In this document: positions 1 to 64,000 of the stretch, one piece after another | How the letters are laid out: every line of letters begins with the position of its first letter | Numbering within the stretch: the first letter of the stretch is position 1 | Source: Polyangiaceae bacterium | GTDB taxonomy: Bacteria; Myxococcota_A; Polyangia; Polyangiales; Polyangiaceae | DNA length: 64,000 nucleotides | Direction: 5' to 3' | Assembly (NCBI GenBank): GCA_019637295.1 | Contig: JAHBVX010000006.1 | Location: 1-64,000, forward strand | Notes under the pieces: generated by a model | What the model was told of the DNA's origin: nothing | The model's database searches: none | What the model saw: only the letters and a program-made list of their open reading frames with translations | Made by a program: the position numbers and the translations under genes

Positions 1-428
1 GCCACGCGCTGGCGCATCCCGCCCGACAGCGTCGCCGGCATCGACCCCGCCTGCCGCTCCAGCCCCACCAGCGCCAGCAGCTCGCGCGCCCGCTCGCGCA
101 ACCGGCGCCGCTCGGCACCGCGCGCGCCGCGCAGGCGATGGCCGAGGATGACGTTCTCCTGCACCGGCAGCCAGGGCAGCAGGAGATCCTGCTGCGCCAT
201 GAAGGCGATGCGGCGCTCGATCGGCCGGTTGTCGTCGGCACTGACCAGGGCCCCCGGCACCAGGCCGGCGATCAGGCGCAGGAGGCTGGTCTTGCCGACG
301 CCGGAAGGCCCGAGCAGGCAGGTCCAGCGGCCCCCTTCGAGCCGGAAGCTCAGCCGGTCGAACAGGAGCTCGCCGTCATGGGCGAGCCCGTGCACGCCGA
401 CGGCAAGGCCCGGCGCCGCCTCAGCCAT
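1..428 (-). CDS. ABC transporter ATP-binding protein, probably thiamine-precursor (HMP) uptake; C-terminus beyond the window
   Basis: ATPase subunit of an ABC importer; 142 residues are visible and the rest lies left of the window. Walker A GPSGVGKT is at residues 40-47, the Q-loop at about 79-80 (MAQQD) and the signature LSGGMRQ at 134-140. The ATG overlaps the thiD stop (ATGGCTGA), so the two are translationally coupled and both lie under the TPP riboswitch. That context, not the sequence alone, points to thiamine or hydroxymethylpyrimidine uptake (ThiZ-like). The sequence resembles alphaproteobacterial nitrate/taurine/HMP-type ATPases. The family assignment is firm; the substrate is inferred. 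It belongs to the foreign-looking left segment. Confidence 0.85.
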   Translation of the reverse strand, partial: MAEAAPGLAVGVHGLAHDGELLFDRLSFRLEGGRWTCLLGPSGVGKTSLLRLIAGLVPGALVSADDNRPIERRIAFMAQQDLLLPWLPVQENVILGHRLRGARGAERRRLRERARELLALVGLERQAGSMPATLSGGMRQRV

Positions 429-1251
429 CGGCCGGCCTCGGCTGCCGGGGCTCGGACCACCAGGCATGGAAATGATGCACCGGCCCGATGCCCTGGCCGA
501 TCGCCAGCCCGTCGGCCGCCGCGATCGCGGAGCCGAGCCAGCGCTTGGCCTCGAACACCGCCAGCGATGGCGGCAGGCCGCGCGCCAGCAGCGCTGCGAT
601 CGCCGCCGAGAGGGTGCAGCCGGTGCCATGGGTGTGCCGGGTCGCCAGGCGCGGTGCTTCCAGCCAGTGCAGCTCGCCGCCATGCAGCAGGAGATCCGGG
701 CTCTCGGCACCTTCCAGATGCCCGCCCTTGAGCAGCACGTCGCGCGCACCCAGGCCCTGCAGGCGTGCCGCCACCTGCGGCATCTGCCGCCGCGTGGCCG
801 GCGGGTCGATGCCGAGCAGGACGCCGGCCTCGGGCAGGTTGGGCGTGATCAGGCTCGCCAGCGGCAGGAGGCGCTCGCGCAGGGCGGCCACGGCCTCGTC
901 GCGCAGGAGCTTGTCGCCACCCTTGGCGACCATGACCGGATCGAGCACGATCCAGCGCGGCCGCCAGGCCTCGAGACCGTCGGCGACCGCGGCGATGATC
1001 TCGGGCGTGCCCAGCATGCCGATCTTCACGGCACCGACGGCAAGATCGCCCATGACGGAATCGAGCTGGCGGCGCACGAAGGCCGGCTCGATCGGGTCGA
1101 TGCCCTGCACGCCCAGCGTGTTCTGGGCGGTCAGCGCCGTGATCACCGAGCAGCCATAGACCCCGAGCGCGGAGAAGGTCTTGAGGTCGGCCTGGATGCC
1201 GGCACCGCCGCCGCTGTCCGAGCCGGCGATGGTGAGCGCGATCGCGGTCAT
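421..1251 (-). CDS. thiD: Bifunctional hydroxymethylpyrimidine / phosphomethylpyrimidine kinase
   Basis: Cytoplasmic ribokinase-fold enzyme that phosphorylates HMP to HMP-P and then HMP-PP for thiamine synthesis. The 276-aa protein starts [20 protein letters not shown], the hallmark ThiD N-terminus. It also has DPVMVAKGG in mid-protein, LLKGGH, and the anion-hole motif [10 protein letters not shown] near residue 210. An in-frame ATG 105 nt further upstream exists, but that extension does not look like ThiD and would run into the riboswitch region, so I start at 1251. The gene is preceded by a TPP riboswitch and promoter and overlaps the downstream ABC ATPase by 8 nt. The sequence is of alphaproteobacterial flavour, unlike the rest of the window. 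Confidence 0.93.
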
Positions 1252-1359
1252 GGACGTGGTGCCCCGGACCGGGGCGCGGCGGTGGACGGTCGCGACATGG
1301 CTTCCCTCTTGCCCACCCGGCAACAGGGAACTGGAATGGCGCCGCCCGCGCGTCATCTC

Positions 1360-1450
1360 AATTCCCTTCGCCGGTATGAGCCGGATCAGGTTCGACGGGT
1401 CACGCTCGCGCGCCTCTCAGCCCGGACCTGCGCCCGGACACCCCGTTGAG
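1360..1450 (-). promoter_or_regulatory. TPP riboswitch (THI element)
   Basis: Read on the minus strand, the element shows the conserved thi-box segments in order: ACGGGGTG at the 5' stem, GCTGAGAGG in the pyrimidine-sensor helix, then ACCCGTCGAACCTGATCCGG and ATACCGGCGAAGGGA at the 3' side. It sits about 110 nt upstream of thiD, so thiamine pyrophosphate should repress the thiD-ABC transporter operon in cis. The match to the consensus is clear by eye. Whether control is at transcription termination or translation is not evident. Confidence 0.95.
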
Positions 1451-1458
1451 ATGTGGGA

Positions 1459-1487
1459 TATCTAGCCCTTCCCCCGCTCCATGACAA
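1459..1487 (-). promoter_or_regulatory. Sigma-70-type promoter of the thiD operon
   Basis: On the minus strand a -35 box TTGTCA (1482-1487) and a -10 box TAGATA (1459-1464) are separated by exactly 17 bp. The predicted transcription start is near 1452, immediately before the TPP riboswitch, which is where a promoter is needed. Confidence 0.6.
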
Positions 1488-1574
1488 TGCCGTGACGCCG
1501 CCCGTCGCAGCCACGGGCTCTCGCGGCTGCGGCGGGCCTTGACGGGTCCTGGCGAAAGGCGCAAGCGCGGCTGC

Positions 1575-1800
1575 ATGCGCATGCCGATGGTGTTCCTGCA
1601 GGGGCCATGGAAGCTCTCCATGGGCCTGAATGCCCTGGACCCGGCCGACTGGCTCTGGGTCGACGACCGCTTCGCCGCCGAGACGGTCCAGCGCGCGGCG
1701 CTGATCGCCGAGCGGCCGAACGAGGTCCATGCCATGCTCCCCGGCGCCGAGGATGCCGCCCGGGAGCTGCTGGCGCTGGTCCGGGAGCATCTGGCGGGGC
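1575..1800 (+). pseudogene. DUF3445 (haem-dependent oxidative N-demethylase alpha-like) gene, N-terminal fragment
   Basis: The first ~75 codons, from MRMPMVFLQGPWKLSMG, match the pattern of the DUF3445 family: a GL..LDPADWL.VD block, then R..L..ERP.EV.A.LPGAE.AA.ELL.LV.EHL. Members are usually about 300 residues; this one loses all similarity after residue ~75, where the DNA becomes an antisense Gly/Thr-rich lipoprotein gene. The reading frame stays open by chance to 1925, but the tail is Pro/Ala junk. So the 3' three quarters of the gene is missing at the junction near 1,800. The family call is by motif pattern from memory; a profile search would settle it. Confidence 0.6.
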
Positions 1801-1812
1801 GCGCGCTGCCGC
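1795..1812. other. Probable chimeric junction (assembly join or recent insertion end)
   Basis: Left of this point genes are of alphaproteobacterial type; right of it everything is myxobacterial. Two oppositely oriented genes each lose their 3' portion here. No integrase, IS end, tRNA or inverted repeat is visible at the boundary, only GC-rich sequence (GGGGCGCGCG) that could serve as microhomology. The position is judged from where protein similarity stops and is uncertain by about 10 nt. Confidence 0.6.
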
Positions 1813-1987
1813 CGGTCCCGCCGCTGCCGGCAACGCCGGCTCCCCCGCCAGTCGAGCTGCCGCCGGCGGCGACTGCGCCCGTCCCCACCGCGCCATCGCC
1901 CTCGTCGAAGGTGATGTCATCGTAGCCAAGGACGCCGGTGCATGCCGGAGTCAGCGTGACCATCACCAAACCGATCAACCGCCGCAT
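1797..1987 (-). pseudogene. Myxobacterial lipoprotein, N-terminal fragment cut at the junction
   Basis: From the ATG at 1987 the minus strand encodes MRRLIGLVMVTLTPACTG (signal peptide with lipobox TPAC), then GYDDITFDEG and a Gly/Ser/Thr-rich spacer ending GGTGGS. This is the typical start of Polyangia cell-surface lipoproteins. After about residue 60 the frame enters the antisense of the DUF3445 gene and no longer resembles a lipoprotein. The gene is therefore truncated at the same point as the convergent DUF3445 fragment. Confidence 0.6.
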
Positions 1988-2069
1988 GCCCGCAAGTCTG
2001 CCGGGCTCAGAGGGCCGGATCAAGGCAGGCGCGGAGCAGCGTGTCGTAACTACATCGACCTACAGGGCG

Positions 2070-3029
2070 TCAGTCTCGGGGTTCGACGCGCAGCGTCGGC
2101 ACGGTCACGAGCTCGCCCGCTCGGACCAGCACTCGAGTCCGGGCGATTTCGCGGTCGCCGATCTCGACGACCACGTCGTGACGGCCCTCCGCGATGCCCG
2201 CCAGGCGAAACTCGGACTGACCCGGGCGCAGGAGTACCCGCGCGGTGCAGAGCTCCCGCTCGAAATGGCTGTCGAAGGAGCACACACTGACGGTCGCCGC
2301 CTCGACGTTGGGCGCCCACTCGACGAGCCCGCTCAGGATCGCTTCCGGGTCCAGGCGTAGCGTGACGCCGCGTGCGCCAGGGCGAACTCCGCGCTCGTGG
2401 CGCGGCGCATAGCCGGGCTTCGACGCGAACAGCGTCAGTGGCTGCTCTCCGAGCCCCAACAGCTCGAACTCCCCGCCATCATCGCTGCTGACGGCGAACG
2501 CACTGTCGTCCGAGGTGCCTACGCTCGCTCCCGCGATGGGCCGACCAGCGCGATCGACCACTCGTCCCGCCAAGACGCGCCCCGTGCTCAGCACGATCTC
2601 CACGTCGAGCGGTTGTCCGGCCACCAGCTCGTACTCGCGACGATGTGGGCGGTGCCGACCTGTCACCGCCGAAAGGGTGACTCCACCCGCTGGGAGACCG
2701 GAGAACGAGAAGCGCCCGTTCGCGTCGCTACTTCCCGCCGCTCGCTCGCGCCCGGACACCTCGATCCTCAGCGCCGCACCCTCCACGACCCGCGCGCGCT
2801 CATCCACGACTCGGCCGCTCAGCTGTGCGGCGTGTTGGGTGACTGGGGGGGCGGACCGCTGCGGAGGGTGGTCGTGCTCGAGAGCACGCTCAGTCGCCGT
2901 GCCGGTCGCGCTGGCGGCTGCGACCGGCGGACGTGGCTCCGACTGGGGCGTGGAGGCCAACCGGTAGGCGACGAGCGCGCAGACCACGAGCACGAACACG
3001 GCCCCAACCGCGAGTCGGACCTTCTTCAC
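2070..3029 (-). CDS. Membrane-anchored carboxypeptidase-regulatory-like (beta-sandwich) repeat protein
   Basis: 319-aa protein with an N-terminal membrane segment (about residues 5-22, AVGAVFVLVVCALVAY) and an Ala/Pro/Thr-rich linker. At least two CarboxypepD_reg-like repeats follow, recognisable as LSGRVVDERARVVEGA and LAGRVVDRAGRPIAGA, with a more degenerate third module towards the C-terminus. Such modules act as extracytoplasmic structural domains; no catalytic residues are seen. I choose the GTG at 3029, which places the membrane segment right at the N-terminus. A longer frame from 3140 exists, but that stretch is the shadow of the 53-aa gene upstream, whose stop lies 22 nt away. The missing ribosome site fits translational coupling. 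Confidence 0.6.
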   Translation of the reverse strand: MKKVRLAVGAVFVLVVCALVAYRLASTPQSEPRPPVAAASATGTATERALEHDHPPQRSAPPVTQHAAQLSGRVVDERARVVEGAALRIEVSGRERAAGSSDANGRFSFSGLPAGGVTLSAVTGRHRPHRREYELVAGQPLDVEIVLSTGRVLAGRVVDRAGRPIAGASVGTSDDSAFAVSSDDGGEFELLGLGEQPLTLFASKPGYAPRHERGVRPGARGVTLRLDPEAILSGLVEWAPNVEAATVSVCSFDSHFERELCTARVLLRPGQSEFRLAGIAEGRHDVVVEIGDREIARTRVLVRAGELVTVPTLRVEPRD

Positions 3030-3051
3030 GACACCCAGGGTATGCGATCGC

Positions 3052-3213
3052 TCAGCGACGCGCCCGCAGACCGAGCCGAACGGCACCCTCGAGCAGTCGC
3101 TCTCGCCGCGACGGCTGTCCGGCGCGAGCGCGCGCCACACACCACGCGATGAACGCGAACTCGAGCAACAGGATCACCCCGGTCGTCATCCACATTTCGC
3201 TCGGCCCCGTCAT
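3052..3213 (-). CDS. Small single-pass membrane protein, 53 aa
   Basis: An ATG at 3213 is preceded 7 nt upstream by a strong ribosome site AGGAGGG. It opens a 53-codon frame: a short N-terminal stretch (MTGPSEMWM), one hydrophobic helix (about residues 9-27, TTGVILLLEFAFIAWCVA), then an Arg-rich cytoplasmic tail. The helix followed by positive residues suggests N-out/C-in topology. The stop is 22 nt before the start of the 319-aa beta-sandwich protein, so the two are probably one transcription unit. No family is recognised. It was read directly from the sequence because it is shorter than usual gene-calling limits. Confidence 0.6.
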   Translation of the reverse strand: MTGPSEMWMTTGVILLLEFAFIAWCVARARAGQPSRRERLLEGAVRLGLRARR

Positions 3214-3373
3214 GGCGCAGCCCTCCTGGTCCGAACTCGACCGCTAGCCGAGCGGGCGCGGGTGGGCCAAGTTCTGCCCCGCGTGCGGCGCCCGCCAGCG
3301 GCCGCTTTCCCTTGGAATTGCGGCGAGCTTCGTTGGTTTTGGGGCGCGCGTTCTCGCACGCGGGCGGTTTTGG

Positions 3374-3379
3374 TATAGA
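3374..3379 (+). promoter_or_regulatory. Possible -10 box TATAGA of the CorC/HlyC gene
   Basis: A good -10 hexamer lies 120 nt upstream of the start at 3501 in otherwise GC-rich DNA. The -35 position (TTCTCG at 3351) is a poor match. Nothing else in the 3,214-3,500 gap looks coding or structural. Confidence 0.3.
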
Positions 3380-3500
3380 GGCGCCGCGGGCCTGCCGGGG
3401 TGTGAGCGCCGGACTGCCCCAACCGCGCCATGTCAGTCCCACCCGCATCCATGACAGCGGAGGAGCCACCCGAAGCCGTAGCTCAGGCCGGAAGCTGGGC

Positions 3501-4862
3501 ATGAAGCTGGCACCTTTGGCCTCGGCGGGCGCCGCAGCGCTCGATCATCCCGCGCTCGACCCCGTCGTGGGGCTCTTGTTGGGGTTGCTGTTCGTGGCGC
3601 TCAACGGGTTCTTCGTCGCCGCCGAGTTCGCCATCGTCAAGGTGCGGCCCACGCAGATCGAGCCGCACGCCACGGCGGGGAACCTGCGCGGCAGGACGGC
3701 GCGCCACCTAGTCCACCACCTCGACGCCTATCTGTCCGCGACCCAGCTCGGCATCACTCTGTCGAGTCTCGCGTTGGGGTGGATCGGCGAGCCGGCCTTC
3801 GCCTGGTTGTTGCGCCCGCTGGTCGACCAAATCCCCGGCATCACTCCCGCCCTCGCGCGCTCCGTCGGCATCACCTCCGCGTTCGTGCTCATCAGCGTGC
3901 TGCACATCGTGCTTGGCGAGCTGGCTCCCAAGTCCCTCGCCATCCGCAAGGCGGAGCCGACGACGCTGTGGGTCGCCCTGCCGCTGTACGCGTTCTACAA
4001 GCTGACGTTTCCCCTGATCTGGGTGCTCAATCACATGGCCAATTGGCTGCTCCGGCAGGTTGGCATCGAGCCCGTCGGGGAAGCACAGCTCGCCCACAGC
4101 GAGGACGAACTACGGCTGCTGCTGAGCGGCGAGTACGCGGGGAAGCTCTCCAAACAGAAGCGCGAGCTACTGGACAACGTGTTCGAGCTATCGCACCGCG
4201 TGGCGCGACAGATCATGGTGCCCAGAGCAGACGTCGTCTTCCTGTCCATGACGAGATCGTTGGAAGAGAACCTGCAAGCTGCCCGAGAGAGCGAGTTCAC
4301 TCGCTTTCCGGTGTGCAAGGAGCACCTCGACGAAGTGGTCGGGTTGGTGCACATCAAGGATCTGTTCTACGCGGATCCTCCCATCGAGTCCTTGGACGTG
4401 GTGCGACGCGAGATCAAGTTCGTGCCCGAGACGCTGGCGCTCGACTCCCTACTTCGGCGCATGCGCGCGGAGCGGCTTCACTTGGTCGCCGTAGTGGACG
4501 AGTACGGCGGCGTCAGCGGCATCGTCACCCTCGAGGACGTCATCGAAGAAATCGTGGGGGAAATCCAGGATGAGTTCGACGAGGAGCGTCCGAACGTGGT
4601 CCAACTGCGCGACGGGGTCTATCGCGTGGTGGGGTCGACCCTGGTGATGGATCTGGAAGAGTCGATCGGCCTCGAGCTGTCGGATCGTGACGAGGACACC
4701 GTGGCTGGATTGGTCTTGTCCGAGCTCGGCCGGTCGCCTCGGGTGGGGGACTCGGTACGCGTCGCCCAGGCCGATTTCACCGTAATCGAGGCGAGCCGCC
4801 GCCGCATTCGGTTGCTCGAAGTGAGGATCCGTCCCGCGGAAGACAAGCCCACCGCGGGCTAG
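3501..4862 (+). CDS. CNNM/CorC (hemolysin C-like) family transporter: DUF21, CBS pair, CorC_HlyC domain
   Basis: 453-aa integral membrane protein. Residues ~1-200 form the DUF21 membrane domain with several helices (first helix PVVGLLLGLLFVALNGFFVA, then AAEFAIVKVR, typical of the family). Two CBS modules follow, the second around SGIVTLEDVIEEIVGEIQDE. The C-terminal CorC_HlyC domain begins near DGVYRVVGS. Relatives bind nucleotide at the CBS pair and are implicated in Mg/Co or Na-coupled Mg efflux. The ATG at 3501 is chosen because upstream codons do not resemble the family. The stop overlaps the stop of the convergent TerB-like gene in the palindrome CTAG. Confidence 0.88.
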   Translation: MKLAPLASAGAAALDHPALDPVVGLLLGLLFVALNGFFVAAEFAIVKVRPTQIEPHATAGNLRGRTARHLVHHLDAYLSATQLGITLSSLALGWIGEPAFAWLLRPLVDQIPGITPALARSVGITSAFVLISVLHIVLGELAPKSLAIRKAEPTTLWVALPLYAFYKLTFPLIWVLNHMANWLLRQVGIEPVGEAQLAHSEDELRLLLSGEYAGKLSKQKRELLDNVFELSHRVARQIMVPRADVVFLSMTRSLEENLQAARESEFTRFPVCKEHLDEVVGLVHIKDLFYADPPIESLDVVRREIKFVPETLALDSLLRRMRAERLHLVAVVDEYGGVSGIVTLEDVIEEIVGEIQDEFDEERPNVVQLRDGVYRVVGSTLVMDLEESIGLELSDRDEDTVAGLVLSELGRSPRVGDSVRVAQADFTVIEASRRRIRLLEVRIRPAEDKPTAG

Positions 4863-5359
4863 GCGGGGTCCTCGGGCCCCGGCTCGCTTGCCGCCTGTGC
4901 CAGTCGCACCTGACGCGCGGTCTCCAAACGGTCGTCGAGGGTGCGCCGCAGTGCGGTCAGATCGAAACGCTCGGGGCGGGAATCCTGAGCCGCGATCCCG
5001 CGCATGATCTCGTCGGCATGGTGGCGTGGAGACTCGGGTACGCCGAGCGCCGTGCCGAGCTTGTCGAGGGCTTCCTGTGCAGCTGCCGACGGCGGTCCGT
5101 CCAGCGCGGCGATCCACGACGCCACGGCATACACGTAGAGCCGATCCGACTTCGACATGTTCATGCGATCGACGACACCCACGTCCACGGGCGTCTTCAC
5201 GGCGTCCTCGATGCGGGCTAGCTGATTCAGGTCGAGCCCCTCTTCGGATGCCGTGCGCAAGATCGCGTCTGCAGCCTCGCGGGTGAGCTGACCATCCGCC
5301 CAGCCGACGGCGGCCAGTGCAACGTACACGTCGAGCCCCAATATCGGGTTCGTTGCCAT
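4859..5359 (-). CDS. TerB-like / tellurite-resistance-fold small cytoplasmic protein
   Basis: 166-aa all-helical protein starting MATNPILGLDVYVALAAVGW. The WADGQLTREAADAILRTASEEGLD segment (residues ~20-44) resembles the acidic helix pair of TerB/DjlA-type domains, where Asp/Glu residues bind metal. It is followed by a second helical block (LYVYAVASWIAALDG). Function is unknown; the TerB assignment rests on this helix pattern and is tentative. Start chosen at the ATG followed by the conserved-looking N-terminus; the longer frame upstream is low-complexity. The gene is convergent with the CorC/HlyC gene. Confidence 0.55.
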   Translation of the reverse strand: MATNPILGLDVYVALAAVGWADGQLTREAADAILRTASEEGLDLNQLARIEDAVKTPVDVGVVDRMNMSKSDRLYVYAVASWIAALDGPPSAAAQEALDKLGTALGVPESPRHHADEIMRGIAAQDSRPERFDLTALRRTLDDRLETARQVRLAQAASEPGPEDPA

Positions 5360-5868
5360 CTTGGGCGCTAGGCTACACCCGCTCGGCCCAGGCGAAAACC
5401 AGTGCCGTCGGGCCGTTGGAGCCGGCGCCAGCTGGAACGACCGGGGCTTCCCGCACCACTGATTGGTGATGCCCACCGGCCGGGCCTGGAATCCTGAGAG
5501 GGTTCGATCGCTTGTGGGTTCGACGCGGGCTCGGCAGTCGTGCGCGCAGATTCGCAAGGCGTGGTCGAGTGCAAGGGGCAGCGGTAGGGGTAGTGGGGCC
5601 GGGTCGGGGGTGGCGGGCGAGGGGTGAGGGTTGAGCTGGCTCGGCTGCGTTGAGTCTGCCCGGGTGCTCGCCCGCGTCGAAGGTCCTTCGCTCGCGTCGC
5701 GAGCTCGCCTTCGCTCGTCTCGACGCCAGCCGCCTCCGCTGAGCGGACCCCCTTCGGCTCCTCCGGCCGGTCACCCAAACTCGCCCCAGGGGACCACCGA
5801 TCAAAGGCGGGGCTTCCCGGTCGGGCCTTGCCACCGAGCAGGCAAAGCGCGAGAACGGTGGTCCTCGG
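5360..5868. other. Gene-free interval with G-run cluster and possible structured leader
   Basis: No frame here looks coding. It holds a cluster of eight G-runs of three or more bases (5575-5630) and GC-rich short palindromes around 5680-5720. The leader before the kinase gene has complementary 9-nt arms GGACCACCG (5791-5799) and CGGTGGTCC (5856-5864). These enclose two small stem-loops: CCC/GGG at 5816-5825 and TTGCC/GGCAA at 5828-5845. Confidence 0.5.
5575..5630 (+). repeat. G-run cluster with G-quadruplex potential
   Basis: Eight runs of 3-5 G lie within 56 nt, mostly spaced by 2-8 nt. The plus (coding-sense) strand is G-rich, about 240 nt upstream of the kinase start. Confidence 0.55.
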
Positions 5869-7314
5869 ATGACCCTGCTGAGAACCGGCGCCCGACTGGA
5901 CCGCTACGAGCTGGTCTGCCCCATCGCCCAGGGCGGGATGGCGCAGGTGTGGGTAGGGCGCATCCAGGGCAGGCACGGCTTCGAGAAGTTGGTCGCGATC
6001 AAGACCATCCTCGCCCAACACGCGGCGGATCCCCGCTTCCAGCGGATGTTCCTCGACGAGGCCCGCATCATCGCCAACATCCGCCACCCCAACGTCGCTC
6101 AGATCCTCGACCTGGGGCAGGAGGATGACCTGATGTACCTGGTGCTGGAGTGGATCGACGGCGACAGCGTCTCGTCACTCCGACGCGTCGCCCATGGTGC
6201 GGGTGAGCGGCTGCCGCTCGGTGTGGTCATGCGCATCGTCTCGGACACCCTCGCTGGCCTGCACGCGGCCCATCAGGTCAGGAGCCCGGACGGCAAGCTG
6301 CGCGGCGTCGTGCATCGGGATGTTTCGCCGGCCAACGTGCTCGTGAGTCGCAGCGGCGAGGTGAAGGTGATCGACTTCGGGGTGGCCAAGGCCATCGATC
6401 GCCTCAGCGAAGAGACCAGCGCCGGTGTGATCAAGGGCAAGGTGGCCTACATGGCGCCGGAGCAAGCGCTGGGCAAAGACATCGACTGCCGGGTAGACAT
6501 TTGGGCCGCCGGCGTGATGCTCTACCAGCTGCTCAGCGGTCGGGCGCCCTACGAGGGCGACAACCAGCTGGCCACCCTCGCGCGACTGGTCAAGGGCATG
6601 CCTCCAGATCCACTGCGGGGCGTCCCCCCCGAGGTCGCGGAGGTCGTGTACACCGCGCTCGCGTACGAGCCGGATGGTCGCTACTCCACAGCGGACGAGA
6701 TGCACCGCACGCTCGAGACGACGATCGTAGAGCTGTGCGGTCCAATCACCCAGGCGGATGTCGGGCAGTACGTGTGCGAGAAGCTCGCCGGGCGCCTGGA
6801 GAAGCGGCAGCGACAGATTGAGCGGGCCCTCGAGGCCGGGCCCGGCGACGGGGACGCCGCGCTCACCTTGGAGCCCGCGTCCGAGTCCGTGCGCGTCGAA
6901 GGGGAGCTGTTCACGCCCGCGTTCGATCACGACATGCTCGAGCGAGCGAGGGCCTCGGCGCGCTCGATGCCCGATCTGGAGCGACGGGTGGACGAGGTGA
7001 TGGAGCAGCAGCGGGGTCCACTACCTCCGCCCTCTGCACCTCCGCCGCGCCCCGCGGCGGGGATGCCACCGCCCGAGCCCGTCTCGGTGCCTACGCTGCC
7101 TCGGCTGCGACCCGCGGCCCGAGCGGAGGAGCTGGAGTCCTCCGGCAGCGACTCGATTCCCCCGAACGTCGATTTCGGCAAGCGCCGCACGGGTCCGCTG
7201 ATTCTGGCCGGCTTCGCGGTTGCCGTGGCGCTGCTCGGCTATGGCGCATACCTCGCTTATGACCGCGTCATGCTGGAGCGCGAGCTGAGCAGGCCACCAT
7301 CCACCTCTCGCTGA
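5869..7314 (+). CDS. Transmembrane Ser/Thr protein kinase (Hanks type)
   Basis: 481-aa receptor-like kinase. The kinase domain spans residues ~14-285: glycine loop AQGGMAQVW (20-28), VAIK lysine near residue 44, catalytic loop HRDVSPANVL near 147, DFG in VIDFGVAKA, and KVAYMAPEQ before the activation-segment end. A Pro-rich linker leads to one membrane helix (~443-464, GPLILAGFAVAVALLGYGAY) and a short 17-residue C-terminal tail, so almost nothing is extracellular. Catalytic residues are intact. The 'VSPAN' catalytic loop is a common myxobacterial variant. A possible structured 5' leader precedes it and could influence translation. Confidence 0.9.
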   Translation: MTLLRTGARLDRYELVCPIAQGGMAQVWVGRIQGRHGFEKLVAIKTILAQHAADPRFQRMFLDEARIIANIRHPNVAQILDLGQEDDLMYLVLEWIDGDSVSSLRRVAHGAGERLPLGVVMRIVSDTLAGLHAAHQVRSPDGKLRGVVHRDVSPANVLVSRSGEVKVIDFGVAKAIDRLSEETSAGVIKGKVAYMAPEQALGKDIDCRVDIWAAGVMLYQLLSGRAPYEGDNQLATLARLVKGMPPDPLRGVPPEVAEVVYTALAYEPDGRYSTADEMHRTLETTIVELCGPITQADVGQYVCEKLAGRLEKRQRQIERALEAGPGDGDAALTLEPASESVRVEGELFTPAFDHDMLERARASARSMPDLERRVDEVMEQQRGPLPPPSAPPPRPAAGMPPPEPVSVPTLPRLRPAARAEELESSGSDSIPPNVDFGKRRTGPLILAGFAVAVALLGYGAYLAYDRVMLERELSRPPSTSR

Positions 7315-7326
7315 GCGGACTGGCGG

Positions 7327-7356
7327 GTGACGCAGGGCCCGCGACTGGCGTATAGT
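7327..7356 (+). promoter_or_regulatory. Promoter implying a leaderless or very short-leader mRNA
   Basis: GTGACG (7327-7332) and TATAGT (7351-7356) are 18 bp apart. The predicted start of transcription coincides with the ATG at 7363, leaving essentially no 5' leader for the downstream lipoprotein gene. Confidence 0.45.
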
Positions 7357-7362
7357 CGTCGC

Positions 7363-7974
7363 ATGATGGGTCACTCGCACGGGGCACGAGGGTTCTGGGT
7401 CGTTGCGGTCGTCGGAGGCGCCCTCGCGTTCTCGGGTGGTTGCAGCTCGGACGACGAGAAGGGCGGCGCAACCGGGGGCACCTCGGGCTCCGGCGGGATC
7501 GGAGGCTTCGGCGCGTCGAGCGGCACCGGCGGCACCGGCGGCGGCACCGGCGGCACCGGCGGCGCCTCGTGCCCCGCCGCGCCAAACGATTGCGAGACCT
7601 GCGAGACGCTCGAGTACATGGGCTGCACCTGCGAAGCAAGCGCAGAAGCCTGCTTCGACGACGACGACTGCGACGCCATCGTGAACTGCGTATTCTCGGG
7701 CGAGGGCAACACGGGCCCGTGCCTGGAGCTGTCCGAAGACGGCGCGGCCTGCGTGCACGAGTGCATCGCGCTGTATCCGGCGGGTAAGGCGCTCTACCTG
7801 GCCTACGAGAACTGCGGCTACTGCAACTACTGCAAGAGTTCGTGCGACGCAGACGAGTATTGCGCTGCGCTCGCGAACCCGCCGGACGCTGGCGCGGGCG
7901 GCGCGGGCGGCGCGGGCGGCGCGGGCGGCGCGGGCGACGCGGGCACGGACGCCAGCGACGCTAGCGCAGATTGA
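7363..7974 (+). CDS. Cys-rich lipoprotein with Gly/Thr spacer
   Basis: 203-aa predicted lipoprotein: signal peptide ending FSGGC (lipobox Cys near residue 27 from the ATG at 7363), then a Gly/Thr/Ser-rich spacer. A compact domain follows with about sixteen cysteines, several in CxxC-like pairs (CETCETL, CTCEA, CGYCNYCKSSC), and a (GGA)n tail. The cysteine-rich core should be disulfide-bonded outside the cytoplasm. This style of protein is very common in Polyangia; its role is unknown. Two adjacent ATGs (7363, 7366) are equally possible starts. A -10 box sits only 7 nt upstream. Confidence 0.75.
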   Translation: MMGHSHGARGFWVVAVVGGALAFSGGCSSDDEKGGATGGTSGSGGIGGFGASSGTGGTGGGTGGTGGASCPAAPNDCETCETLEYMGCTCEASAEACFDDDDCDAIVNCVFSGEGNTGPCLELSEDGAACVHECIALYPAGKALYLAYENCGYCNYCKSSCDADEYCAALANPPDAGAGGAGGAGGAGGAGDAGTDASDASAD

Positions 7975-7981
7975 GATCTCC

Positions 7982-8011
7982 TCCGGAGCGTGCGCGAGTA
8001 CACGCTCCGGA
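7982..8011. terminator. Bidirectional terminator-like hairpin after rpoC
   Basis: Perfect 11-bp inverted repeat TCCGGAGCGTG / CACGCTCCGGA with an 8-nt loop, placed in the 53-bp gap between the convergent lipoprotein and rpoC genes. There is no U-tract on either side, as is common in high-GC genomes. Confidence 0.75.
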
Positions 8012-8027
8012 CTTGGTCGCGCCCGGC

Positions 8028-12287
<4,260 letters not shown>

Positions 12288-12311
12288 CTTGGTTGCCTCC
12301 GATATCCCTAA

Positions 12312-16445
<4,134 letters not shown>

Positions 16446-16626
16446 GAGTAGCTCCTAAAAATATCGACAAACGACGCCGAGGGCACACCTCACCCTGAGT
16501 GGGGCACCCTCGCCGTCACGCGCGCTAGAAACGAAGTTCTGTTCTGGTCGGTTCAAGCTCAGAAGTTCTCGAAAGCAGCCGGCGGCGGGAGCCATGAGCG
16601 ACTCCCGTCCGCTGGGCTGCGATACC
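16446..16626 (-). promoter_or_regulatory. rplL-rpoB intergenic region with two hairpins (attenuator / processing candidates)
   Basis: Immediately after rplL an imperfect hairpin at 16576-16614 pairs CAGC..CGGGAG with CTCCCG..GCTG. Nearer rpoB, 16478-16512 pairs CGAGGG with CCCTCG around an inner stem with one wobble pair. In E. coli the equivalent gap holds a partial terminator and an RNase III site that set the L12-to-RNA-polymerase ratio. A similar role here is inferred from position and structure, not sequence identity. Confidence 0.5.
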
Positions 16627-17004
<378 letters not shown>

Positions 17005-17103
17005 TTTCGTCTCCGTATGCCCGTTCGTGGCCGGCACCCGCCAAAAATTGGTCGGCGCGTCGTTCGACGCGCCGAGCGTGAATCTGGTTTCAGTCCTAGA
17101 GTT

Positions 17104-17628
17104 TCAGCCCCCGTCCTTGCGCTGCTTTGCGGCGAGCACTCCGACGAAGTTCTGTGCAGGGGCGTTGAGCAAACGTACGAACGTTTGTGCCGGCGCCATC
17201 ATGGTGGCCAGCAACATGGCTCGCGCTTCGTCCTTACTGGGCAGCGACGCGAGCTGACTCTCCACGGCCCTCGAGTCGAGGACCGTGCCGTCGAGGAGCC
17301 CAGCTTTGATCTTGAGCTTCTCGTTCTCCTTGCGGAAGTCCCTGACGACTCGGGCAGCCGCGCTTGGCTCTTCGAAGCTCCAAGCGATCCCGGTCATGCC
17401 GCGCAAGGCCTCGCTCAGCTGCGGTGCCCAGCTCGCGTCGCCGACGGCCTTCTTCACGAGGGTGTTCTTCACCACTCGGTAGAGGACGCCCTTGCTTCGG
17501 AACTGGTCGCGCAGCTTGCTCACCTCTTCCACGGTCATGCCGGAGAAGTCGACGAACACAGCGGACGTCATGCGCCCGAACTGGAGCTCGAGTTCCTTGA
17601 CGGCTTCCGTCTTCTCGGTGCGCAACAT
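17104..17628 (-). CDS. rplJ: 50S ribosomal protein L10
   Basis: 174-aa stalk base protein. It shows the typical LRTEKTEAVKELELQF start, SAVFVDFSGMTVEEVSKLR and VKNTLVKKAV, and a C-terminal helix (AQTFVRLLNAPAQNFVGVLA) that carries L7/L12 dimers. Its ATG overlaps the rplA stop (TGATG), so there is no room for the L10-binding leader that precedes rplJ in many bacteria. Translation is probably coupled to L1. Confidence 0.97.
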   Translation of the reverse strand: MLRTEKTEAVKELELQFGRMTSAVFVDFSGMTVEEVSKLRDQFRSKGVLYRVVKNTLVKKAVGDASWAPQLSEALRGMTGIAWSFEEPSAAARVVRDFRKENEKLKIKAGLLDGTVLDSRAVESQLASLPSKDEARAMLLATMMAPAQTFVRLLNAPAQNFVGVLAAKQRKDGG

Positions 17629-18338
17629 CAGCGAGCCTCCTCGGTACCGGCCAAGGCGGCCGCATCGACACGAACTCCAGGGCCCATCGTGCTCGAGAGC
17701 GTCACACTCCGGAGGTAGATGCCCTTGGCCGTCGCCGGCTTCTTCGCGAGGAGCTCGCGAATCATCGCGTGGGCGTTCTCCACGAGCTTCTCGTTCTCGA
17801 AGGAGAGCTGGCCGATGCGGCAGTGCACGACCCCGGCCTTGTCGACCCGGTACTCCACCTTGCCGGCCTTCGCCTCCTTGACGGCGTTGGAGACGTCCAG
17901 GGTGACGGTGCCGACCTTGGGGTTGGGCATCAGACCCCGCGGACCGAGGACACGACCGAGCTTGCCGACCGCACCCATCATGTCCGGAGTCGCGATGACG
18001 CGGTCGAAGTCCATGAAACCTTCCTGGACCTTCTGCACCAGCTCATCCGAGCCCGCGAAGTCGGCGCCCGCCGCGAGCGCCTCCCTCTCCTTGTCGCCAC
18101 GCGCGAAGACGAGAACGCGAACGCTCTTGCCCGTGCCGTTCGGCAGCATGAGAGCACCACGCACCATCTGGTCCGCGTGCTTGGGGTTGACGCCGAGGCG
18201 TACCGCGATGTCCACGCTTTCGTTGAACTTCGCGTAGGCGGCAGCCTTGACGGTGCCGACCGCTTCCTCGACGGTGTGACGCTTGTCGCGATTGATCTTC
18301 GCGAGCGCGTCTTTGCGTTTCTTGGGTATTTTCGCCAT
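17628..18338 (-). CDS. rplA: 50S ribosomal protein L1
   Basis: 236-aa protein with the canonical block [35 protein letters not shown] and [15 protein letters not shown]. Binds 23S rRNA at the L1 stalk and, in many bacteria, autoregulates the L11-L1 mRNA. It is 62 nt after rplK; that gap can form a small hairpin TCCCC-GTGA-GGGGA. The stop overlaps the rplJ start by one base. Confidence 0.97.
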
Positions 18339-18400
18339 GTTTTAGGCTCCTGGAGAGCGCCGTTCCCCTCACGGGGACGCCGTTCCAGTGATCTTCGGAC

Positions 18401-18850
18401 TCAGCCGACGTCCACTCCCATGCTGCGCGCGGTTCCCGCAATGTTGCGCGCGGCAGCCTCGAGGTCCGTCGTGTTCATGTCCTGCATCTTCTCTTTCGCG
18501 ATCTCTCGCACCTGATCCCAGGTCAGCTTTCCGACCTTGGTCTTGTTCGGCTCCTTGGAGCCGGCTCCGGGCTTCTTCGAGGTGGGCAGCCCGCACGCCT
18601 TCTTCACCAGCACGCTCGCTGGTGGTTGCTTCATGATGAAGCTGTAGGAGCGGTCCGCGTAGACGGTGATCACGACCGGAAGGATCGTCTCCCCGAGCTT
18701 CGCGCTGCGTGCGTTGAAGTCCTTGCAGAACTGCATGATGTTGACGCCGTGCTGACCGAGCGCGGGCCCAACCGGCGGCGAGGGGTTCGCCTTGCCTGCC
18801 GGAAGTTGCAGTTTGATGTATCCGGTGATCTTCTTCTTTGCGGCTGCCAT
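18401..18850 (-). CDS. rplK: 50S ribosomal protein L11
   Basis: 149-aa protein beginning with an [20 protein letters not shown] variant of the L11 N-terminus, then [20 protein letters not shown] and the C-terminal rRNA-binding domain ending [15 protein letters not shown]. Part of the GTPase-associated centre and needed for RelA activation in other bacteria. It lies 47 nt after nusG. Confidence 0.97.
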
Positions 18851-18897
18851 GACCTGAGTCCGTCGTTATCGGGGGCGCGCCCCGAGTCGAAAAAACG

Positions 18898-19527
18898 TCA
18901 ACGCTTCTCCACGTGGGAGAAGTCGAGCTCCACGGGCGTGGGCCGCCCGAAGATGCTCACCATCACCTTGAGCTTCTGCTTGTCCGGCTTGACCTCTTGG
19001 ACAGTGCCCGAGAAGTTGGCGAACGCGCCCACGACGACCCGCACTTCGTCCCCTTCTTGGAACAGATGGCGGGGCTTGGGCTTGACCGCACCTTCGACGA
19101 TTCCCTTGCGGAGGTCCTCGATGTGCGGGGGCTTCACCTCCTGAGGCTTCTGATTGCCGATGAAGCCCGTCACCTTCGGCGTGTCCTTGACGAGGTGCCA
19201 GGCGTGCTCGCCCATCAGCATCTCGACGAAGAGGTAGCCAGGGAAGCTGGTCTTGCTCTTGACCCGCGTCTTACCGGCCTTGGTCTGCTCGGTGACGGTC
19301 TCGCTCGGGATCAGGATCTCCCCGAACTTGTCCTCCATCCGATGCTGGCGAATACGCTCGGAGAGCGCTTGCTTCACCTTGTTCTCGTAGCCGGAGTAGG
19401 TGGTCACCACGTACCACTTCATCTCGGCTGATGCACCGTCGGCGGCAGGAGCAACCTGCTCCGTTTCAGCGGTCTCCATCGCTTCCTCGCTGAGGGTCGG
19501 GCTGTCCGTGTCAGGTTCGGTCGTCAT
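18898..19527 (-). CDS. nusG: Transcription termination/antitermination protein NusG
   Basis: 209-aa protein. An acidic ~35-residue N-terminal extension precedes the NGN domain (MKWYVVTTYSGYENKVKQAL), which has PGYLFVEM before the conserved trailing helix. A KOW motif follows, with EGDEVRVVVGAFANFSGTVQ. Binds RNA polymerase beta'/beta and Rho or S10. The ATG at 19527 overlaps the secE stop (ATGA); a longer frame runs back into secE and is rejected. The extension is longer than in E. coli NusG (181 aa) and of unknown role. Confidence 0.95.
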   Translation of the reverse strand: MTTEPDTDSPTLSEEAMETAETEQVAPAADGASAEMKWYVVTTYSGYENKVKQALSERIRQHRMEDKFGEILIPSETVTEQTKAGKTRVKSKTSFPGYLFVEMLMGEHAWHLVKDTPKVTGFIGNQKPQEVKPPHIEDLRKGIVEGAVKPKPRHLFQEGDEVRVVVGAFANFSGTVQEVKPDKQKLKVMVSIFGRPTPVELDFSHVEKR

Positions 19528-20204
19528 GCCCCATACACCAGGTTGGTCAGAAATCCCCAAAGTCGGTCGAGCAGACCGATGTAGGTGGTCGCGATGAGGC
19601 TGGCGATGATCACGACGATCGTGCCGTTGGTCACCGTCTCTCGCACTGGCCAGGTCACCTTGGCCAGCTCGCTCGCGACTTCGTCGGCCCACTGCCGAAT
19701 TCGTTCCTTGCGGTAGGTCTGCACGACGGAGACGATCCCGATCGCCGCGCCCACCAGCATCATGATGCTGCCCCGATCGTCCTCGGCGTACCGAAGCAGC
19801 TGCGGAACCACCTGCACCGCGGCTGGCCACTCCGCCAGTTCGCTCCAGGCGGTGGCCAAGAGCTTGCTCGAGAGGTAGGCGACCAGGATGCCCGCGCCGA
19901 AGAACGCGGCGTGCACGTACTTCGTCGCGTCTCCGAGGTGCGCGGGGGCGACGCTGTCATCGCCCCCCTCAGCCTCGGGGCCAGCGGCGTCGGCGCTGCG
20001 GTTGGCAGGCCCCCCTGCGCTCGCCGCTTGCCACTTCTCGTCGGGCTCGTCCGACTCGGACTCGGATGCGTCCTCGGACTCGTCCGACTCGGACGCACCC
20101 TCGCCCTCGTCGCTCTCGCGATCCGACTCGACCTCGTCGGAAGAGGAGCGGTCTTCCGCGTCCTCGATCTCCGATTCGTCTTTTTCGTCGACGTCTTTGG
20201 CCAT
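19524..20204 (-). CDS. secE: Preprotein translocase subunit SecE with a long acidic N-terminal extension
   Basis: 226 aa, far longer than usual SecE (about 60-127). Residues 1-~95 are a Ser/Asp/Glu-rich low-complexity region. Two hydrophobic segments follow (~100-118, HAAFFGAGILVAYLSSKLL, and ~147-162). The conserved SecE core then appears: the amphipathic helix RIRQWADEVASELAKVTWPV, the RETVTNGTIVVII hinge and the final membrane helix. The core residues are intact, so it should pair with SecY; the acidic tail is probably cytoplasmic and of unknown use. Position directly upstream of nusG with a 4-nt overlap confirms the identity. Confidence 0.93.
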   Translation of the reverse strand: MAKDVDEKDESEIEDAEDRSSSDEVESDRESDEGEGASESDESEDASESESDEPDEKWQAASAGGPANRSADAAGPEAEGGDDSVAPAHLGDATKYVHAAFFGAGILVAYLSSKLLATAWSELAEWPAAVQVVPQLLRYAEDDRGSIMMLVGAAIGIVSVVQTYRKERIRQWADEVASELAKVTWPVRETVTNGTIVVIIASLIATTYIGLLDRLWGFLTNLVYGA

Positions 20205-20247
20205 GCGTTCGTGAAGTCCTGGTGGGAGCTTTCGGCTCTCACCCAGC

Positions 20248-20319
20248 AGGGGCGGAGAGACTCGAACTCCCGGCCCGCGGATTTGGAATCCGCTGCTCTA
20301 CCAACTGAGCTACGCCCCT
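20248..20319 (-). tRNA. tRNA-Trp (CCA)
   Basis: Full cloverleaf: AGGGGCG acceptor pairing with CGCCCCT, D-arm AGCTCAGTTGGTAGAGC, anticodon stem GCGGA/TCCGC with loop TTCCAAA and T-arm TTCGAGT. The 3' CCA is not encoded. It sits between rpmG and secE, a common arrangement for this operon. Confidence 0.95.
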
Positions 20320-20351
20320 GTATCGAATTGGTGCTTGTGTCGTCCTTGGTC

Positions 20352-20519
20352 TCACTTGCTCTCGCGGTGGAGCGTATGCGCGTTACATGTCTTGCAGAAT
20401 TTGCTGAGGGTGAGGACTGGGGTGCCATCGCGCCGCGGCCGACTGGCTTTGTAGTTCCGCGCTCCGCAGACTGAACAGCTGAGCGCAACCGAAACCTTCG
20501 AACTCGTCTTCTTCTTCAC
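20352..20519 (-). CDS. rpmG: 50S ribosomal protein L33
   Basis: 55-aa basic protein with a GTG start. Cysteines are paired as C15/C18 (SCSVCGA) and C42/C45 (FCKTCNA), forming the zinc ribbon of the C+ type of L33. [11 protein letters not shown] lies between them and [11 protein letters not shown] ends the protein. It is read directly from the sequence between tuf and tRNA-Trp, where rpmG is expected in this operon. Confidence 0.93.
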
Positions 20520-20598
20520 CGCTCACTCGCCCGCGGGCGGCTCGCTGCGCCGAGGCAGGCCTTGGAGGCCACACCTCGACGCAGAGAGCGCTGCTGGC

Positions 20599-21789
<1,191 letters not shown>

Positions 21790-21837
21790 GATTGCGATCT
21801 ACCTCGTGCTAATGCCCATGAACGGTTGGTTGTCTCG

Positions 21838-21910
<73 letters not shown>

Positions 21911-21942
21911 GACTTCGTGAAGTGTGGTGCGTGTCTCTCTCT

Positions 21943-22018
21943 TGGAGCGGGAGATGGGATTCGAACCCACGACATTCAGCTTGGAAGGCTGACGCTCTAC
22001 CAACTGAGCTACTCCCGC
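21943..22018 (-). tRNA. tRNA-Gly (TCC)
   Basis: 76-nt gene including an encoded CCA. Acceptor GCGGGAG/CTCCCGC, anticodon stem TCAGC/GCTGA with loop CTTCCAA, T-arm TTCGAAT. Confidence 0.95.
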
Positions 22019-22059
22019 GTTGTCGACTCGTTGATCCTCTGGGTTCGTGTCCTGGGGTC

Positions 22060-22145
22060 TGGTGGAGGGTGTTGGATTCGAACCAACGAAGGCAAAAGCC
22101 GGCGGGTTTACAGCCCGCTCCCATTGGCCACTCGGGCAACCCTCC
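22060..22145 (-). tRNA. tRNA-Tyr (GTA)
   Basis: 86-nt class II tRNA with a long variable arm and an encoded CCA. Acceptor GGAGGGT/ACCCTCC, anticodon loop CTGTAAA, T-arm TTCGAAT. Confidence 0.95.
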
Positions 22146-22191
22146 GTGAAACCATTGTGGTGTCGTATTCGATACTGTGGATTCGACTCCG

Positions 22192-22267
22192 TGGAGCTGG
22201 CGAAGGGACTTGAACCCCCAACCGCCTGTTTACAAAACAGGTGCTCTACCGATTGAGCTACGCCAGC
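22192..22267 (-). tRNA. tRNA-Thr (TGT)
   Basis: 76-nt gene with encoded CCA. Acceptor GCTGGCG/CGCCAGC, anticodon stem CCTGT/ACAGG with loop TTTGTAA, T-arm TTCAAGT. First gene of the tRNA-tuf-secE-rpoC operon. Confidence 0.95.
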
Positions 22268-22474
22268 AAGCAGCCTACGCCCGACGGCGAGTCCGTCGTC
22301 TTTCGTGTTGTCGGTGCGTGGAGCATTGGGCTAGTTCGACTTTCGATTCTCGGGGATTTCAGCTAGACAATCGGCGAAGCGTCCCGGGCAGCGACACCTC
22401 GACTGGCGCAACCCGAAGCCCCGACGGTAGCGGGACCCCGAGTGGCGGACGGACGGGTGCCGGGCGGGAGCGGC

Positions 22475-22503
22475 GTGGTAGCGCCAGATCTAGGGGGTGT
22501 CAA
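22475..22503 (-). promoter_or_regulatory. Promoter of the tRNA-tuf-secE-nusG-rpl-rpoBC operon
   Basis: Minus strand: perfect -35 TTGACA (22498-22503), 17-bp spacer, -10 TACCAC (22475-22480), followed by a GC-rich discriminator (GCCGCTCCCGCCC) as at stringently controlled stable-RNA promoters. An AT-rich patch (22543-22585) lies 40-80 bp further upstream. The predicted leader to the first tRNA is about 200 nt. The rest of the 22,268-22,641 gap shows nothing coding. Confidence 0.55.
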
Positions 22504-22611
22504 GCAGGAAGCGGACCAGCTCGGGGAGGGCGCCGAGGGTGACCTAAATATCCTTTGAATATCAGCGAGTTGAACATCATTTCCAGAGGCAGCGCCTGAT
22601 CTCCCGGGGCA

Positions 22612-22638
22612 GCGGCGGGGCGGAGCCAGCGCCGCCGC
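22612..22638 (-). terminator. Possible terminator hairpin of the TPR lipoprotein gene
   Basis: GCGGCGG / CCGCCGC inverted repeat 4 nt beyond the stop of the 409-aa gene. No U-tract; GC-rich context makes chance pairing possible. Confidence 0.35.
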
Positions 22639-22641
22639 CGG

Positions 22642-23871
22642 TCAGGCGCCGCCGGCCTGCTTCTCGGTCCGCTTCTTTTGCTGCAGGTCGTCGAGGGCCT
22701 GCTGCAGCTGAGCCCGAGTGTAGGGCAGCTTGGCGATCGCTTCGTTCTCCTTCTTACGCGCCTGCTCGAGCTCCCGGCGGGCCTGCTCGGCCTTGACCAC
22801 CCAGGCCGACGCCTCGCCGGTGCGCTTGGCCATCTGGAGCGTGTGCTCCATCATGGCCAGCGCCTTGTCGAGCAGCACCGAGTAGCGCAGCCGCATGGCC
22901 CCTTCGAACAACTGGGCGCGCGCGTCCGTGTCTGCGGCCTTGGGCTTGGGCATGCGCATCAGGTCGTCGTGTAGCCGCTTGTAGAGTTCCCCCACCCGGT
23001 ACCCGGCCATCGCCGACCAGTGCGAGTCGTACGCGCGCATGGTGTCCGAGTAGGCACGCTGCGCGTCGAGCAGGTGCTGGCAGCGCTCCTCGAGCACGCG
23101 AGCGAAATCGGGCGGAACGGGGTCGAAGCGAATGGCGTCGGCGCGCACGCGACGCACCTCGCCGAGGGCGAAGTACGCCTGCGCCAGATCGCGGGGGATC
23201 TGTCCCGCTGAGTCGAGGCGATTGTCCTCGATCAGACCCCGCGCCTTCTCGACGTGCAGGCTCGCCGCCTCCACCTCACCGCGGGCGAGCAGCCCGAGCG
23301 CCTTGCTGCTGTGAACGACCGTCTGCTCGATCACCCCAAAGGTGAGCTTCTGCGAGAGCGCCCGGTCCGCCAACGACTCCGCGCGAGCGAAGCGCTCGAA
23401 GAACACCAGCAGCCGCATGGCCCGCACGATCGCTTCGCGGCCGAGGGGATGCTCTGGGTAGCGCCGGGCGAGCTGCTCGAAGCGCTCGAGGGCGGCCTGA
23501 CGGTCGCCTGCCTCTTCATGGGCCAGGGCGGCGAGGTACAGCGCGTCGGGCGCGAGCTCGCCGTCCGGATCGAGCCGCACGATGCGGTCGAAGCGCTGAG
23601 CGGCTGTGCGTGCGTCCCCGGCTTCGAGCGTGCGCCGCGCTTCGGCGTACAGCTCCGGGACGTCGCTCACTCCGTCAGGTGTGACGATGGTGCGCGGCAG
23701 CTCTTCACCCGCCGCGGGGCCGCGGGCGGGATCCGTGCCAACCCGACTCGACCCACCCGGCGTCGCCGCGCCGCAGCCAGCAACGATCATGCCCAGCACG
23801 AGCGGGAGCCAGGATCCGCGTATGGCGAACGAGGGGTGAGGCGTCACAGGGGATGAGACTACGGAAAGCAA
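22642..23871 (-). CDS. TPR-type lipoprotein
   Basis: 409-aa predicted lipoprotein (MIVAGC lipobox, Cys near residue 33), Gly/Pro-rich linker, then helical repeats over ~80-220 of tetratricopeptide style (AQRFDRIVRLDPDGELAPDALYLAALAHEEAGD, written here only in part: DRIVRLDPDGELAPD; RRYPEHPLGREAI). A long coiled-coil-like C-terminus is rich in Lys/Glu/Gln. Probably periplasmic, a scaffold in envelope complexes. The start is uncertain: TTG at 23871, or GTG at 23847, which puts the signal peptide closer to the N-terminus. Partner genes are not evident. Confidence 0.7.
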   Translation of the reverse strand: MLSVVSSPVTPHPSFAIRGSWLPLVLGMIVAGCGAATPGGSSRVGTDPARGPAAGEELPRTIVTPDGVSDVPELYAEARRTLEAGDARTAAQRFDRIVRLDPDGELAPDALYLAALAHEEAGDRQAALERFEQLARRYPEHPLGREAIVRAMRLLVFFERFARAESLADRALSQKLTFGVIEQTVVHSSKALGLLARGEVEAASLHVEKARGLIEDNRLDSAGQIPRDLAQAYFALGEVRRVRADAIRFDPVPPDFARVLEERCQHLLDAQRAYSDTMRAYDSHWSAMAGYRVGELYKRLHDDLMRMPKPKAADTDARAQLFEGAMRLRYSVLLDKALAMMEHTLQMAKRTGEASAWVVKAEQARRELEQARKKENEAIAKLPYTRAQLQQALDDLQQKKRTEKQAGGA

Positions 23872-23913
23872 GATGAGTTCCCGACGCAGAGGTCCCGCTC
23901 CGGCGAAAATGGG

Positions 23914-23941
23914 TTGACCCGAAGGGCGGAGTCTCTACCTT
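23914..23941 (+). promoter_or_regulatory. Promoter of the DUF465 gene
   Basis: -35 TTGACC (23914-23919), 16-bp spacer, -10 TACCTT (23936-23941). Predicted leader of about 80 nt to the ATG at 24031. Confidence 0.5.
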
Positions 23942-24030
23942 GGATCCGTGGTCGTTCCGCTGCAACGCTGCCCAGTCCAACGACGCGAGCGGCGAGGGTC
24001 TCGGAAGCGACCGACAGGAGGAAGCAACTC

Positions 24031-24213
24031 ATGAACGGATCGATGGTCGTGGACCGTCTGCACAACCTGGAGTCTGAACACCGAGCGCTGAAGGACGAAG
24101 TGCGTCGCCTCGAACGACGCGCGCACCTGACTCCGTCTGAACAACGCCACATGGCGGAGCTGAAGAAGCAGAAGCTGGTCGCGAAGGATCAGATCGCCGC
24201 GCTGCGCCGCTGA
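24031..24213 (+). CDS. DUF465 (YdcH-like) small coiled-coil protein
   Basis: 60-aa protein starting MNGSMVVDRLHNLESEHRAL. The pattern L..EH..L...V..LERR followed by ...LKKQKLVAKDQIAALRR is that of the DUF465/YdcH family, small cytoplasmic helical hairpins of unknown function. The ATG at 24031 has a good ribosome site (CAGGAGGA) 9 nt upstream, so the longer upstream frame is rejected. Convergent with the 172-aa lipoprotein gene through a perfect palindrome. Confidence 0.8.
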   Translation: MNGSMVVDRLHNLESEHRALKDEVRRLERRAHLTPSEQRHMAELKKQKLVAKDQIAALRR

Positions 24214-24219
24214 GCATCC

Positions 24220-24236
24220 GCCGCGGTCGCCGCGGC
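24220..24236. terminator. Bidirectional palindrome between convergent genes
   Basis: GCCGCGG-TCG-CCGCGGC fills most of the 22-bp gap between two convergent stop codons. A 7-bp all-GC stem with a 3-nt loop could stop transcription from both sides. Confidence 0.5.
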
Positions 24237-24754
24237 TACAGGACGACGCACTCTTGGGCCTGACAGGTGTTGCCCTGCGGACAGTCGTCGTTCGTCCGGC
24301 ACTTGCCCGGAGCTAGCGGCTCCTCGACGAGATCTTTCTTGGTCTCGGTGCCCTGGGACTCGCTGCGCATCGCTTCTGCGCCGCCGAACACGTCTCGGTT
24401 GAGATCATCGAGCGCCTGCTCGAGGCGCTCCTTCCACTGGGGCTGCAGGCTGTTGGGCTGCTTCTCGTTGATCGCCTTGGCGATGGCCAGCCAGTGCCGA
24501 GCATCCGCGCGATACTGTGGGCCAAGACGATAGTCGGTCATGCCCCGCAAGTAGGCATAGCGCGCCTGATCCTCCCACGTCAGCGAGTCCATGTCCTCTT
24601 CGAGCACCCGCCAGATGGCCAGAGCTCGCGCGTACTCGTTGCTCTCGTAGAGCCGCTCCCCGCGGTTGAGGTCCTCCCGATAGGTGGCGCAGCCGCCGGC
24701 GACGGCAGCCGTTGACACGGCAAGGAGCAGAGCGAGGACGCCTCGGAACCGCAT
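24236..24754 (-). CDS. Lipoprotein with a helical (TPR-like) domain and Cys-rich tail
   Basis: 172-aa lipoprotein: signal peptide to VAGGC (Cys near residue 22). A helical segment with LYESNEYARALAIWRVLEED and YAYLRGMTDYRLG is followed by a C-terminal mini-domain CRTNDDCPQGNTCQAQEC with four cysteines, a motif frequent in myxobacterial secreted proteins. The helical part is clearly similar in layout to the lipoprotein at 59727-60215 (YxEAxxVxE, YGLYRGMT), so they are probably paralogues. No known function. Confidence 0.75.
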   Translation of the reverse strand: MRFRGVLALLLAVSTAAVAGGCATYREDLNRGERLYESNEYARALAIWRVLEEDMDSLTWEDQARYAYLRGMTDYRLGPQYRADARHWLAIAKAINEKQPNSLQPQWKERLEQALDDLNRDVFGGAEAMRSESQGTETKKDLVEEPLAPGKCRTNDDCPQGNTCQAQECVVL

Positions 24755-24916
24755 GAGGGGCAGCGTAGCGTCAGCCCCGAAGCGGGATCAAGCCGCTCGT
24801 CTGGTCGCCCGCGATCCTGGGGCCCGGGTGCCCCAACTCCGCCCGAGCCCCCGCCCCCGGCCGAAAGGCCCCGCCTCCGTTCCCCGCAGCCACCCCTGCG
24901 GGTATCCTCGCTGGCC

Positions 24917-25468
24917 ATGGAGCGTCTCTTCGAAGAACTCGGCGCGGAGCATCGCCTGATCGCGGCGGTGCTTGGCTCGATGGAGCGGTACCTGGACGCC
25001 GTGGAGCGGGGCGAGGGCCACGACCGGCTGGATCTGTTTCGATTCATCGTGTTCTTGAGCGACTACGCCGACGACATCCACCACGAGAAGGAGGAGCGGG
25101 TGCTGATGAAGGGCATGGCAAAGCACGGGTTTTCCTTGCTCAGCGGCCCCCTCGCCCACGTCAAGGAGCAACACGAGCGCGAGCGCGGCCTGTTCGCGGC
25201 GCTGCACCGCATCGCGGTGGACGGGGGCGACCTGGCCGAGGCGGTCCCGGCCGCTCGGGAGCTGGTCGCCTTCGAACGCGCCCACATGGCCAAGGAGAAC
25301 GAGCTGCTGTATCCCGCGGCCCGGCGAGAGCTCGGGCAGGACGACCCAGCCCCCCTGTTGGCGGCGCTCGATCGGTTCAACGCGGCTCGTGACCGCGACG
25401 GTCACGCGGCGTGGCTCGTGCGCCTGGCCGAGGACCTCACCGGCCGCTACCCGGTGGTGCAGACTTGA
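24917..25468 (+). CDS. Hemerythrin-like (HHE) domain protein
   Basis: 183-aa cytoplasmic four-helix protein. Metal-ligand pattern: H13 in ELGAEHRLI, DIHHEKEERVLM (HxxxE type), HVKEQHERERG, then FERAHMAKENELLYP near residue 120. This ordering fits hemerythrin HHE proteins that bind a di-iron centre and sense or carry O2 or NO. Starts at the ATG at 24917; a TATCCT box ends only 9 nt upstream, suggesting a very short leader. Stands alone between divergent and unrelated genes. Confidence 0.85.
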   Translation: MERLFEELGAEHRLIAAVLGSMERYLDAVERGEGHDRLDLFRFIVFLSDYADDIHHEKEERVLMKGMAKHGFSLLSGPLAHVKEQHERERGLFAALHRIAVDGGDLAEAVPAARELVAFERAHMAKENELLYPAARRELGQDDPAPLLAALDRFNAARDRDGHAAWLVRLAEDLTGRYPVVQT

Positions 25469-25521
25469 AAAGCATCGGCTGACGGCCTCATCATGGCGCG
25501 ATGAGCTCAGCCCAGGGGAAG

Positions 25522-26526
25522 ATGCGGAAGCTGCACGGAACGTTGCTCGGAGCGCTCGCGCTGTCGCTGATCGCGACCAGCTCGCCGGCGCAAGAGCAGA
25601 CGATCACGGACAAGGCGCGCCAGTACTTCCAGGCCGGCGTGAACTACATGCGAGATCCGGACGGCGCGAAGTACGAGGAGGCGTACCGCTCCTTCAAGGC
25701 CGCGTACGCGGAGTCTCCCTCCTGGAAAATCCTGGGCAACCTCGGCATCACGGCGATGAAGCTCGAGCGGGACGGCGAAGCAGCGGAGGCGTTTCGGGGC
25801 TACCTCGCCGGTGGCAAGGACGAGCTCGACGAAGCGGAGAAGGCTCAGGTCGCCCGCGACCTGCAGACCCTGGAGGCGAGCATGGGCAAGCTCGTACTCG
25901 AGGTCTCTCCCGACGGCGCCGTCATCCTCGACGAGCGACTGCCGACCTCCGGGTCGCCGATCTCCAATCGCTACACGCTGCAGGCCGGGCGACTCGAGAT
26001 CGGGCTGCGTGCCGGCCGGCACCGCATTACCGCGCGGCTTCCGGGTCACGACGAGGAGAAGCTCGAGATCGACGTGGCGCCGGGCAGCCAGCTCAGCCAC
26101 AAGCTCACGCTGACGCCCACCAAGTCCGACTCGGGCGCCTCCGGCCCGGTGGGGCCCGTCGCCCCGGGCGTGGAGCCAGCCCAGCGACCCGTGCCAACGA
26201 CGGTCTGGATCGGACTGGCCGCCACGGGCGCGTTCGCCGTCGGCGCCACCGTGACCGGGCTGATGGCGTCGGGAAAGCGCAGCGATTTCGACGCGAAGAA
26301 CAACGGCACTGACCCGGCCGGGGCCGAGCGGCTGCGCGACGACGGCAAGCGGCTGAACCTGATCACCGACGTCTTGCTCGGCGGCGCCGTCGTCGCCGGG
26401 GCCGTCACGGCGGTGCTCTACCTGAACCGTCCCGAGGTCCCGGCAGAGCGGGAGACCGCCGGCCTACGCTTCCGTCCGGCCATCGTGCCCGGAGGTGGGT
26501 CGATGTGGGTGACGGGCGCCTTCTGA
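25522..26526 (+). CDS. PEGA-domain envelope protein with TPR-like N-terminus
   Basis: 334-aa protein: cleavable signal peptide (GALALSLIATSSPAQ), helical segment similar to a tetratricopeptide (KYEEAYRSFKAAYAES), then a PEGA-like beta domain (~120-185) with LVLEVSPDGAVILD and GRHRITARLPGHDEEKLEI. A Pro-rich spacer and two hydrophobic stretches follow (WIGLAATGAFAVGATVTGLM; VLLGGAVVAGAVTAVLYL). This architecture recurs many times per genome in Polyangia and is often near kinases; no biochemical role is known. The ATG at 25501 is an alternative start adding seven residues. Confidence 0.75.
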   Translation: MRKLHGTLLGALALSLIATSSPAQEQTITDKARQYFQAGVNYMRDPDGAKYEEAYRSFKAAYAESPSWKILGNLGITAMKLERDGEAAEAFRGYLAGGKDELDEAEKAQVARDLQTLEASMGKLVLEVSPDGAVILDERLPTSGSPISNRYTLQAGRLEIGLRAGRHRITARLPGHDEEKLEIDVAPGSQLSHKLTLTPTKSDSGASGPVGPVAPGVEPAQRPVPTTVWIGLAATGAFAVGATVTGLMASGKRSDFDAKNNGTDPAGAERLRDDGKRLNLITDVLLGGAVVAGAVTAVLYLNRPEVPAERETAGLRFRPAIVPGGGSMWVTGAF

Positions 26527-26546
26527 GGTGACCCGGCTCGACCGCG

Positions 26547-26575
26547 TTGTCATCGGTCAAGTGCACCGCTAACCT
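26547..26575 (+). promoter_or_regulatory. Promoter of the FN3-cytochrome operon
   Basis: -35 TTGTCA (26547-26552), exactly 17 bp, -10 TAACCT (26570-26575). Predicted start of transcription near 26582, 38 nt upstream of the ATG at 26620, which has an AAGGA ribosome site. Confidence 0.55.
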
Positions 26576-26619
26576 GGCCTAGGCTTGCCGACTGGGCCGG
26601 CGCCGCGGAAGGACCGTCC

Positions 26620-29600
26620 ATGACGTCACGTCGCTTATGGCTTGTTGGGGCAATCTGCGCATTGTTTGCGTTGCGCTGCGGTGGCGATGACCCCACGGGG
26701 GGAAGTGGAGGCGGCGGCGGGGTCATCTCGGATGGGGCTGCGGGCATCGCGGGACAGGCGGGGAGCGGTCCAACTGACACGACCGCGCCGGTGTTCGGTG
26801 GTGTCACGGGGGCGACGTCCGTCGCCGAGCATCAGATCGCGCTGACGTGGTCGGCAGCGACGGACAACGTGACCCCGGCAGCGCAGATCACGTACCGCAT
26901 CTACGCCGCGACGACGAGCAATGGGCACGACTTCACCCAGCCCTGGGCCACCGCCCCCGCCGGCTCCCTCGGCGCCGTCGTCAGCGGCCTCGCCCCCGCG
27001 ACGCAGTACACGTTCGTCGTGCGCGCGGTGGACACCTCGAACAACGAGGACGACAACTCCATCAAGGCCACGGAGCGCACGAAGGACTTCACGGCGCCGA
27101 CGTTCGCCGGCGTTCAGGACGTCGTGGGCCTATCGAAGGACAGCCTGGAGGTCTCGTGGAACCCGGCGACGGACGACGGCACGCCGTCGAGCGGGATCGT
27201 CTACCGCGTGTACGTCGCTGCGACGCAAGCGGGGCAGAACTTCTCCTCGTCGCCGACGGTGACCACCTCGCCCGGCGCGGCGAAAGCCACGATCACCGGG
27301 CTCACGGAGGCCACGCCCTATTTCGTCGTGGTCCGCGCGGTGGACAGCGACGGCAACGCGGACACGAACGTCAAGGAGGTGGGCGGGGAGACCCTCGACG
27401 GCACCGCGCCAGTCTTCGCCGGCGCGACCGGCGCCACGGCCCTCGGCACGGCCATCTCCATCGCCTGGGCGCCGGCGACGGACAACATCGATCCCGAGGC
27501 CTACATCGGCTATCGCATCTATCAGGCCACGACCCCGGGCGGGCAGAACTTCACGACGCCCACCTACACGAGCGCGCTCGGTGCCAGCGCGTTCACCGCG
27601 CTGAACCTGAACGTCTCGACGACGTACTACTACGTGGTGCGGGCGGTGGACTCGACGGGGAACGAAGACACCAACTCCGTCGAGGTCAGCGCCACTACTG
27701 CCGCCTCGCCCGACATCACTCCGCCGGTGTTCGCCGGTTTGGACGCTGCGACCCCGACCAGCGCCACGACGGTGGAGCTGACGTGGGCTCCGGCCAGTGA
27801 CGACTACTCGCAGCCCGCGGACATCGTGTACGACATCTTCACGTCGTCGACCCCCGGCGGACAGGCCTTCTCGACCCCCACGCTCACCACCGCGCCCGGA
27901 CAGACCCAGCACACGCTCACGGGCCTGCTGCCGCTCACGCCAGTCCACGTCGTGGTGCGGGCGCGCGATCAAGCGGGCAACAGCGACACCAACACGGTCC
28001 AGAAGAGCGCCACGCCCTTCCCGGACACCATCGCTCCCACCTTCGGCGGCCTGGTCAGCGTCACTGCGCAAGGCCCCACTGGCCTGTCCTTGAGCTGGAG
28101 CGCGGCGACGGACGACGTGTCGCCCCCCGGCTCCATCGTCTACAAGGTGTATCAGGGCTCGAGCGCCGGCGGCGTGGTCCTGACCACGCCCGTCGTCACG
28201 ACGGCGCCGGGCGCCACCTCCGCCAACGTGAGCGGGCTCGCGGCCGACACCACGTACTACTTCATCGTGCGCGCGGTGGACGAGGCCAGCAACGAGGACT
28301 CGAACACCATCGAGAAGAGCGGCAAGACGGCCCCCGACACCACCGCGCCGACCTTCGGTGGAGCCACCGACGCGACGCCACAGAGCCCGACCAGCATACT
28401 GGTGAGCTGGTCACCCGCGACGGACGACGTCACGCCCTCCGGCAACATCGTCTACGACGTGTATCGGTCCACGACGTCGGGCGGCCAGAACTTCACCACC
28501 CCCACGGCCACGAGCGCGGCGGGCGCGACGAACCTCATGATGACGGGGTTGGCCGCGACGACGACTTACTACTTCGTCGTGCGCGCGCGTGACCAGGCCG
28601 GCAATCGCGACACGAACACCACGCAGGTCAGCGCCACGACCCCGGCAGACACGACCCCGCCGGTGTTCGCCGGGGCGACGAGCGTCTCGGGCGCGACCAA
28701 CACCACGCTCACGGTCAACTGGGCCGCCGCCAACGACAACGTGACGCCTCCGGCCAGCATCAAGTACCGGGTGTGTTGGTCCACCTCCCCCACGGGCTGC
28801 ACCACGTCGTTCAGCGCCATGGCGACGGTGACCGGCGGGACCTCGCACACCGTGACCGGGCTGCCGCCCAACACCAGCTACTACTTCGTGGTTCGAGCCG
28901 AGGATCTGGTGGGCAACGTCGACACGAACACCGTGGTTCGCTCGGGGGCCACGACCCCGGACGTCACCCCACCCACCTTCGCGGGAGCTGCGGCTGCAAA
29001 CGCGCAGAACGCGACGACCATTCAGCTCACCTGGGCGGCCGCGACGGACAACGTGACCCCGGTGGGTAGCATCGTCTACGACGTGTACATGGCTCTGAGC
29101 AGCGGCGGGCAGAACTTCGCCGCGCCGAGCTTCACGACGGCTGCAGGGGCCACGTCGTTCAACGTGACGGCGCTCGCGCCCAACACCCCGTACTTCTTCG
29201 TCGTGCGGGCTCGGGATCAGGCGGGCAATCGCGACTCGAACACCGTGCAGCGCACCACGAGCACGCTGCCGGACACCACGCCGCCCACCTTCGCCGGCGC
29301 CACCAGCGTGACGAACCAGACGGAGACCAGCCTGCGGGTCAACTGGAACGCCGCCACGGACGACACCACGCCCCAGGCCGGCATCGTCTACCTCGTGTGC
29401 TGGTCCACCACCAACGGCGGGTGCAACACGACCTTCACCGCCATGGCCACCACGGCGGCAGGGGCCCTGAACCACACGGCAACCGGACTCAACCCGGCGA
29501 CGACCTACTACTTCGTGGTCCGTGCCCGCGACGCCTTCAACAACACCAGCAGCACCACGACCCAGGTGCAGGGCACTACCGTCGCGGACACGGCGCCGCC

Positions 29601-32145
29601 CACCTTTGCGGGCGCCACCAGCGTGTCGGGCGCGTCGGCCACCACGCTGACGGTCAACTGGGCTCCCGCGACGGACAACGTCACGCCCCAGGCCAGCATC
29701 ATCTACCGCATCTGCCTGACGCAGAGCCCCACGGGCTGCAGCGGGGCGAGCTTCAGCGTCACCCAGAGCCAGACCGGCGGCACCTCGCGCCAGTTCATCG
29801 GGCTGAACCCAACGCAGACCTACTACTTCGTCGTTCGCGCCGAAGACGCCGCGACCAACCGCGACAGCAACAGCGTCGTGGTCTCGGGCGCGACGGTCAA
29901 CGACGTGACTCCGCCGACCTTCGCAGGCCTCACCAGCGCCACGGCGGCGGGCGCCACCAACATCAACCTGCTGTGGACCGCGGCGACCGACAACGTCAGC
30001 ACGCCCGCGCAGATCGTGTACGACATCTGGCGCGCGACCTCGCCGGGCGGTCAGAACTTCGCTGGCGCGCCGCAGTACACGAGCGCGGCGGGCGCGACCA
30101 GCTTCGGCGCCGGGGGGCTGAGTCCGAACACCACGTATTACTTCGTGGCTCGCGCCCGAGACCAGGCAGGCAACCGCGACACGAACACGGTGGAGCGCTT
30201 CGCCACCACCACCGCGGACACCACGCCCCCGACCTTTGCCGGCGCTACCAGCATCAGCGCGCCGACGGCCACCACGCTGACGGTCAACTGGAGTCCCGCG
30301 ACGGACAACGTCACGCCCCAGGGCAGCATCGTGTACGACGTGTGTCGCACGACGGTGAACGGCGGCTGCAGCGGCGGGAGCTTCGTCGTCCATCACACCA
30401 GCGCTGCCGGCGCGACCAGCTTCGTGATTCCGTCCCTCGCGCCCGCGACGCTGTACTACGTCGTCGTGCGCGCGCGGGACCAGGCGAACAACCGCGACGG
30501 CAACAGCGTCCAGGTCACGGGCACGACCACCACCGACACGACGCCGCCCACCTTCGCCGGCGCCACCAGCGTGACCAACAACGCGGTCACGAGCCTGCGG
30601 GTGAACTGGGCTGCGGCGACGGACAACGTCACACCGGCCGGCAGCATGGTCTACGACGTGTGCTGGAGCACCAACAGCACCGGCTGCTCGGGTGGCAGCT
30701 TCAGCACCATGGCCACCTCGGCCGCAGGCGCCGCCTTCTACACGGCGACGGGTCTCTTGCCCACCACGACGTACTACTTCGTGGTGCGCGCGCGGGATCA
30801 GGCGGGCAATTCGGACACCAACAGCGTGGTGCGCAGCGGCGCCACGCTGGCCGACACCACGCCGCCCACCTTCGCCGGCGCCACGAGCGTGAGCGGCGCC
30901 ACCATCACCAGCCTCCAGGTCAACTGGAATCAAGCCACGGACGACACCACCTCCCACGCCAACATGAGCTACTTGGTGTGCTGGAGTACGAACAGCACCA
31001 CGTGTGCGAACAGCTTCAGCGCCATGGCGACCGTGGTCGGCGGACTCAACTACACCGCCGTCAACCTGGTGCCGAACACCACGTACTACTTCGTGGTCCG
31101 TGCCCGTGACGCCTTCAACAACACCGAGACCAACACGGTGGTCCGCAATGGCCCCACGTCCCAGGACTTGACGGCCCCCACCGGGGGGCTCGCCAGCTCC
31201 GTGACCAACGCCACGGTCAGCTCGCTCCGCATCAATTTCACCCAGGCGACGGACAACTACACGCCGCAGGCCAACATCACCTATCGCATCTGCCGGTCCA
31301 CCACCAACGGTGGCTGCAACAGCAGCTTCGTGGTGTGGGCCAGCGTGGTCGGCGCGCCGCTGTACCACACCTTCACGGGCCTCACGCTCAACACGACGTA
31401 CTACTTCGTGGTGCGTGCCGAGGACCAGTTCGGCAATCGCAGCACGAACACCACGCAGGTGTCGGGCGCGACGTTGAACGACACGACGCCACCAGTGTGG
31501 GGGGGCGGCCCGACGGTGACCGCATCTCCCACCGCGGCCGGCGTGCTGAACGCTTCGTGGACGGCGGCCACCGACAACTACTACGCGGCCAGCAGCATCC
31601 GCTACCACCTGTGCTGGAACACGGACTGGACCCAGTGCTGGGACTCCGCCTTCACCTCGATGGCGATAACGGCCTACGGCGCGACCACACGCGCTGTCAC
31701 CGGGCTTGCCAACAACACCTCCTATTACGTCATGGTCCGGGCGCAGGACTTCTCCGGCAACATGGAGACGGGGAACCACTGGGCGATGACCCGAACGCTG
31801 GTGTCCTACTCGCAGCAGATCTGGCCGAACATGTTCAAGAACACGGTCACCTACGGCAGCTGCGGCGCCTGCCACTCCTGGACTCGCGCGAACACGGTGA
31901 ACGTGTCGAGCGGCTACAACGCCGGTGCGGGCTGTGGCGGCACGCTGCTTCTCGTCGAGCCCAACATGCCGCAAGAGAGCTACATCTACCGCAAGATGGT
32001 CAGCTACGGGAACACGAGCTCGCCCTTCAGCGGGGGCTGCCCCAACTACTACAGCGGCGTGCAGATGCCGCAGGGCGGCCCCTACAACGGCACCAACATC
32101 ACCTTGATGCGCCAGTGGATCGTGGACGGCGCGCCCAACAACTGA
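26620..32145 (+). CDS. Giant surface lipoprotein: 16 fibronectin-III repeats plus a C-terminal c-type cytochrome-like domain
   Basis: 1,841 aa. The N-terminus ends FALRC (atypical lipobox, Arg at -1), then a Gly-rich spacer. Sixteen FN3 modules of ~105 aa follow (about residues 52-1725), each opening with a D.TPPTFAGA-type motif and ending YYFVVRA.D..GN.D.N. Half of them (7, 9, 10, 12-16) carry a CX7C pair (for example CWSTSPTGC), all in the distal part. The C-terminal ~110 residues hold C1748-G-A-C1751-H1752, a downstream MPQGG that could supply an axial Met, and end WIVDGAPNN like c-type cytochrome domains. It is the first gene of an operon with another FN3-cytochrome and a pentahaem cytochrome. 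Likely a long rod displaying a redox tip; function inferred. Confidence 0.8.
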   Translation: MTSRRLWLVGAICALFALRCGGDDPTGGSGGGGGVISDGAAGIAGQAGSGPTDTTAPVFGGVTGATSVAEHQIALTWSAATDNVTPAAQITYRIYAATTSNGHDFTQPWATAPAGSLGAVVSGLAPATQYTFVVRAVDTSNNEDDNSIKATERTKDFTAPTFAGVQDVVGLSKDSLEVSWNPATDDGTPSSGIVYRVYVAATQAGQNFSSSPTVTTSPGAAKATITGLTEATPYFVVVRAVDSDGNADTNVKEVGGETLDGTAPVFAGATGATALGTAISIAWAPATDNIDPEAYIGYRIYQATTPGGQNFTTPTYTSALGASAFTALNLNVSTTYYYVVRAVDSTGNEDTNSVEVSATTAASPDITPPVFAGLDAATPTSATTVELTWAPASDDYSQPADIVYDIFTSSTPGGQAFSTPTLTTAPGQTQHTLTGLLPLTPVHVVVRARDQAGNSDTNTVQKSATPFPDTIAPTFGGLVSVTAQGPTGLSLSWSAATDDVSPPGSIVYKVYQGSSAGGVVLTTPVVTTAPGATSANVSGLAADTTYYFIVRAVDEASNEDSNTIEKSGKTAPDTTAPTFGGATDATPQSPTSILVSWSPATDDVTPSGNIVYDVYRSTTSGGQNFTTPTATSAAGATNLMMTGLAATTTYYFVVRARDQAGNRDTNTTQVSATTPADTTPPVFAGATSVSGATNTTLTVNWAAANDNVTPPASIKYRVCWSTSPTGCTTSFSAMATVTGGTSHTVTGLPPNTSYYFVVRAEDLVGNVDTNTVVRSGATTPDVTPPTFAGAAAANAQNATTIQLTWAAATDNVTPVGSIVYDVYMALSSGGQNFAAPSFTTAAGATSFNVTALAPNTPYFFVVRARDQAGNRDSNTVQRTTSTLPDTTPPTFAGATSVTNQTETSLRVNWNAATDDTTPQAGIVYLVCWSTTNGGCNTTFTAMATTAAGALNHTATGLNPATTYYFVVRARDAFNNTSSTTTQVQGTTVADTAPPTFAGATSVSGASATTLTVNWAPATDNVTPQASIIYRICLTQSPTGCSGASFSVTQSQTGGTSRQFIGLNPTQTYYFVVRAEDAATNRDSNSVVVSGATVNDVTPPTFAGLTSATAAGATNINLLWTAATDNVSTPAQIVYDIWRATSPGGQNFAGAPQYTSAAGATSFGAGGLSPNTTYYFVARARDQAGNRDTNTVERFATTTADTTPPTFAGATSISAPTATTLTVNWSPATDNVTPQGSIVYDVCRTTVNGGCSGGSFVVHHTSAAGATSFVIPSLAPATLYYVVVRARDQANNRDGNSVQVTGTTTTDTTPPTFAGATSVTNNAVTSLRVNWAAATDNVTPAGSMVYDVCWSTNSTGCSGGSFSTMATSAAGAAFYTATGLLPTTTYYFVVRARDQAGNSDTNSVVRSGATLADTTPPTFAGATSVSGATITSLQVNWNQATDDTTSHANMSYLVCWSTNSTTCANSFSAMATVVGGLNYTAVNLVPNTTYYFVVRARDAFNNTETNTVVRNGPTSQDLTAPTGGLASSVTNATVSSLRINFTQATDNYTPQANITYRICRSTTNGGCNSSFVVWASVVGAPLYHTFTGLTLNTTYYFVVRAEDQFGNRSTNTTQVSGATLNDTTPPVWGGGPTVTASPTAAGVLNASWTAATDNYYAASSIRYHLCWNTDWTQCWDSAFTSMAITAYGATTRAVTGLANNTSYYVMVRAQDFSGNMETGNHWAMTRTLVSYSQQIWPNMFKNTVTYGSCGACHSWTRANTVNVSSGYNAGAGCGGTLLLVEPNMPQESYIYRKMVSYGNTSSPFSGGCPNYYSGVQMPQGGPYNGTNITLMRQWIVDGAPNN
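26770..31800 (+). repeat. Tandem array of 16 FN3-coding units (~315 bp each)
   Basis: Imperfect direct repeats, most alike between repeats 7 and 15, where blocks such as CGCCGCCCACCTTCGCCGG recur at each module start. The high similarity makes the array prone to unequal recombination and to assembly collapse. Confidence 0.85.
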
Positions 32146-32170
32146 GCCTCTCGAAAGACAGGAAACTTCA

Positions 32171-33961
32171 ATGCGACTCGACAACTCCTTCCTTTGGCTC
32201 TCGTGCGCCGTGGCCGCGGCGCTGGCTTCGGCGAGCTGCGGCGGGGATGACCTGACCTGTGGCTCGGGCACCAAGCAGAGCGGCGACAAGTGCATCGCGT
32301 CGACCCCGGGCACCGGCGGGCAGGCCGGCGCTGCGGGCAGCGGTGGTACGGGCGGCGGCGGTACCGGTGGCACCGGCGGCGCGGTCAGCAGCGCGCCCAC
32401 CTTCGATGGGGTCAAGGCGGTGGCTCCCGTCTCCACCGCGAGCTTGCTCGCCGTTTGGGACCCGGCCTCGGACGCGACCACGATCCCGGAAGAGATCGTG
32501 TACAACGTGTACGTCGCGTCGAGCTCGGGGCAGTTCAATTTCGCGACGCCGCACCAGGTGTCCCCCCCGGGAGCCACGAGCCTGGAGCTCACGACCTTGG
32601 CGCCAGGCAACGACTACTACGTCGTCGTGCGCGCCGTGAACAAGGCCGGCACGGAGGACGACAACTCCAAGGAGCTCAGCGCCAAGACTCAGGCCGACAC
32701 GGCCGCGCCGACCTTCGGCGGGGTGAAGGACGCCAAGCCCGCGGGTGGCGGCGCGGTGGAGTTGTCGTGGGACGCCGCGAGCGACGACCTCACGCCGGCG
32801 GCAGCGATCGTCTACCAGGCCTACTGGGCCAGCGCCTCCGGCGGACAGAGCTTCGTGTTTCCAGCGGGGAGTAGCGCGCCCGGAGCCACCAGCATGGTCG
32901 TGAGCGGACTGCCCGCGCCCGACTCGACGTTCTTCTTCGTGGTGCGGGCGCGCGACGCCGCCGGGAACGTGGACGACAACGACAAGGAGGTCAGCGGCAA
33001 GACCGGCCTGGACACCTCGCCACCCTTGTTCAGCGGCTGCACCGCCGCGACGACCACGGGTGCGTCGACCGTCGACGTGACGTGGAATCCACCCAAGGAC
33101 GACGTGACGCCAGTCGCGGACATCGAGGTCAATGTCTACGCCTTCAAGACCCCCAAGCCCAAGGAGAGCGACTTCGGTTTGCCCGCGGGCACGTTCACGG
33201 GCGCGACTCACGGCGAGGTTCAAGGACTCGAGGCGAGCACGACCTACTACTTCGTGTGCCGCGCGGAGGACGCCTCGGGCAACGAGGACAAGAACCTGGG
33301 CGAGCGCAGCGCCAAGACGCTGGACGACGGCACACCACCGGTGTTCGCGGGGGTGACGGGTATCAAGAACGTCACCGGCAGCAGCGTCGAGCTCGAGTGG
33401 GCAGCCGCCACGGACGACAAATCCCCCGCCAGCGCCATCGTGTACGACGTGTACCAAGCGACGAGCCCTGGCGGTCAGAACTACGCCAATGCGCCGGCAG
33501 CTAGCTCCGCGGCGGGAGCGACGAGCGTGGTGGTGACTGGGCTCTCGCCACGCACGCACTACTACTTCGTGGTGCGAGCGCGGGACCAGGCGGGCAATCG
33601 AGACTCGAACACCGTCGACGTCGACGCAACCACACTGGTCAGCTTCTTCCTCAACGTGGAGCAGCCCATCTTCCAGGCCAAGTGCGCCCTCAGCGGCTGC
33701 CACACGGGTGGCACCCCCGCCGGCGGGTTGAACCTGTCGGCCGGTTTCGGCTATTTCAACCTGGTCAACGTCCAGGCTGCGGGCTCCCAGCTCATGCGCG
33801 TCAAGCCCGGCGAGCCCAACAACAGCTACCTCAACCTCAAGGTCCTGGGCACCGGCATCGCTGGTGAGATGATGCCGCCCCCCTCGACCAACGATTTCCT
33901 GACTCAGGATCAGAAGGACACGATCAAGGAGTGGATCGAGCAGGGCGCTCCCAACAACTGA
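32171..33961 (+). CDS. FN3-repeat lipoprotein with C-terminal CX4CH cytochrome-like domain
   Basis: 596-aa paralogue of the giant protein upstream, 25 nt after it. Signal peptide to ASASC (lipobox), a short Cys-containing segment (CGSGTKQSGDKC), a Gly/Thr spacer, then five FN3 modules marked by APTFDGV, APTFGGV, SPPLFSGC, TPPVFAGV and their YVVVRA/YFVVRARD ends. The C-terminal ~105 residues have C505-ALSG-C510-H511, a CX4CH spacing rather than CxxCH, then EMMPPPS as a possible Met ligand and a WIEQGAPNN end nearly identical to its neighbour. Whether haem is attached at a CX4CH site needs testing. Probably outer-membrane anchored. Confidence 0.8.
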   Translation: MRLDNSFLWLSCAVAAALASASCGGDDLTCGSGTKQSGDKCIASTPGTGGQAGAAGSGGTGGGGTGGTGGAVSSAPTFDGVKAVAPVSTASLLAVWDPASDATTIPEEIVYNVYVASSSGQFNFATPHQVSPPGATSLELTTLAPGNDYYVVVRAVNKAGTEDDNSKELSAKTQADTAAPTFGGVKDAKPAGGGAVELSWDAASDDLTPAAAIVYQAYWASASGGQSFVFPAGSSAPGATSMVVSGLPAPDSTFFFVVRARDAAGNVDDNDKEVSGKTGLDTSPPLFSGCTAATTTGASTVDVTWNPPKDDVTPVADIEVNVYAFKTPKPKESDFGLPAGTFTGATHGEVQGLEASTTYYFVCRAEDASGNEDKNLGERSAKTLDDGTPPVFAGVTGIKNVTGSSVELEWAAATDDKSPASAIVYDVYQATSPGGQNYANAPAASSAAGATSVVVTGLSPRTHYYFVVRARDQAGNRDSNTVDVDATTLVSFFLNVEQPIFQAKCALSGCHTGGTPAGGLNLSAGFGYFNLVNVQAAGSQLMRVKPGEPNNSYLNLKVLGTGIAGEMMPPPSTNDFLTQDQKDTIKEWIEQGAPNN

Positions 33962-33979
33962 CGCTTCGCAGAAGGAACC

Positions 33980-35353
33980 ATGAGAGCACTTCACATCCTT
34001 GGCGCGCTTGCCTTTGGGGTCGTCGGCTGCAGCGTCATCAACGCCTTCGATGACGTGGCGCCGGGCAACGACGCGAGCGCGACCGGTGGCACGGGAGCCG
34101 CCAGCGGTGGCACGGGAGGTACAGGCGCGGCGGCAGGCAGCGCGGGCTCCGGCGGCGGCGCCGGGGGTTCCGACGCGGCGGCAGGCGGCGGCGCGGCGGG
34201 CGGGGGAGGCTCCGGCGGCACCACCGCTCAGCCGGGCGCCATCGTGCTCGGAGCCCGCGTCGCCAACACGGGGCCTCCGCAGAAGGAGGTTCTCGTCGCG
34301 CTCTCTCCGCACGACGGCAGCGAGCTGGTGCGCGAGGACGTGCCCCAGGCCGTCACCGGGCTCGCCCACGAGGGCGTTCCGGGTCGCGACTTCTGGTACG
34401 TGCTCCGGCGCACCGAGGCGCCGCCGTCCCAGAAGACGGAGCTGAGCATTCGTCGGCTCAATCGCAGCACCACTCCCGCGACCTGGGACGTACTCGACAC
34501 CCTCGAGGTCCCGCCGGTGTTCGACGAGAAGGGCATCGCCGTGCTCAATCGTCGACTGGTGTACCTGGCGAACGTGCAGGGCGACGCCGGCGTGAGCACC
34601 GCGCTGGTGGCCATAGACACCTCGGACGAGACGAACCTCGTGCTGCTCCCGCCGCTGATCGTCTCGGACGAGTTCCGCGGGTTGATCGGGCATCCGAGCA
34701 CCACCCAGGCGGGCGGCATCCTGAGCCTGATCCGCTTCCAGGGCGCCGGACAGGTGAGCATCGGCGTACAGAAGGCTGCCGTCCCGACCACGGGCGCGCC
34801 CCAGATGGTGGAGAACAACCCGACCAACGTGGGCGGCTTCCTGTTCCCGAGCACATCCCCCGCCTGGGGCGCGAACAACGTGGAGAACTTCGACGTGATC
34901 GTGCTGCCACCGGTGGTGACCGATGCGGGTGTCGGTTCGGCGCAACTTCGTCAGTTCAACTCTTCGAACCACGCGCCGACGAGCACCCAGCCCTTCGATG
35001 TAGGCGGAGGCAACTTCCGCCAGCTCGCTTTCGACAGCTGCCGCAAGCTGGCCATCACCGTGCTGCTCAACCAAGACAACAGCATCCGCGTGGTGCCCGT
35101 CAGCAGCGGGACGGAGGCGAAGCTCTCGCTCAACGAGTCGGCGCAGCGGGTCTTCTATGAGCCCTACACCCAGACGGCGCTGGCGCCGTTCCAGGGCACC
35201 AACTCGCAGATCCGAGCGTTTTCCGTGGGTGGCACCGGTCAAGCGCCGACCATCACCGCCAAGTCCCTCAACGCTCCGGCGGACCTCATCCCCTCCGGCC
35301 CGATGGCTGTCGAGGCTCCGCTCAACGCCCAATACAAGCCCGTATGCAACTGA
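33980..35353 (+). CDS. Surface lipoprotein, possibly beta-propeller, of the FN3-cytochrome operon
   Basis: 457 aa. Signal peptide to VVGC (Cys17), a long Gly/Ala/Ser/Thr spacer (~30-90), then a beta-rich domain with repeated short strands (KEVLVALSPHDGSELVRED, RRLVYLANVQGDAG, LVAIDTSDET). These look like irregular propeller blades of the kind used in extracellular scaffolds; this reading is tentative. It has no haem motif and few cysteines. It starts 18 nt after the 596-aa gene, and its stop overlaps the cytochrome gene start by 10 nt (ATGCAACTGA), so co-translation with the pentahaem protein is likely. Confidence 0.7.
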   Translation: MRALHILGALAFGVVGCSVINAFDDVAPGNDASATGGTGAASGGTGGTGAAAGSAGSGGGAGGSDAAAGGGAAGGGGSGGTTAQPGAIVLGARVANTGPPQKEVLVALSPHDGSELVREDVPQAVTGLAHEGVPGRDFWYVLRRTEAPPSQKTELSIRRLNRSTTPATWDVLDTLEVPPVFDEKGIAVLNRRLVYLANVQGDAGVSTALVAIDTSDETNLVLLPPLIVSDEFRGLIGHPSTTQAGGILSLIRFQGAGQVSIGVQKAAVPTTGAPQMVENNPTNVGGFLFPSTSPAWGANNVENFDVIVLPPVVTDAGVGSAQLRQFNSSNHAPTSTQPFDVGGGNFRQLAFDSCRKLAITVLLNQDNSIRVVPVSSGTEAKLSLNESAQRVFYEPYTQTALAPFQGTNSQIRAFSVGGTGQAPTITAKSLNAPADLIPSGPMAVEAPLNAQYKPVCN

Positions 35354-37239
35354 CGCTCCGGCGCGCGCTGTGCTTTCTGTTGGTGTCGGCGCTGCCCTTC
35401 GGCGCGCACGCGTCCGATCCCTTCGGACTCCTGGGCACGGGTCCGGGGGAGCTCGACGACAACGTCGCGACCACGCCCGTGCAAGCCGCGACGTTCTGCG
35501 CGACCTGTCACGGCAGCGACGAGAACTTCGGACCGAAGACCGCGTCCGACCACCTGCCCTTCGACACCTGGGCCGGGACCATGATGGCCAACTCGGCGCG
35601 GGATCCGTTGTTCTTGGCGGCGCTCACCGTCGCCAATCAAGACGTGCCCGGCATTGGTACCTTCTGCCTGCGCTGTCACACGCCCGCCGCGTTCGTGCGC
35701 GGGCACGCCGCGCCGGACGGGTCCGGCTTGCTCGATGGCGTGGACAAGGAGGGCGTGAGCTGCGACGTGTGCCACCGCGCGGCGGATGACAAGGCCCTCG
35801 ACCCGGGCGCACCCTACATCGGCAACGGACAGCTCGTGTGGGAGACCCAGAACATCAAGCGGGGCCCGTACTCGGACTCACAGAGCCCGCTGCACGGCAC
35901 GGTGCAGAGCAGCTACACCGGGAGCTCCGAGCTGTGCGGCGCGTGTCACGAGGTGAGCAACCCCACGCGCAACATCGTCAGCGAGCTCGGTCAGGACCTC
36001 GGCGTGCCCTTCCCCCTCGATACCACCTACTCCGAGTGGAAGAACTCGAGCTTCTCGGGCGGAGGCAAGGGCTGCATCGACTGTCACCTGTCGCGACACG
36101 ACAAAGACGAGCCCGTCTGCCGGCTCTCGGGTCAGCCCGCCCGCCCCAAGCCAAGAACCCACGTTTTTGCTGGCGGAAACCTGTGGGGGCTCGACGCGGT
36201 GATGGCGGCGGATCCGCCCTACGCCAGCGCTCACGCCGAGTCCTTCGCCCGCGTGAAGGCGGCGACGCAGAAGCTGCTCGAGCAGTCCGTCACCGTCGAG
36301 ATCACCTCCCTCGCCGCGACCGCGACGGCCGGCGGAGTGGTCAACCTCGAGGCGCGCGTCACGAACAAGGCCGGTCACAAGTTCCCAACCGGGTACGCCG
36401 ACAGCCGGCGGGCGTTCGTGACCGTCTCGTGGACGACGTCGAGCCCGGGTGGCCCGGAGACGGTCGTGGTGGGCGACTACGACACGACCACCGGCGACAT
36501 CCAGGCGTCCCCCCCCACCCGGGTGTACGAAGCCATCCACGCTCAGCGAAAGACGGACGGAACACTGGTCCATGATCGCTTGGCGCTGCACAACTTCATC
36601 GAGCGGGATACGCGCATTCCACCCGAGGGCTTCGTCGCCACACTGGCCACCAAACCCCTCGGCTCGATCAACTACTCGAACGGGCAAGGTGGCTACAATC
36701 ACTGGGACGACGCGTCGCTCAGCGTGCCGGTGCCCTCATCCCTGTCGGGCTTCAACAAGTTGGTCGTGCGCGTTCGCTATCAGAGCGTGACCAAGAGCCA
36801 CGTCAGCGCGCTGGTCAGCGCGAACACGACCGACCAGCGCGGCACGAAGCTCGCGCAGGTCTACGAAGCTACCTCGGAAGGTCCCCCCATCACCGTCGCC
36901 GAGGCCAGCGCGCTGGTCGAGGTGCAGAACATCGTCGACGCGGGCGCCGACGGAAGCGACGGCAGCTCCCCCGACGCCGGCCCCACCGCGGACGCGGGTC
37001 CCAAGCCAAAGCCACCCGCCGACGACGGCGGGTGCGGCTGCCGCGCGGCGCGAGACGGCGGCAGCAGCTACGCCGCGCTCGGAGTGTGGCTCGGGTTGGC
37101 GCTCGGTCTGCGCCGTCGACGCAGGGGTAAGACCGCAAAAGAACACGTATTCTCGGAGAGGACCGGCGTCCGGTTGCCACCGGCTCGGCCGCGCTTCTCG
37201 GGGCGTGTTAGCCTTTCGCCTTCCGGAGAGCCGTCGTGA
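35344..37239 (+). CDS. Pentahaem c-type cytochrome with MYXO-CTERM-like anchor
   Basis: 631 aa. Signal peptide (LCFLLVSALPFGAHA), then five CxxCH sites: C52/C55, C108/C111, C140/C143, C198/C201, C244/C247. A beta-sandwich segment contains NKAGHKFPTGYADSRR (~340-355), seen in cytochrome c554-like multihaem proteins. An Asp/Pro/Ala-rich linker leads to GCGC (563-566), a membrane helix (AALGVWLGLALGL) and five arginines (589-593), the MYXO-CTERM arrangement. Unusually, 38 residues follow the Arg cluster where such proteins normally end; a 1-nt shift would give a stop (TAA) right after it. Extracytoplasmic electron transfer is probable. Overlaps the kinase start (GTGA). Confidence 0.85.
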   Translation: MQLTLRRALCFLLVSALPFGAHASDPFGLLGTGPGELDDNVATTPVQAATFCATCHGSDENFGPKTASDHLPFDTWAGTMMANSARDPLFLAALTVANQDVPGIGTFCLRCHTPAAFVRGHAAPDGSGLLDGVDKEGVSCDVCHRAADDKALDPGAPYIGNGQLVWETQNIKRGPYSDSQSPLHGTVQSSYTGSSELCGACHEVSNPTRNIVSELGQDLGVPFPLDTTYSEWKNSSFSGGGKGCIDCHLSRHDKDEPVCRLSGQPARPKPRTHVFAGGNLWGLDAVMAADPPYASAHAESFARVKAATQKLLEQSVTVEITSLAATATAGGVVNLEARVTNKAGHKFPTGYADSRRAFVTVSWTTSSPGGPETVVVGDYDTTTGDIQASPPTRVYEAIHAQRKTDGTLVHDRLALHNFIERDTRIPPEGFVATLATKPLGSINYSNGQGGYNHWDDASLSVPVPSSLSGFNKLVVRVRYQSVTKSHVSALVSANTTDQRGTKLAQVYEATSEGPPITVAEASALVEVQNIVDAGADGSDGSSPDAGPTADAGPKPKPPADDGGCGCRAARDGGSSYAALGVWLGLALGLRRRRRGKTAKEHVFSERTGVRLPPARPRFSGRVSLSPSGEPS

Positions 37240-38777
37240 GCGAGGAGCAGCCACCGCAGTCGTCCATCAGCCCGCCACCTCCGGACGAGGTGATCGATGG
37301 CAAGTACCGCATCGTCCGGCTGATTGGCGAGGGCGGCATGGGGGCAGTCTTCGAGGGCGAGAACGTGCGCATCCGCCGCCGCGTGGCGATCAAGGTGCTG
37401 CACGCGGGGATCGCCTCCAATGACCAAGCAGTGATGCGCTTCGAGCGTGAAGCGCAGGCTGCGGGTCGCATCGGCTCGGAGCACATCGTGGAGGTGCTCG
37501 ACCTCGGCAACCTGCCGAACGGCGAGCGCTTCATGGTGATGGAGTTCCTCGAGGGCGAGAGCCTGAGCGATCGCATCGCGAAGCGCGGCCGCTTGGCCGC
37601 GACGGAGGCCTACTACCTCGGGCGGCAGGTGCTCGAGGGGCTAGGCGCCGCGCACGCCGCCGAGATCATCCACCGGGATCTGAAGCCGGACAACGTCTTC
37701 TTGCTCAAGAGCCGGGCGGGCCAGCAAGACTTCGTCAAGCTCCTCGACTTCGGCATTTCCAAATTTTCCGCGCTGTCCGGGGACAGCAACTTCAGCATGA
37801 CCAGTACGGGCGCTGTGATGGGCACGCCGTACTACATGTCGCCGGAGCAGGCCAAGGGCGGGAAGAACCTCGACAACCGCGCGGACCTGTACTCCGTCGG
37901 CGTGATCCTGTTCGAGTGCGTCACCGGCCGCGTGCCCTTCCAGGCCGAGACGTTCAACGAGCTGATGTTCAAGATCGTGCTCGAAGAAGCGCCCGCCGCG
38001 ATCTCGCTCGCGCCGGACCTCGAGCCCGCGTTCAGCGCGCTGATCGCCAAGTCCATGGCGCGCAACCGCGAGGAGCGCTTCCAGTCGGCTCGGGAGTTCC
38101 AGGAAGCGCTCGACGAGTGGGCCGCGGCGAGCGGTGTCGCCGTCAACCAGCGGCCCACCTACGTGGGCGGGCCCGCGGATCCGCGGGTGGCCGGGCTCTC
38201 CCAGTCGGGCTCTGGAGTGCACAACCTGCCGCAACAGGCCGTTGCCGCAGCCGCCCCGGAGACCCGGCCCGGCACCCTGAACGGCAGCGCGTCCTGGGCG
38301 AACACCCAGGGCGACGCGCCGCGGTCGCGACCCATGGGTCTCATCATCGGCGCGGCCGTAGGCGGACTGGTGGTCTTCGGCGCGATCGCCGCCGTCGCCG
38401 TCAAGCTGAGCGGCGGGTCGGCGGCCGCAGCGCCGAGCCCCGACGTCAGCCAGACCGCAGCGCCCGTCCCCGAGCCGGCGGAGACGCCCGCGCCAACCGA
38501 GACCGCGGCGCCGCCGCCGAGCGCAACGCCCGCCGAGACCGCAGCGCCCACCGAGACCGCAGCGCCCACCGAGACCGCAGCGCCCACCGAGACCGCAGCG
38601 CCCACCGAGACCGCAGCCGCGCCCAAGCCCACCTCCGCGCCGAAGGTCGCGGGGGTCAAGGCCACCGCCAAGCCCACCGCCACCGCGGCGCCCACCGCGA
38701 CGGCCAAACCCGACAAACCGCCGACCGCGCCGACCGGCACGTCGACCGGCGGACGCGTCATTCGCGACACGCTATAG
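37236..38777 (+). CDS. Transmembrane Ser/Thr protein kinase coupled to the cytochrome operon
   Basis: 513 aa from a GTG that overlaps the cytochrome stop. Kinase domain ~23-290: glycine loop IGEGGMGAVFEG, VAIKVL lysine, catalytic loop HRDLKPDNVF, DFG in LLDFGISKF, and GTPYYMSPEQ before the APE-like segment; all catalytic residues are present. A linker leads to one membrane helix (~368-390, GLIIGAAVGGLVVFGAIAAVAV) and an outer tail built of TETAAP repeats and Lys/Thr/Pro, without a sensor fold. The outer tail could contact peptidoglycan or the neighbouring surface proteins. Its stop abuts that of convergent trmB (CTATAG). Confidence 0.9.
   Translation: MSEEQPPQSSISPPPPDEVIDGKYRIVRLIGEGGMGAVFEGENVRIRRRVAIKVLHAGIASNDQAVMRFEREAQAAGRIGSEHIVEVLDLGNLPNGERFMVMEFLEGESLSDRIAKRGRLAATEAYYLGRQVLEGLGAAHAAEIIHRDLKPDNVFLLKSRAGQQDFVKLLDFGISKFSALSGDSNFSMTSTGAVMGTPYYMSPEQAKGGKNLDNRADLYSVGVILFECVTGRVPFQAETFNELMFKIVLEEAPAAISLAPDLEPAFSALIAKSMARNREERFQSAREFQEALDEWAAASGVAVNQRPTYVGGPADPRVAGLSQSGSGVHNLPQQAVAAAAPETRPGTLNGSASWANTQGDAPRSRPMGLIIGAAVGGLVVFGAIAAVAVKLSGGSAAAAPSPDVSQTAAPVPEPAETPAPTETAAPPPSATPAETAAPTETAAPTETAAPTETAAPTETAAAPKPTSAPKVAGVKATAKPTATAAPTATAKPDKPPTAPTGTSTGGRVIRDTL
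38532..38618 (+). repeat. 18-bp tandem repeat (TETAAP codons), ~4.8 copies
   Basis: Near-perfect direct repeats of ACCGAGACCGCAGCGCCC within the outer tail of the kinase gene. Likely length-variable between strains. Confidence 0.85.
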
Positions 38778-39380
38778 GCGCCGATAGCGCAGCCGCTGGA
38801 CGGGGAGCCCATCCGCGATCGCGCGCCGCTCGCGCGGGCTGCGCGCGACGTAGGGGTGATCGCCGACGCGCGCTCGAGTCTCCCACGGCACGAACGCGGG
38901 AGCACGAGCAACCGTGGCCTCGTAGGCGTCGGCGCGATGCTCCACGTCAGTCTGTATGAACAACTCGCCCCCGGGCGCGATCACTCGAGCGAGCTCTGCG
39001 ACCAACGCGTCGGTGACGACCAAGCGCTTGGCATGGCGCTTCTTCCACCACGGGTCAGGAAAATGGACGAAGGCGAGCGCTATGGAGCTCGAGCGCAAGC
39101 GCGGCAGCGCCGAGCGGGCGTCTTCGGCGAAGCAGCGGGCTCGCTCTCCATACCCGCGCTTGCGCAGCCGTTCGTCGACGATCGTCGCCCACTTGCGGCG
39201 GACCTCCAGACCGATGATGCCCCGCTCCGGTAGGGCCTCCGCGCGCTCGACCAGGAACCAACCCCGTCCGGGACCGATCTCGAGATCGATCGGCCCCTCA
39301 CCTACGCGAAGGAGGGAGCGCGGGTCGATCGCCTCCGACTCCGGCAAGCGCGGGGCATGTGCGTAGACGTCGTTTCTCAT
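38772..39380 (-). CDS. trmB: tRNA (guanine-N7-)-methyltransferase
   Basis: 202-aa SAM-dependent enzyme that makes m7G46 in tRNA. SAM-binding motif LEIGPGRGWFLVERA, then FVHFPDPWWKKRHAKRLV, the diagnostic TrmB block, and GGELFIQTDVEHRADAY. The start at 39380 (MRNDVYAHAPRLPE) gives the usual short N-terminus; two upstream ATG codons only add low-complexity residues. Convergent with the kinase gene, stops abutting. Confidence 0.92.
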   Translation of the reverse strand: MRNDVYAHAPRLPESEAIDPRSLLRVGEGPIDLEIGPGRGWFLVERAEALPERGIIGLEVRRKWATIVDERLRKRGYGERARCFAEDARSALPRLRSSSIALAFVHFPDPWWKKRHAKRLVVTDALVAELARVIAPGGELFIQTDVEHRADAYEATVARAPAFVPWETRARVGDHPYVARSPRERRAIADGLPVQRLRYRRL

Positions 39381-39483
39381 CGGGGTCGAGGCGGAGCGCG
39401 ACGAGGCTACCCGAGCCGCGCGCATTGTTCCATGCTCGCGCACGTTGACTGAGACGACCTCCGCTCAGGACGTGCGACAGCGC

Positions 39484-41490
39484 ATGCCCTCCCTCGAAGT
39501 GCTGGGCACCGGCGCGCTCGCGGCGGTCACCGTGGTGCTCGCGGTCGTCAGCACGCGCGCCATCTTGGCGGCGACGAACGGCGAGCCGGCGGTGCCGCTC
39601 GACGACACCTACATCCACTTCCAGTTCGCGCGCGGCATCGCGACCCTCACGCCGCTGGTCTACTCCCCCGGGGATCCGGCGGTGGCGGGCGCGACCAGCC
39701 TGCTGTGGCCGGCGCTGCTCGCACCCTTCTGGGCGCTCGGGCTCCGAGGCAGCCTCCTGGTTTGGCCCGCGTGGCTGTTCGGCTGGCTCGCGCTCTTCGG
39801 TCTGGCGCTCGAGACCTGGCGTCTCGGCCGGGGCTTGCTGTCCGGCGGGGTCGCCTACGGGGCGGGGCTCGGCGTGCTCTGCTTCGGGGGGCTCGTGTGG
39901 TGCGCGGGCAGCGGGATGGAGGTCGTGCCCTTCGCCTGGCTCTTGGTGCGCACCGCGCGCGCCGCGGCAGAGCACTACGACAGACGGCAGAGCAGCGCGA
40001 CCGCGCGCGAGCTCTGGCTGCTGCTCACGCTCGGTCTCTTGTGTCCGCTGGGCCGGCCCGAGGGGGTGCTCGGCTCGCTGATGGTGATGCTGACGTTGTC
40101 GCTCGCACCGCGAGGTCGGCCGCGAGCGCTGTCGCTGATTCCGCTTGCCGGGCCGGTGCTGCTACCCCTCATCCAGTGGTCCCTCACCGGCGACGCAGCG
40201 AGCACGACCTCGATCGTGAAGTGGCTACCAGTGAACCCGTATCAGGCCGGAGGTCGGGTGTTGCAGTCGATCGGGCACAACCTGCACGTGCTCGTGCACA
40301 CTCTACTCGACGGACGCGTGTGGAGCGCCGTCTTCATCCCCAGCGGAGGCAAGCTCGTCGCCTGGCTCGCGCCCATCGCGCTCGTCGCGCTCGCCTACCG
40401 GCGCCGACAGGTCCATCGCGGCGCGCTAGTGCTGCTCATCGCCGTGGGCATCTTGCTGCCCACGACCTACGACAGCTTCCTCTGGAACCGGCTGCGCTAC
40501 TTGTGGCCCTTCGCCCCCGGCTGGCTGATCGCACTCGGCGCGCTCGCCGATGCCCTCGGCGAGGCCCTCGGTCGGCTGCGGCCCGAGCTCCGGCCCGCGC
40601 GCTTGCTGGCGTGCGGCGGCGTGCTCGGGGCGCTGGCCAGTCATTGGTCTTGGACCATCGACGATCTGGCCACGAGCGCGGGCGGCATTCACGCGCAGCA
40701 GGTTTCCCTCGGACGCTGGGCGAAGCAAGAGCTGCCAACAGCTGCGCGCATCGGCGTGAACGACACCGGCGCCATCGCCTACTTCTCGGAGCGACGCACC
40801 TTCGACGTGGTGGGGCTCACGACCGCCAGCGAAGCGCGCTACTGGGTGGCTGGCACCGGCTCGCGCTTCGAGCACTACGAACGGCTGCCTGAGAGCGCGC
40901 TGCCCTCTCACTTCATCGTCTATCCAGCCTGGATGGGGGCGCCCGTGCTGCTCGGCGAACACCTGACTGAGCGAACGGTAACCGGCGCCACCATCTTGGG
41001 CGGAACGACCATGGCCGCGCACCGCGCCCGCTGGGACGCGCTTCGTTCGGCCGAGCTTCCCGCGGAGTCGAGACCTGGAGCGCACCTCCTCGACTCGCTG
41101 GACGTGGCGGATCTCGAGAGCGAGGCTGCGCACGACTACCAACTGCTGGACGCTCGGCAGACGGACAATCAGCTGTTTGGCGATCCTTGGACCAAGCCGC
41201 TGCGCGCCGACGGCGGTCGCGCCCGCAGAGCCCGCGAGCAGTTCCGTCTGGACCTCACGCCCTCCGGCGAGCTCGTGCTGCGCGTCAGCTGCGAAGCGCG
41301 GGTCACGCTCGCCCTACGCGCAGGGGAGCACGAGCTCGGCCGGGTCACCTGTGAGCCCGTCCATCCCTGGACCGAACCTCGCCTGCGCCTGCCGCCGACC
41401 CTTCCCCGCGGTCCCCAGTCGGTGGCCGTGACGGCCGAGGGGGGCACGTTCGCGGCTCTTCACTACTGGGTGTTCGACGGCGCGCCGTAG
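39484..41490 (+). CDS. Polytopic membrane protein, GT-C glycosyltransferase-like
   Basis: About 668 aa. Around ten membrane helices fill the N-terminal ~400 residues. The first external loop carries PLDDTYIHFQFARG, an acidic motif placed like the catalytic Asp of dolichyl/undecaprenyl-phosphate sugar transferases, and is followed by TSLLWPALLAPFWAL. The C-terminal ~250 residues form a soluble beta-rich domain. Substrate unknown; it may modify surface glycans or proteins. The start is uncertain: the ATG at 39484 is chosen, but a TTG at 39445 would add 13 residues. It stands divergent to trmB. Confidence 0.65.
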   Translation: MPSLEVLGTGALAAVTVVLAVVSTRAILAATNGEPAVPLDDTYIHFQFARGIATLTPLVYSPGDPAVAGATSLLWPALLAPFWALGLRGSLLVWPAWLFGWLALFGLALETWRLGRGLLSGGVAYGAGLGVLCFGGLVWCAGSGMEVVPFAWLLVRTARAAAEHYDRRQSSATARELWLLLTLGLLCPLGRPEGVLGSLMVMLTLSLAPRGRPRALSLIPLAGPVLLPLIQWSLTGDAASTTSIVKWLPVNPYQAGGRVLQSIGHNLHVLVHTLLDGRVWSAVFIPSGGKLVAWLAPIALVALAYRRRQVHRGALVLLIAVGILLPTTYDSFLWNRLRYLWPFAPGWLIALGALADALGEALGRLRPELRPARLLACGGVLGALASHWSWTIDDLATSAGGIHAQQVSLGRWAKQELPTAARIGVNDTGAIAYFSERRTFDVVGLTTASEARYWVAGTGSRFEHYERLPESALPSHFIVYPAWMGAPVLLGEHLTERTVTGATILGGTTMAAHRARWDALRSAELPAESRPGAHLLDSLDVADLESEAAHDYQLLDARQTDNQLFGDPWTKPLRADGGRARRAREQFRLDLTPSGELVLRVSCEARVTLALRAGEHELGRVTCEPVHPWTEPRLRLPPTLPRGPQSVAVTAEGGTFAALHYWVFDGAP

Positions 41491-41543
41491 CACGCTTCAG
41501 GAAATTGGTGGCACGAGCGTGTTCCCGGCATTAGCCTGTGCGG

Positions 41544-42308
41544 GTGCACCTGGCCGACGGAATCCTGCAGAGCCCGGCGCTGCTCGGCGGCGCGGCTGTC
41601 ATCTCTGCCGCTGGCCTGGCGCTCGCGCTGCGCGACAGCTCAGCCGAGTCGGGTGCCAAGCATGGCCTCGCCTTCACCGGCACCCTCGCTGCGGTGGTCT
41701 TGGCGGTGCAGGCGCTGAACGTCCCGCTGTTCCCGGGCGTGAGCGCGCACGCCATCGGCGCGTCGCTATTGGTGTTCGTGCTCGGGCCGGCGCGCGCCAT
41801 CATCGCGCTGACGGCGGTGCTGCTCGCTCAGGCGCTGCTGTTCGCCGACGGTGGCCTGACCGCGCTCGGCATCAACGTGCTGAACATCGCCCTGCTGCCG
41901 GTCGTGTGCGTCACGGCGGTGCGCCGGCTGGCTCCAGCACGACTCGGGCTGCAAGCGGTGCTCGGCACCACGCTCGGCAATCTGGCGGGGTCGCTCTGTT
42001 TGGCTGCGATGCTGGTCGTGGGAGCGGGGGCGGAGCCCCGAGTCACCTTCGGCGTGCTGGTGGGAGTACAGGCCATCTCGGGGCTGGTGGAGGGCGCGCT
42101 CACCGCGGCCGCCGTCTCGCGCATCGCGCGGCGCGCTCCCGCACTAGTGCGACCGTCGACGGATGCCCGGGTCACGCCGACCCTGACGCGGGCGGCGCTG
42201 GCGTGGACGGTGATCGCGCTCGGGGTCCTCGTGCTGCTCCTGCCCTTCGCCAGCGCTTCGCCCGACGCGCTCGAGGTCGTGCTGGACAAGACTCGACTCG
42301 AGCCGTGA
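41544..42308 (+). CDS. cbiM: Energy-coupling-factor Ni/Co transporter substrate component CbiM/NikM with PDGLE-like C-terminus
   Basis: 254-aa membrane protein. The GTG at 41544 is chosen over the one 6 nt upstream because CbiM/NikM proteins begin Met-His, and His2 with the N-terminal amine binds the metal; here the start reads MHLADGILQSP. A second conserved His lies in GVSAHAIGAS. Six or so helices follow, and the C-terminus has an extra helix then FASASPDALEVV, matching the PDGLE/CbiN-like auxiliary part fused in NikMN proteins. First gene of cbiM-cbiQ-cbiO; its stop overlaps cbiQ (GTGA). Ni versus Co cannot be decided; no B12 riboswitch is present. Confidence 0.88.
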   Translation: MHLADGILQSPALLGGAAVISAAGLALALRDSSAESGAKHGLAFTGTLAAVVLAVQALNVPLFPGVSAHAIGASLLVFVLGPARAIIALTAVLLAQALLFADGGLTALGINVLNIALLPVVCVTAVRRLAPARLGLQAVLGTTLGNLAGSLCLAAMLVVGAGAEPRVTFGVLVGVQAISGLVEGALTAAAVSRIARRAPALVRPSTDARVTPTLTRAALAWTVIALGVLVLLLPFASASPDALEVVLDKTRLEP

Positions 42309-42955
42309 CCTCGCGTCTACGCGACTGGGCGTCACCTCCCGCTCGACTGCTCGCCAGCGTGGCGCTGGTGAGCTCCCTGGCGTTCGCGCCGCCGACCGGC
42401 GTCTCGCTCGCGACGGCGGGCGTTGCCTGCGTGCTCGTGCTGGCGCTGGAGCGACCGGCGCTGCGGCGCCTCGCCCTGCGCGCGCTGCTCGCGCTGCTCG
42501 CGCTGGGCGCGCTGGCACTACCCATCGGGCTGGGCCGGGGCGGCGGCGAGGGAGTAGAGGTTGCGCTGCGCTCGGGCAGCGCGACGCTCGTGGCCCTGGC
42601 GCTGTCCACGACTTGGCGCGCCCACGAGCTTGGCCCCGCGCTCGCGGCCTTGGGAGTGCCCCGCGCCCTCGGCGAGGTCGTCTCGCACATGACCCGCCAG
42701 TTCGCCGGTGTGGCGGACGAAGGTCGGCGGCTCGTGCTGGCGCGGAAGCTGCGCGGCGGGGACGGCGCCGTGAGCGTCGAGTTGGTCTCCACCCTGCTCA
42801 TCCGCACCGCCCTGCGCGCCGAGCGCGTGGGCCTCGCCGCGGAGCTGCGTCGCGGCGGGTACAATCGGCACCGAGGCTTCACCAGCCGCGACGTCCCGCT
42901 GCTGCTCGGGGCAAGCGCGCTCGGGCTGCTCGCTCAGGCGGGGCGCTTGCCATGA
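42305..42955 (+). CDS. cbiQ: Energy-coupling-factor transporter transmembrane component CbiQ
   Basis: 216-aa T-component that couples the ATPase to CbiM. Several hydrophobic helices occupy the N-terminal half, and the cytoplasmic coupling region has LARKLRGG and RVGLAAELRRGGYN, equivalent to the two Ala-Arg-Gly-like EcfT signatures. Starts at the GTG overlapping the cbiM stop and ends overlapping the cbiO start (ATGA), so the three are tightly coupled. Confidence 0.82.
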   Translation: MTSRLRDWASPPARLLASVALVSSLAFAPPTGVSLATAGVACVLVLALERPALRRLALRALLALLALGALALPIGLGRGGGEGVEVALRSGSATLVALALSTTWRAHELGPALAALGVPRALGEVVSHMTRQFAGVADEGRRLVLARKLRGGDGAVSVELVSTLLIRTALRAERVGLAAELRRGGYNRHRGFTSRDVPLLLGASALGLLAQAGRLP

Positions 42956-43698
42956 CGCCGGTCCTCGCGCGCAGCCTCACTGTGTCTCGCGAGGACGTCT
43001 TGACCGGCGAGCGTCACGTCGCGGTTCGCGACCTCGACCTGTGTATCGAGACCGACCAACGCGTCGCGCTAGTCGGCGCCAACGGCGCGGGGAAGACCTC
43101 TCTACTCTTGGCTTGTGTCGGCGCGGTGCCGTTCACCGGCACGCTGCGGGTGTGCGAGCTGAGCGTCGAGCCCCGCACTCTGGACCGCGTGCGTGCGCAG
43201 GTCGGCTTCGTGTTCGCGGAGCCCTCGGACCAGCTCTTCTGCGACACCGTCGCGGAGGAGGTCCGCTACGGTCCGCGCGCGCGTGGCGTGGACGAGCCGA
43301 CGGTCGAGCGGCGCAGCCTCGAGGCGCTCGAGCGGGTCGGCCTGTCCGACAAGGCAGCTCGCTCGCCCCACTCCCTGAGCTTTGGGGAGCAACGTCGCCT
43401 CGCGCTGGCCGCGACTCTCGCCTGCGCGCCTGCCCTGCTGCTGCTCGACGAGCCCACCGCGAACCTGGACGGGCGCGCACGGCAGCAGGTCTTGACGGCG
43501 CTCGAGCGCTCGGGCGGAACGACGCTGATCGCGACCCACGACCTGGATTTCGCCCTGTCGCTCGCTGCGCGGGTCATCGTGCTCGCGGGCGGCGAGATCG
43601 TGGGCGACGGGCCCGCCAGCGTCGTGCTGCGCGACGCGGCGCTGCTCGACCGCGCGGGGCTTTTGCCACCCCTCGGCGGCGTGGAACCGCCGCCCTGA
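42952..43698 (+). CDS. cbiO: Energy-coupling-factor transporter ATP-binding protein CbiO
   Basis: 248-aa ABC ATPase: Walker A GANGAGKTS (~44-52), Q-loop region VGFVFAEPSDQLF typical of ECF ATPases, signature LSFGEQRRLA, Walker B LLLLDEPTANLDG and H-loop ATHD. Only one ATPase gene is present, so it probably works as a homodimer. Last gene of the Ni/Co transport operon. Confidence 0.93.
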   Translation: MTPVLARSLTVSREDVLTGERHVAVRDLDLCIETDQRVALVGANGAGKTSLLLACVGAVPFTGTLRVCELSVEPRTLDRVRAQVGFVFAEPSDQLFCDTVAEEVRYGPRARGVDEPTVERRSLEALERVGLSDKAARSPHSLSFGEQRRLALAATLACAPALLLLDEPTANLDGRARQQVLTALERSGGTTLIATHDLDFALSLAARVIVLAGGEIVGDGPASVVLRDAALLDRAGLLPPLGGVEPPP

Positions 43699-43731
43699 TT
43701 TCTGCCGCCGGCTGCGCTAAGGATCCCCTCG

Positions 43732-44673
43732 ATGCGCAAGCGTCCACTCGGAAGGACCGGTCTCACGGTCAGTGAACTCGGGCTCGGGACCTGGGGGCTG
43801 AGCGGGGACGGCTATGGCCCCGTGACCGAGGCCGAGCAGGATCGTGTGCTCGACCGCGCGCTCGCGCTGGGCATCACCTTGTTCGAGACGGCCGACAGCT
43901 ACGGCCACGGCGCCATGGAGCGCAGGCTCGGCGCTCGCGTCCCGGATGACGGACGCTGCCGCATCGTCACCAAGCTGGGCACGGATCGCGATCACGCCGT
44001 CCCGCGCAAGTCCTTCACGGTCTCGCATCTGACCGAGGCGCTGGACAAGACACGGGAGCGCCTCGCGCGCCCGACGGTTGACGTGGTGCTGCTACACAAC
44101 CCATCCCTCGTGGCCCTGCAACGAGGCGAGGCGACCGCGTGGCTAGCGGAGCAGAAGCAGTCAGGCGTCGTGCGTGCCTGGGGCGTCAGCGCCGGCAGCA
44201 CCGCCATCGCCCGAGAGGCGATCGCTCGCGGCGCAGAGATCGTGTCCGTGGCGTTCAACGCGTTCACCACGGCTGCGTTTTCGGAGCTGAGCGAGGACAT
44301 CACGCGGGACGACGTCGGCGTCCTGGCGCACTCGGTGCTCGCCTACGGGCTGCTCACCGGACACTGGGGGGCTGGCAAGCGTTTCCCCGATGGCGACCAC
44401 CGCGCCGACCGCTGGACCTCGGACGAGCTGCGCCAGCGGGTGCGACAGCTCTCCGCGCTGCGCCCGCTGGTAGGAGGCGATGTGATGACGATGCGCGCGG
44501 GCGCCCTGCGCTACGTGCTGGCCAATGGCCTGGTCAGCAGCGCGCTGCTCGGTCCCCGCAGCAGCCTGCAGCTCGACCAACTGGTGCGCGAAGCGGGCAA
44601 GGGGCCACCCTACCTGACGGACGACGCGCTGACTGCCCTCGCGGCCCGACTCGAGGAAGTGGGTGTCCTGTGA
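43732..44673 (+). CDS. Aldo/keto reductase
   Basis: 313-aa NADPH-dependent TIM-barrel oxidoreductase. Tetrad residues are visible as D and Y in FETADSYGHG, K in IVTKLG and H in VLLHNPS. The late LRYVLANGLVSSALLGPRS matches the cofactor-binding strand region. Substrate unknown. A TAAGGAT box ends only 7 nt upstream of the ATG. The stop overlaps the start of the CysQ-like gene (GTGA). Confidence 0.9.
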   Translation: MRKRPLGRTGLTVSELGLGTWGLSGDGYGPVTEAEQDRVLDRALALGITLFETADSYGHGAMERRLGARVPDDGRCRIVTKLGTDRDHAVPRKSFTVSHLTEALDKTRERLARPTVDVVLLHNPSLVALQRGEATAWLAEQKQSGVVRAWGVSAGSTAIAREAIARGAEIVSVAFNAFTTAAFSELSEDITRDDVGVLAHSVLAYGLLTGHWGAGKRFPDGDHRADRWTSDELRQRVRQLSALRPLVGGDVMTMRAGALRYVLANGLVSSALLGPRSSLQLDQLVREAGKGPPYLTDDALTALAARLEEVGVL

Positions 44674-45488
44674 CGGTCGAGCTCGAGGCGATGCTCGAGA
44701 TCGCGCGGCGCGCCGCGACCATCATCAGCGAGGTGTACGCGCAGCCGTTCGACGTGGACTACAAGGGACCGCGGGATCCGGTCACCGAGGCGGATCGTCG
44801 CGCCAACGACTTCATCTGCGCGCAGCTCGAGCAGCGCTTTGCTGGCGTTCCCATCGTGGCCGAAGAGAGCCCTCCCGAGTCGTACGCGGACTACCGCCAG
44901 GCCGAGCGCGTGTTCTTCGTCGACCCCCTGGACGGAACCCGGGAGTTCGTGAAGCGCAATGGCGAGTTCGTCGTGATGATCGGACTGCTCGACGGGGACC
45001 GCCCGCGCGCAGGCGTCTTGTTCGCGCCGGCGCGAGGCGAGGCCTGGGCCGGCGGGGACGGTGTCGCCGCCTTCTACGCAGCCCCGAGCGGCGAGCGGAC
45101 CCCGCTGGGCGTCAGCTCCGTCGCCGAGCTCGGACAGGCCCGCGTCGTGTCCACCCGCTCGCATCGCAGCGACGCCCTGGTGCGCGCCCTCGCCGCGCTG
45201 GGCGCCCTGCAGGTCGACGCGCTGGGCAGCGCGGGTCTGAAGTGCGCCGAGGTGGCCGCGGGCCGCGCCGAGGCCTACGTCGCCCCGGGCTGGGCGGGCA
45301 GCCGCTGGGATCTGTGTGCCGGGGAGGCCATCATCGTCGCGGCCGGTGGGCGGGTGACGGACGCCTTCGGAGTCCCCATCGACTACCGCGGCCCGGACCT
45401 GGGCAACTCCACCGGCGTCGTGGCGAGCAACGGCCGAGTCCACGACCAAATCCTGGCCCAGCTGGCGCGAGCCAGAGAAACCGGATAA
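44670..45488 (+). CDS. 3'(2'),5'-bisphosphate nucleotidase CysQ-like (inositol-monophosphatase family)
   Basis: 272-aa Mg-dependent, Li-sensitive-type phosphatase. Metal-binding motifs are in order: DPVTEADRRAN, VAEES, FVDPLDGTREFVKRNGEF, and the C-terminal GSRWDLCAGEAI. The FVKRNGEF segment favours CysQ (PAP/PAPS phosphatase) over inositol phosphatase. Starts at a GTG overlapping the aldo/keto reductase stop, so the two are co-translated. Confidence 0.88.
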   Translation: MTVELEAMLEIARRAATIISEVYAQPFDVDYKGPRDPVTEADRRANDFICAQLEQRFAGVPIVAEESPPESYADYRQAERVFFVDPLDGTREFVKRNGEFVVMIGLLDGDRPRAGVLFAPARGEAWAGGDGVAAFYAAPSGERTPLGVSSVAELGQARVVSTRSHRSDALVRALAALGALQVDALGSAGLKCAEVAAGRAEAYVAPGWAGSRWDLCAGEAIIVAAGGRVTDAFGVPIDYRGPDLGNSTGVVASNGRVHDQILAQLARARETG

Positions 45489-45516
45489 CACGGCGCGTCA
45501 TTTCGGACGGGCTTCG

Positions 45517-45546
45517 TTGACACTGGGCAGACGCCCGGCGTACGGT
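45517..45546 (+). promoter_or_regulatory. Promoter of the HEAT-repeat lipoprotein gene
   Basis: Perfect -35 TTGACA (45517-45522), 18-bp spacer, -10 TACGGT (45541-45546). Predicted leader of about 80 nt to the ATG at 45635, which has a GGAGG ribosome site. Confidence 0.5.
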
Positions 45547-45634
45547 CTGCGGGTTCGGAAACCTGGCGAAGTACAGGGGATTTTCGGCCACGCACGGGCA
45601 CCGGACGGATGGATTTCAGACTGGAGGACTCGAA

Positions 45635-47392
45635 ATGCTCCGCACTTCGCGCGCAATGGCGACGCTGATTCGCTCTCTGACCATGACGACCGTCTGGACC
45701 GTCGGTACTGCCGCGGTGGCCGTATCCGCCACGGCCTGCAAAGACGAGAGCCAACCCGAGTACTGGGTCGGAAAGCTGGACGACCAAGCTTGGCGGGCCC
45801 GCTCCGTGAAGCGGCTCGAGCAGTTCTACGAGGACGCCATCACGAAGGCCGGCAAGGACGAGAGCGCCCCCGAGGTGCAAGCGCTGCTTGGCAAGATCGT
45901 CGATCCGCTCACCAAGACCTACGTGGACTCGTACGACCAGCTGGATGGCAAGACTCGGGTGAGCTTGATCAAGCTGCTCGCCTCGTTTCGCGACAAGCGC
46001 ACCGAACCCGCGCTGAAGAAGGCCCTCGACGAGTTCGTGAAGCGCCCCGCCACCAGCAAGGACGACGCGGATCTCAAGTGGGCAGCCCGCGCCGCCGGTG
46101 AGCTCAAGCTCGACTCGCTGAATGATCCATTGGTGCAAGCCTTCCAGAAGATGAAGACCAGCACGATGCTGGGCGGCGTCACCTATCGGGATCTCAACGA
46201 AGCGATGGTCAAGATCTCGGCCAAGTCTTGGACCCAGCCGCTGATCTCGATGATCGAGGCCGAGATCGAGCCGCCGCAGGGGCCGAAAGACCGCGACAAG
46301 ATCGACCCGTACCGCGATCAGCTGTTCTGGCAGACCACCGCCGCACAGGTGCTCGGCGAGATCGCCGCGCCGGAGGCCGTGGAGGCGCTGCTCAAGGTGA
46401 TGCTCGATCCCGCCAAAGGGGACGTGCAAGCCACCGCCGTGCTGGCGCTCGTGAAGATCGGCAAGCCGGCGGTCGACGCTGCGGTCAAGGTCCTGGACGG
46501 TTCGGACGAGAAGCTCACGAGCTTCAACCTGCGCCGCATCAAGGAAGTGACGAAAGCCAAAGAGGCGCCCAAGGACCGCCCCTACGTCATGACCGCGGCG
46601 CTCATCCTCGGCACCGTGGGTCGCGGAGACGCGCTCGGCCCGATGATGGAAGCGCTCAAGAAGGAAGACAAGGACGTCAACAAGGCCGTCATCGCCCGCG
46701 AGCTGACCAAGCTCCCGGCGAGCCCCGAGGCCAAGGACGCATTCAAGGCCGCTTTCGAGAGTATCTCGCTCGACGCGGTCATCCCACCGGGCGCCCACGC
46801 CCTCTCCTCCCTCTCGGAGTTCGCAGGCCAGTACTACGACCCCGACATGATCGACTGGCTGCTGAGTCGCGCCGAGGCGACCAAGGGTGGCGGGGAAGAC
46901 AAGAAGGCGCTTCAGACCGCGATCACCGTCACCGTCATCAAGCTCGCCAAGCCCGACCAAATGCCGAAGGTCAAGGCGGCCGTCGACAAGTACGGCACCA
47001 AGATGGAGAAGGACCTGTACGAGCAGGCGGACAAGCTGGTCAAGGAGTGCGGCGACAAGGTGGACTGCTATCTGCAGGCCATGGAAAAGAGCGCCAATCA
47101 GGACCAGAAGACGCAGTTCATCGCGATCAAGGCCGGGTACATGGCCGGCATCCTGGGCAACGAGTCGACCGCCGGCTCGATCGTGGACGCGATGACCTCC
47201 TTCGAGAACGCCGCCATCCGCTTCGTGGCCGCTCAGACCATCGATCGCTTGCTGCCCAAGGGCTCCAAGGAGCTGGCGGCCAAGCTGAAGAAGATCGTGG
47301 ACAAGAACACCGAGTCCGGGGACCGCGACAAGATCGCGGGGGACGCGCCGGTCAAGCAGGTGATGTACCGCATCGAAGCTCGCGCGCAGTGA
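45635..47392 (+). CDS. HEAT/ARM-repeat lipoprotein
   Basis: 585 aa. Signal peptide ending SATAC (lipobox Cys near residue 35); in-frame ATGs at codons 8 and 17 are alternative starts. The rest is almost wholly helical and Lys/Asp/Ala-rich, with HEAT-like units such as AAQVLGEIAAPEAVEALLKVML and AVLALVKIGKPAVDAAVKVL repeated along the length. Likely a periplasmic scaffold on the outer or inner membrane. Only two later cysteines (ECGDKVDC). The following gene is an FHA sigma-54 activator 21 nt downstream, so they may share a transcript. Confidence 0.8.
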   Translation: MLRTSRAMATLIRSLTMTTVWTVGTAAVAVSATACKDESQPEYWVGKLDDQAWRARSVKRLEQFYEDAITKAGKDESAPEVQALLGKIVDPLTKTYVDSYDQLDGKTRVSLIKLLASFRDKRTEPALKKALDEFVKRPATSKDDADLKWAARAAGELKLDSLNDPLVQAFQKMKTSTMLGGVTYRDLNEAMVKISAKSWTQPLISMIEAEIEPPQGPKDRDKIDPYRDQLFWQTTAAQVLGEIAAPEAVEALLKVMLDPAKGDVQATAVLALVKIGKPAVDAAVKVLDGSDEKLTSFNLRRIKEVTKAKEAPKDRPYVMTAALILGTVGRGDALGPMMEALKKEDKDVNKAVIARELTKLPASPEAKDAFKAAFESISLDAVIPPGAHALSSLSEFAGQYYDPDMIDWLLSRAEATKGGGEDKKALQTAITVTVIKLAKPDQMPKVKAAVDKYGTKMEKDLYEQADKLVKECGDKVDCYLQAMEKSANQDQKTQFIAIKAGYMAGILGNESTAGSIVDAMTSFENAAIRFVAAQTIDRLLPKGSKELAAKLKKIVDKNTESGDRDKIAGDAPVKQVMYRIEARAQ

Positions 47393-47413
47393 CCGGCGCC
47401 TGATTCGCCGCCC

Positions 47414-49354
<1,941 letters not shown>

Positions 49355-49576
49355 CCTCGGTCGGCGGAGGCGCTGCCGTTCGCTGCGCTCGAGCGTGGAG
49401 CGCAGCACGAGCGCGAGGGCCGTATGCGCCGCGCTGCGCGCCAGTGGCGCGCGGAATCTCCGGGGGTGACCCACATGTCGTTCCGCTCGAGAATCTACTT
49501 GCCCCCCCCCGAACGAGACTACATCTGACTGGCGCGGCTTGGCGGGAAGCGTGGGCTGCGGGGAGCCGGAGGCGTG

Positions 49577-50164
49577 ATGAGGCGACTTCTCTTGTTGACG
49601 GGGGCGATCTTGGCCACGCACCTGACGCTCTGGGCGGGAGGCGCGCGGGATGCTGCTGCGGCGGTGCTGCGGTGGCGCACGAATGGAACGAACTGCAACG
49701 TCGCACACAGCTTGGCTCCTGGCTATTCCTTCGGTCTGGCACAGCACGTCGGCAAGTCGTTCTTTGATGACAGCATCGGCAACTCCGTCGGCACCCAGGT
49801 GACCTGCTTCATTCCAACCGGCCGTGACCTGATGGAGCTGGTCCCCACGAACGGTCGCCGGTTGCACAGCGTGAACTTACGTCTCGAGCAGTTTGGCCCG
49901 CCGGGCGTGAGCGAGGCAACCGAGGCAAGACTCGTCACCAGTCACCACACCGCAGCGCAGTTTTGCATTTGTGACATGAAGGCGCGGTCCGGTGGACCGG
50001 GAGTCTTCCCGCTCTTTCTCAGCTACGCTTTGTGCGCCAACGACGCGAGTTGCGGCACGGATTGGGGCGTTGGGGTCGACTTGACCATGAGCGACCAGGG
50101 CGGCGGAAGTCCCCCAGCGGAGAAGGCGTTGAAGCTGCGGCTGCTCTCGGCCTACAGCGATTGA
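49577..50164 (+). CDS. Secreted protein of unknown function
   Basis: 195 aa. Clear Sec signal peptide (LLLLTGAILATHLTLWAGGARDAAAA), then a globular domain with about six cysteines (NCNVAHS, TCFIP, FCICDM, CANDASC). No family recognised. The ATG at 49577 has GGAGG 4 nt upstream; a GTG one codon earlier is possible but too close to it. The gene lies between the two copies of the duplicated activator end and could have arrived with that rearrangement. Confidence 0.65.
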   Translation: MRRLLLLTGAILATHLTLWAGGARDAAAAVLRWRTNGTNCNVAHSLAPGYSFGLAQHVGKSFFDDSIGNSVGTQVTCFIPTGRDLMELVPTNGRRLHSVNLRLEQFGPPGVSEATEARLVTSHHTAAQFCICDMKARSGGPGVFPLFLSYALCANDASCGTDWGVGVDLTMSDQGGGSPPAEKALKLRLLSAYSD

Positions 50165-50174
50165 CGAGGTCCCC

Positions 50175-50699
50175 ATGCGACTCATCCTGTTCTCGATCGT
50201 CTTGACCTTGGCGGGCTGTCGGGCGCAGACCGCCGACGCGCAAGGGGCTGGGCCGGAGCTTCCAGCCCGGCCGGCGCCCGGGCCCGGCGCGCAGGAACCT
50301 GCCTTGCAACCGGACGAAGCTGTGGACGACGCTGGGAGCGCTGCGAGCCACGCGGCGGAGTTCGCGGAGAGCTCGCTCGCGAGGTATCGAGCAGAGCCCG
50401 TCGACTCCGCCTGGGCGACCCCCACGCAGAGCGCGATCCAAGCGGCGGTCGACAAAGCGACCAGCGGCTTCCCCGCGACGGTGACGGCTGCCCCGGTGAC
50501 GTGCCGCCGGAGTACCTGCCTCCTCGAGCTCACTCATGGCGGGGAGAGCACCCGCGATGTCACGCGGGAGATCCTCATCAGCAAGGTGTATGGAGTCGTG
50601 AGGACGCAGCAGGGCCACGAGTGTTCGATGGCCGTGCACGCTTGGCCCAACCCCGATGGCTCACTGGTCGACCGAGTGTACTTCACATACCTGCGGTAA
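50175..50699 (+). CDS. Small lipoprotein
   Basis: 174-aa lipoprotein: signal peptide to LAGC (Cys15), Ala/Pro/Gln linker, and a small domain with EPVDSAWATPTQSAI and CRRSTCLLEL. This motif set recurs in many myxobacterial secreted proteins of unknown role. It is 10 nt after the secreted-protein gene, likely the same operon. A remnant of the sigma-54 activator begins 11 nt beyond its stop. Confidence 0.7.
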   Translation: MRLILFSIVLTLAGCRAQTADAQGAGPELPARPAPGPGAQEPALQPDEAVDDAGSAASHAAEFAESSLARYRAEPVDSAWATPTQSAIQAAVDKATSGFPATVTAAPVTCRRSTCLLELTHGGESTRDVTREILISKVYGVVRTQQGHECSMAVHAWPNPDGSLVDRVYFTYLR

Positions 50700-50709
50700 C
50701 GATCGCCAG

Positions 50710-50846
50710 ATGGTCGAGCAGCTCGAGAAGCCCATCCTGCTCGAGTCGCTGCGCGAGCACGGTGGAAACGAGACCAGCGCGCCAAGACCCTGGGCATCAC
50801 CCGCGAAGGGCTGCACGAGAAGCTGAAGCAACTCGGGATCGGCTGA
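50710..50846 (+). pseudogene. Remnant of a sigma-54 activator C-terminus (HTH), frameshifted
   Basis: 137 nt nearly identical to the last 138 nt of the 646-aa activator gene (49217-49354), including the stop. It carries a single-base deletion in the AGCGCCGCCAAG region that destroys the HTH frame, plus about ten substitutions. No upstream part of the gene is present. Not expected to be expressed as protein. Confidence 0.85.
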
Positions 50847-50927
50847 CCCTGCGTCGACGTCAGCCGGACAGCCCGACCGCGTCGTTGAACGCTGCTGCTC
50901 GATGCGCTCCAGCGTGGAGCGCAGCAC
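50710..50927 (+). repeat. Direct-repeat copy B flanking the two small secreted-protein genes
   Basis: Partner of 49217-49408. Beyond the pseudogene the copy resumes with GCTCCAGCGTGGAGCGCAGCAC (50906-50927). The spacer between the two matching blocks differs (32 nt in A, 59 nt in B). Confidence 0.7.
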
Positions 50928-51107
50928 CGGGAGGGCAGCGAGGTCCTTGGCCCGGCCCGCGCGTTGCTTCACCTCGATCAAGCGTCTCAGTGAGAGTACC
51001 CGCACGTCCAGACCGTCGATGTCCAGCGTGATGGTGTCTCCGATCAAGTCGGCACCCTCGAGGTCATCGTCCACCCTGCCGTGCACGTCCGAATCTCCGA
51101 ATGAGCG
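50886..51107 (-). pseudogene. C-terminal fragment of a nucleotidyltransferase-like (AbiEii/DUF6036-type) gene
   Basis: The minus-strand frame gives DVHGRVDD.L then GLDVRVLSLRRLIEVKQRAG and RAKDLAALPVL, the usual tail of small nucleotidyltransferase-fold proteins that end 'VLSL..LI..K.A.GR.KDL..LP.L'. The N-terminal catalytic half (GSD motif) is absent. Region 51,108-51,240 holds only short repeated segments (CTTCGCGCGCT) and no intact gene. Family assignment from the motif pattern. Confidence 0.55.
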
Positions 51108-51240
51108 CGCGAAGCAGAGCTGCCGAGTCAGCCCCGTCGCGCATGGCCAATCAGCGCGCGAAGCGCTCGGCGCCCGTCGTCGAAGGCCATCAGTCGTCCT
51201 GCCGGCTGGGGCGACTGCAAGCGATGCGCCGAGCCTCCGG

Positions 51241-51846
51241 TCAGCCAGACAACGCGCGGACCGCGTCGAGCAGCTCCTTGGCGTGATCTTTGGGAGTCAC
51301 ATCCGGAAACACGCGCGCGATCTTGCCCGCCTTGTCGATCACGAAGGTGACACGCTTCGCGCGGCCGTTCTTGAGGGGCACACCGAAGGCCTTGGCGAGT
51401 TCCGCGTCGGGATCCGGGAGCAGCAGGAAGGGCAGCTGATACTTGCTGGCGAACGCGCGGTGCGAGTCCGCGTCGTCCGTCGACACGCCCATCACGATTG
51501 CGCCGGTCTTCGACAGCTCGGGCCACTCGTCCCGGATTCCTTCGGCCTCCACCGTGCAACCTGGCGTGTCGTCCTTCGGGTAGAAGTAGACGACGACTGG
51601 CTTGCCTCGGAGCTCGCTCAGGTTGACGGCCTGTCCATCGTGGGCCTTCGTGCGGATGGGCGGCGCGTCGCTCCCGACCGCGAGCAGCTCCGCGGGCGCG
51701 GCAGGCACCGCAGACGCGGCGGGCGCCTCGCCGCTAGTCGTGCTGGCGGGCTCCGTCGGGCTCGAGTTGGCCGCCGACTTGCTGCACCCGGCGAGACCCA
51801 GGAGCAGGAGCGGCACCGCAGCACGAACGAATGGGGACGTCGACAT
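51241..51846 (-). CDS. Bcp/PrxQ-type peroxiredoxin lipoprotein
   Basis: 201 aa. Signal peptide with lipobox LAGC (Cys21), Ser/Ala/Pro linker, then an AhpC/TSA thioredoxin-fold domain: VGSDAPPIR, GKPVVVYFYPKDDTPGCT with the peroxidatic Cys97, and STDDADSHRAFASKY. The resolving Cys five residues later in many Bcp enzymes is absent (TPGCTVEAEG), so it may be a 1-Cys type. Export to the envelope is unusual for Bcp. Start chosen at the ATG giving the signal peptide. Confidence 0.88.
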   Translation of the reverse strand: MSTSPFVRAAVPLLLLGLAGCSKSAANSSPTEPASTTSGEAPAASAVPAAPAELLAVGSDAPPIRTKAHDGQAVNLSELRGKPVVVYFYPKDDTPGCTVEAEGIRDEWPELSKTGAIVMGVSTDDADSHRAFASKYQLPFLLLPDPDAELAKAFGVPLKNGRAKRVTFVIDKAGKIARVFPDVTPKDHAKELLDAVRALSG

Positions 51847-51907
51847 GAGTCGAAGCCTTGGGCGGCCGTCGGGAGGGCGCAAGGGTCAGGTGAACGACGG
51901 CGTCGGC

Positions 51908-52777
51908 TTACCGCTGTGTCCGTAGGCGCGCGAGCTCGGCCTCCAGCTGTGCGACTCGCGCCTCCGCGGAGTCGGCGCGCTTGGCCGCTTCTTCGGCGCG
52001 CTTGGCCGCTTCTTCGGCGCGCTTGGCCTCTTCTTCGGCGCGCTTGGCCTCTTCTTCGGCGCGCTTGGCCTCTCCTTCGGCGCGCTCTTCGGCTAGCGCT
52101 ACGCGATCGATCGCCTCCGCCAACAGCGACTCGGCGCGCAGCGCGAGCTCGTGCGCGTCCGGGAGCGCCGCGGTGCCGCTGAACAATCGCAGGCGGTCGC
52201 TCTCCAGCGCAAGCTCGAGACCCAGCACGCCGGACGGCCAGTGACCGTGCTGCGGCATGATGCGTTCGTACGTCGACGCCGATGCTCCCCCGAGCGTGTA
52301 GCCCACCAGCCGACTCGCGCGCCGGTCGTAGATGAAGTACTCCTGAATACCGAGCCGGGCGTAGCGCTCGACGTTGAGCTCCAGATCCTTGCCGTCGTCT
52401 CCGCGGTAGAGGACCTCGAGCACGAAGTCGAGGCCCTTGCCTTCGGCGCTGACCACCCACCGGTCACGCTCGTGGGGCTCGACGTCCATCACCGCGATCA
52501 AGTCTGGCGCGAACACGCGCTCCGCCGGGTAGTACACGGGCAGGTTCGAGGACAAGTACACCTTGCGGCCGATGCGCTGGAAGTACGCCTCGAGCGCAGA
52601 GAGAGGTCCGTCCTTGGCCTTGCGGTGGGGGTCGCCCTCGGGAGGCAGCGCCGCTGGGAACTCCGACGGAAGTGCATCGACCCAGCGGGCACGCTCCGCT
52701 TCGGACAGTGCCGCCCACACCCGTTCGCTCGGCGCCCGCGGGTCGCTAGCATCGAAGTCCGGGTGCCGCGACGTCAT
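51908..52777 (-). CDS. Uma2-family (DUF820) restriction-endonuclease-fold protein with heptad coiled coil
   Basis: 289 aa. Uma2 core at ~20-200: VYLSSNLPVYYPAERVFAPD and LDFVLEVLYRGDDGKDLELN contain the PD..(D/E)xE-like residues of the fold, and then KVERYA-type YARLGIQEYFIYD. The C-terminal ~65 residues are seven-residue repeats (KRAEEEA) encoded by 21-bp imperfect tandem repeats, a strong coiled coil. Uma2 proteins are expanded in myxobacteria and cyanobacteria; activity is unproven. The ATG at 52777 is preferred (AGGA upstream) over 52798. Confidence 0.8.
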   Translation of the reverse strand: MTSRHPDFDASDPRAPSERVWAALSEAERARWVDALPSEFPAALPPEGDPHRKAKDGPLSALEAYFQRIGRKVYLSSNLPVYYPAERVFAPDLIAVMDVEPHERDRWVVSAEGKGLDFVLEVLYRGDDGKDLELNVERYARLGIQEYFIYDRRASRLVGYTLGGASASTYERIMPQHGHWPSGVLGLELALESDRLRLFSGTAALPDAHELALRAESLLAEAIDRVALAEERAEGEAKRAEEEAKRAEEEAKRAEEAAKRAEEAAKRADSAEARVAQLEAELARLRTQR

Positions 52778-52843
52778 CGCCCCGATCCTACCATGCACCT
52801 ACCGCCCGAGCCCCCACGGCAACGCGCGTGAAACGCGAACCCC

Positions 52844-55800
52844 CTACTGGATCCCATACTCCTTCAGCCGCCGATAGAACGTCCGCCGGGGCATCCCTAC
52901 CACCTCCGCCGCGCGCACCCGATTCCAGTTGCAGCTCTGCAGCGCCCGCATGATGCGCTCGCGTTCGTCCCGCCGATGCTGGGAGAGCGTCGCGCGCGAC
53001 GGGATTCGCTCGGACACCGGGGCGCGGACCGCAGGCGCGGGCGGCGCGTCGCTGGCGCGCAGCTCGCGCAGCTGGGCCTGCATCGCGTCGGGCAGATCGA
53101 AATCCGCGACGTCGAGCTCGGGCTGTTCGGCCAGGACCCAGGCGTTGAGCAGGACGTGCTCGAGCTGCCTCACGTTCCCGGGCCAGTGGTAGTTGCTCAG
53201 CCGTCGCATGGCGGCGCGCGTGAGCGTCCCCCGCTCGCGCTTGTATCGTGCGGCAAAGATCTTCAAGAAGTGGTCCACCAGCTGCGGAATGTCCTCCGCG
53301 CGCTCGCGCAGCGCGGGCAGCTTCACCTCGACGACGTGAATGCGGTAGTACAGGTCTTCACGGAACTTCCCCTCGCTCACCAGCGCCTCCAAGTCGCGAT
53401 TGGTGGCGAACATGAGCCGCACGTCCACGGGCTCCTCCGTTGTCCCACCGACCGGACGTACGCACTTGTCCTGCAGCACGCGCAGCAGGCCCGCCTGCAT
53501 CTTGTGCGGCATCTCGCCGATCTCGTCGAGCAGCACGCTGCCTCCCTCGCCCTCTCGCAGTAGGCCCTTGCGATCTCGGTCCGCGCCGGTGAACGCTCCG
53601 CGCACGCTGCCAAACAGCTCGCTCTCGAGCAGGTGCTCGGGGATCGCCCCGCAGTTGATGCCCTGGAACTTGCTCTTGCTGCGCGCCGAAGCGGCGTGGA
53701 TGGCCTTCGCGAGCACCTCTTTGCCAGTGCCGCTCTCCCCCGTGATCAGGATGGGGACGTCCGTGTCCTTGACCCGCTCGATCAACGCGTACACGCGACG
53801 CATGGCGTCGCTGGTGCCCACCAGGTTGTGGTAGCCGAAGTGACTGAACAGCGTCTCGCGTGCGTCGCGTAGCTGTCGGCGCGCGACGTTCAGCTTCTTG
53901 GTGCGCTCGCCGAGCAGTTCGCGAAGGCGCTCCTGGGTCTCCTCCAGCTCGGCGTTCGCGCGCTCCAGCTCCTCGGCGCGGTCGCGGTTCTCGGTCACCA
54001 GCCGCGCGGTCTCGATGGCGATGGCGACCTGATCGGCGTAGGCCCGCAGCATGGGCAGCTCGGCCTCGAACTGCGCCGTGACCTTGCCGCGGGTCTCCAC
54101 GTACAACGCGCCGATGGCGCCGCCGCTCGGCGAGAGGATGGGTACGCAGGCCACCGACGAGAGCGAGAGTTGATGCACGGAGGCGTAGCCCGCGAGCCGG
54201 GAGTCGTCCTTGGCGCTGGAGCTGACGATGGGTTCGCCGCGCGTGATCACCGTGCGCGCGATGGAGCGCGAGAACTCCGCGCTCGGCTCGTCGCCGGCCA
54301 GCGAGCGCGACGTGTAGACCGAGAGGGTGCCGTCGTCCTCGAGCAGCAGCACGTGACCCCGCTCTGCACGCACGAGCTCGACTGCGTAGTCCGTGACCCG
54401 CGCCGTCAATCGCTCCACGTCCAGCTCGCCGGCCAGCTCGCCGTTGACCTCCAGGATGCGTGCGAGCCGCTGCTCCAGCGGCGTGACCGAGATGTGGGTG
54501 ACGCTGGTGCGCCCCAGGCTCGCGCTGATGCGATCCGCCGCGCTCCGCTTGGGTAACGGCGCCAGGGCGGTCGCCGCTCCGGCCAGCTCCCACTGGACCA
54601 GCTCGCGCAGCTGCCGGCGGCGGGGATCGTTCCAGTACACCTCGCGCAGATCCCGCGGCAGGCGCGCTGCGATCTCTTCGAGCACCGCGAGCGCTTCTTC
54701 GCGATCCCGCCGCGCGCGCATGGGCTGCCCGCCCTCTTCTTCGAGGTCTGCGCGCGCTTCCAGGGCGCGCCAGGTCCACTCGCGCTGGTCCGCTTCGCGA
54801 GACGCCGAGAGGGCCTCGTCGAAGCAGCGCCGGGCCTCGGCTTCGTCCCCCGCGAGCGTGGCGATGCGCCCAGCCGCGAGGCGCGCGAGGGGTCGGTGGA
54901 CGGGCCCGTCGCCGAGCGCTCGCCGAGCCAACTCGAAGCGCTCGCGCAAGAGGCTCAGGTCCGGCGCTTCGTCCCGCGACGCCGCGAGGATCCCCTCGAG
55001 CCGGGCTTCGGCTGCGTCATGGGGGCGCTCGAGGCGCTCGTAGGCCGCCGCTGACTGCTCGTAGTGCTCCACGGCAGCATCGAGCTCGTGGCTCTTGGCG
55101 TCCAGATCCGCGTGAAGACCGAGGTACTGCGCGACTTGCGTGGCGGGCAACTGGTCTCGCTCCGTGCCGAGGGCGTCGATGCTGGCACGCGCCCGCGCGA
55201 GCCGACCGAGGTATAGATCCGTATTGGCCAGGTTGAGCAGGGCTTGGCGCACCGTGGACCTGCGGCCGGAGCGCTTGCCCATGTCCACCGCCGCTTCGAA
55301 GCGCTCGATGGCCCCGGCGATATCGCCTCGCATCTTGAGCAAGCCTGCCAGGTTGAGCTGCAGCGTGGCCAGCATGCCCGCGTCGGAGGCGCGCTCCGCC
55401 GCGACGATGCCTTGCTCGTACGCGCCGCGGGCGTCCTCGGTGCGATCCGCGCGCTGCATCGCGACACCCAGACAGGCGAGCGCCACGGCCTCCGCGCGGG
55501 GCGCGTCGACGCTGCGCGCGCGCTCGACGGCGCGCTGCATGTCGGACATGGCGTCGTCGGTGCGACCCAGGAACGACAGCGCCGAGCCGCGGAAGGCGAG
55601 AGCCTCGGCGCCGAGCGCGCCGGCCTCGTCCACCAAGGGACCGGTGAGCGCGATGGCCTGATCGTAGTGGCCCAGCCCGAAGTGCGAGCGCGCCAGGACC
55701 AGGCGCCACAGCTTGGTCACCTCGGCGGGCTCCGCAGCGTGAGCGAGCGCCTCTACGCCGCGCAGCGCGTCGAGCGCGTCTGCCGGCTGACCCATGCCAA

Positions 55801-57274
55801 TGAAGAAGCGCGCGCGACAGACGGCGGAGAGCAGCGGGTCGCCCTCTGCAGCGTCGAGCGCGCTCTTGGCTTCCACGTAGCGACCGCGATCCAGAAAGTG
55901 CTGCGCGCGCGCGAGGGGCTCGGCCGGCGCTGCGTCGCTCTGGGCCAACGTCGCGCCGCTGAGCCGCTCGATCTCGTCGGCCGTCACCACGGACTCGGCC
56001 GCCAGCGCGCGCACGATGCGCCGAAGCTCACCCGGCCGCCGTCCGCTCACCTCGAGCACGCGCTCGAACAACGACTCGGTGAGCGACGGGATCGCCCGGC
56101 GCACGAGCTCGAGGGCCGCGTGCGCGTCGAGGGGCGGCACCTGCAGTTCCTTGGCCGTCCCGAACGCCTCGCCACCGGCCAACACCAACCGCGCCCCCTG
56201 GCTGCGCGCTCGCTCGATGCGCTCCCGACTTGGGGCATCGAGTCGCTCCGCGTCGTCGACCAGCAACCACGCCCGGGAAGCGTCCACCGCGTCGAGCTCG
56301 GCCTCGAGCGCGGGCAGCGACATGGCGACGTGCTCGTCGATCCACACCGTGGGCGTGCCCGAGACCCCGAGCGACCACGCCAGCCGCCGGAGCAAGGCGC
56401 TGCGCCCCGAGCCGGGCGGCCCCACGAGCCGCAGCGCTGCCCTGGGCTCGAGCCCAGCCGCCTCGTCCGCGAGGGCGCCCGCGATGGACTCGATGCCCAC
56501 CACGGGCCACAGCGCGCCGGGCTCCAGCTCACGCTCGGCGCGAGGCAGTCCCGCCGCGGTACGCAGCGCGGCGGCGAACTCGTCCGCGGAGGGGAAGCGG
56601 GAGCCGGGCTCGCCCGCGGTCGCGCGATTGACCACCGCCTGTAGCCGCGCGCGCTTCGAGTCCGCGAGCTTCGGCGTGGTCTCGAGGGCGTCGAGGAGCG
56701 CGACGCCCAGCGCGTAGATTTCCGCGCGAACCGTCAGCGGGCGGCCTTGGAACAGCTCCGGCGCAGCGTAGCGCGGCGTGAGTCCCTCGGGCTCGGTGCC
56801 GGCCTCGCGCCAGGGCGCGGCCAGGCCCAGGTCCACCAGCGTGGCGTCGCCGCTCGGCGTCACGATCACGTTGGCGGGCTTGAAGTCGCCGTGGAGCAGC
56901 CCCGAGCGGTGCACGACGGTGAGCTGGTCCGCCGCCGCCGCCAGCGCCGTCAAGATCCGATCGATGCTCCCTCGACCGGTGATCAGCTCGTCGAGGCTGC
57001 GCCCCTCGACGAGCTCGCGCACCAAATAGGGACGCCCGTCACCCAGGCGCCCGAAGGCGAGCACCCTCGGCACACCAAGCCCCTCGAGCCCGGACAGCGC
57101 GATGGCCTCGCGCACCAGGGCGGCCATCTCACGCTCGCTGGCGTCGCTGGCCAGGACCTTGAGCGCAGCCCGGCCGCCAGCGTGTCGATCGCGCACCGAC
57201 CACACCTCCCCCCCACCGCCCCGACCGAGGCAGGCCACCGCCTCGTAGCGCGCGGGTAGGGACAGCTCGCTCAC
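52844..57274 (-). CDS. Fusion regulator: Ser/Thr kinase, P-loop NTPase, TPR, GAF, sigma-54 AAA+ and Fis HTH
   Basis: 1,476 aa from a GTG at 57274. Kinase domain ~1-270: glycine loop LGRGGGGEVW, K39, catalytic HGDFKPAN (D130; Gly replaces the HRD Arg), DLG at 148-150. A PknK/MalT-like P-loop NTPase follows (VGPPGSGRSALLRRL), then a long TPR region (~520-900) and a GAF domain (~970-1120). The sigma-54 AAA+ domain has GESGTGKEVLA, intact GAFTGA (1226-1231) and GGSVLLDEIGEMP, then the HTH NRVRAAEVVGMPRRTFYRRL. It could phosphorylate targets and activate RpoN promoters in one polypeptide. Start overlaps the stop of the upstream outer-membrane-type gene (GTGA). Confidence 0.88.
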   Translation of the reverse strand: MSELSLPARYEAVACLGRGGGGEVWSVRDRHAGGRAALKVLASDASEREMAALVREAIALSGLEGLGVPRVLAFGRLGDGRPYLVRELVEGRSLDELITGRGSIDRILTALAAAADQLTVVHRSGLLHGDFKPANVIVTPSGDATLVDLGLAAPWREAGTEPEGLTPRYAAPELFQGRPLTVRAEIYALGVALLDALETTPKLADSKRARLQAVVNRATAGEPGSRFPSADEFAAALRTAAGLPRAERELEPGALWPVVGIESIAGALADEAAGLEPRAALRLVGPPGSGRSALLRRLAWSLGVSGTPTVWIDEHVAMSLPALEAELDAVDASRAWLLVDDAERLDAPSRERIERARSQGARLVLAGGEAFGTAKELQVPPLDAHAALELVRRAIPSLTESLFERVLEVSGRRPGELRRIVRALAAESVVTADEIERLSGATLAQSDAAPAEPLARAQHFLDRGRYVEAKSALDAAEGDPLLSAVCRARFFIGMGQPADALDALRGVEALAHAAEPAEVTKLWRLVLARSHFGLGHYDQAIALTGPLVDEAGALGAEALAFRGSALSFLGRTDDAMSDMQRAVERARSVDAPRAEAVALACLGVAMQRADRTEDARGAYEQGIVAAERASDAGMLATLQLNLAGLLKMRGDIAGAIERFEAAVDMGKRSGRRSTVRQALLNLANTDLYLGRLARARASIDALGTERDQLPATQVAQYLGLHADLDAKSHELDAAVEHYEQSAAAYERLERPHDAAEARLEGILAASRDEAPDLSLLRERFELARRALGDGPVHRPLARLAAGRIATLAGDEAEARRCFDEALSASREADQREWTWRALEARADLEEEGGQPMRARRDREEALAVLEEIAARLPRDLREVYWNDPRRRQLRELVQWELAGAATALAPLPKRSAADRISASLGRTSVTHISVTPLEQRLARILEVNGELAGELDVERLTARVTDYAVELVRAERGHVLLLEDDGTLSVYTSRSLAGDEPSAEFSRSIARTVITRGEPIVSSSAKDDSRLAGYASVHQLSLSSVACVPILSPSGGAIGALYVETRGKVTAQFEAELPMLRAYADQVAIAIETARLVTENRDRAEELERANAELEETQERLRELLGERTKKLNVARRQLRDARETLFSHFGYHNLVGTSDAMRRVYALIERVKDTDVPILITGESGTGKEVLAKAIHAASARSKSKFQGINCGAIPEHLLESELFGSVRGAFTGADRDRKGLLREGEGGSVLLDEIGEMPHKMQAGLLRVLQDKCVRPVGGTTEEPVDVRLMFATNRDLEALVSEGKFREDLYYRIHVVEVKLPALRERAEDIPQLVDHFLKIFAARYKRERGTLTRAAMRRLSNYHWPGNVRQLEHVLLNAWVLAEQPELDVADFDLPDAMQAQLRELRASDAPPAPAVRAPVSERIPSRATLSQHRRDERERIMRALQSCNWNRVRAAEVVGMPRRTFYRRLKEYGIQ

Positions 57275-58116
57275 AGCCCGTAGTTGCCGGCCAGCCCGAA
57301 GAAGAACCCGCTCGTGCCGAAGCCACCGTCCAAGCGCAGCGCGAAGTTGCGGTGCGGCTTGTAGCGGACTCCAGTCTGAACCACGAGCCACGGGAAGATG
57401 ATCGGCTTCGAGCCTCCGTTGGCCCAGCTCGGCTCCTTGTAGCCGTCGTAATGGTCGTTGTCGGTGCCGCAGTAGGTGGGATCGGGTACGCCTGGCGCGG
57501 TGCAGCGCTGGTACTGATAAGGATCCGTGGAGCCAGCGGGATGGGCTTGTTCGCGGATCAGATCACCGAACACGAAGCCGAAGCCCGCGCCCATGCCGTA
57601 GTTGATGGAGAACTCCGGCGACAGCTCGCTGCTCCAGTTGAAGTCCGTGGTCAGGTACAGGACCTTGAGCTTGCTCTCCACGATCTCCCAAGCCACCTCC
57701 GGATCCGAGCTGGCCTTGAACGGCGTGGGATCCATGGAGTACGCCGCGTACCACAGGCTGAAGACGTACTCGAAAGCGTCCTTGCGAACCGTGAACTCCG
57801 GACCGAACCCGTGGACGTAGACGCTGCTGCCGCCATCGCCGAACAGGTTCACCATGAACTTGGGGATGATGACGCCGCGGTATCGGAGGCCAACGAAGTG
57901 GTAGGCCTTGCCGGGCTCTTCCACGGGCGAGCCGCCCGCCTCCGCCTCGGCGATCGCGTCCGCTGCCTTGGGGTCGGCAGCCGCCGGCTCCGCCGGCTCC
58001 CCAGGCGCTGCCTCCGGCGCGCTCGCTTCCTCCGCCGGAGGATCCGTCTGTGCCTGCGCGTGCCACGCGCCGAGCAGGCCGATCGCAAGGCACGAAACCA
58101 TTGATGTCGTCCGCAT
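57271..58116 (-). CDS. Secreted, probably outer-membrane beta-barrel protein
   Basis: 281 aa. Signal peptide (MRTTSMVSCLAIGLLGAWHAQAQ), an Ala/Glu/Pro-rich linker, then alternating hydrophobic strands rich in Gly/Tyr/Phe (FVGLRYRGVIIPKFMVNLFG, FEYVFSLWYAAYSMDP, FSINYGMGAGFGFVFGDLI) ending in a terminal strand GLAGNYGL. One CTAPGVPDPTYC loop may be disulfide-bonded. ATG at 58116 with a GAGGGA ribosome site. It is translationally coupled to the kinase/sigma-54 fusion regulator downstream, so the barrel may be part of the signal that regulator senses. Confidence 0.7.
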   Translation of the reverse strand: MRTTSMVSCLAIGLLGAWHAQAQTDPPAEEASAPEAAPGEPAEPAAADPKAADAIAEAEAGGSPVEEPGKAYHFVGLRYRGVIIPKFMVNLFGDGGSSVYVHGFGPEFTVRKDAFEYVFSLWYAAYSMDPTPFKASSDPEVAWEIVESKLKVLYLTTDFNWSSELSPEFSINYGMGAGFGFVFGDLIREQAHPAGSTDPYQYQRCTAPGVPDPTYCGTDNDHYDGYKEPSWANGGSKPIIFPWLVVQTGVRYKPHRNFALRLDGGFGTSGFFFGLAGNYGL

Positions 58117-58236
58117 GTCCCTCGCTCCTGCCAGGATGGCGACAGTGCCGCCCTGTGCCAGGCGAGCATTGTGCCATGGCACAGGCTGACCTTGCAAACC
58201 CTCCCACCTCGGTCGATAGTCACGCTCCGCTGACCG

Positions 58237-59307
58237 ATGATCCTGCACAGCCGCGTCGTCGAGCAGCCCGTGGACGTCACCGACCGCGGGGTCTTCGTGA
58301 AGGAGCTAGTCCTGGCGCGGGGAGCCGCGCCCATCGCGCTGGTCCGGAAGCGGGCAGCCCACGGCGTGCCCGGACGGCTCGGCGCCGACGTCGTGCCGGA
58401 GTCCCTCGCCCTGCCCACCCGCGCACCGGTGCTGCTCATCCACGGCTACGGGCAGAACCGCTACGCCTTTCACCTGCCTTCCCGCAGCTTCGTCAACCAC
58501 CTGGCGCGAGCGGGCTTCGACGTGTTCAACGTCGACTTGCGGGGGCGGGGGCGCAGCGCGCACCTCGGCGCTCGTCGCCCCGCCGCGGTGGAGGACTTCA
58601 TCCGTGAGGACGTCCCGGCCGCTCTGGACGTGATCGAGTCCCTCTCGGGTCGGCGGCCGGTGTTCCTGATCGGTCACTCCCTGGGCGGGATCGTCAGCTA
58701 CTGCGTCAGCGTGGAGGAGCCCGCGCGGGTCGCCGGGGTGGTGACGCTGGGCTCCCCGTATCATTTCACCCGCGGCTCACCCTGGCTGACGGTCCTGGGC
58801 GCTGCGTTTCGTACCCTGGACGCGCGGGTGTCGCTGCCGAACCTCCCTGTCCCGACTCGAGCCTACGGGCGCTTCGTGCGGACCGCACAGCGGCTCGTCG
58901 AGAGCCGCTTGTACCCGGTGCCGCTGCGGGGCTTTCGGCCTGGCTCGGTGGAGACCGAGGTGCTCCGCGAGCACATGGCGATGGCGATGGATACCGGCAG
59001 CATCTCCACGATGCGCGGCATGTTCGACTGGGCGCGTCAGGCGCGTCAGGACCAGGACGACCAGCCCGGCATGTTCGGCTATGGTCGCCGGTTCGAGGCC
59101 CGCGACCTGCCGCTGCTGGTGATCGCGGGCCGCTACGACGACCTGGCTCCCCCCGACTCGGTCAAGCCTGCCTACGACCGCTCGCGCTCGACGGATCGCA
59201 CCTACCGCGAGCTGCCCTTCGGCCACGTGGATCTACTGATCGGGCGAGAAGCGCCCCAGCTCACCTGGCCGATCGTGGAGCAATGGCTGAAGCAGCGCTC
59301 TGCTTGA
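58237..59307 (+). CDS. Alpha/beta hydrolase
   Basis: 356 aa. Oxyanion region VLLIHGYGQNRYAF, nucleophile elbow LIGHSLGGIVSY (Ser), acid Asp in VIAGRYDDLAPP, and His in PFGHVDLLIG. No signal peptide. The long N-terminal stretch and the fold resemble lipases and polyester-synthase-like hydrolases; substrate unknown. Convergent with the 93-aa gene; their stops abut in TGATCA. Confidence 0.85.
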   Translation: MILHSRVVEQPVDVTDRGVFVKELVLARGAAPIALVRKRAAHGVPGRLGADVVPESLALPTRAPVLLIHGYGQNRYAFHLPSRSFVNHLARAGFDVFNVDLRGRGRSAHLGARRPAAVEDFIREDVPAALDVIESLSGRRPVFLIGHSLGGIVSYCVSVEEPARVAGVVTLGSPYHFTRGSPWLTVLGAAFRTLDARVSLPNLPVPTRAYGRFVRTAQRLVESRLYPVPLRGFRPGSVETEVLREHMAMAMDTGSISTMRGMFDWARQARQDQDDQPGMFGYGRRFEARDLPLLVIAGRYDDLAPPDSVKPAYDRSRSTDRTYRELPFGHVDLLIGREAPQLTWPIVEQWLKQRSA

Positions 59308-59589
59308 TCAGTCCGCCGTCTTCTCGGCGAGCTTGCGCTCGAGGCGCGCGACCTGCGCCTCCAAGTTCTTCACTTGGCGCTGCAGCGCCTTGAACTCTTC
59401 GTCCGTGGCCAGGCGCATCATCTTCGCGAAGCGCTCGGTCTGCTCGGTGGTGAAGGTCTCCACCTTCCCCGGGACCTGCACCACCGTCATCATGGCCTTC
59501 ATGAACTGCTCGTTCTGCATCAGCTTGAGGAACCGGGGGTCGCCCATCAGCTGCAGGCCGCGCTTCTTGACCTCGTCTTTGATTCCCAT
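59308..59589 (-). CDS. Small helical coiled-coil protein
   Basis: 93 aa, no signal peptide. N-terminal segment DPRFLKLMQNEQFMKAMMTV, then a leucine-rich coiled coil FKALQRQVKNLEAQVARLER. The layout (short helical N-part plus coiled coil) is reminiscent of phasin-like granule proteins, but this is a weak comparison and no family is assigned. Confidence 0.65.
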   Translation of the reverse strand: MGIKDEVKKRGLQLMGDPRFLKLMQNEQFMKAMMTVVQVPGKVETFTTEQTERFAKMMRLATDEEFKALQRQVKNLEAQVARLERKLAEKTAD

Positions 59590-59726
59590 GACCCCCGCCG
59601 AATACTGCGCGTCCTGCCAGGGAGCAAGGCGTCCACCTGAGCCCGCCCATCCGCCGTGCCCGCGCCGAACCGGCCACGGCGGAGAGGCAGTGGCGCGGCT
59701 GGGCGAGTCTCGCTATCCTCGGAGCG

Positions 59727-60215
59727 ATGTCGCTCGCTCGCCCGAGGCCCGCCTGGCTCACCGCCGCACTGGCGGCAGCCTTGGCGCTGGGGTGCAACGG
59801 TCACTTCAAGCGCGGCAGCCTGCTGTACGCGGATGGGCGCTACATCGAGGCGGCAGAGGTGTTCGAGCGAACCGAGTATCGACTGGCTGAGCACACGCCG
59901 CGAGAGAAGGCCGAGTATGGCCTGTATCGCGGCATGACCCTGCTCGTGCTCGGGGACACGAAGAACGCGCAGCGTTGGCTAGCCTACTCGTACGAGATCG
60001 AGCGCAGCTCGCCGGGAAGCCTGCGAGCGGATCGGCGCGCGCAGCTCGATCGGAGTTGGTTCGAGCTGGGCCAGCGACTCAGGAGCGACGCGCGTGTGCC
60101 AAGTCCACCGAGCACGGCGGTCGCTGCGAGCGGAGAGCCCGCGCCGCGCCCGCTCCCGCGACGAGAGGGTCGTCCGGAAGCTCCGGCGAACGGGCGCACG
60201 CTAGTTCCGCGGTGA
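59727..60215 (+). CDS. Lipoprotein with TPR-like helices (paralogue of the one at 24236)
   Basis: 162 aa. Signal peptide to ALGC (Cys near residue 23), then [20 protein letters not shown] and [20 protein letters not shown], two helical pairs like a degenerate TPR, and an Ala/Pro/Arg-rich tail. Same length of spacing and same 'YGLYRGMT' motif as the 172-aa lipoprotein, but without its Cys-rich C-terminus. A TATCCT box ends 7 nt before the ATG. Only 4 nt separate it from the next gene. Confidence 0.72.
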
Positions 60216-60219
60216 GGGC

Positions 60220-60825
60220 ATGCGACTAGTTCCCGTCTGCGCTGCCCTCGGCTGGCTGCTGCTGTCCGCTCCGGCGCACGCCGGCGAGAGCTGCAACGAC
60301 GGCAAGAAGAACGGCCCGGAGTCCGACGTCGACTGCGGCGGGGACTGCCCGAGTTGCGCCGTCGGTCAGTCGTGCGCCAGCGCCCGCGATTGCGCCAGCG
60401 GACTGTGCGGGGAGGGCGTGTGCCAGGAGCGCGTCATCGCCCGAGGCACCGACGCGCCACCCGGCTACGAGACCCGCGCGAGCAGCTCGGATGCGGGAGC
60501 CACGGCGCGGCACGCGGGGCTGTTGTTCTTCGGCGTCGGCTACGCCGGTGCGTACGTGTCGGCCCTGGCGTTGCCCGGCAAGCTGAGCTGGATGTACGCC
60601 CCCGTCTTCGGCCCCTGGCTCTCGCTCCGCAACGTGGAGGAGCCTGTGCTCAAGGCGCTGATCGTCGCCGACGGCGCGCTGCAAGCGGGTGGCGCCGCGC
60701 TCATCATCGGCGGCGTGGTCAGCAGCGGCTCGCAGATCGTGCGCACGGAGCAGTCCGCACGCATCGTGGTCACACCCTCCGTGCATCGCCACGGCGCCAG
60801 CGTCGGCCTGTTCGGTTCGTTCTGA
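60220..60825 (+). CDS. Secreted Cys-rich plus hydrophobic-domain protein
   Basis: 201 aa. Signal peptide ([13 protein letters not shown]), then [20 protein letters not shown] and [17 protein letters not shown], the 'DNGVETDVDCGG' cysteine module common in myxobacterial secreted proteins. A C-terminal part follows with two hydrophobic stretches ([42 protein letters not shown]). Operon partner of the lipoprotein upstream. Function unknown. Confidence 0.7.
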
Positions 60826-60834
60826 ACCCGCGAG

Positions 60835-61629
60835 TCAGTGATAGGTCACCGTGACCATCATCGTGGGCGCGAAGCTGCGATGAGTCCAGTCCACGCTCTC
60901 GGGATCGCTGCCGCTGGTCGCAGCGTACAGCACGCGCGCGGCCAGGCCCATGCTCCACTCGTCCGAGACGAACCACTCGTAGCCAACGCCGAGCATGAAC
61001 CCGGGACCGATGCCCGTGTGGGCGCGCGCGTCGGGCCCGGGTCCGGTCGGGTACGCCTGCCCCATCACGAACGTGCCCAACCCGACGCCGCCCTGGAAGT
61101 GCAGCCCGCTCTGGGGGTCCAAGTAGAAGTCGACCATGGGCATGAACAGCGCCAGCTGAGAGACGTTGAACTCGTACTTCCCGGTCGCCGTGGCCACGCC
61201 GCTGGCGCTCGACTCGATCAAGGTCGCGGTGTACACGCCCGCGCCGATCACGAGCCCGCGCACGGGGGTGAAGCCGATGGCGATCTCGGTGGCTGCGGCG
61301 AACCCACTGGCCGTGCCGGAGAACGCCGTGGGCTGTCCGGTGACGACGTCGTCGAACGCGCTGGCGTCGGACTCCACGCTGTCCGAGCCATAGCCGACGC
61401 CCCCCGCCAGCCGCAGGTAGAAGCCGCCGTGGTGGCGGCGACCCGAGGCCTTGCCCTCGTACTCGGCTCGCTCCGCTTCGCCCTCCGCCTCCTCGTAGGG
61501 CGGGCGCACGTAGGGGCCGAGCATCGAGTCGGTCAGATCCCGCGGATCGGGCCCGCGCGGCTTGGACTGGGCGACAGCCACGTCTGCGAGCGCGAGCAGC
61601 GTCACGACGAGGGCCCAGTTGCTCCGCAT
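60835..61629 (-). CDS. Outer-membrane beta-barrel protein (OmpA/OmpW-like fold)
   Basis: 264 aa. Signal peptide ending VAVAQ, a Glu/Arg-rich linker, then about eight amphipathic strands (GGFYLRLAGGVGYGSD, AATEIAIGFTPVRGLVIGAGVYTA, SQLALFMPMVDFYLD, LHFQGGVGLGTFVMG, GPGFMLGVGYEWFVS) ending SFAPTMMVTVTYH with a C-terminal aromatic. No pore or enzyme signature. Convergent with the upstream Cys-rich protein gene, 9 nt apart. Confidence 0.75.
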   Translation of the reverse strand: MRSNWALVVTLLALADVAVAQSKPRGPDPRDLTDSMLGPYVRPPYEEAEGEAERAEYEGKASGRRHHGGFYLRLAGGVGYGSDSVESDASAFDDVVTGQPTAFSGTASGFAAATEIAIGFTPVRGLVIGAGVYTATLIESSASGVATATGKYEFNVSQLALFMPMVDFYLDPQSGLHFQGGVGLGTFVMGQAYPTGPGPDARAHTGIGPGFMLGVGYEWFVSDEWSMGLAARVLYAATSGSDPESVDWTHRSFAPTMMVTVTYH

Positions 61630-61696
61630 CGGGCGCAGCCTAGCTCAACGGCCAAGGCCTTGCGACAGCTGCGTGCGCGCCCGCGCCGATGTCCCT

Positions 61697-62530
61697 CTAC
61701 CCGCCGCTGCTGACCGCGCCGATCTTCGTGACATTGAAGTCGAAGCTATTGCTGCCGCCCGACACGGTCACCGTGATCGTGTCCTCGTCCAGACGCTCGA
61801 AGCTCATGCTCAAGTTCCGCCCTCGGGGGGTGGCCAGCGTGTAGCTACCCGCCTGCGGCACGGGATCTACCCAGCGCATCTGCACGCCGTCGATGGCCAA
61901 GTCCCAGTTGCCCTTGGGCGTCTCCCAGGAGCGCGCGCCGTCCACTTGGATGCCCTCGGCGAGCCCGCCTTCGAGCAGACTCTGGGTTCGATCGCCGCTG
62001 CCGGTGACCGCGTAGCCATCCGCCACGCGCTTCCAATCGGCGGTATGCACCACGCGGCGCGTCTTCGCCTGCAGGTCCCAGGTCACCGCGGCGGTGCCGT
62101 CGAGGGTGACGCGGCCGTTCGACAGTCCGGTCCAGGTGTGCTGCACCTCGAGCTGCCCGCCGCCAGCGGACGCGATGGTGATCGAGTGAGTGCCCGAGAA
62201 GGTGTGCCCGCGGTAGGTGCAGCTGCCCGCCTTGGCGCCGTACTGCACCGTGAGGGTGGCGCCGTCGAGCCCGACCTCGGCGCAGGGCAGCTGACTCTCG
62301 ATGAACGCCCGGACCTCCGCCGCGGCGTTCTCCACCGCCTGGCCAATGGTGAAGCTGGTGCTGATCTCCACCGTGACGCTGGTCAGGTTCTCGGCCTGGG
62401 AGGCGAGCGCCGCCTCCTTCACCGCCTCCTGGGCTTCAGCCCAGGTGAGCCGCTTGGTGTCGTCCTTGGGCGGCGGGCAACCGCCGAGCACGATCGCCAA
62501 GAGCAGCCCAGAACCGATGGTGTTTCGCAT
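61697..62530 (-). CDS. Lipoprotein of unknown function
   Basis: 277 aa. Signal peptide to LGGC (Cys18), helical segment (TWAEAQEAVKEAALASQAEN), then a beta-rich domain with a CAEV/CTYRG cysteine pair and repeated strands (LEVQHTWTGLSNGRVTLDGT, WDLAIDGVQMRWVDP). No family recognised. It stands alone; the 150 bp beyond its start to PrkA shows nothing. Confidence 0.72.
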   Translation of the reverse strand: MRNTIGSGLLLAIVLGGCPPPKDDTKRLTWAEAQEAVKEAALASQAENLTSVTVEISTSFTIGQAVENAAAEVRAFIESQLPCAEVGLDGATLTVQYGAKAGSCTYRGHTFSGTHSITIASAGGGQLEVQHTWTGLSNGRVTLDGTAAVTWDLQAKTRRVVHTADWKRVADGYAVTGSGDRTQSLLEGGLAEGIQVDGARSWETPKGNWDLAIDGVQMRWVDPVPQAGSYTLATPRGRNLSMSFERLDEDTITVTVSGGSNSFDFNVTKIGAVSSGG

Positions 62531-62683
62531 GGCAGAGTCCTCCGACGCTACCCGTCATTGCACCAGGCGTGCCCGCCGGCCGTCAAGGCTCCCACCGGCT
62601 TTTCGCCGAGAAGACGCGCCGCGGCCGTGGACCCGGGTTCGCACCTGCCCCGTCTCCGGGGCTCTACACCCGCTCCGGCGGGC

Positions 62684-64000
<1,317 letters not shown>

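Follow-up and report, generated by a model that had tools for sequence, protein, structure and literature searches.

In the window (the whole 64,000-nucleotide stretch of Polyangiaceae DNA analysed here), we found five open reading frames, A to E, running in one direction from 26620 to 38777 (+). With a sixth gene upstream, they may encode a kinase-coupled redox module of the cell envelope, in which mono-haem arms exchange electrons with an interchangeable haem enzyme. We hold this reading tentatively, at a little under even confidence. The module would be a new variant assembled from known parts. Our observations concern gene content, recurrent neighbourhood, haem-ligand residues, predicted folds and FN3 counts: much of the set is kept among relatives and the partner haem enzyme is swapped, which fits a kinase-linked redox module better than a classical conduit. 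The features of the locus are as follows.

25501-26526 (+): P0006, TPR/PEGA-like membrane protein, 341 aa
26620-32145 (+): gene A, 1841-aa FN3-rod protein with a C-terminal cytochrome c domain (ORF, Pfam, FN3 count)
26788-31797 (+): FN3 rod of A, 16 tandem domains repeating every 103-106 aa (15 Pfam fn3 stretches)
31798-32142 (+): haem domain of A (alignment, hhalign)
31861-31875 (+): CXXCH motif of A (CGACH; sequence motif)
32065-32070 (+): candidate distal Met (MP) of A (alignment)
32171-33961 (+): gene B, 596-aa lipoprotein with four FN3 domains and a C-terminal cytochrome c domain (ORF, Pfam, FN3 count)
33683-33703 (+): CX4CH haem motif of B (CALSGCH; alignment)
about 33872-33877 (+): Met-Pro of B, invariant in 12/12 aligned B domains
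33980-35353 (+): gene C, haem-free lipoprotein; residues 82-450 are predicted to fold as a beta-propeller of 28 strands
35344-37239 (+): gene D, cytochrome c with five haem motifs (at 35497, 35665, 35761, 35935 and 36073)
37024-37125 (+): MYXO-CTERM tail of D (TIGR03901), comprising GCGC, a hydrophobic stretch and an Arg cluster
37236-38777 (+): gene E, membrane Ser/Thr kinase, with GGAG ahead of its GTG start (ORF, Pfam, hydropathy)
38748-38774 (+): C-terminal peptide GGRVIRDTL of E; the G028, G008 and G138 locus kinases end similarly

The five genes are as tightly spaced as the original prediction had it, with 25 bp between A and B and 18 bp between B and C, followed by overlaps of 10 bp (C-D) and 4 bp (D-E) that link the last three genes, again as predicted. 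The prediction was right that the five genes are real but overlooked the sixth, which encodes the TPR membrane protein at 25501-26526. It had also placed a single promoter ahead of the five genes, and this was not borne out: a scan of 25300-39500 for promoters of the sigma-70 type gave no promoter at 26547, and its sole promoter-like site (25465-25494) precedes the 25501-26526 gene instead. Shuffled sequence yields 0.6 such sites on average in the same scan. The ATG of A (26620) lies 93 bp from the preceding gene; a 264-bp gap before A is an artefact of the gene finder's internal start.

The two rods were predicted as FN3 lipoproteins with cytochrome-like C-termini, and we recovered the FN3 domains (16 and 4) and the haem motifs, but the lipoprotein status of A is less than certain. 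The lipobox of the window A is atypical (ALRC, with Arg before the Cys), whereas those of A in G007 and G028 look canonical, so the window A is likely, not certainly, a lipoprotein. The number of FN3 domains in B was four in all 13 proteins counted (for the window B, Pfam lists three fn3 stretches and the domain count gives four). That of A ranged from 5 to 16 across genomes, with 16 in the window, 10 in G062, 7 in G003 and 5 each in G007, G008, G028 and G128; the G008 count was made on the open frame, the shortened gene call showing four.

Both Cys, the His and the Met-Pro of the B haem domain are invariant in 12/12 aligned domains (alignment A6, which excludes B of G030 with its CX3CH motif; B of G128 is truncated by a contig end). 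At the level of sequence, B thus carries the conserved CXnCH and distal Met expected of a His/Met c-type cytochrome. The single haem motif of A follows the CXnCH pattern in six of seven sequences, G003 having five residues between the Cys. Beyond the motif, A has Met-Pro in 3/7 (window, G062 and G003) and Glu-Pro in 4/7 (the genomes with a peroxidase described below), a contrast drawn from seven sequences, two of them from one genus. A of G003 was excluded from alignment A7, and L100 (G034, 13 FN3), which has an ABC-transporter-like stretch at a contig end, was excluded from the haem comparison. By hhalign, the haem domain of A is a homologue of that of B (99.6%, E 9.7e-24), and attachment motifs range from CX2CH to CX5CH within this one domain family. 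Both proteins probably carry covalent haem.

A and B both end in GAPNN. We ruled out this peptide as a separate sorting signal, as it closes the last helix of the domain (W-I-x-x-G-A) and is common to the relatives and, largely, to FoxE. The nearest solved sequences to the B haem domain were the Fe(II)-oxidising cytochrome FoxE (PDB 5mab; E 2.9e-6) and hydrazine synthase alpha (E 5.7e-6). The B profile matches two stretches of FoxE, whereas B itself bears a single CX4CH-spaced haem beyond its four FN3 domains; with one motif each, A and B lack the two haem domains of FoxE and are its kin at the domain level only. The Pfam family PSCyt1 (PF07635) gave a weak match to the B domain that fell below its cut-off (20.2 vs 22 bits), and matched 5/12 B domains at E 0.5 or better.

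We found B in 14 of the 183 genomes searched in the order. With the window counted, the B loci contain C in 12/14, a kinase in 10/14, the TPR protein in 8/14, A in 7/14 and D in 2/14. Co-occurrence across the order is partial: much of the set recurs, but the exact five genes were found together in none of the 13 relatives, several of which are on short contigs. We rejected the exact five-gene operon as a unit, given the two loci with D, the seven with A on the B contig, and the eight with the upstream TPR gene within about 10 kb. Sixteen genomes have a match to D at E 1e-50 or better, and only in the window and G036, where D adjoins C, does it lie beside B; the same-genus genome G001 is without B. 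Genes of the set overlap in relatives also, by 4 bp in G030 (B-kinase and kinase-PEGA) and G138 (PEGA-kinase) and by 10 bp in G038 and G127 (C-PEGA). The relatives' genes were called with a codon-usage finder that shortens some N-termini, so their lipoboxes and overlaps are indicative only.

Where D is missing, another haem enzyme may take its place. A di-haem cytochrome c peroxidase (PF03150, the di-haem peroxidase/MauG family) adjoins A in G007, G008, G028 and G128. All four proteins have two CXXCH motifs, the three scanned scored 102-108 bits against a cut-off of 25.6, and the best PDB matches of the G028 protein were cytochrome c peroxidases, closer than MauG. The window genome gave no match to this peroxidase at E 1e-25; G138 has a more distant one on another contig, and in G144 a di-haem cytochrome lies beside B. 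The peroxidase and D never share a B locus. A haem enzyme is thus beside the rods in 7/14 loci; in the other seven, several with contigs ending nearby, no peroxidase, D or di-haem cytochrome was found beside B. The peroxidase genomes have Glu-Pro and five FN3 domains in A, and the others Met-Pro and 16, 10 or 7, suggesting that A and the enzyme change together. Loss of a Met ligand in the peroxidases themselves was rejected, as a conserved Met lies further on in alignments with 9qdt and the four proteins.

Gene D had been predicted as a pentahaem cytochrome with a surface-sorting tail, which our results support. The protein has five CXXCH motifs, with Cys and His invariant in 11/11 sequences (the first is CX3CH in L096), and a MYXO-CTERM tail scoring 21.6 bits against the TIGR03901 cut-off of 20; beyond this tail the protein continues for 37 residues, into the start of the kinase gene. 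The best fold match of its structure model, which is of low confidence in parts of the haem region, was the pentahaem c552 of Thermochromatium tepidum (5ze8; Foldseek E 6.6e-10). VIA-align gave Z 19.0 and rmsd 3.5 with 327 aligned, the next match scoring 9.9. D shares the five haem motifs and, in its predicted structure, the overall fold of that protein, but identity is 20% and D carries the MYXO-CTERM tail. Part of the haem region also matches ExtKL/MccSep weakly (NF040886, 31.5 bits; 9wt8, E 8.8e-5), but D lies far under the family cut-off of 250 and no porin partner was seen in the locus.

No haem motif was found in the sequence of C, in agreement with the prediction of a haem-free lipoprotein. 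Its predicted propeller resembles 3u4y (Z 26.7), the methylamine dehydrogenase heavy chain (26.1) and YncE (about 24), as well as BtuG, all at an identity of only 8-13%, and the modelled fold by itself gives no function. Of the two C alignments, only the first includes a Cys-rich protein of G028. We considered an analogy with methylamine dehydrogenase, in which propeller C would stand with a MauG-family enzyme and a cytochrome, and rejected it except as a remark: the likeness is one of fold only, other propellers score alike, and the G028 enzyme, which resembles peroxidases more than MauG, found no match in the window genome at E 1e-25.

Gene E encodes the predicted membrane Ser/Thr kinase, with a kinase domain (PF00069, 151.9 bits; HRDLKPDN and DFG present), a hydrophobic segment near residue 368 and an Ala/Pro/Thr-rich tail; membrane segments of the kinases were judged by a hydropathy window. 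Among locus kinases whose tail could be read, 4/7 end in a peptide similar to its GGRVIRDTL, against 0/21 kinase ORFs from 20 own paralogue stretches. In the kinase tree, E forms a group with the kinases of the G036, G008 and G028 loci (95/53, the second value weak), and this group joins those of G138 and G144 (partial) and one own paralogue (100/97). We rejected orthology of all adjacent kinases: six of ten, the window included, fall in one clade with that paralogue, and those of G030, G062, G038 and G127 (4/10) belong to other kinase families. No membrane segment was seen in the G038 and G127 kinases, whose gene calls are short, at 297 and 320 aa. With 78 kinase matches in the window genome at E 1e-40, and four adjacent kinases outside the E family, some of the adjacency may be chance.

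The kinase had been proposed as a regulator. Its linkage to B in 10/14 loci is consistent with this, but it looks like more than an appended regulator, since in several genomes its gene, or that of the TPR protein, overlaps one for a cytochrome or propeller. Inspection by eye gave the TPR/PEGA-like protein P0006 a signal peptide and a pair of hydrophobic segments; its TPR and CarboxypepD_reg matches are weak. In 8/13 relatives the genome's best P0006 match sits within the B locus or elsewhere on that contig, and we count the 25501-26526 gene, a recurrent neighbour of B, as part of the set. On the long contig of G007, neither a kinase nor P0006 was found near B.

In the module that we propose for the family to which the window belongs, A and B would be lipid-anchored rods holding a mono-haem cytochrome c domain off the membrane, probably displayed at the cell surface. 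The haem domains would donate electrons to a lineage-specific haem enzyme or accept them from it, the slot being filled by the peroxidase in four genomes, by D in the window and G036, and by the di-haem cytochrome in G144. The propeller lipoprotein C could be the partner that stays constant, for docking or for substrate binding. Coupling of the module to the cytoplasm may fall to the kinase and the TPR/PEGA-like protein, either by signalling, with the outer tail of the kinase reading the state of the module, or by controlling its production. Speaking against the module are the seven loci whose B contig lacks A, the seven without a haem enzyme beside B, the four kinases of other families, the absence of B from G001, and the G007 locus with neither kinase nor P0006 nearby.

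The same proteins could form a haem antenna without electron traffic, in which the haem of A and B senses redox state, peroxide or a gas, and rod and propeller signal to the kinase via the TPR protein. We consider this possible but unlikely. The most recurrent partners of B are C, the kinase and the TPR protein, with enzymes varying or missing; the 4/7 A domains without the distal Met could have a free site; and a similar tail peptide is found in 4/7 readable locus kinases vs 0/21 kinase ORFs of the genome's own paralogue stretches. However, the Met kept in 12/12 B domains is typical of electron carriers, not ligand sensors, four loci have kinases that are no orthologues of E, and two of these kinases (G038 and G127) are without a visible membrane segment. 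Peroxide defence, with A and B as tethered donors of the di-haem peroxidase and D doing a comparable reduction elsewhere, is a doubtful explanation. It would account for the PF03150 scores (three proteins scanned) and the PDB matches to peroxidases (one of four), and bacterial peroxidases usually receive their electrons from mono-haem cytochromes (PMC10599522). Against it, the peroxidase is in just 4/14 loci and nothing ties D to peroxidases; A in those four is without the Met, which is odd for a donor, although B could still serve.

The original prediction read the locus as an extracellular electron conduit or a means of contact-dependent electron exchange, which we now find improbable. The haem-tipped rods, the surface-sorting tail of the pentahaem D and the FoxE-related haem domain speak for it. 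A conduit of the Mtr/Pcc type (PMC4245776) shares surface cytochromes with this locus but requires a trans-outer-membrane porin; here the tips are mono-haem and a kinase is linked. A scan of 15 window proteins from the locus and its surroundings showed neither a porin nor an inner-membrane quinol enzyme, and the lack of a porin there makes a conduit unlikely. D, moreover, is in only two loci, and a single haem on a rod of up to 16 FN3 domains could not be expected to carry current along it. FN3 domains are common in adhesion proteins, and A and B could be mainly cell-surface adhesins or length spacers with an incidental haem domain, as the span of 5 to 16 domains in A might suggest. We give this the least credence, as the C-terminus of B has few invariant residues, the haem ligands among them, and haem enzymes adjoin the rods in half of the loci.

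A more specific form of the kinase-coupled redox module, which we advance only as a rather unlikely proposal, is that the kinase senses extracytoplasmic redox through the lipid-anchored FN3-rod cytochromes, the sensing arm being kept and the monitored enzyme exchanged, with the loss of the Met in A tracking the peroxidase. No paper tying FN3-cytochrome lipoproteins to a kinase was found among the matches listed, mostly from non-subscription literature. The locus suggests a use of FN3 rods as cytochrome stalks, of constant length in B and variable length in A. To our knowledge, the signal sensed by most such myxobacterial kinases is unknown, and a locus that repeatedly pairs a kinase with haem-tipped rods and a changeable enzyme is a testable candidate for redox input.

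Positions 25501-38777 of the window hold six genes, all read in the same direction:

25501-26526: P0006, the TPR gene, encoding a TPR/PEGA-like membrane protein of 341 residues; signal peptide and two hydrophobic segments by eye, weak TPR and CarboxypepD_reg matches
93 bp after P0006: A, an FN3-rod protein of 1841 residues; 16 FN3 modules, C-terminal CXXCH domain
25 bp after A: B, an FN3-rod protein of 596 residues; 4 FN3 modules, C-terminal CX4CH domain
18 bp after B: C, a predicted propeller lipoprotein of 457 residues; without Pfam match or haem motif
Overlapping C by 10 bp: D, a cytochrome of 631 residues; five CXXCH motifs, MYXO-CTERM
Overlapping D by 4 bp: E, a Ser/Thr kinase of 513 residues

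A sigma-70 scan of 25300-39500 gave a single match, at 25465-25494 upstream of P0006, and no site before A. ARAGORN called a tRNA-Asp (atc) at 38351-38444 (+), within the part of E that encodes its Ala/Pro/Thr-rich tail, and this call is probably spurious. Elsewhere in the window, at 20246-22267 (-), tRNA-Trp lies to one side of an EF-Tu gene and tRNA-Thr, Gly, Tyr and Thr to the other, a common bacterial arrangement. Two adjoining ORFs of 1419 and 1377 aa at 8028-16445 (-) are, judging from size and order, probably RNA polymerase beta subunits.

Of 183 genomes from the order Polyangiales, 14 matched the B profile at a threshold of E 1e-60, and 13 of these 14 belong to the Polyangiaceae. A phylum-wide draw yielded matches in 10 of 377 genomes, the three outside the order being partial matches only. 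B was absent from G001, a genome of the same genus as the window, where the match covered the haem domain only. The haem domain was found without the rest of B in ten matches from 9 of 79 genomes, each covering only about query residues 485-596.

We compared the neighbourhood of B in the 14 genomes, that of the window included. C adjoins B in 12, the exceptions being G030 and, with a contig that ends in B, G128. A kinase lies within the examined stretch in 10 of the 14, A shares the contig with B in seven, and P0006 relatives occur within about 10 kb of B in eight and farther along the same contig in G128; G030 carries a PF08308 PEGA protein (56.7 bits) in place of the P0006 relative. The best P0006 match of the genome fell in the B locus or on the B contig in 8 of 13 relatives, and on a different contig in G003, G007, G030, G034 and G036. 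This proximity is far beyond chance, since by our own arithmetic 20 kb is about 0.25% of an 8-Mb genome. Contigs of G003, G030, G034, G036, G128 and G144 end near B, so absences there carry little weight; in G007 neither the kinase nor P0006 was near B despite a long contig. The G028 locus has a Cys-rich GSG-repeat lipoprotein without a Pfam match between C and the kinase (L085:12118-13203, +), the start of which resembles C (GCSFVNAFDDV). The protein adjoining B in G036 (L084:7869-9362, -) has repeated CDGxDNDCxG motifs and, by eye, an SCGC MYXO-CTERM-like tail at its end.

Gene overlaps recur, in arrangements that vary between B loci: B, kinase and PEGA genes overlap by 4 bp each in G030, PEGA and kinase by 4 bp in G138, and C and P0006 by 10 bp in G038 and G127. 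The TPR gene and kinase of G008, G062 and G144 are on the opposite strand, still close by. In a tree of 33 kinases (that of G144 a partial protein), E grouped with those from the loci of G036, G028 and G008 (95/53), and this group joined G138, G144 and one paralogue from the window's genome at 100/97; the locus kinases of G030, G062, G038 and G127 fell elsewhere. E terminates in GGRVIRDTL, and similar ends were found in the kinases of G028, G008 and G138, not in those of G036, G030 and G062, and in none of 21 kinase ORFs from 20 other stretches of the window's genome.

The haem enzyme of the locus is variable. Only the window and G036 have D in the B locus, and these two D proteins are 54% identical. 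Four of the 14 loci carry a di-haem peroxidase (PF03150) and that of G144 a di-haem cytochrome (PF00034); in none of the 14 was the peroxidase seen together with D. At E 1e-50 or better, D was matched in 16 genomes, in two of which it lies beside B; away from B, its neighbour is a GSDH protein in L091 and, in L093, an Fe-S protein. The Cys and His of every one of the five motifs, plus three more His, are unchanged across 11 of 11 D proteins, with three residues between the Cys pair of the first motif in L096. The predicted structure of D (mean pLDDT 67; residues 110-173 poor) matched pentahaem c552 of T. tepidum by far the best (Z 19.0, 327 aligned; next 9.9). In Myxococcus, myxosortase cuts MYXO-CTERM proteins, which are anchored on the surface (PMC11980579). 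D continues for 37 residues beyond its MYXO-CTERM match (37126-37236) before overlapping the kinase gene; six of ten aligned relatives terminate near the Arg cluster, and D of G036 retains GCGC and not the remainder of the tail.

C was predicted with high confidence to be all-beta from residue 82 onward, and its 28 strands would fit seven four-strand blades. The model matched the propellers of 3u4y (Z 26.7), methylamine dehydrogenase heavy chain (Z 26.1) and YncE (Z about 24), and also BtuG-type surface lipoproteins.

The haem domains of A and B are homologous. Cys, Cys, His, Met-Pro and Trp-Ile are invariant across 12 aligned B C-termini, and the B profile came closest, among solved sequences, to FoxE (E 2.9e-6), followed by hydrazine synthase alpha (E 5.7e-6); Pfam PSCyt1 matched slightly below its cut-off. 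Four residues separate the Cys pair in 12 B proteins and three in G030; the spacing in A is two in five of seven, four in G062 and five in G003. B of G030 (L089:1650-3446; CX3CH) and A of G003 (L087:4481-7288; five residues between the Cys pair) belong to one haem domain family. FN3 modules, counted with an HMM built from the A repeats, number four in 13 of 13 B proteins. Those of A number 16 in the window, 10 in G062 and 7 in G003, all with Met-Pro, and five each in G007, G028, G128 and G008 (open frame), all with Glu-Pro. One G034 protein has 13 FN3, lies where its contig ends and shows no readable haem domain; it was excluded. A differs in ligand and length in precisely the four peroxidase genomes, which, in a sample of seven with two from one genus, speaks for a functional link of A with the peroxidase.

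Each component of the locus is of a known kind, and the combination was not found among the literature matches listed. With propeller, kinase and TPR protein as the commonest companions of B, the simplest reading of the locus would be an envelope redox module, in which A and B may be arms serving an exchangeable haem enzyme and the kinase may be tied to the state or supply of the module.
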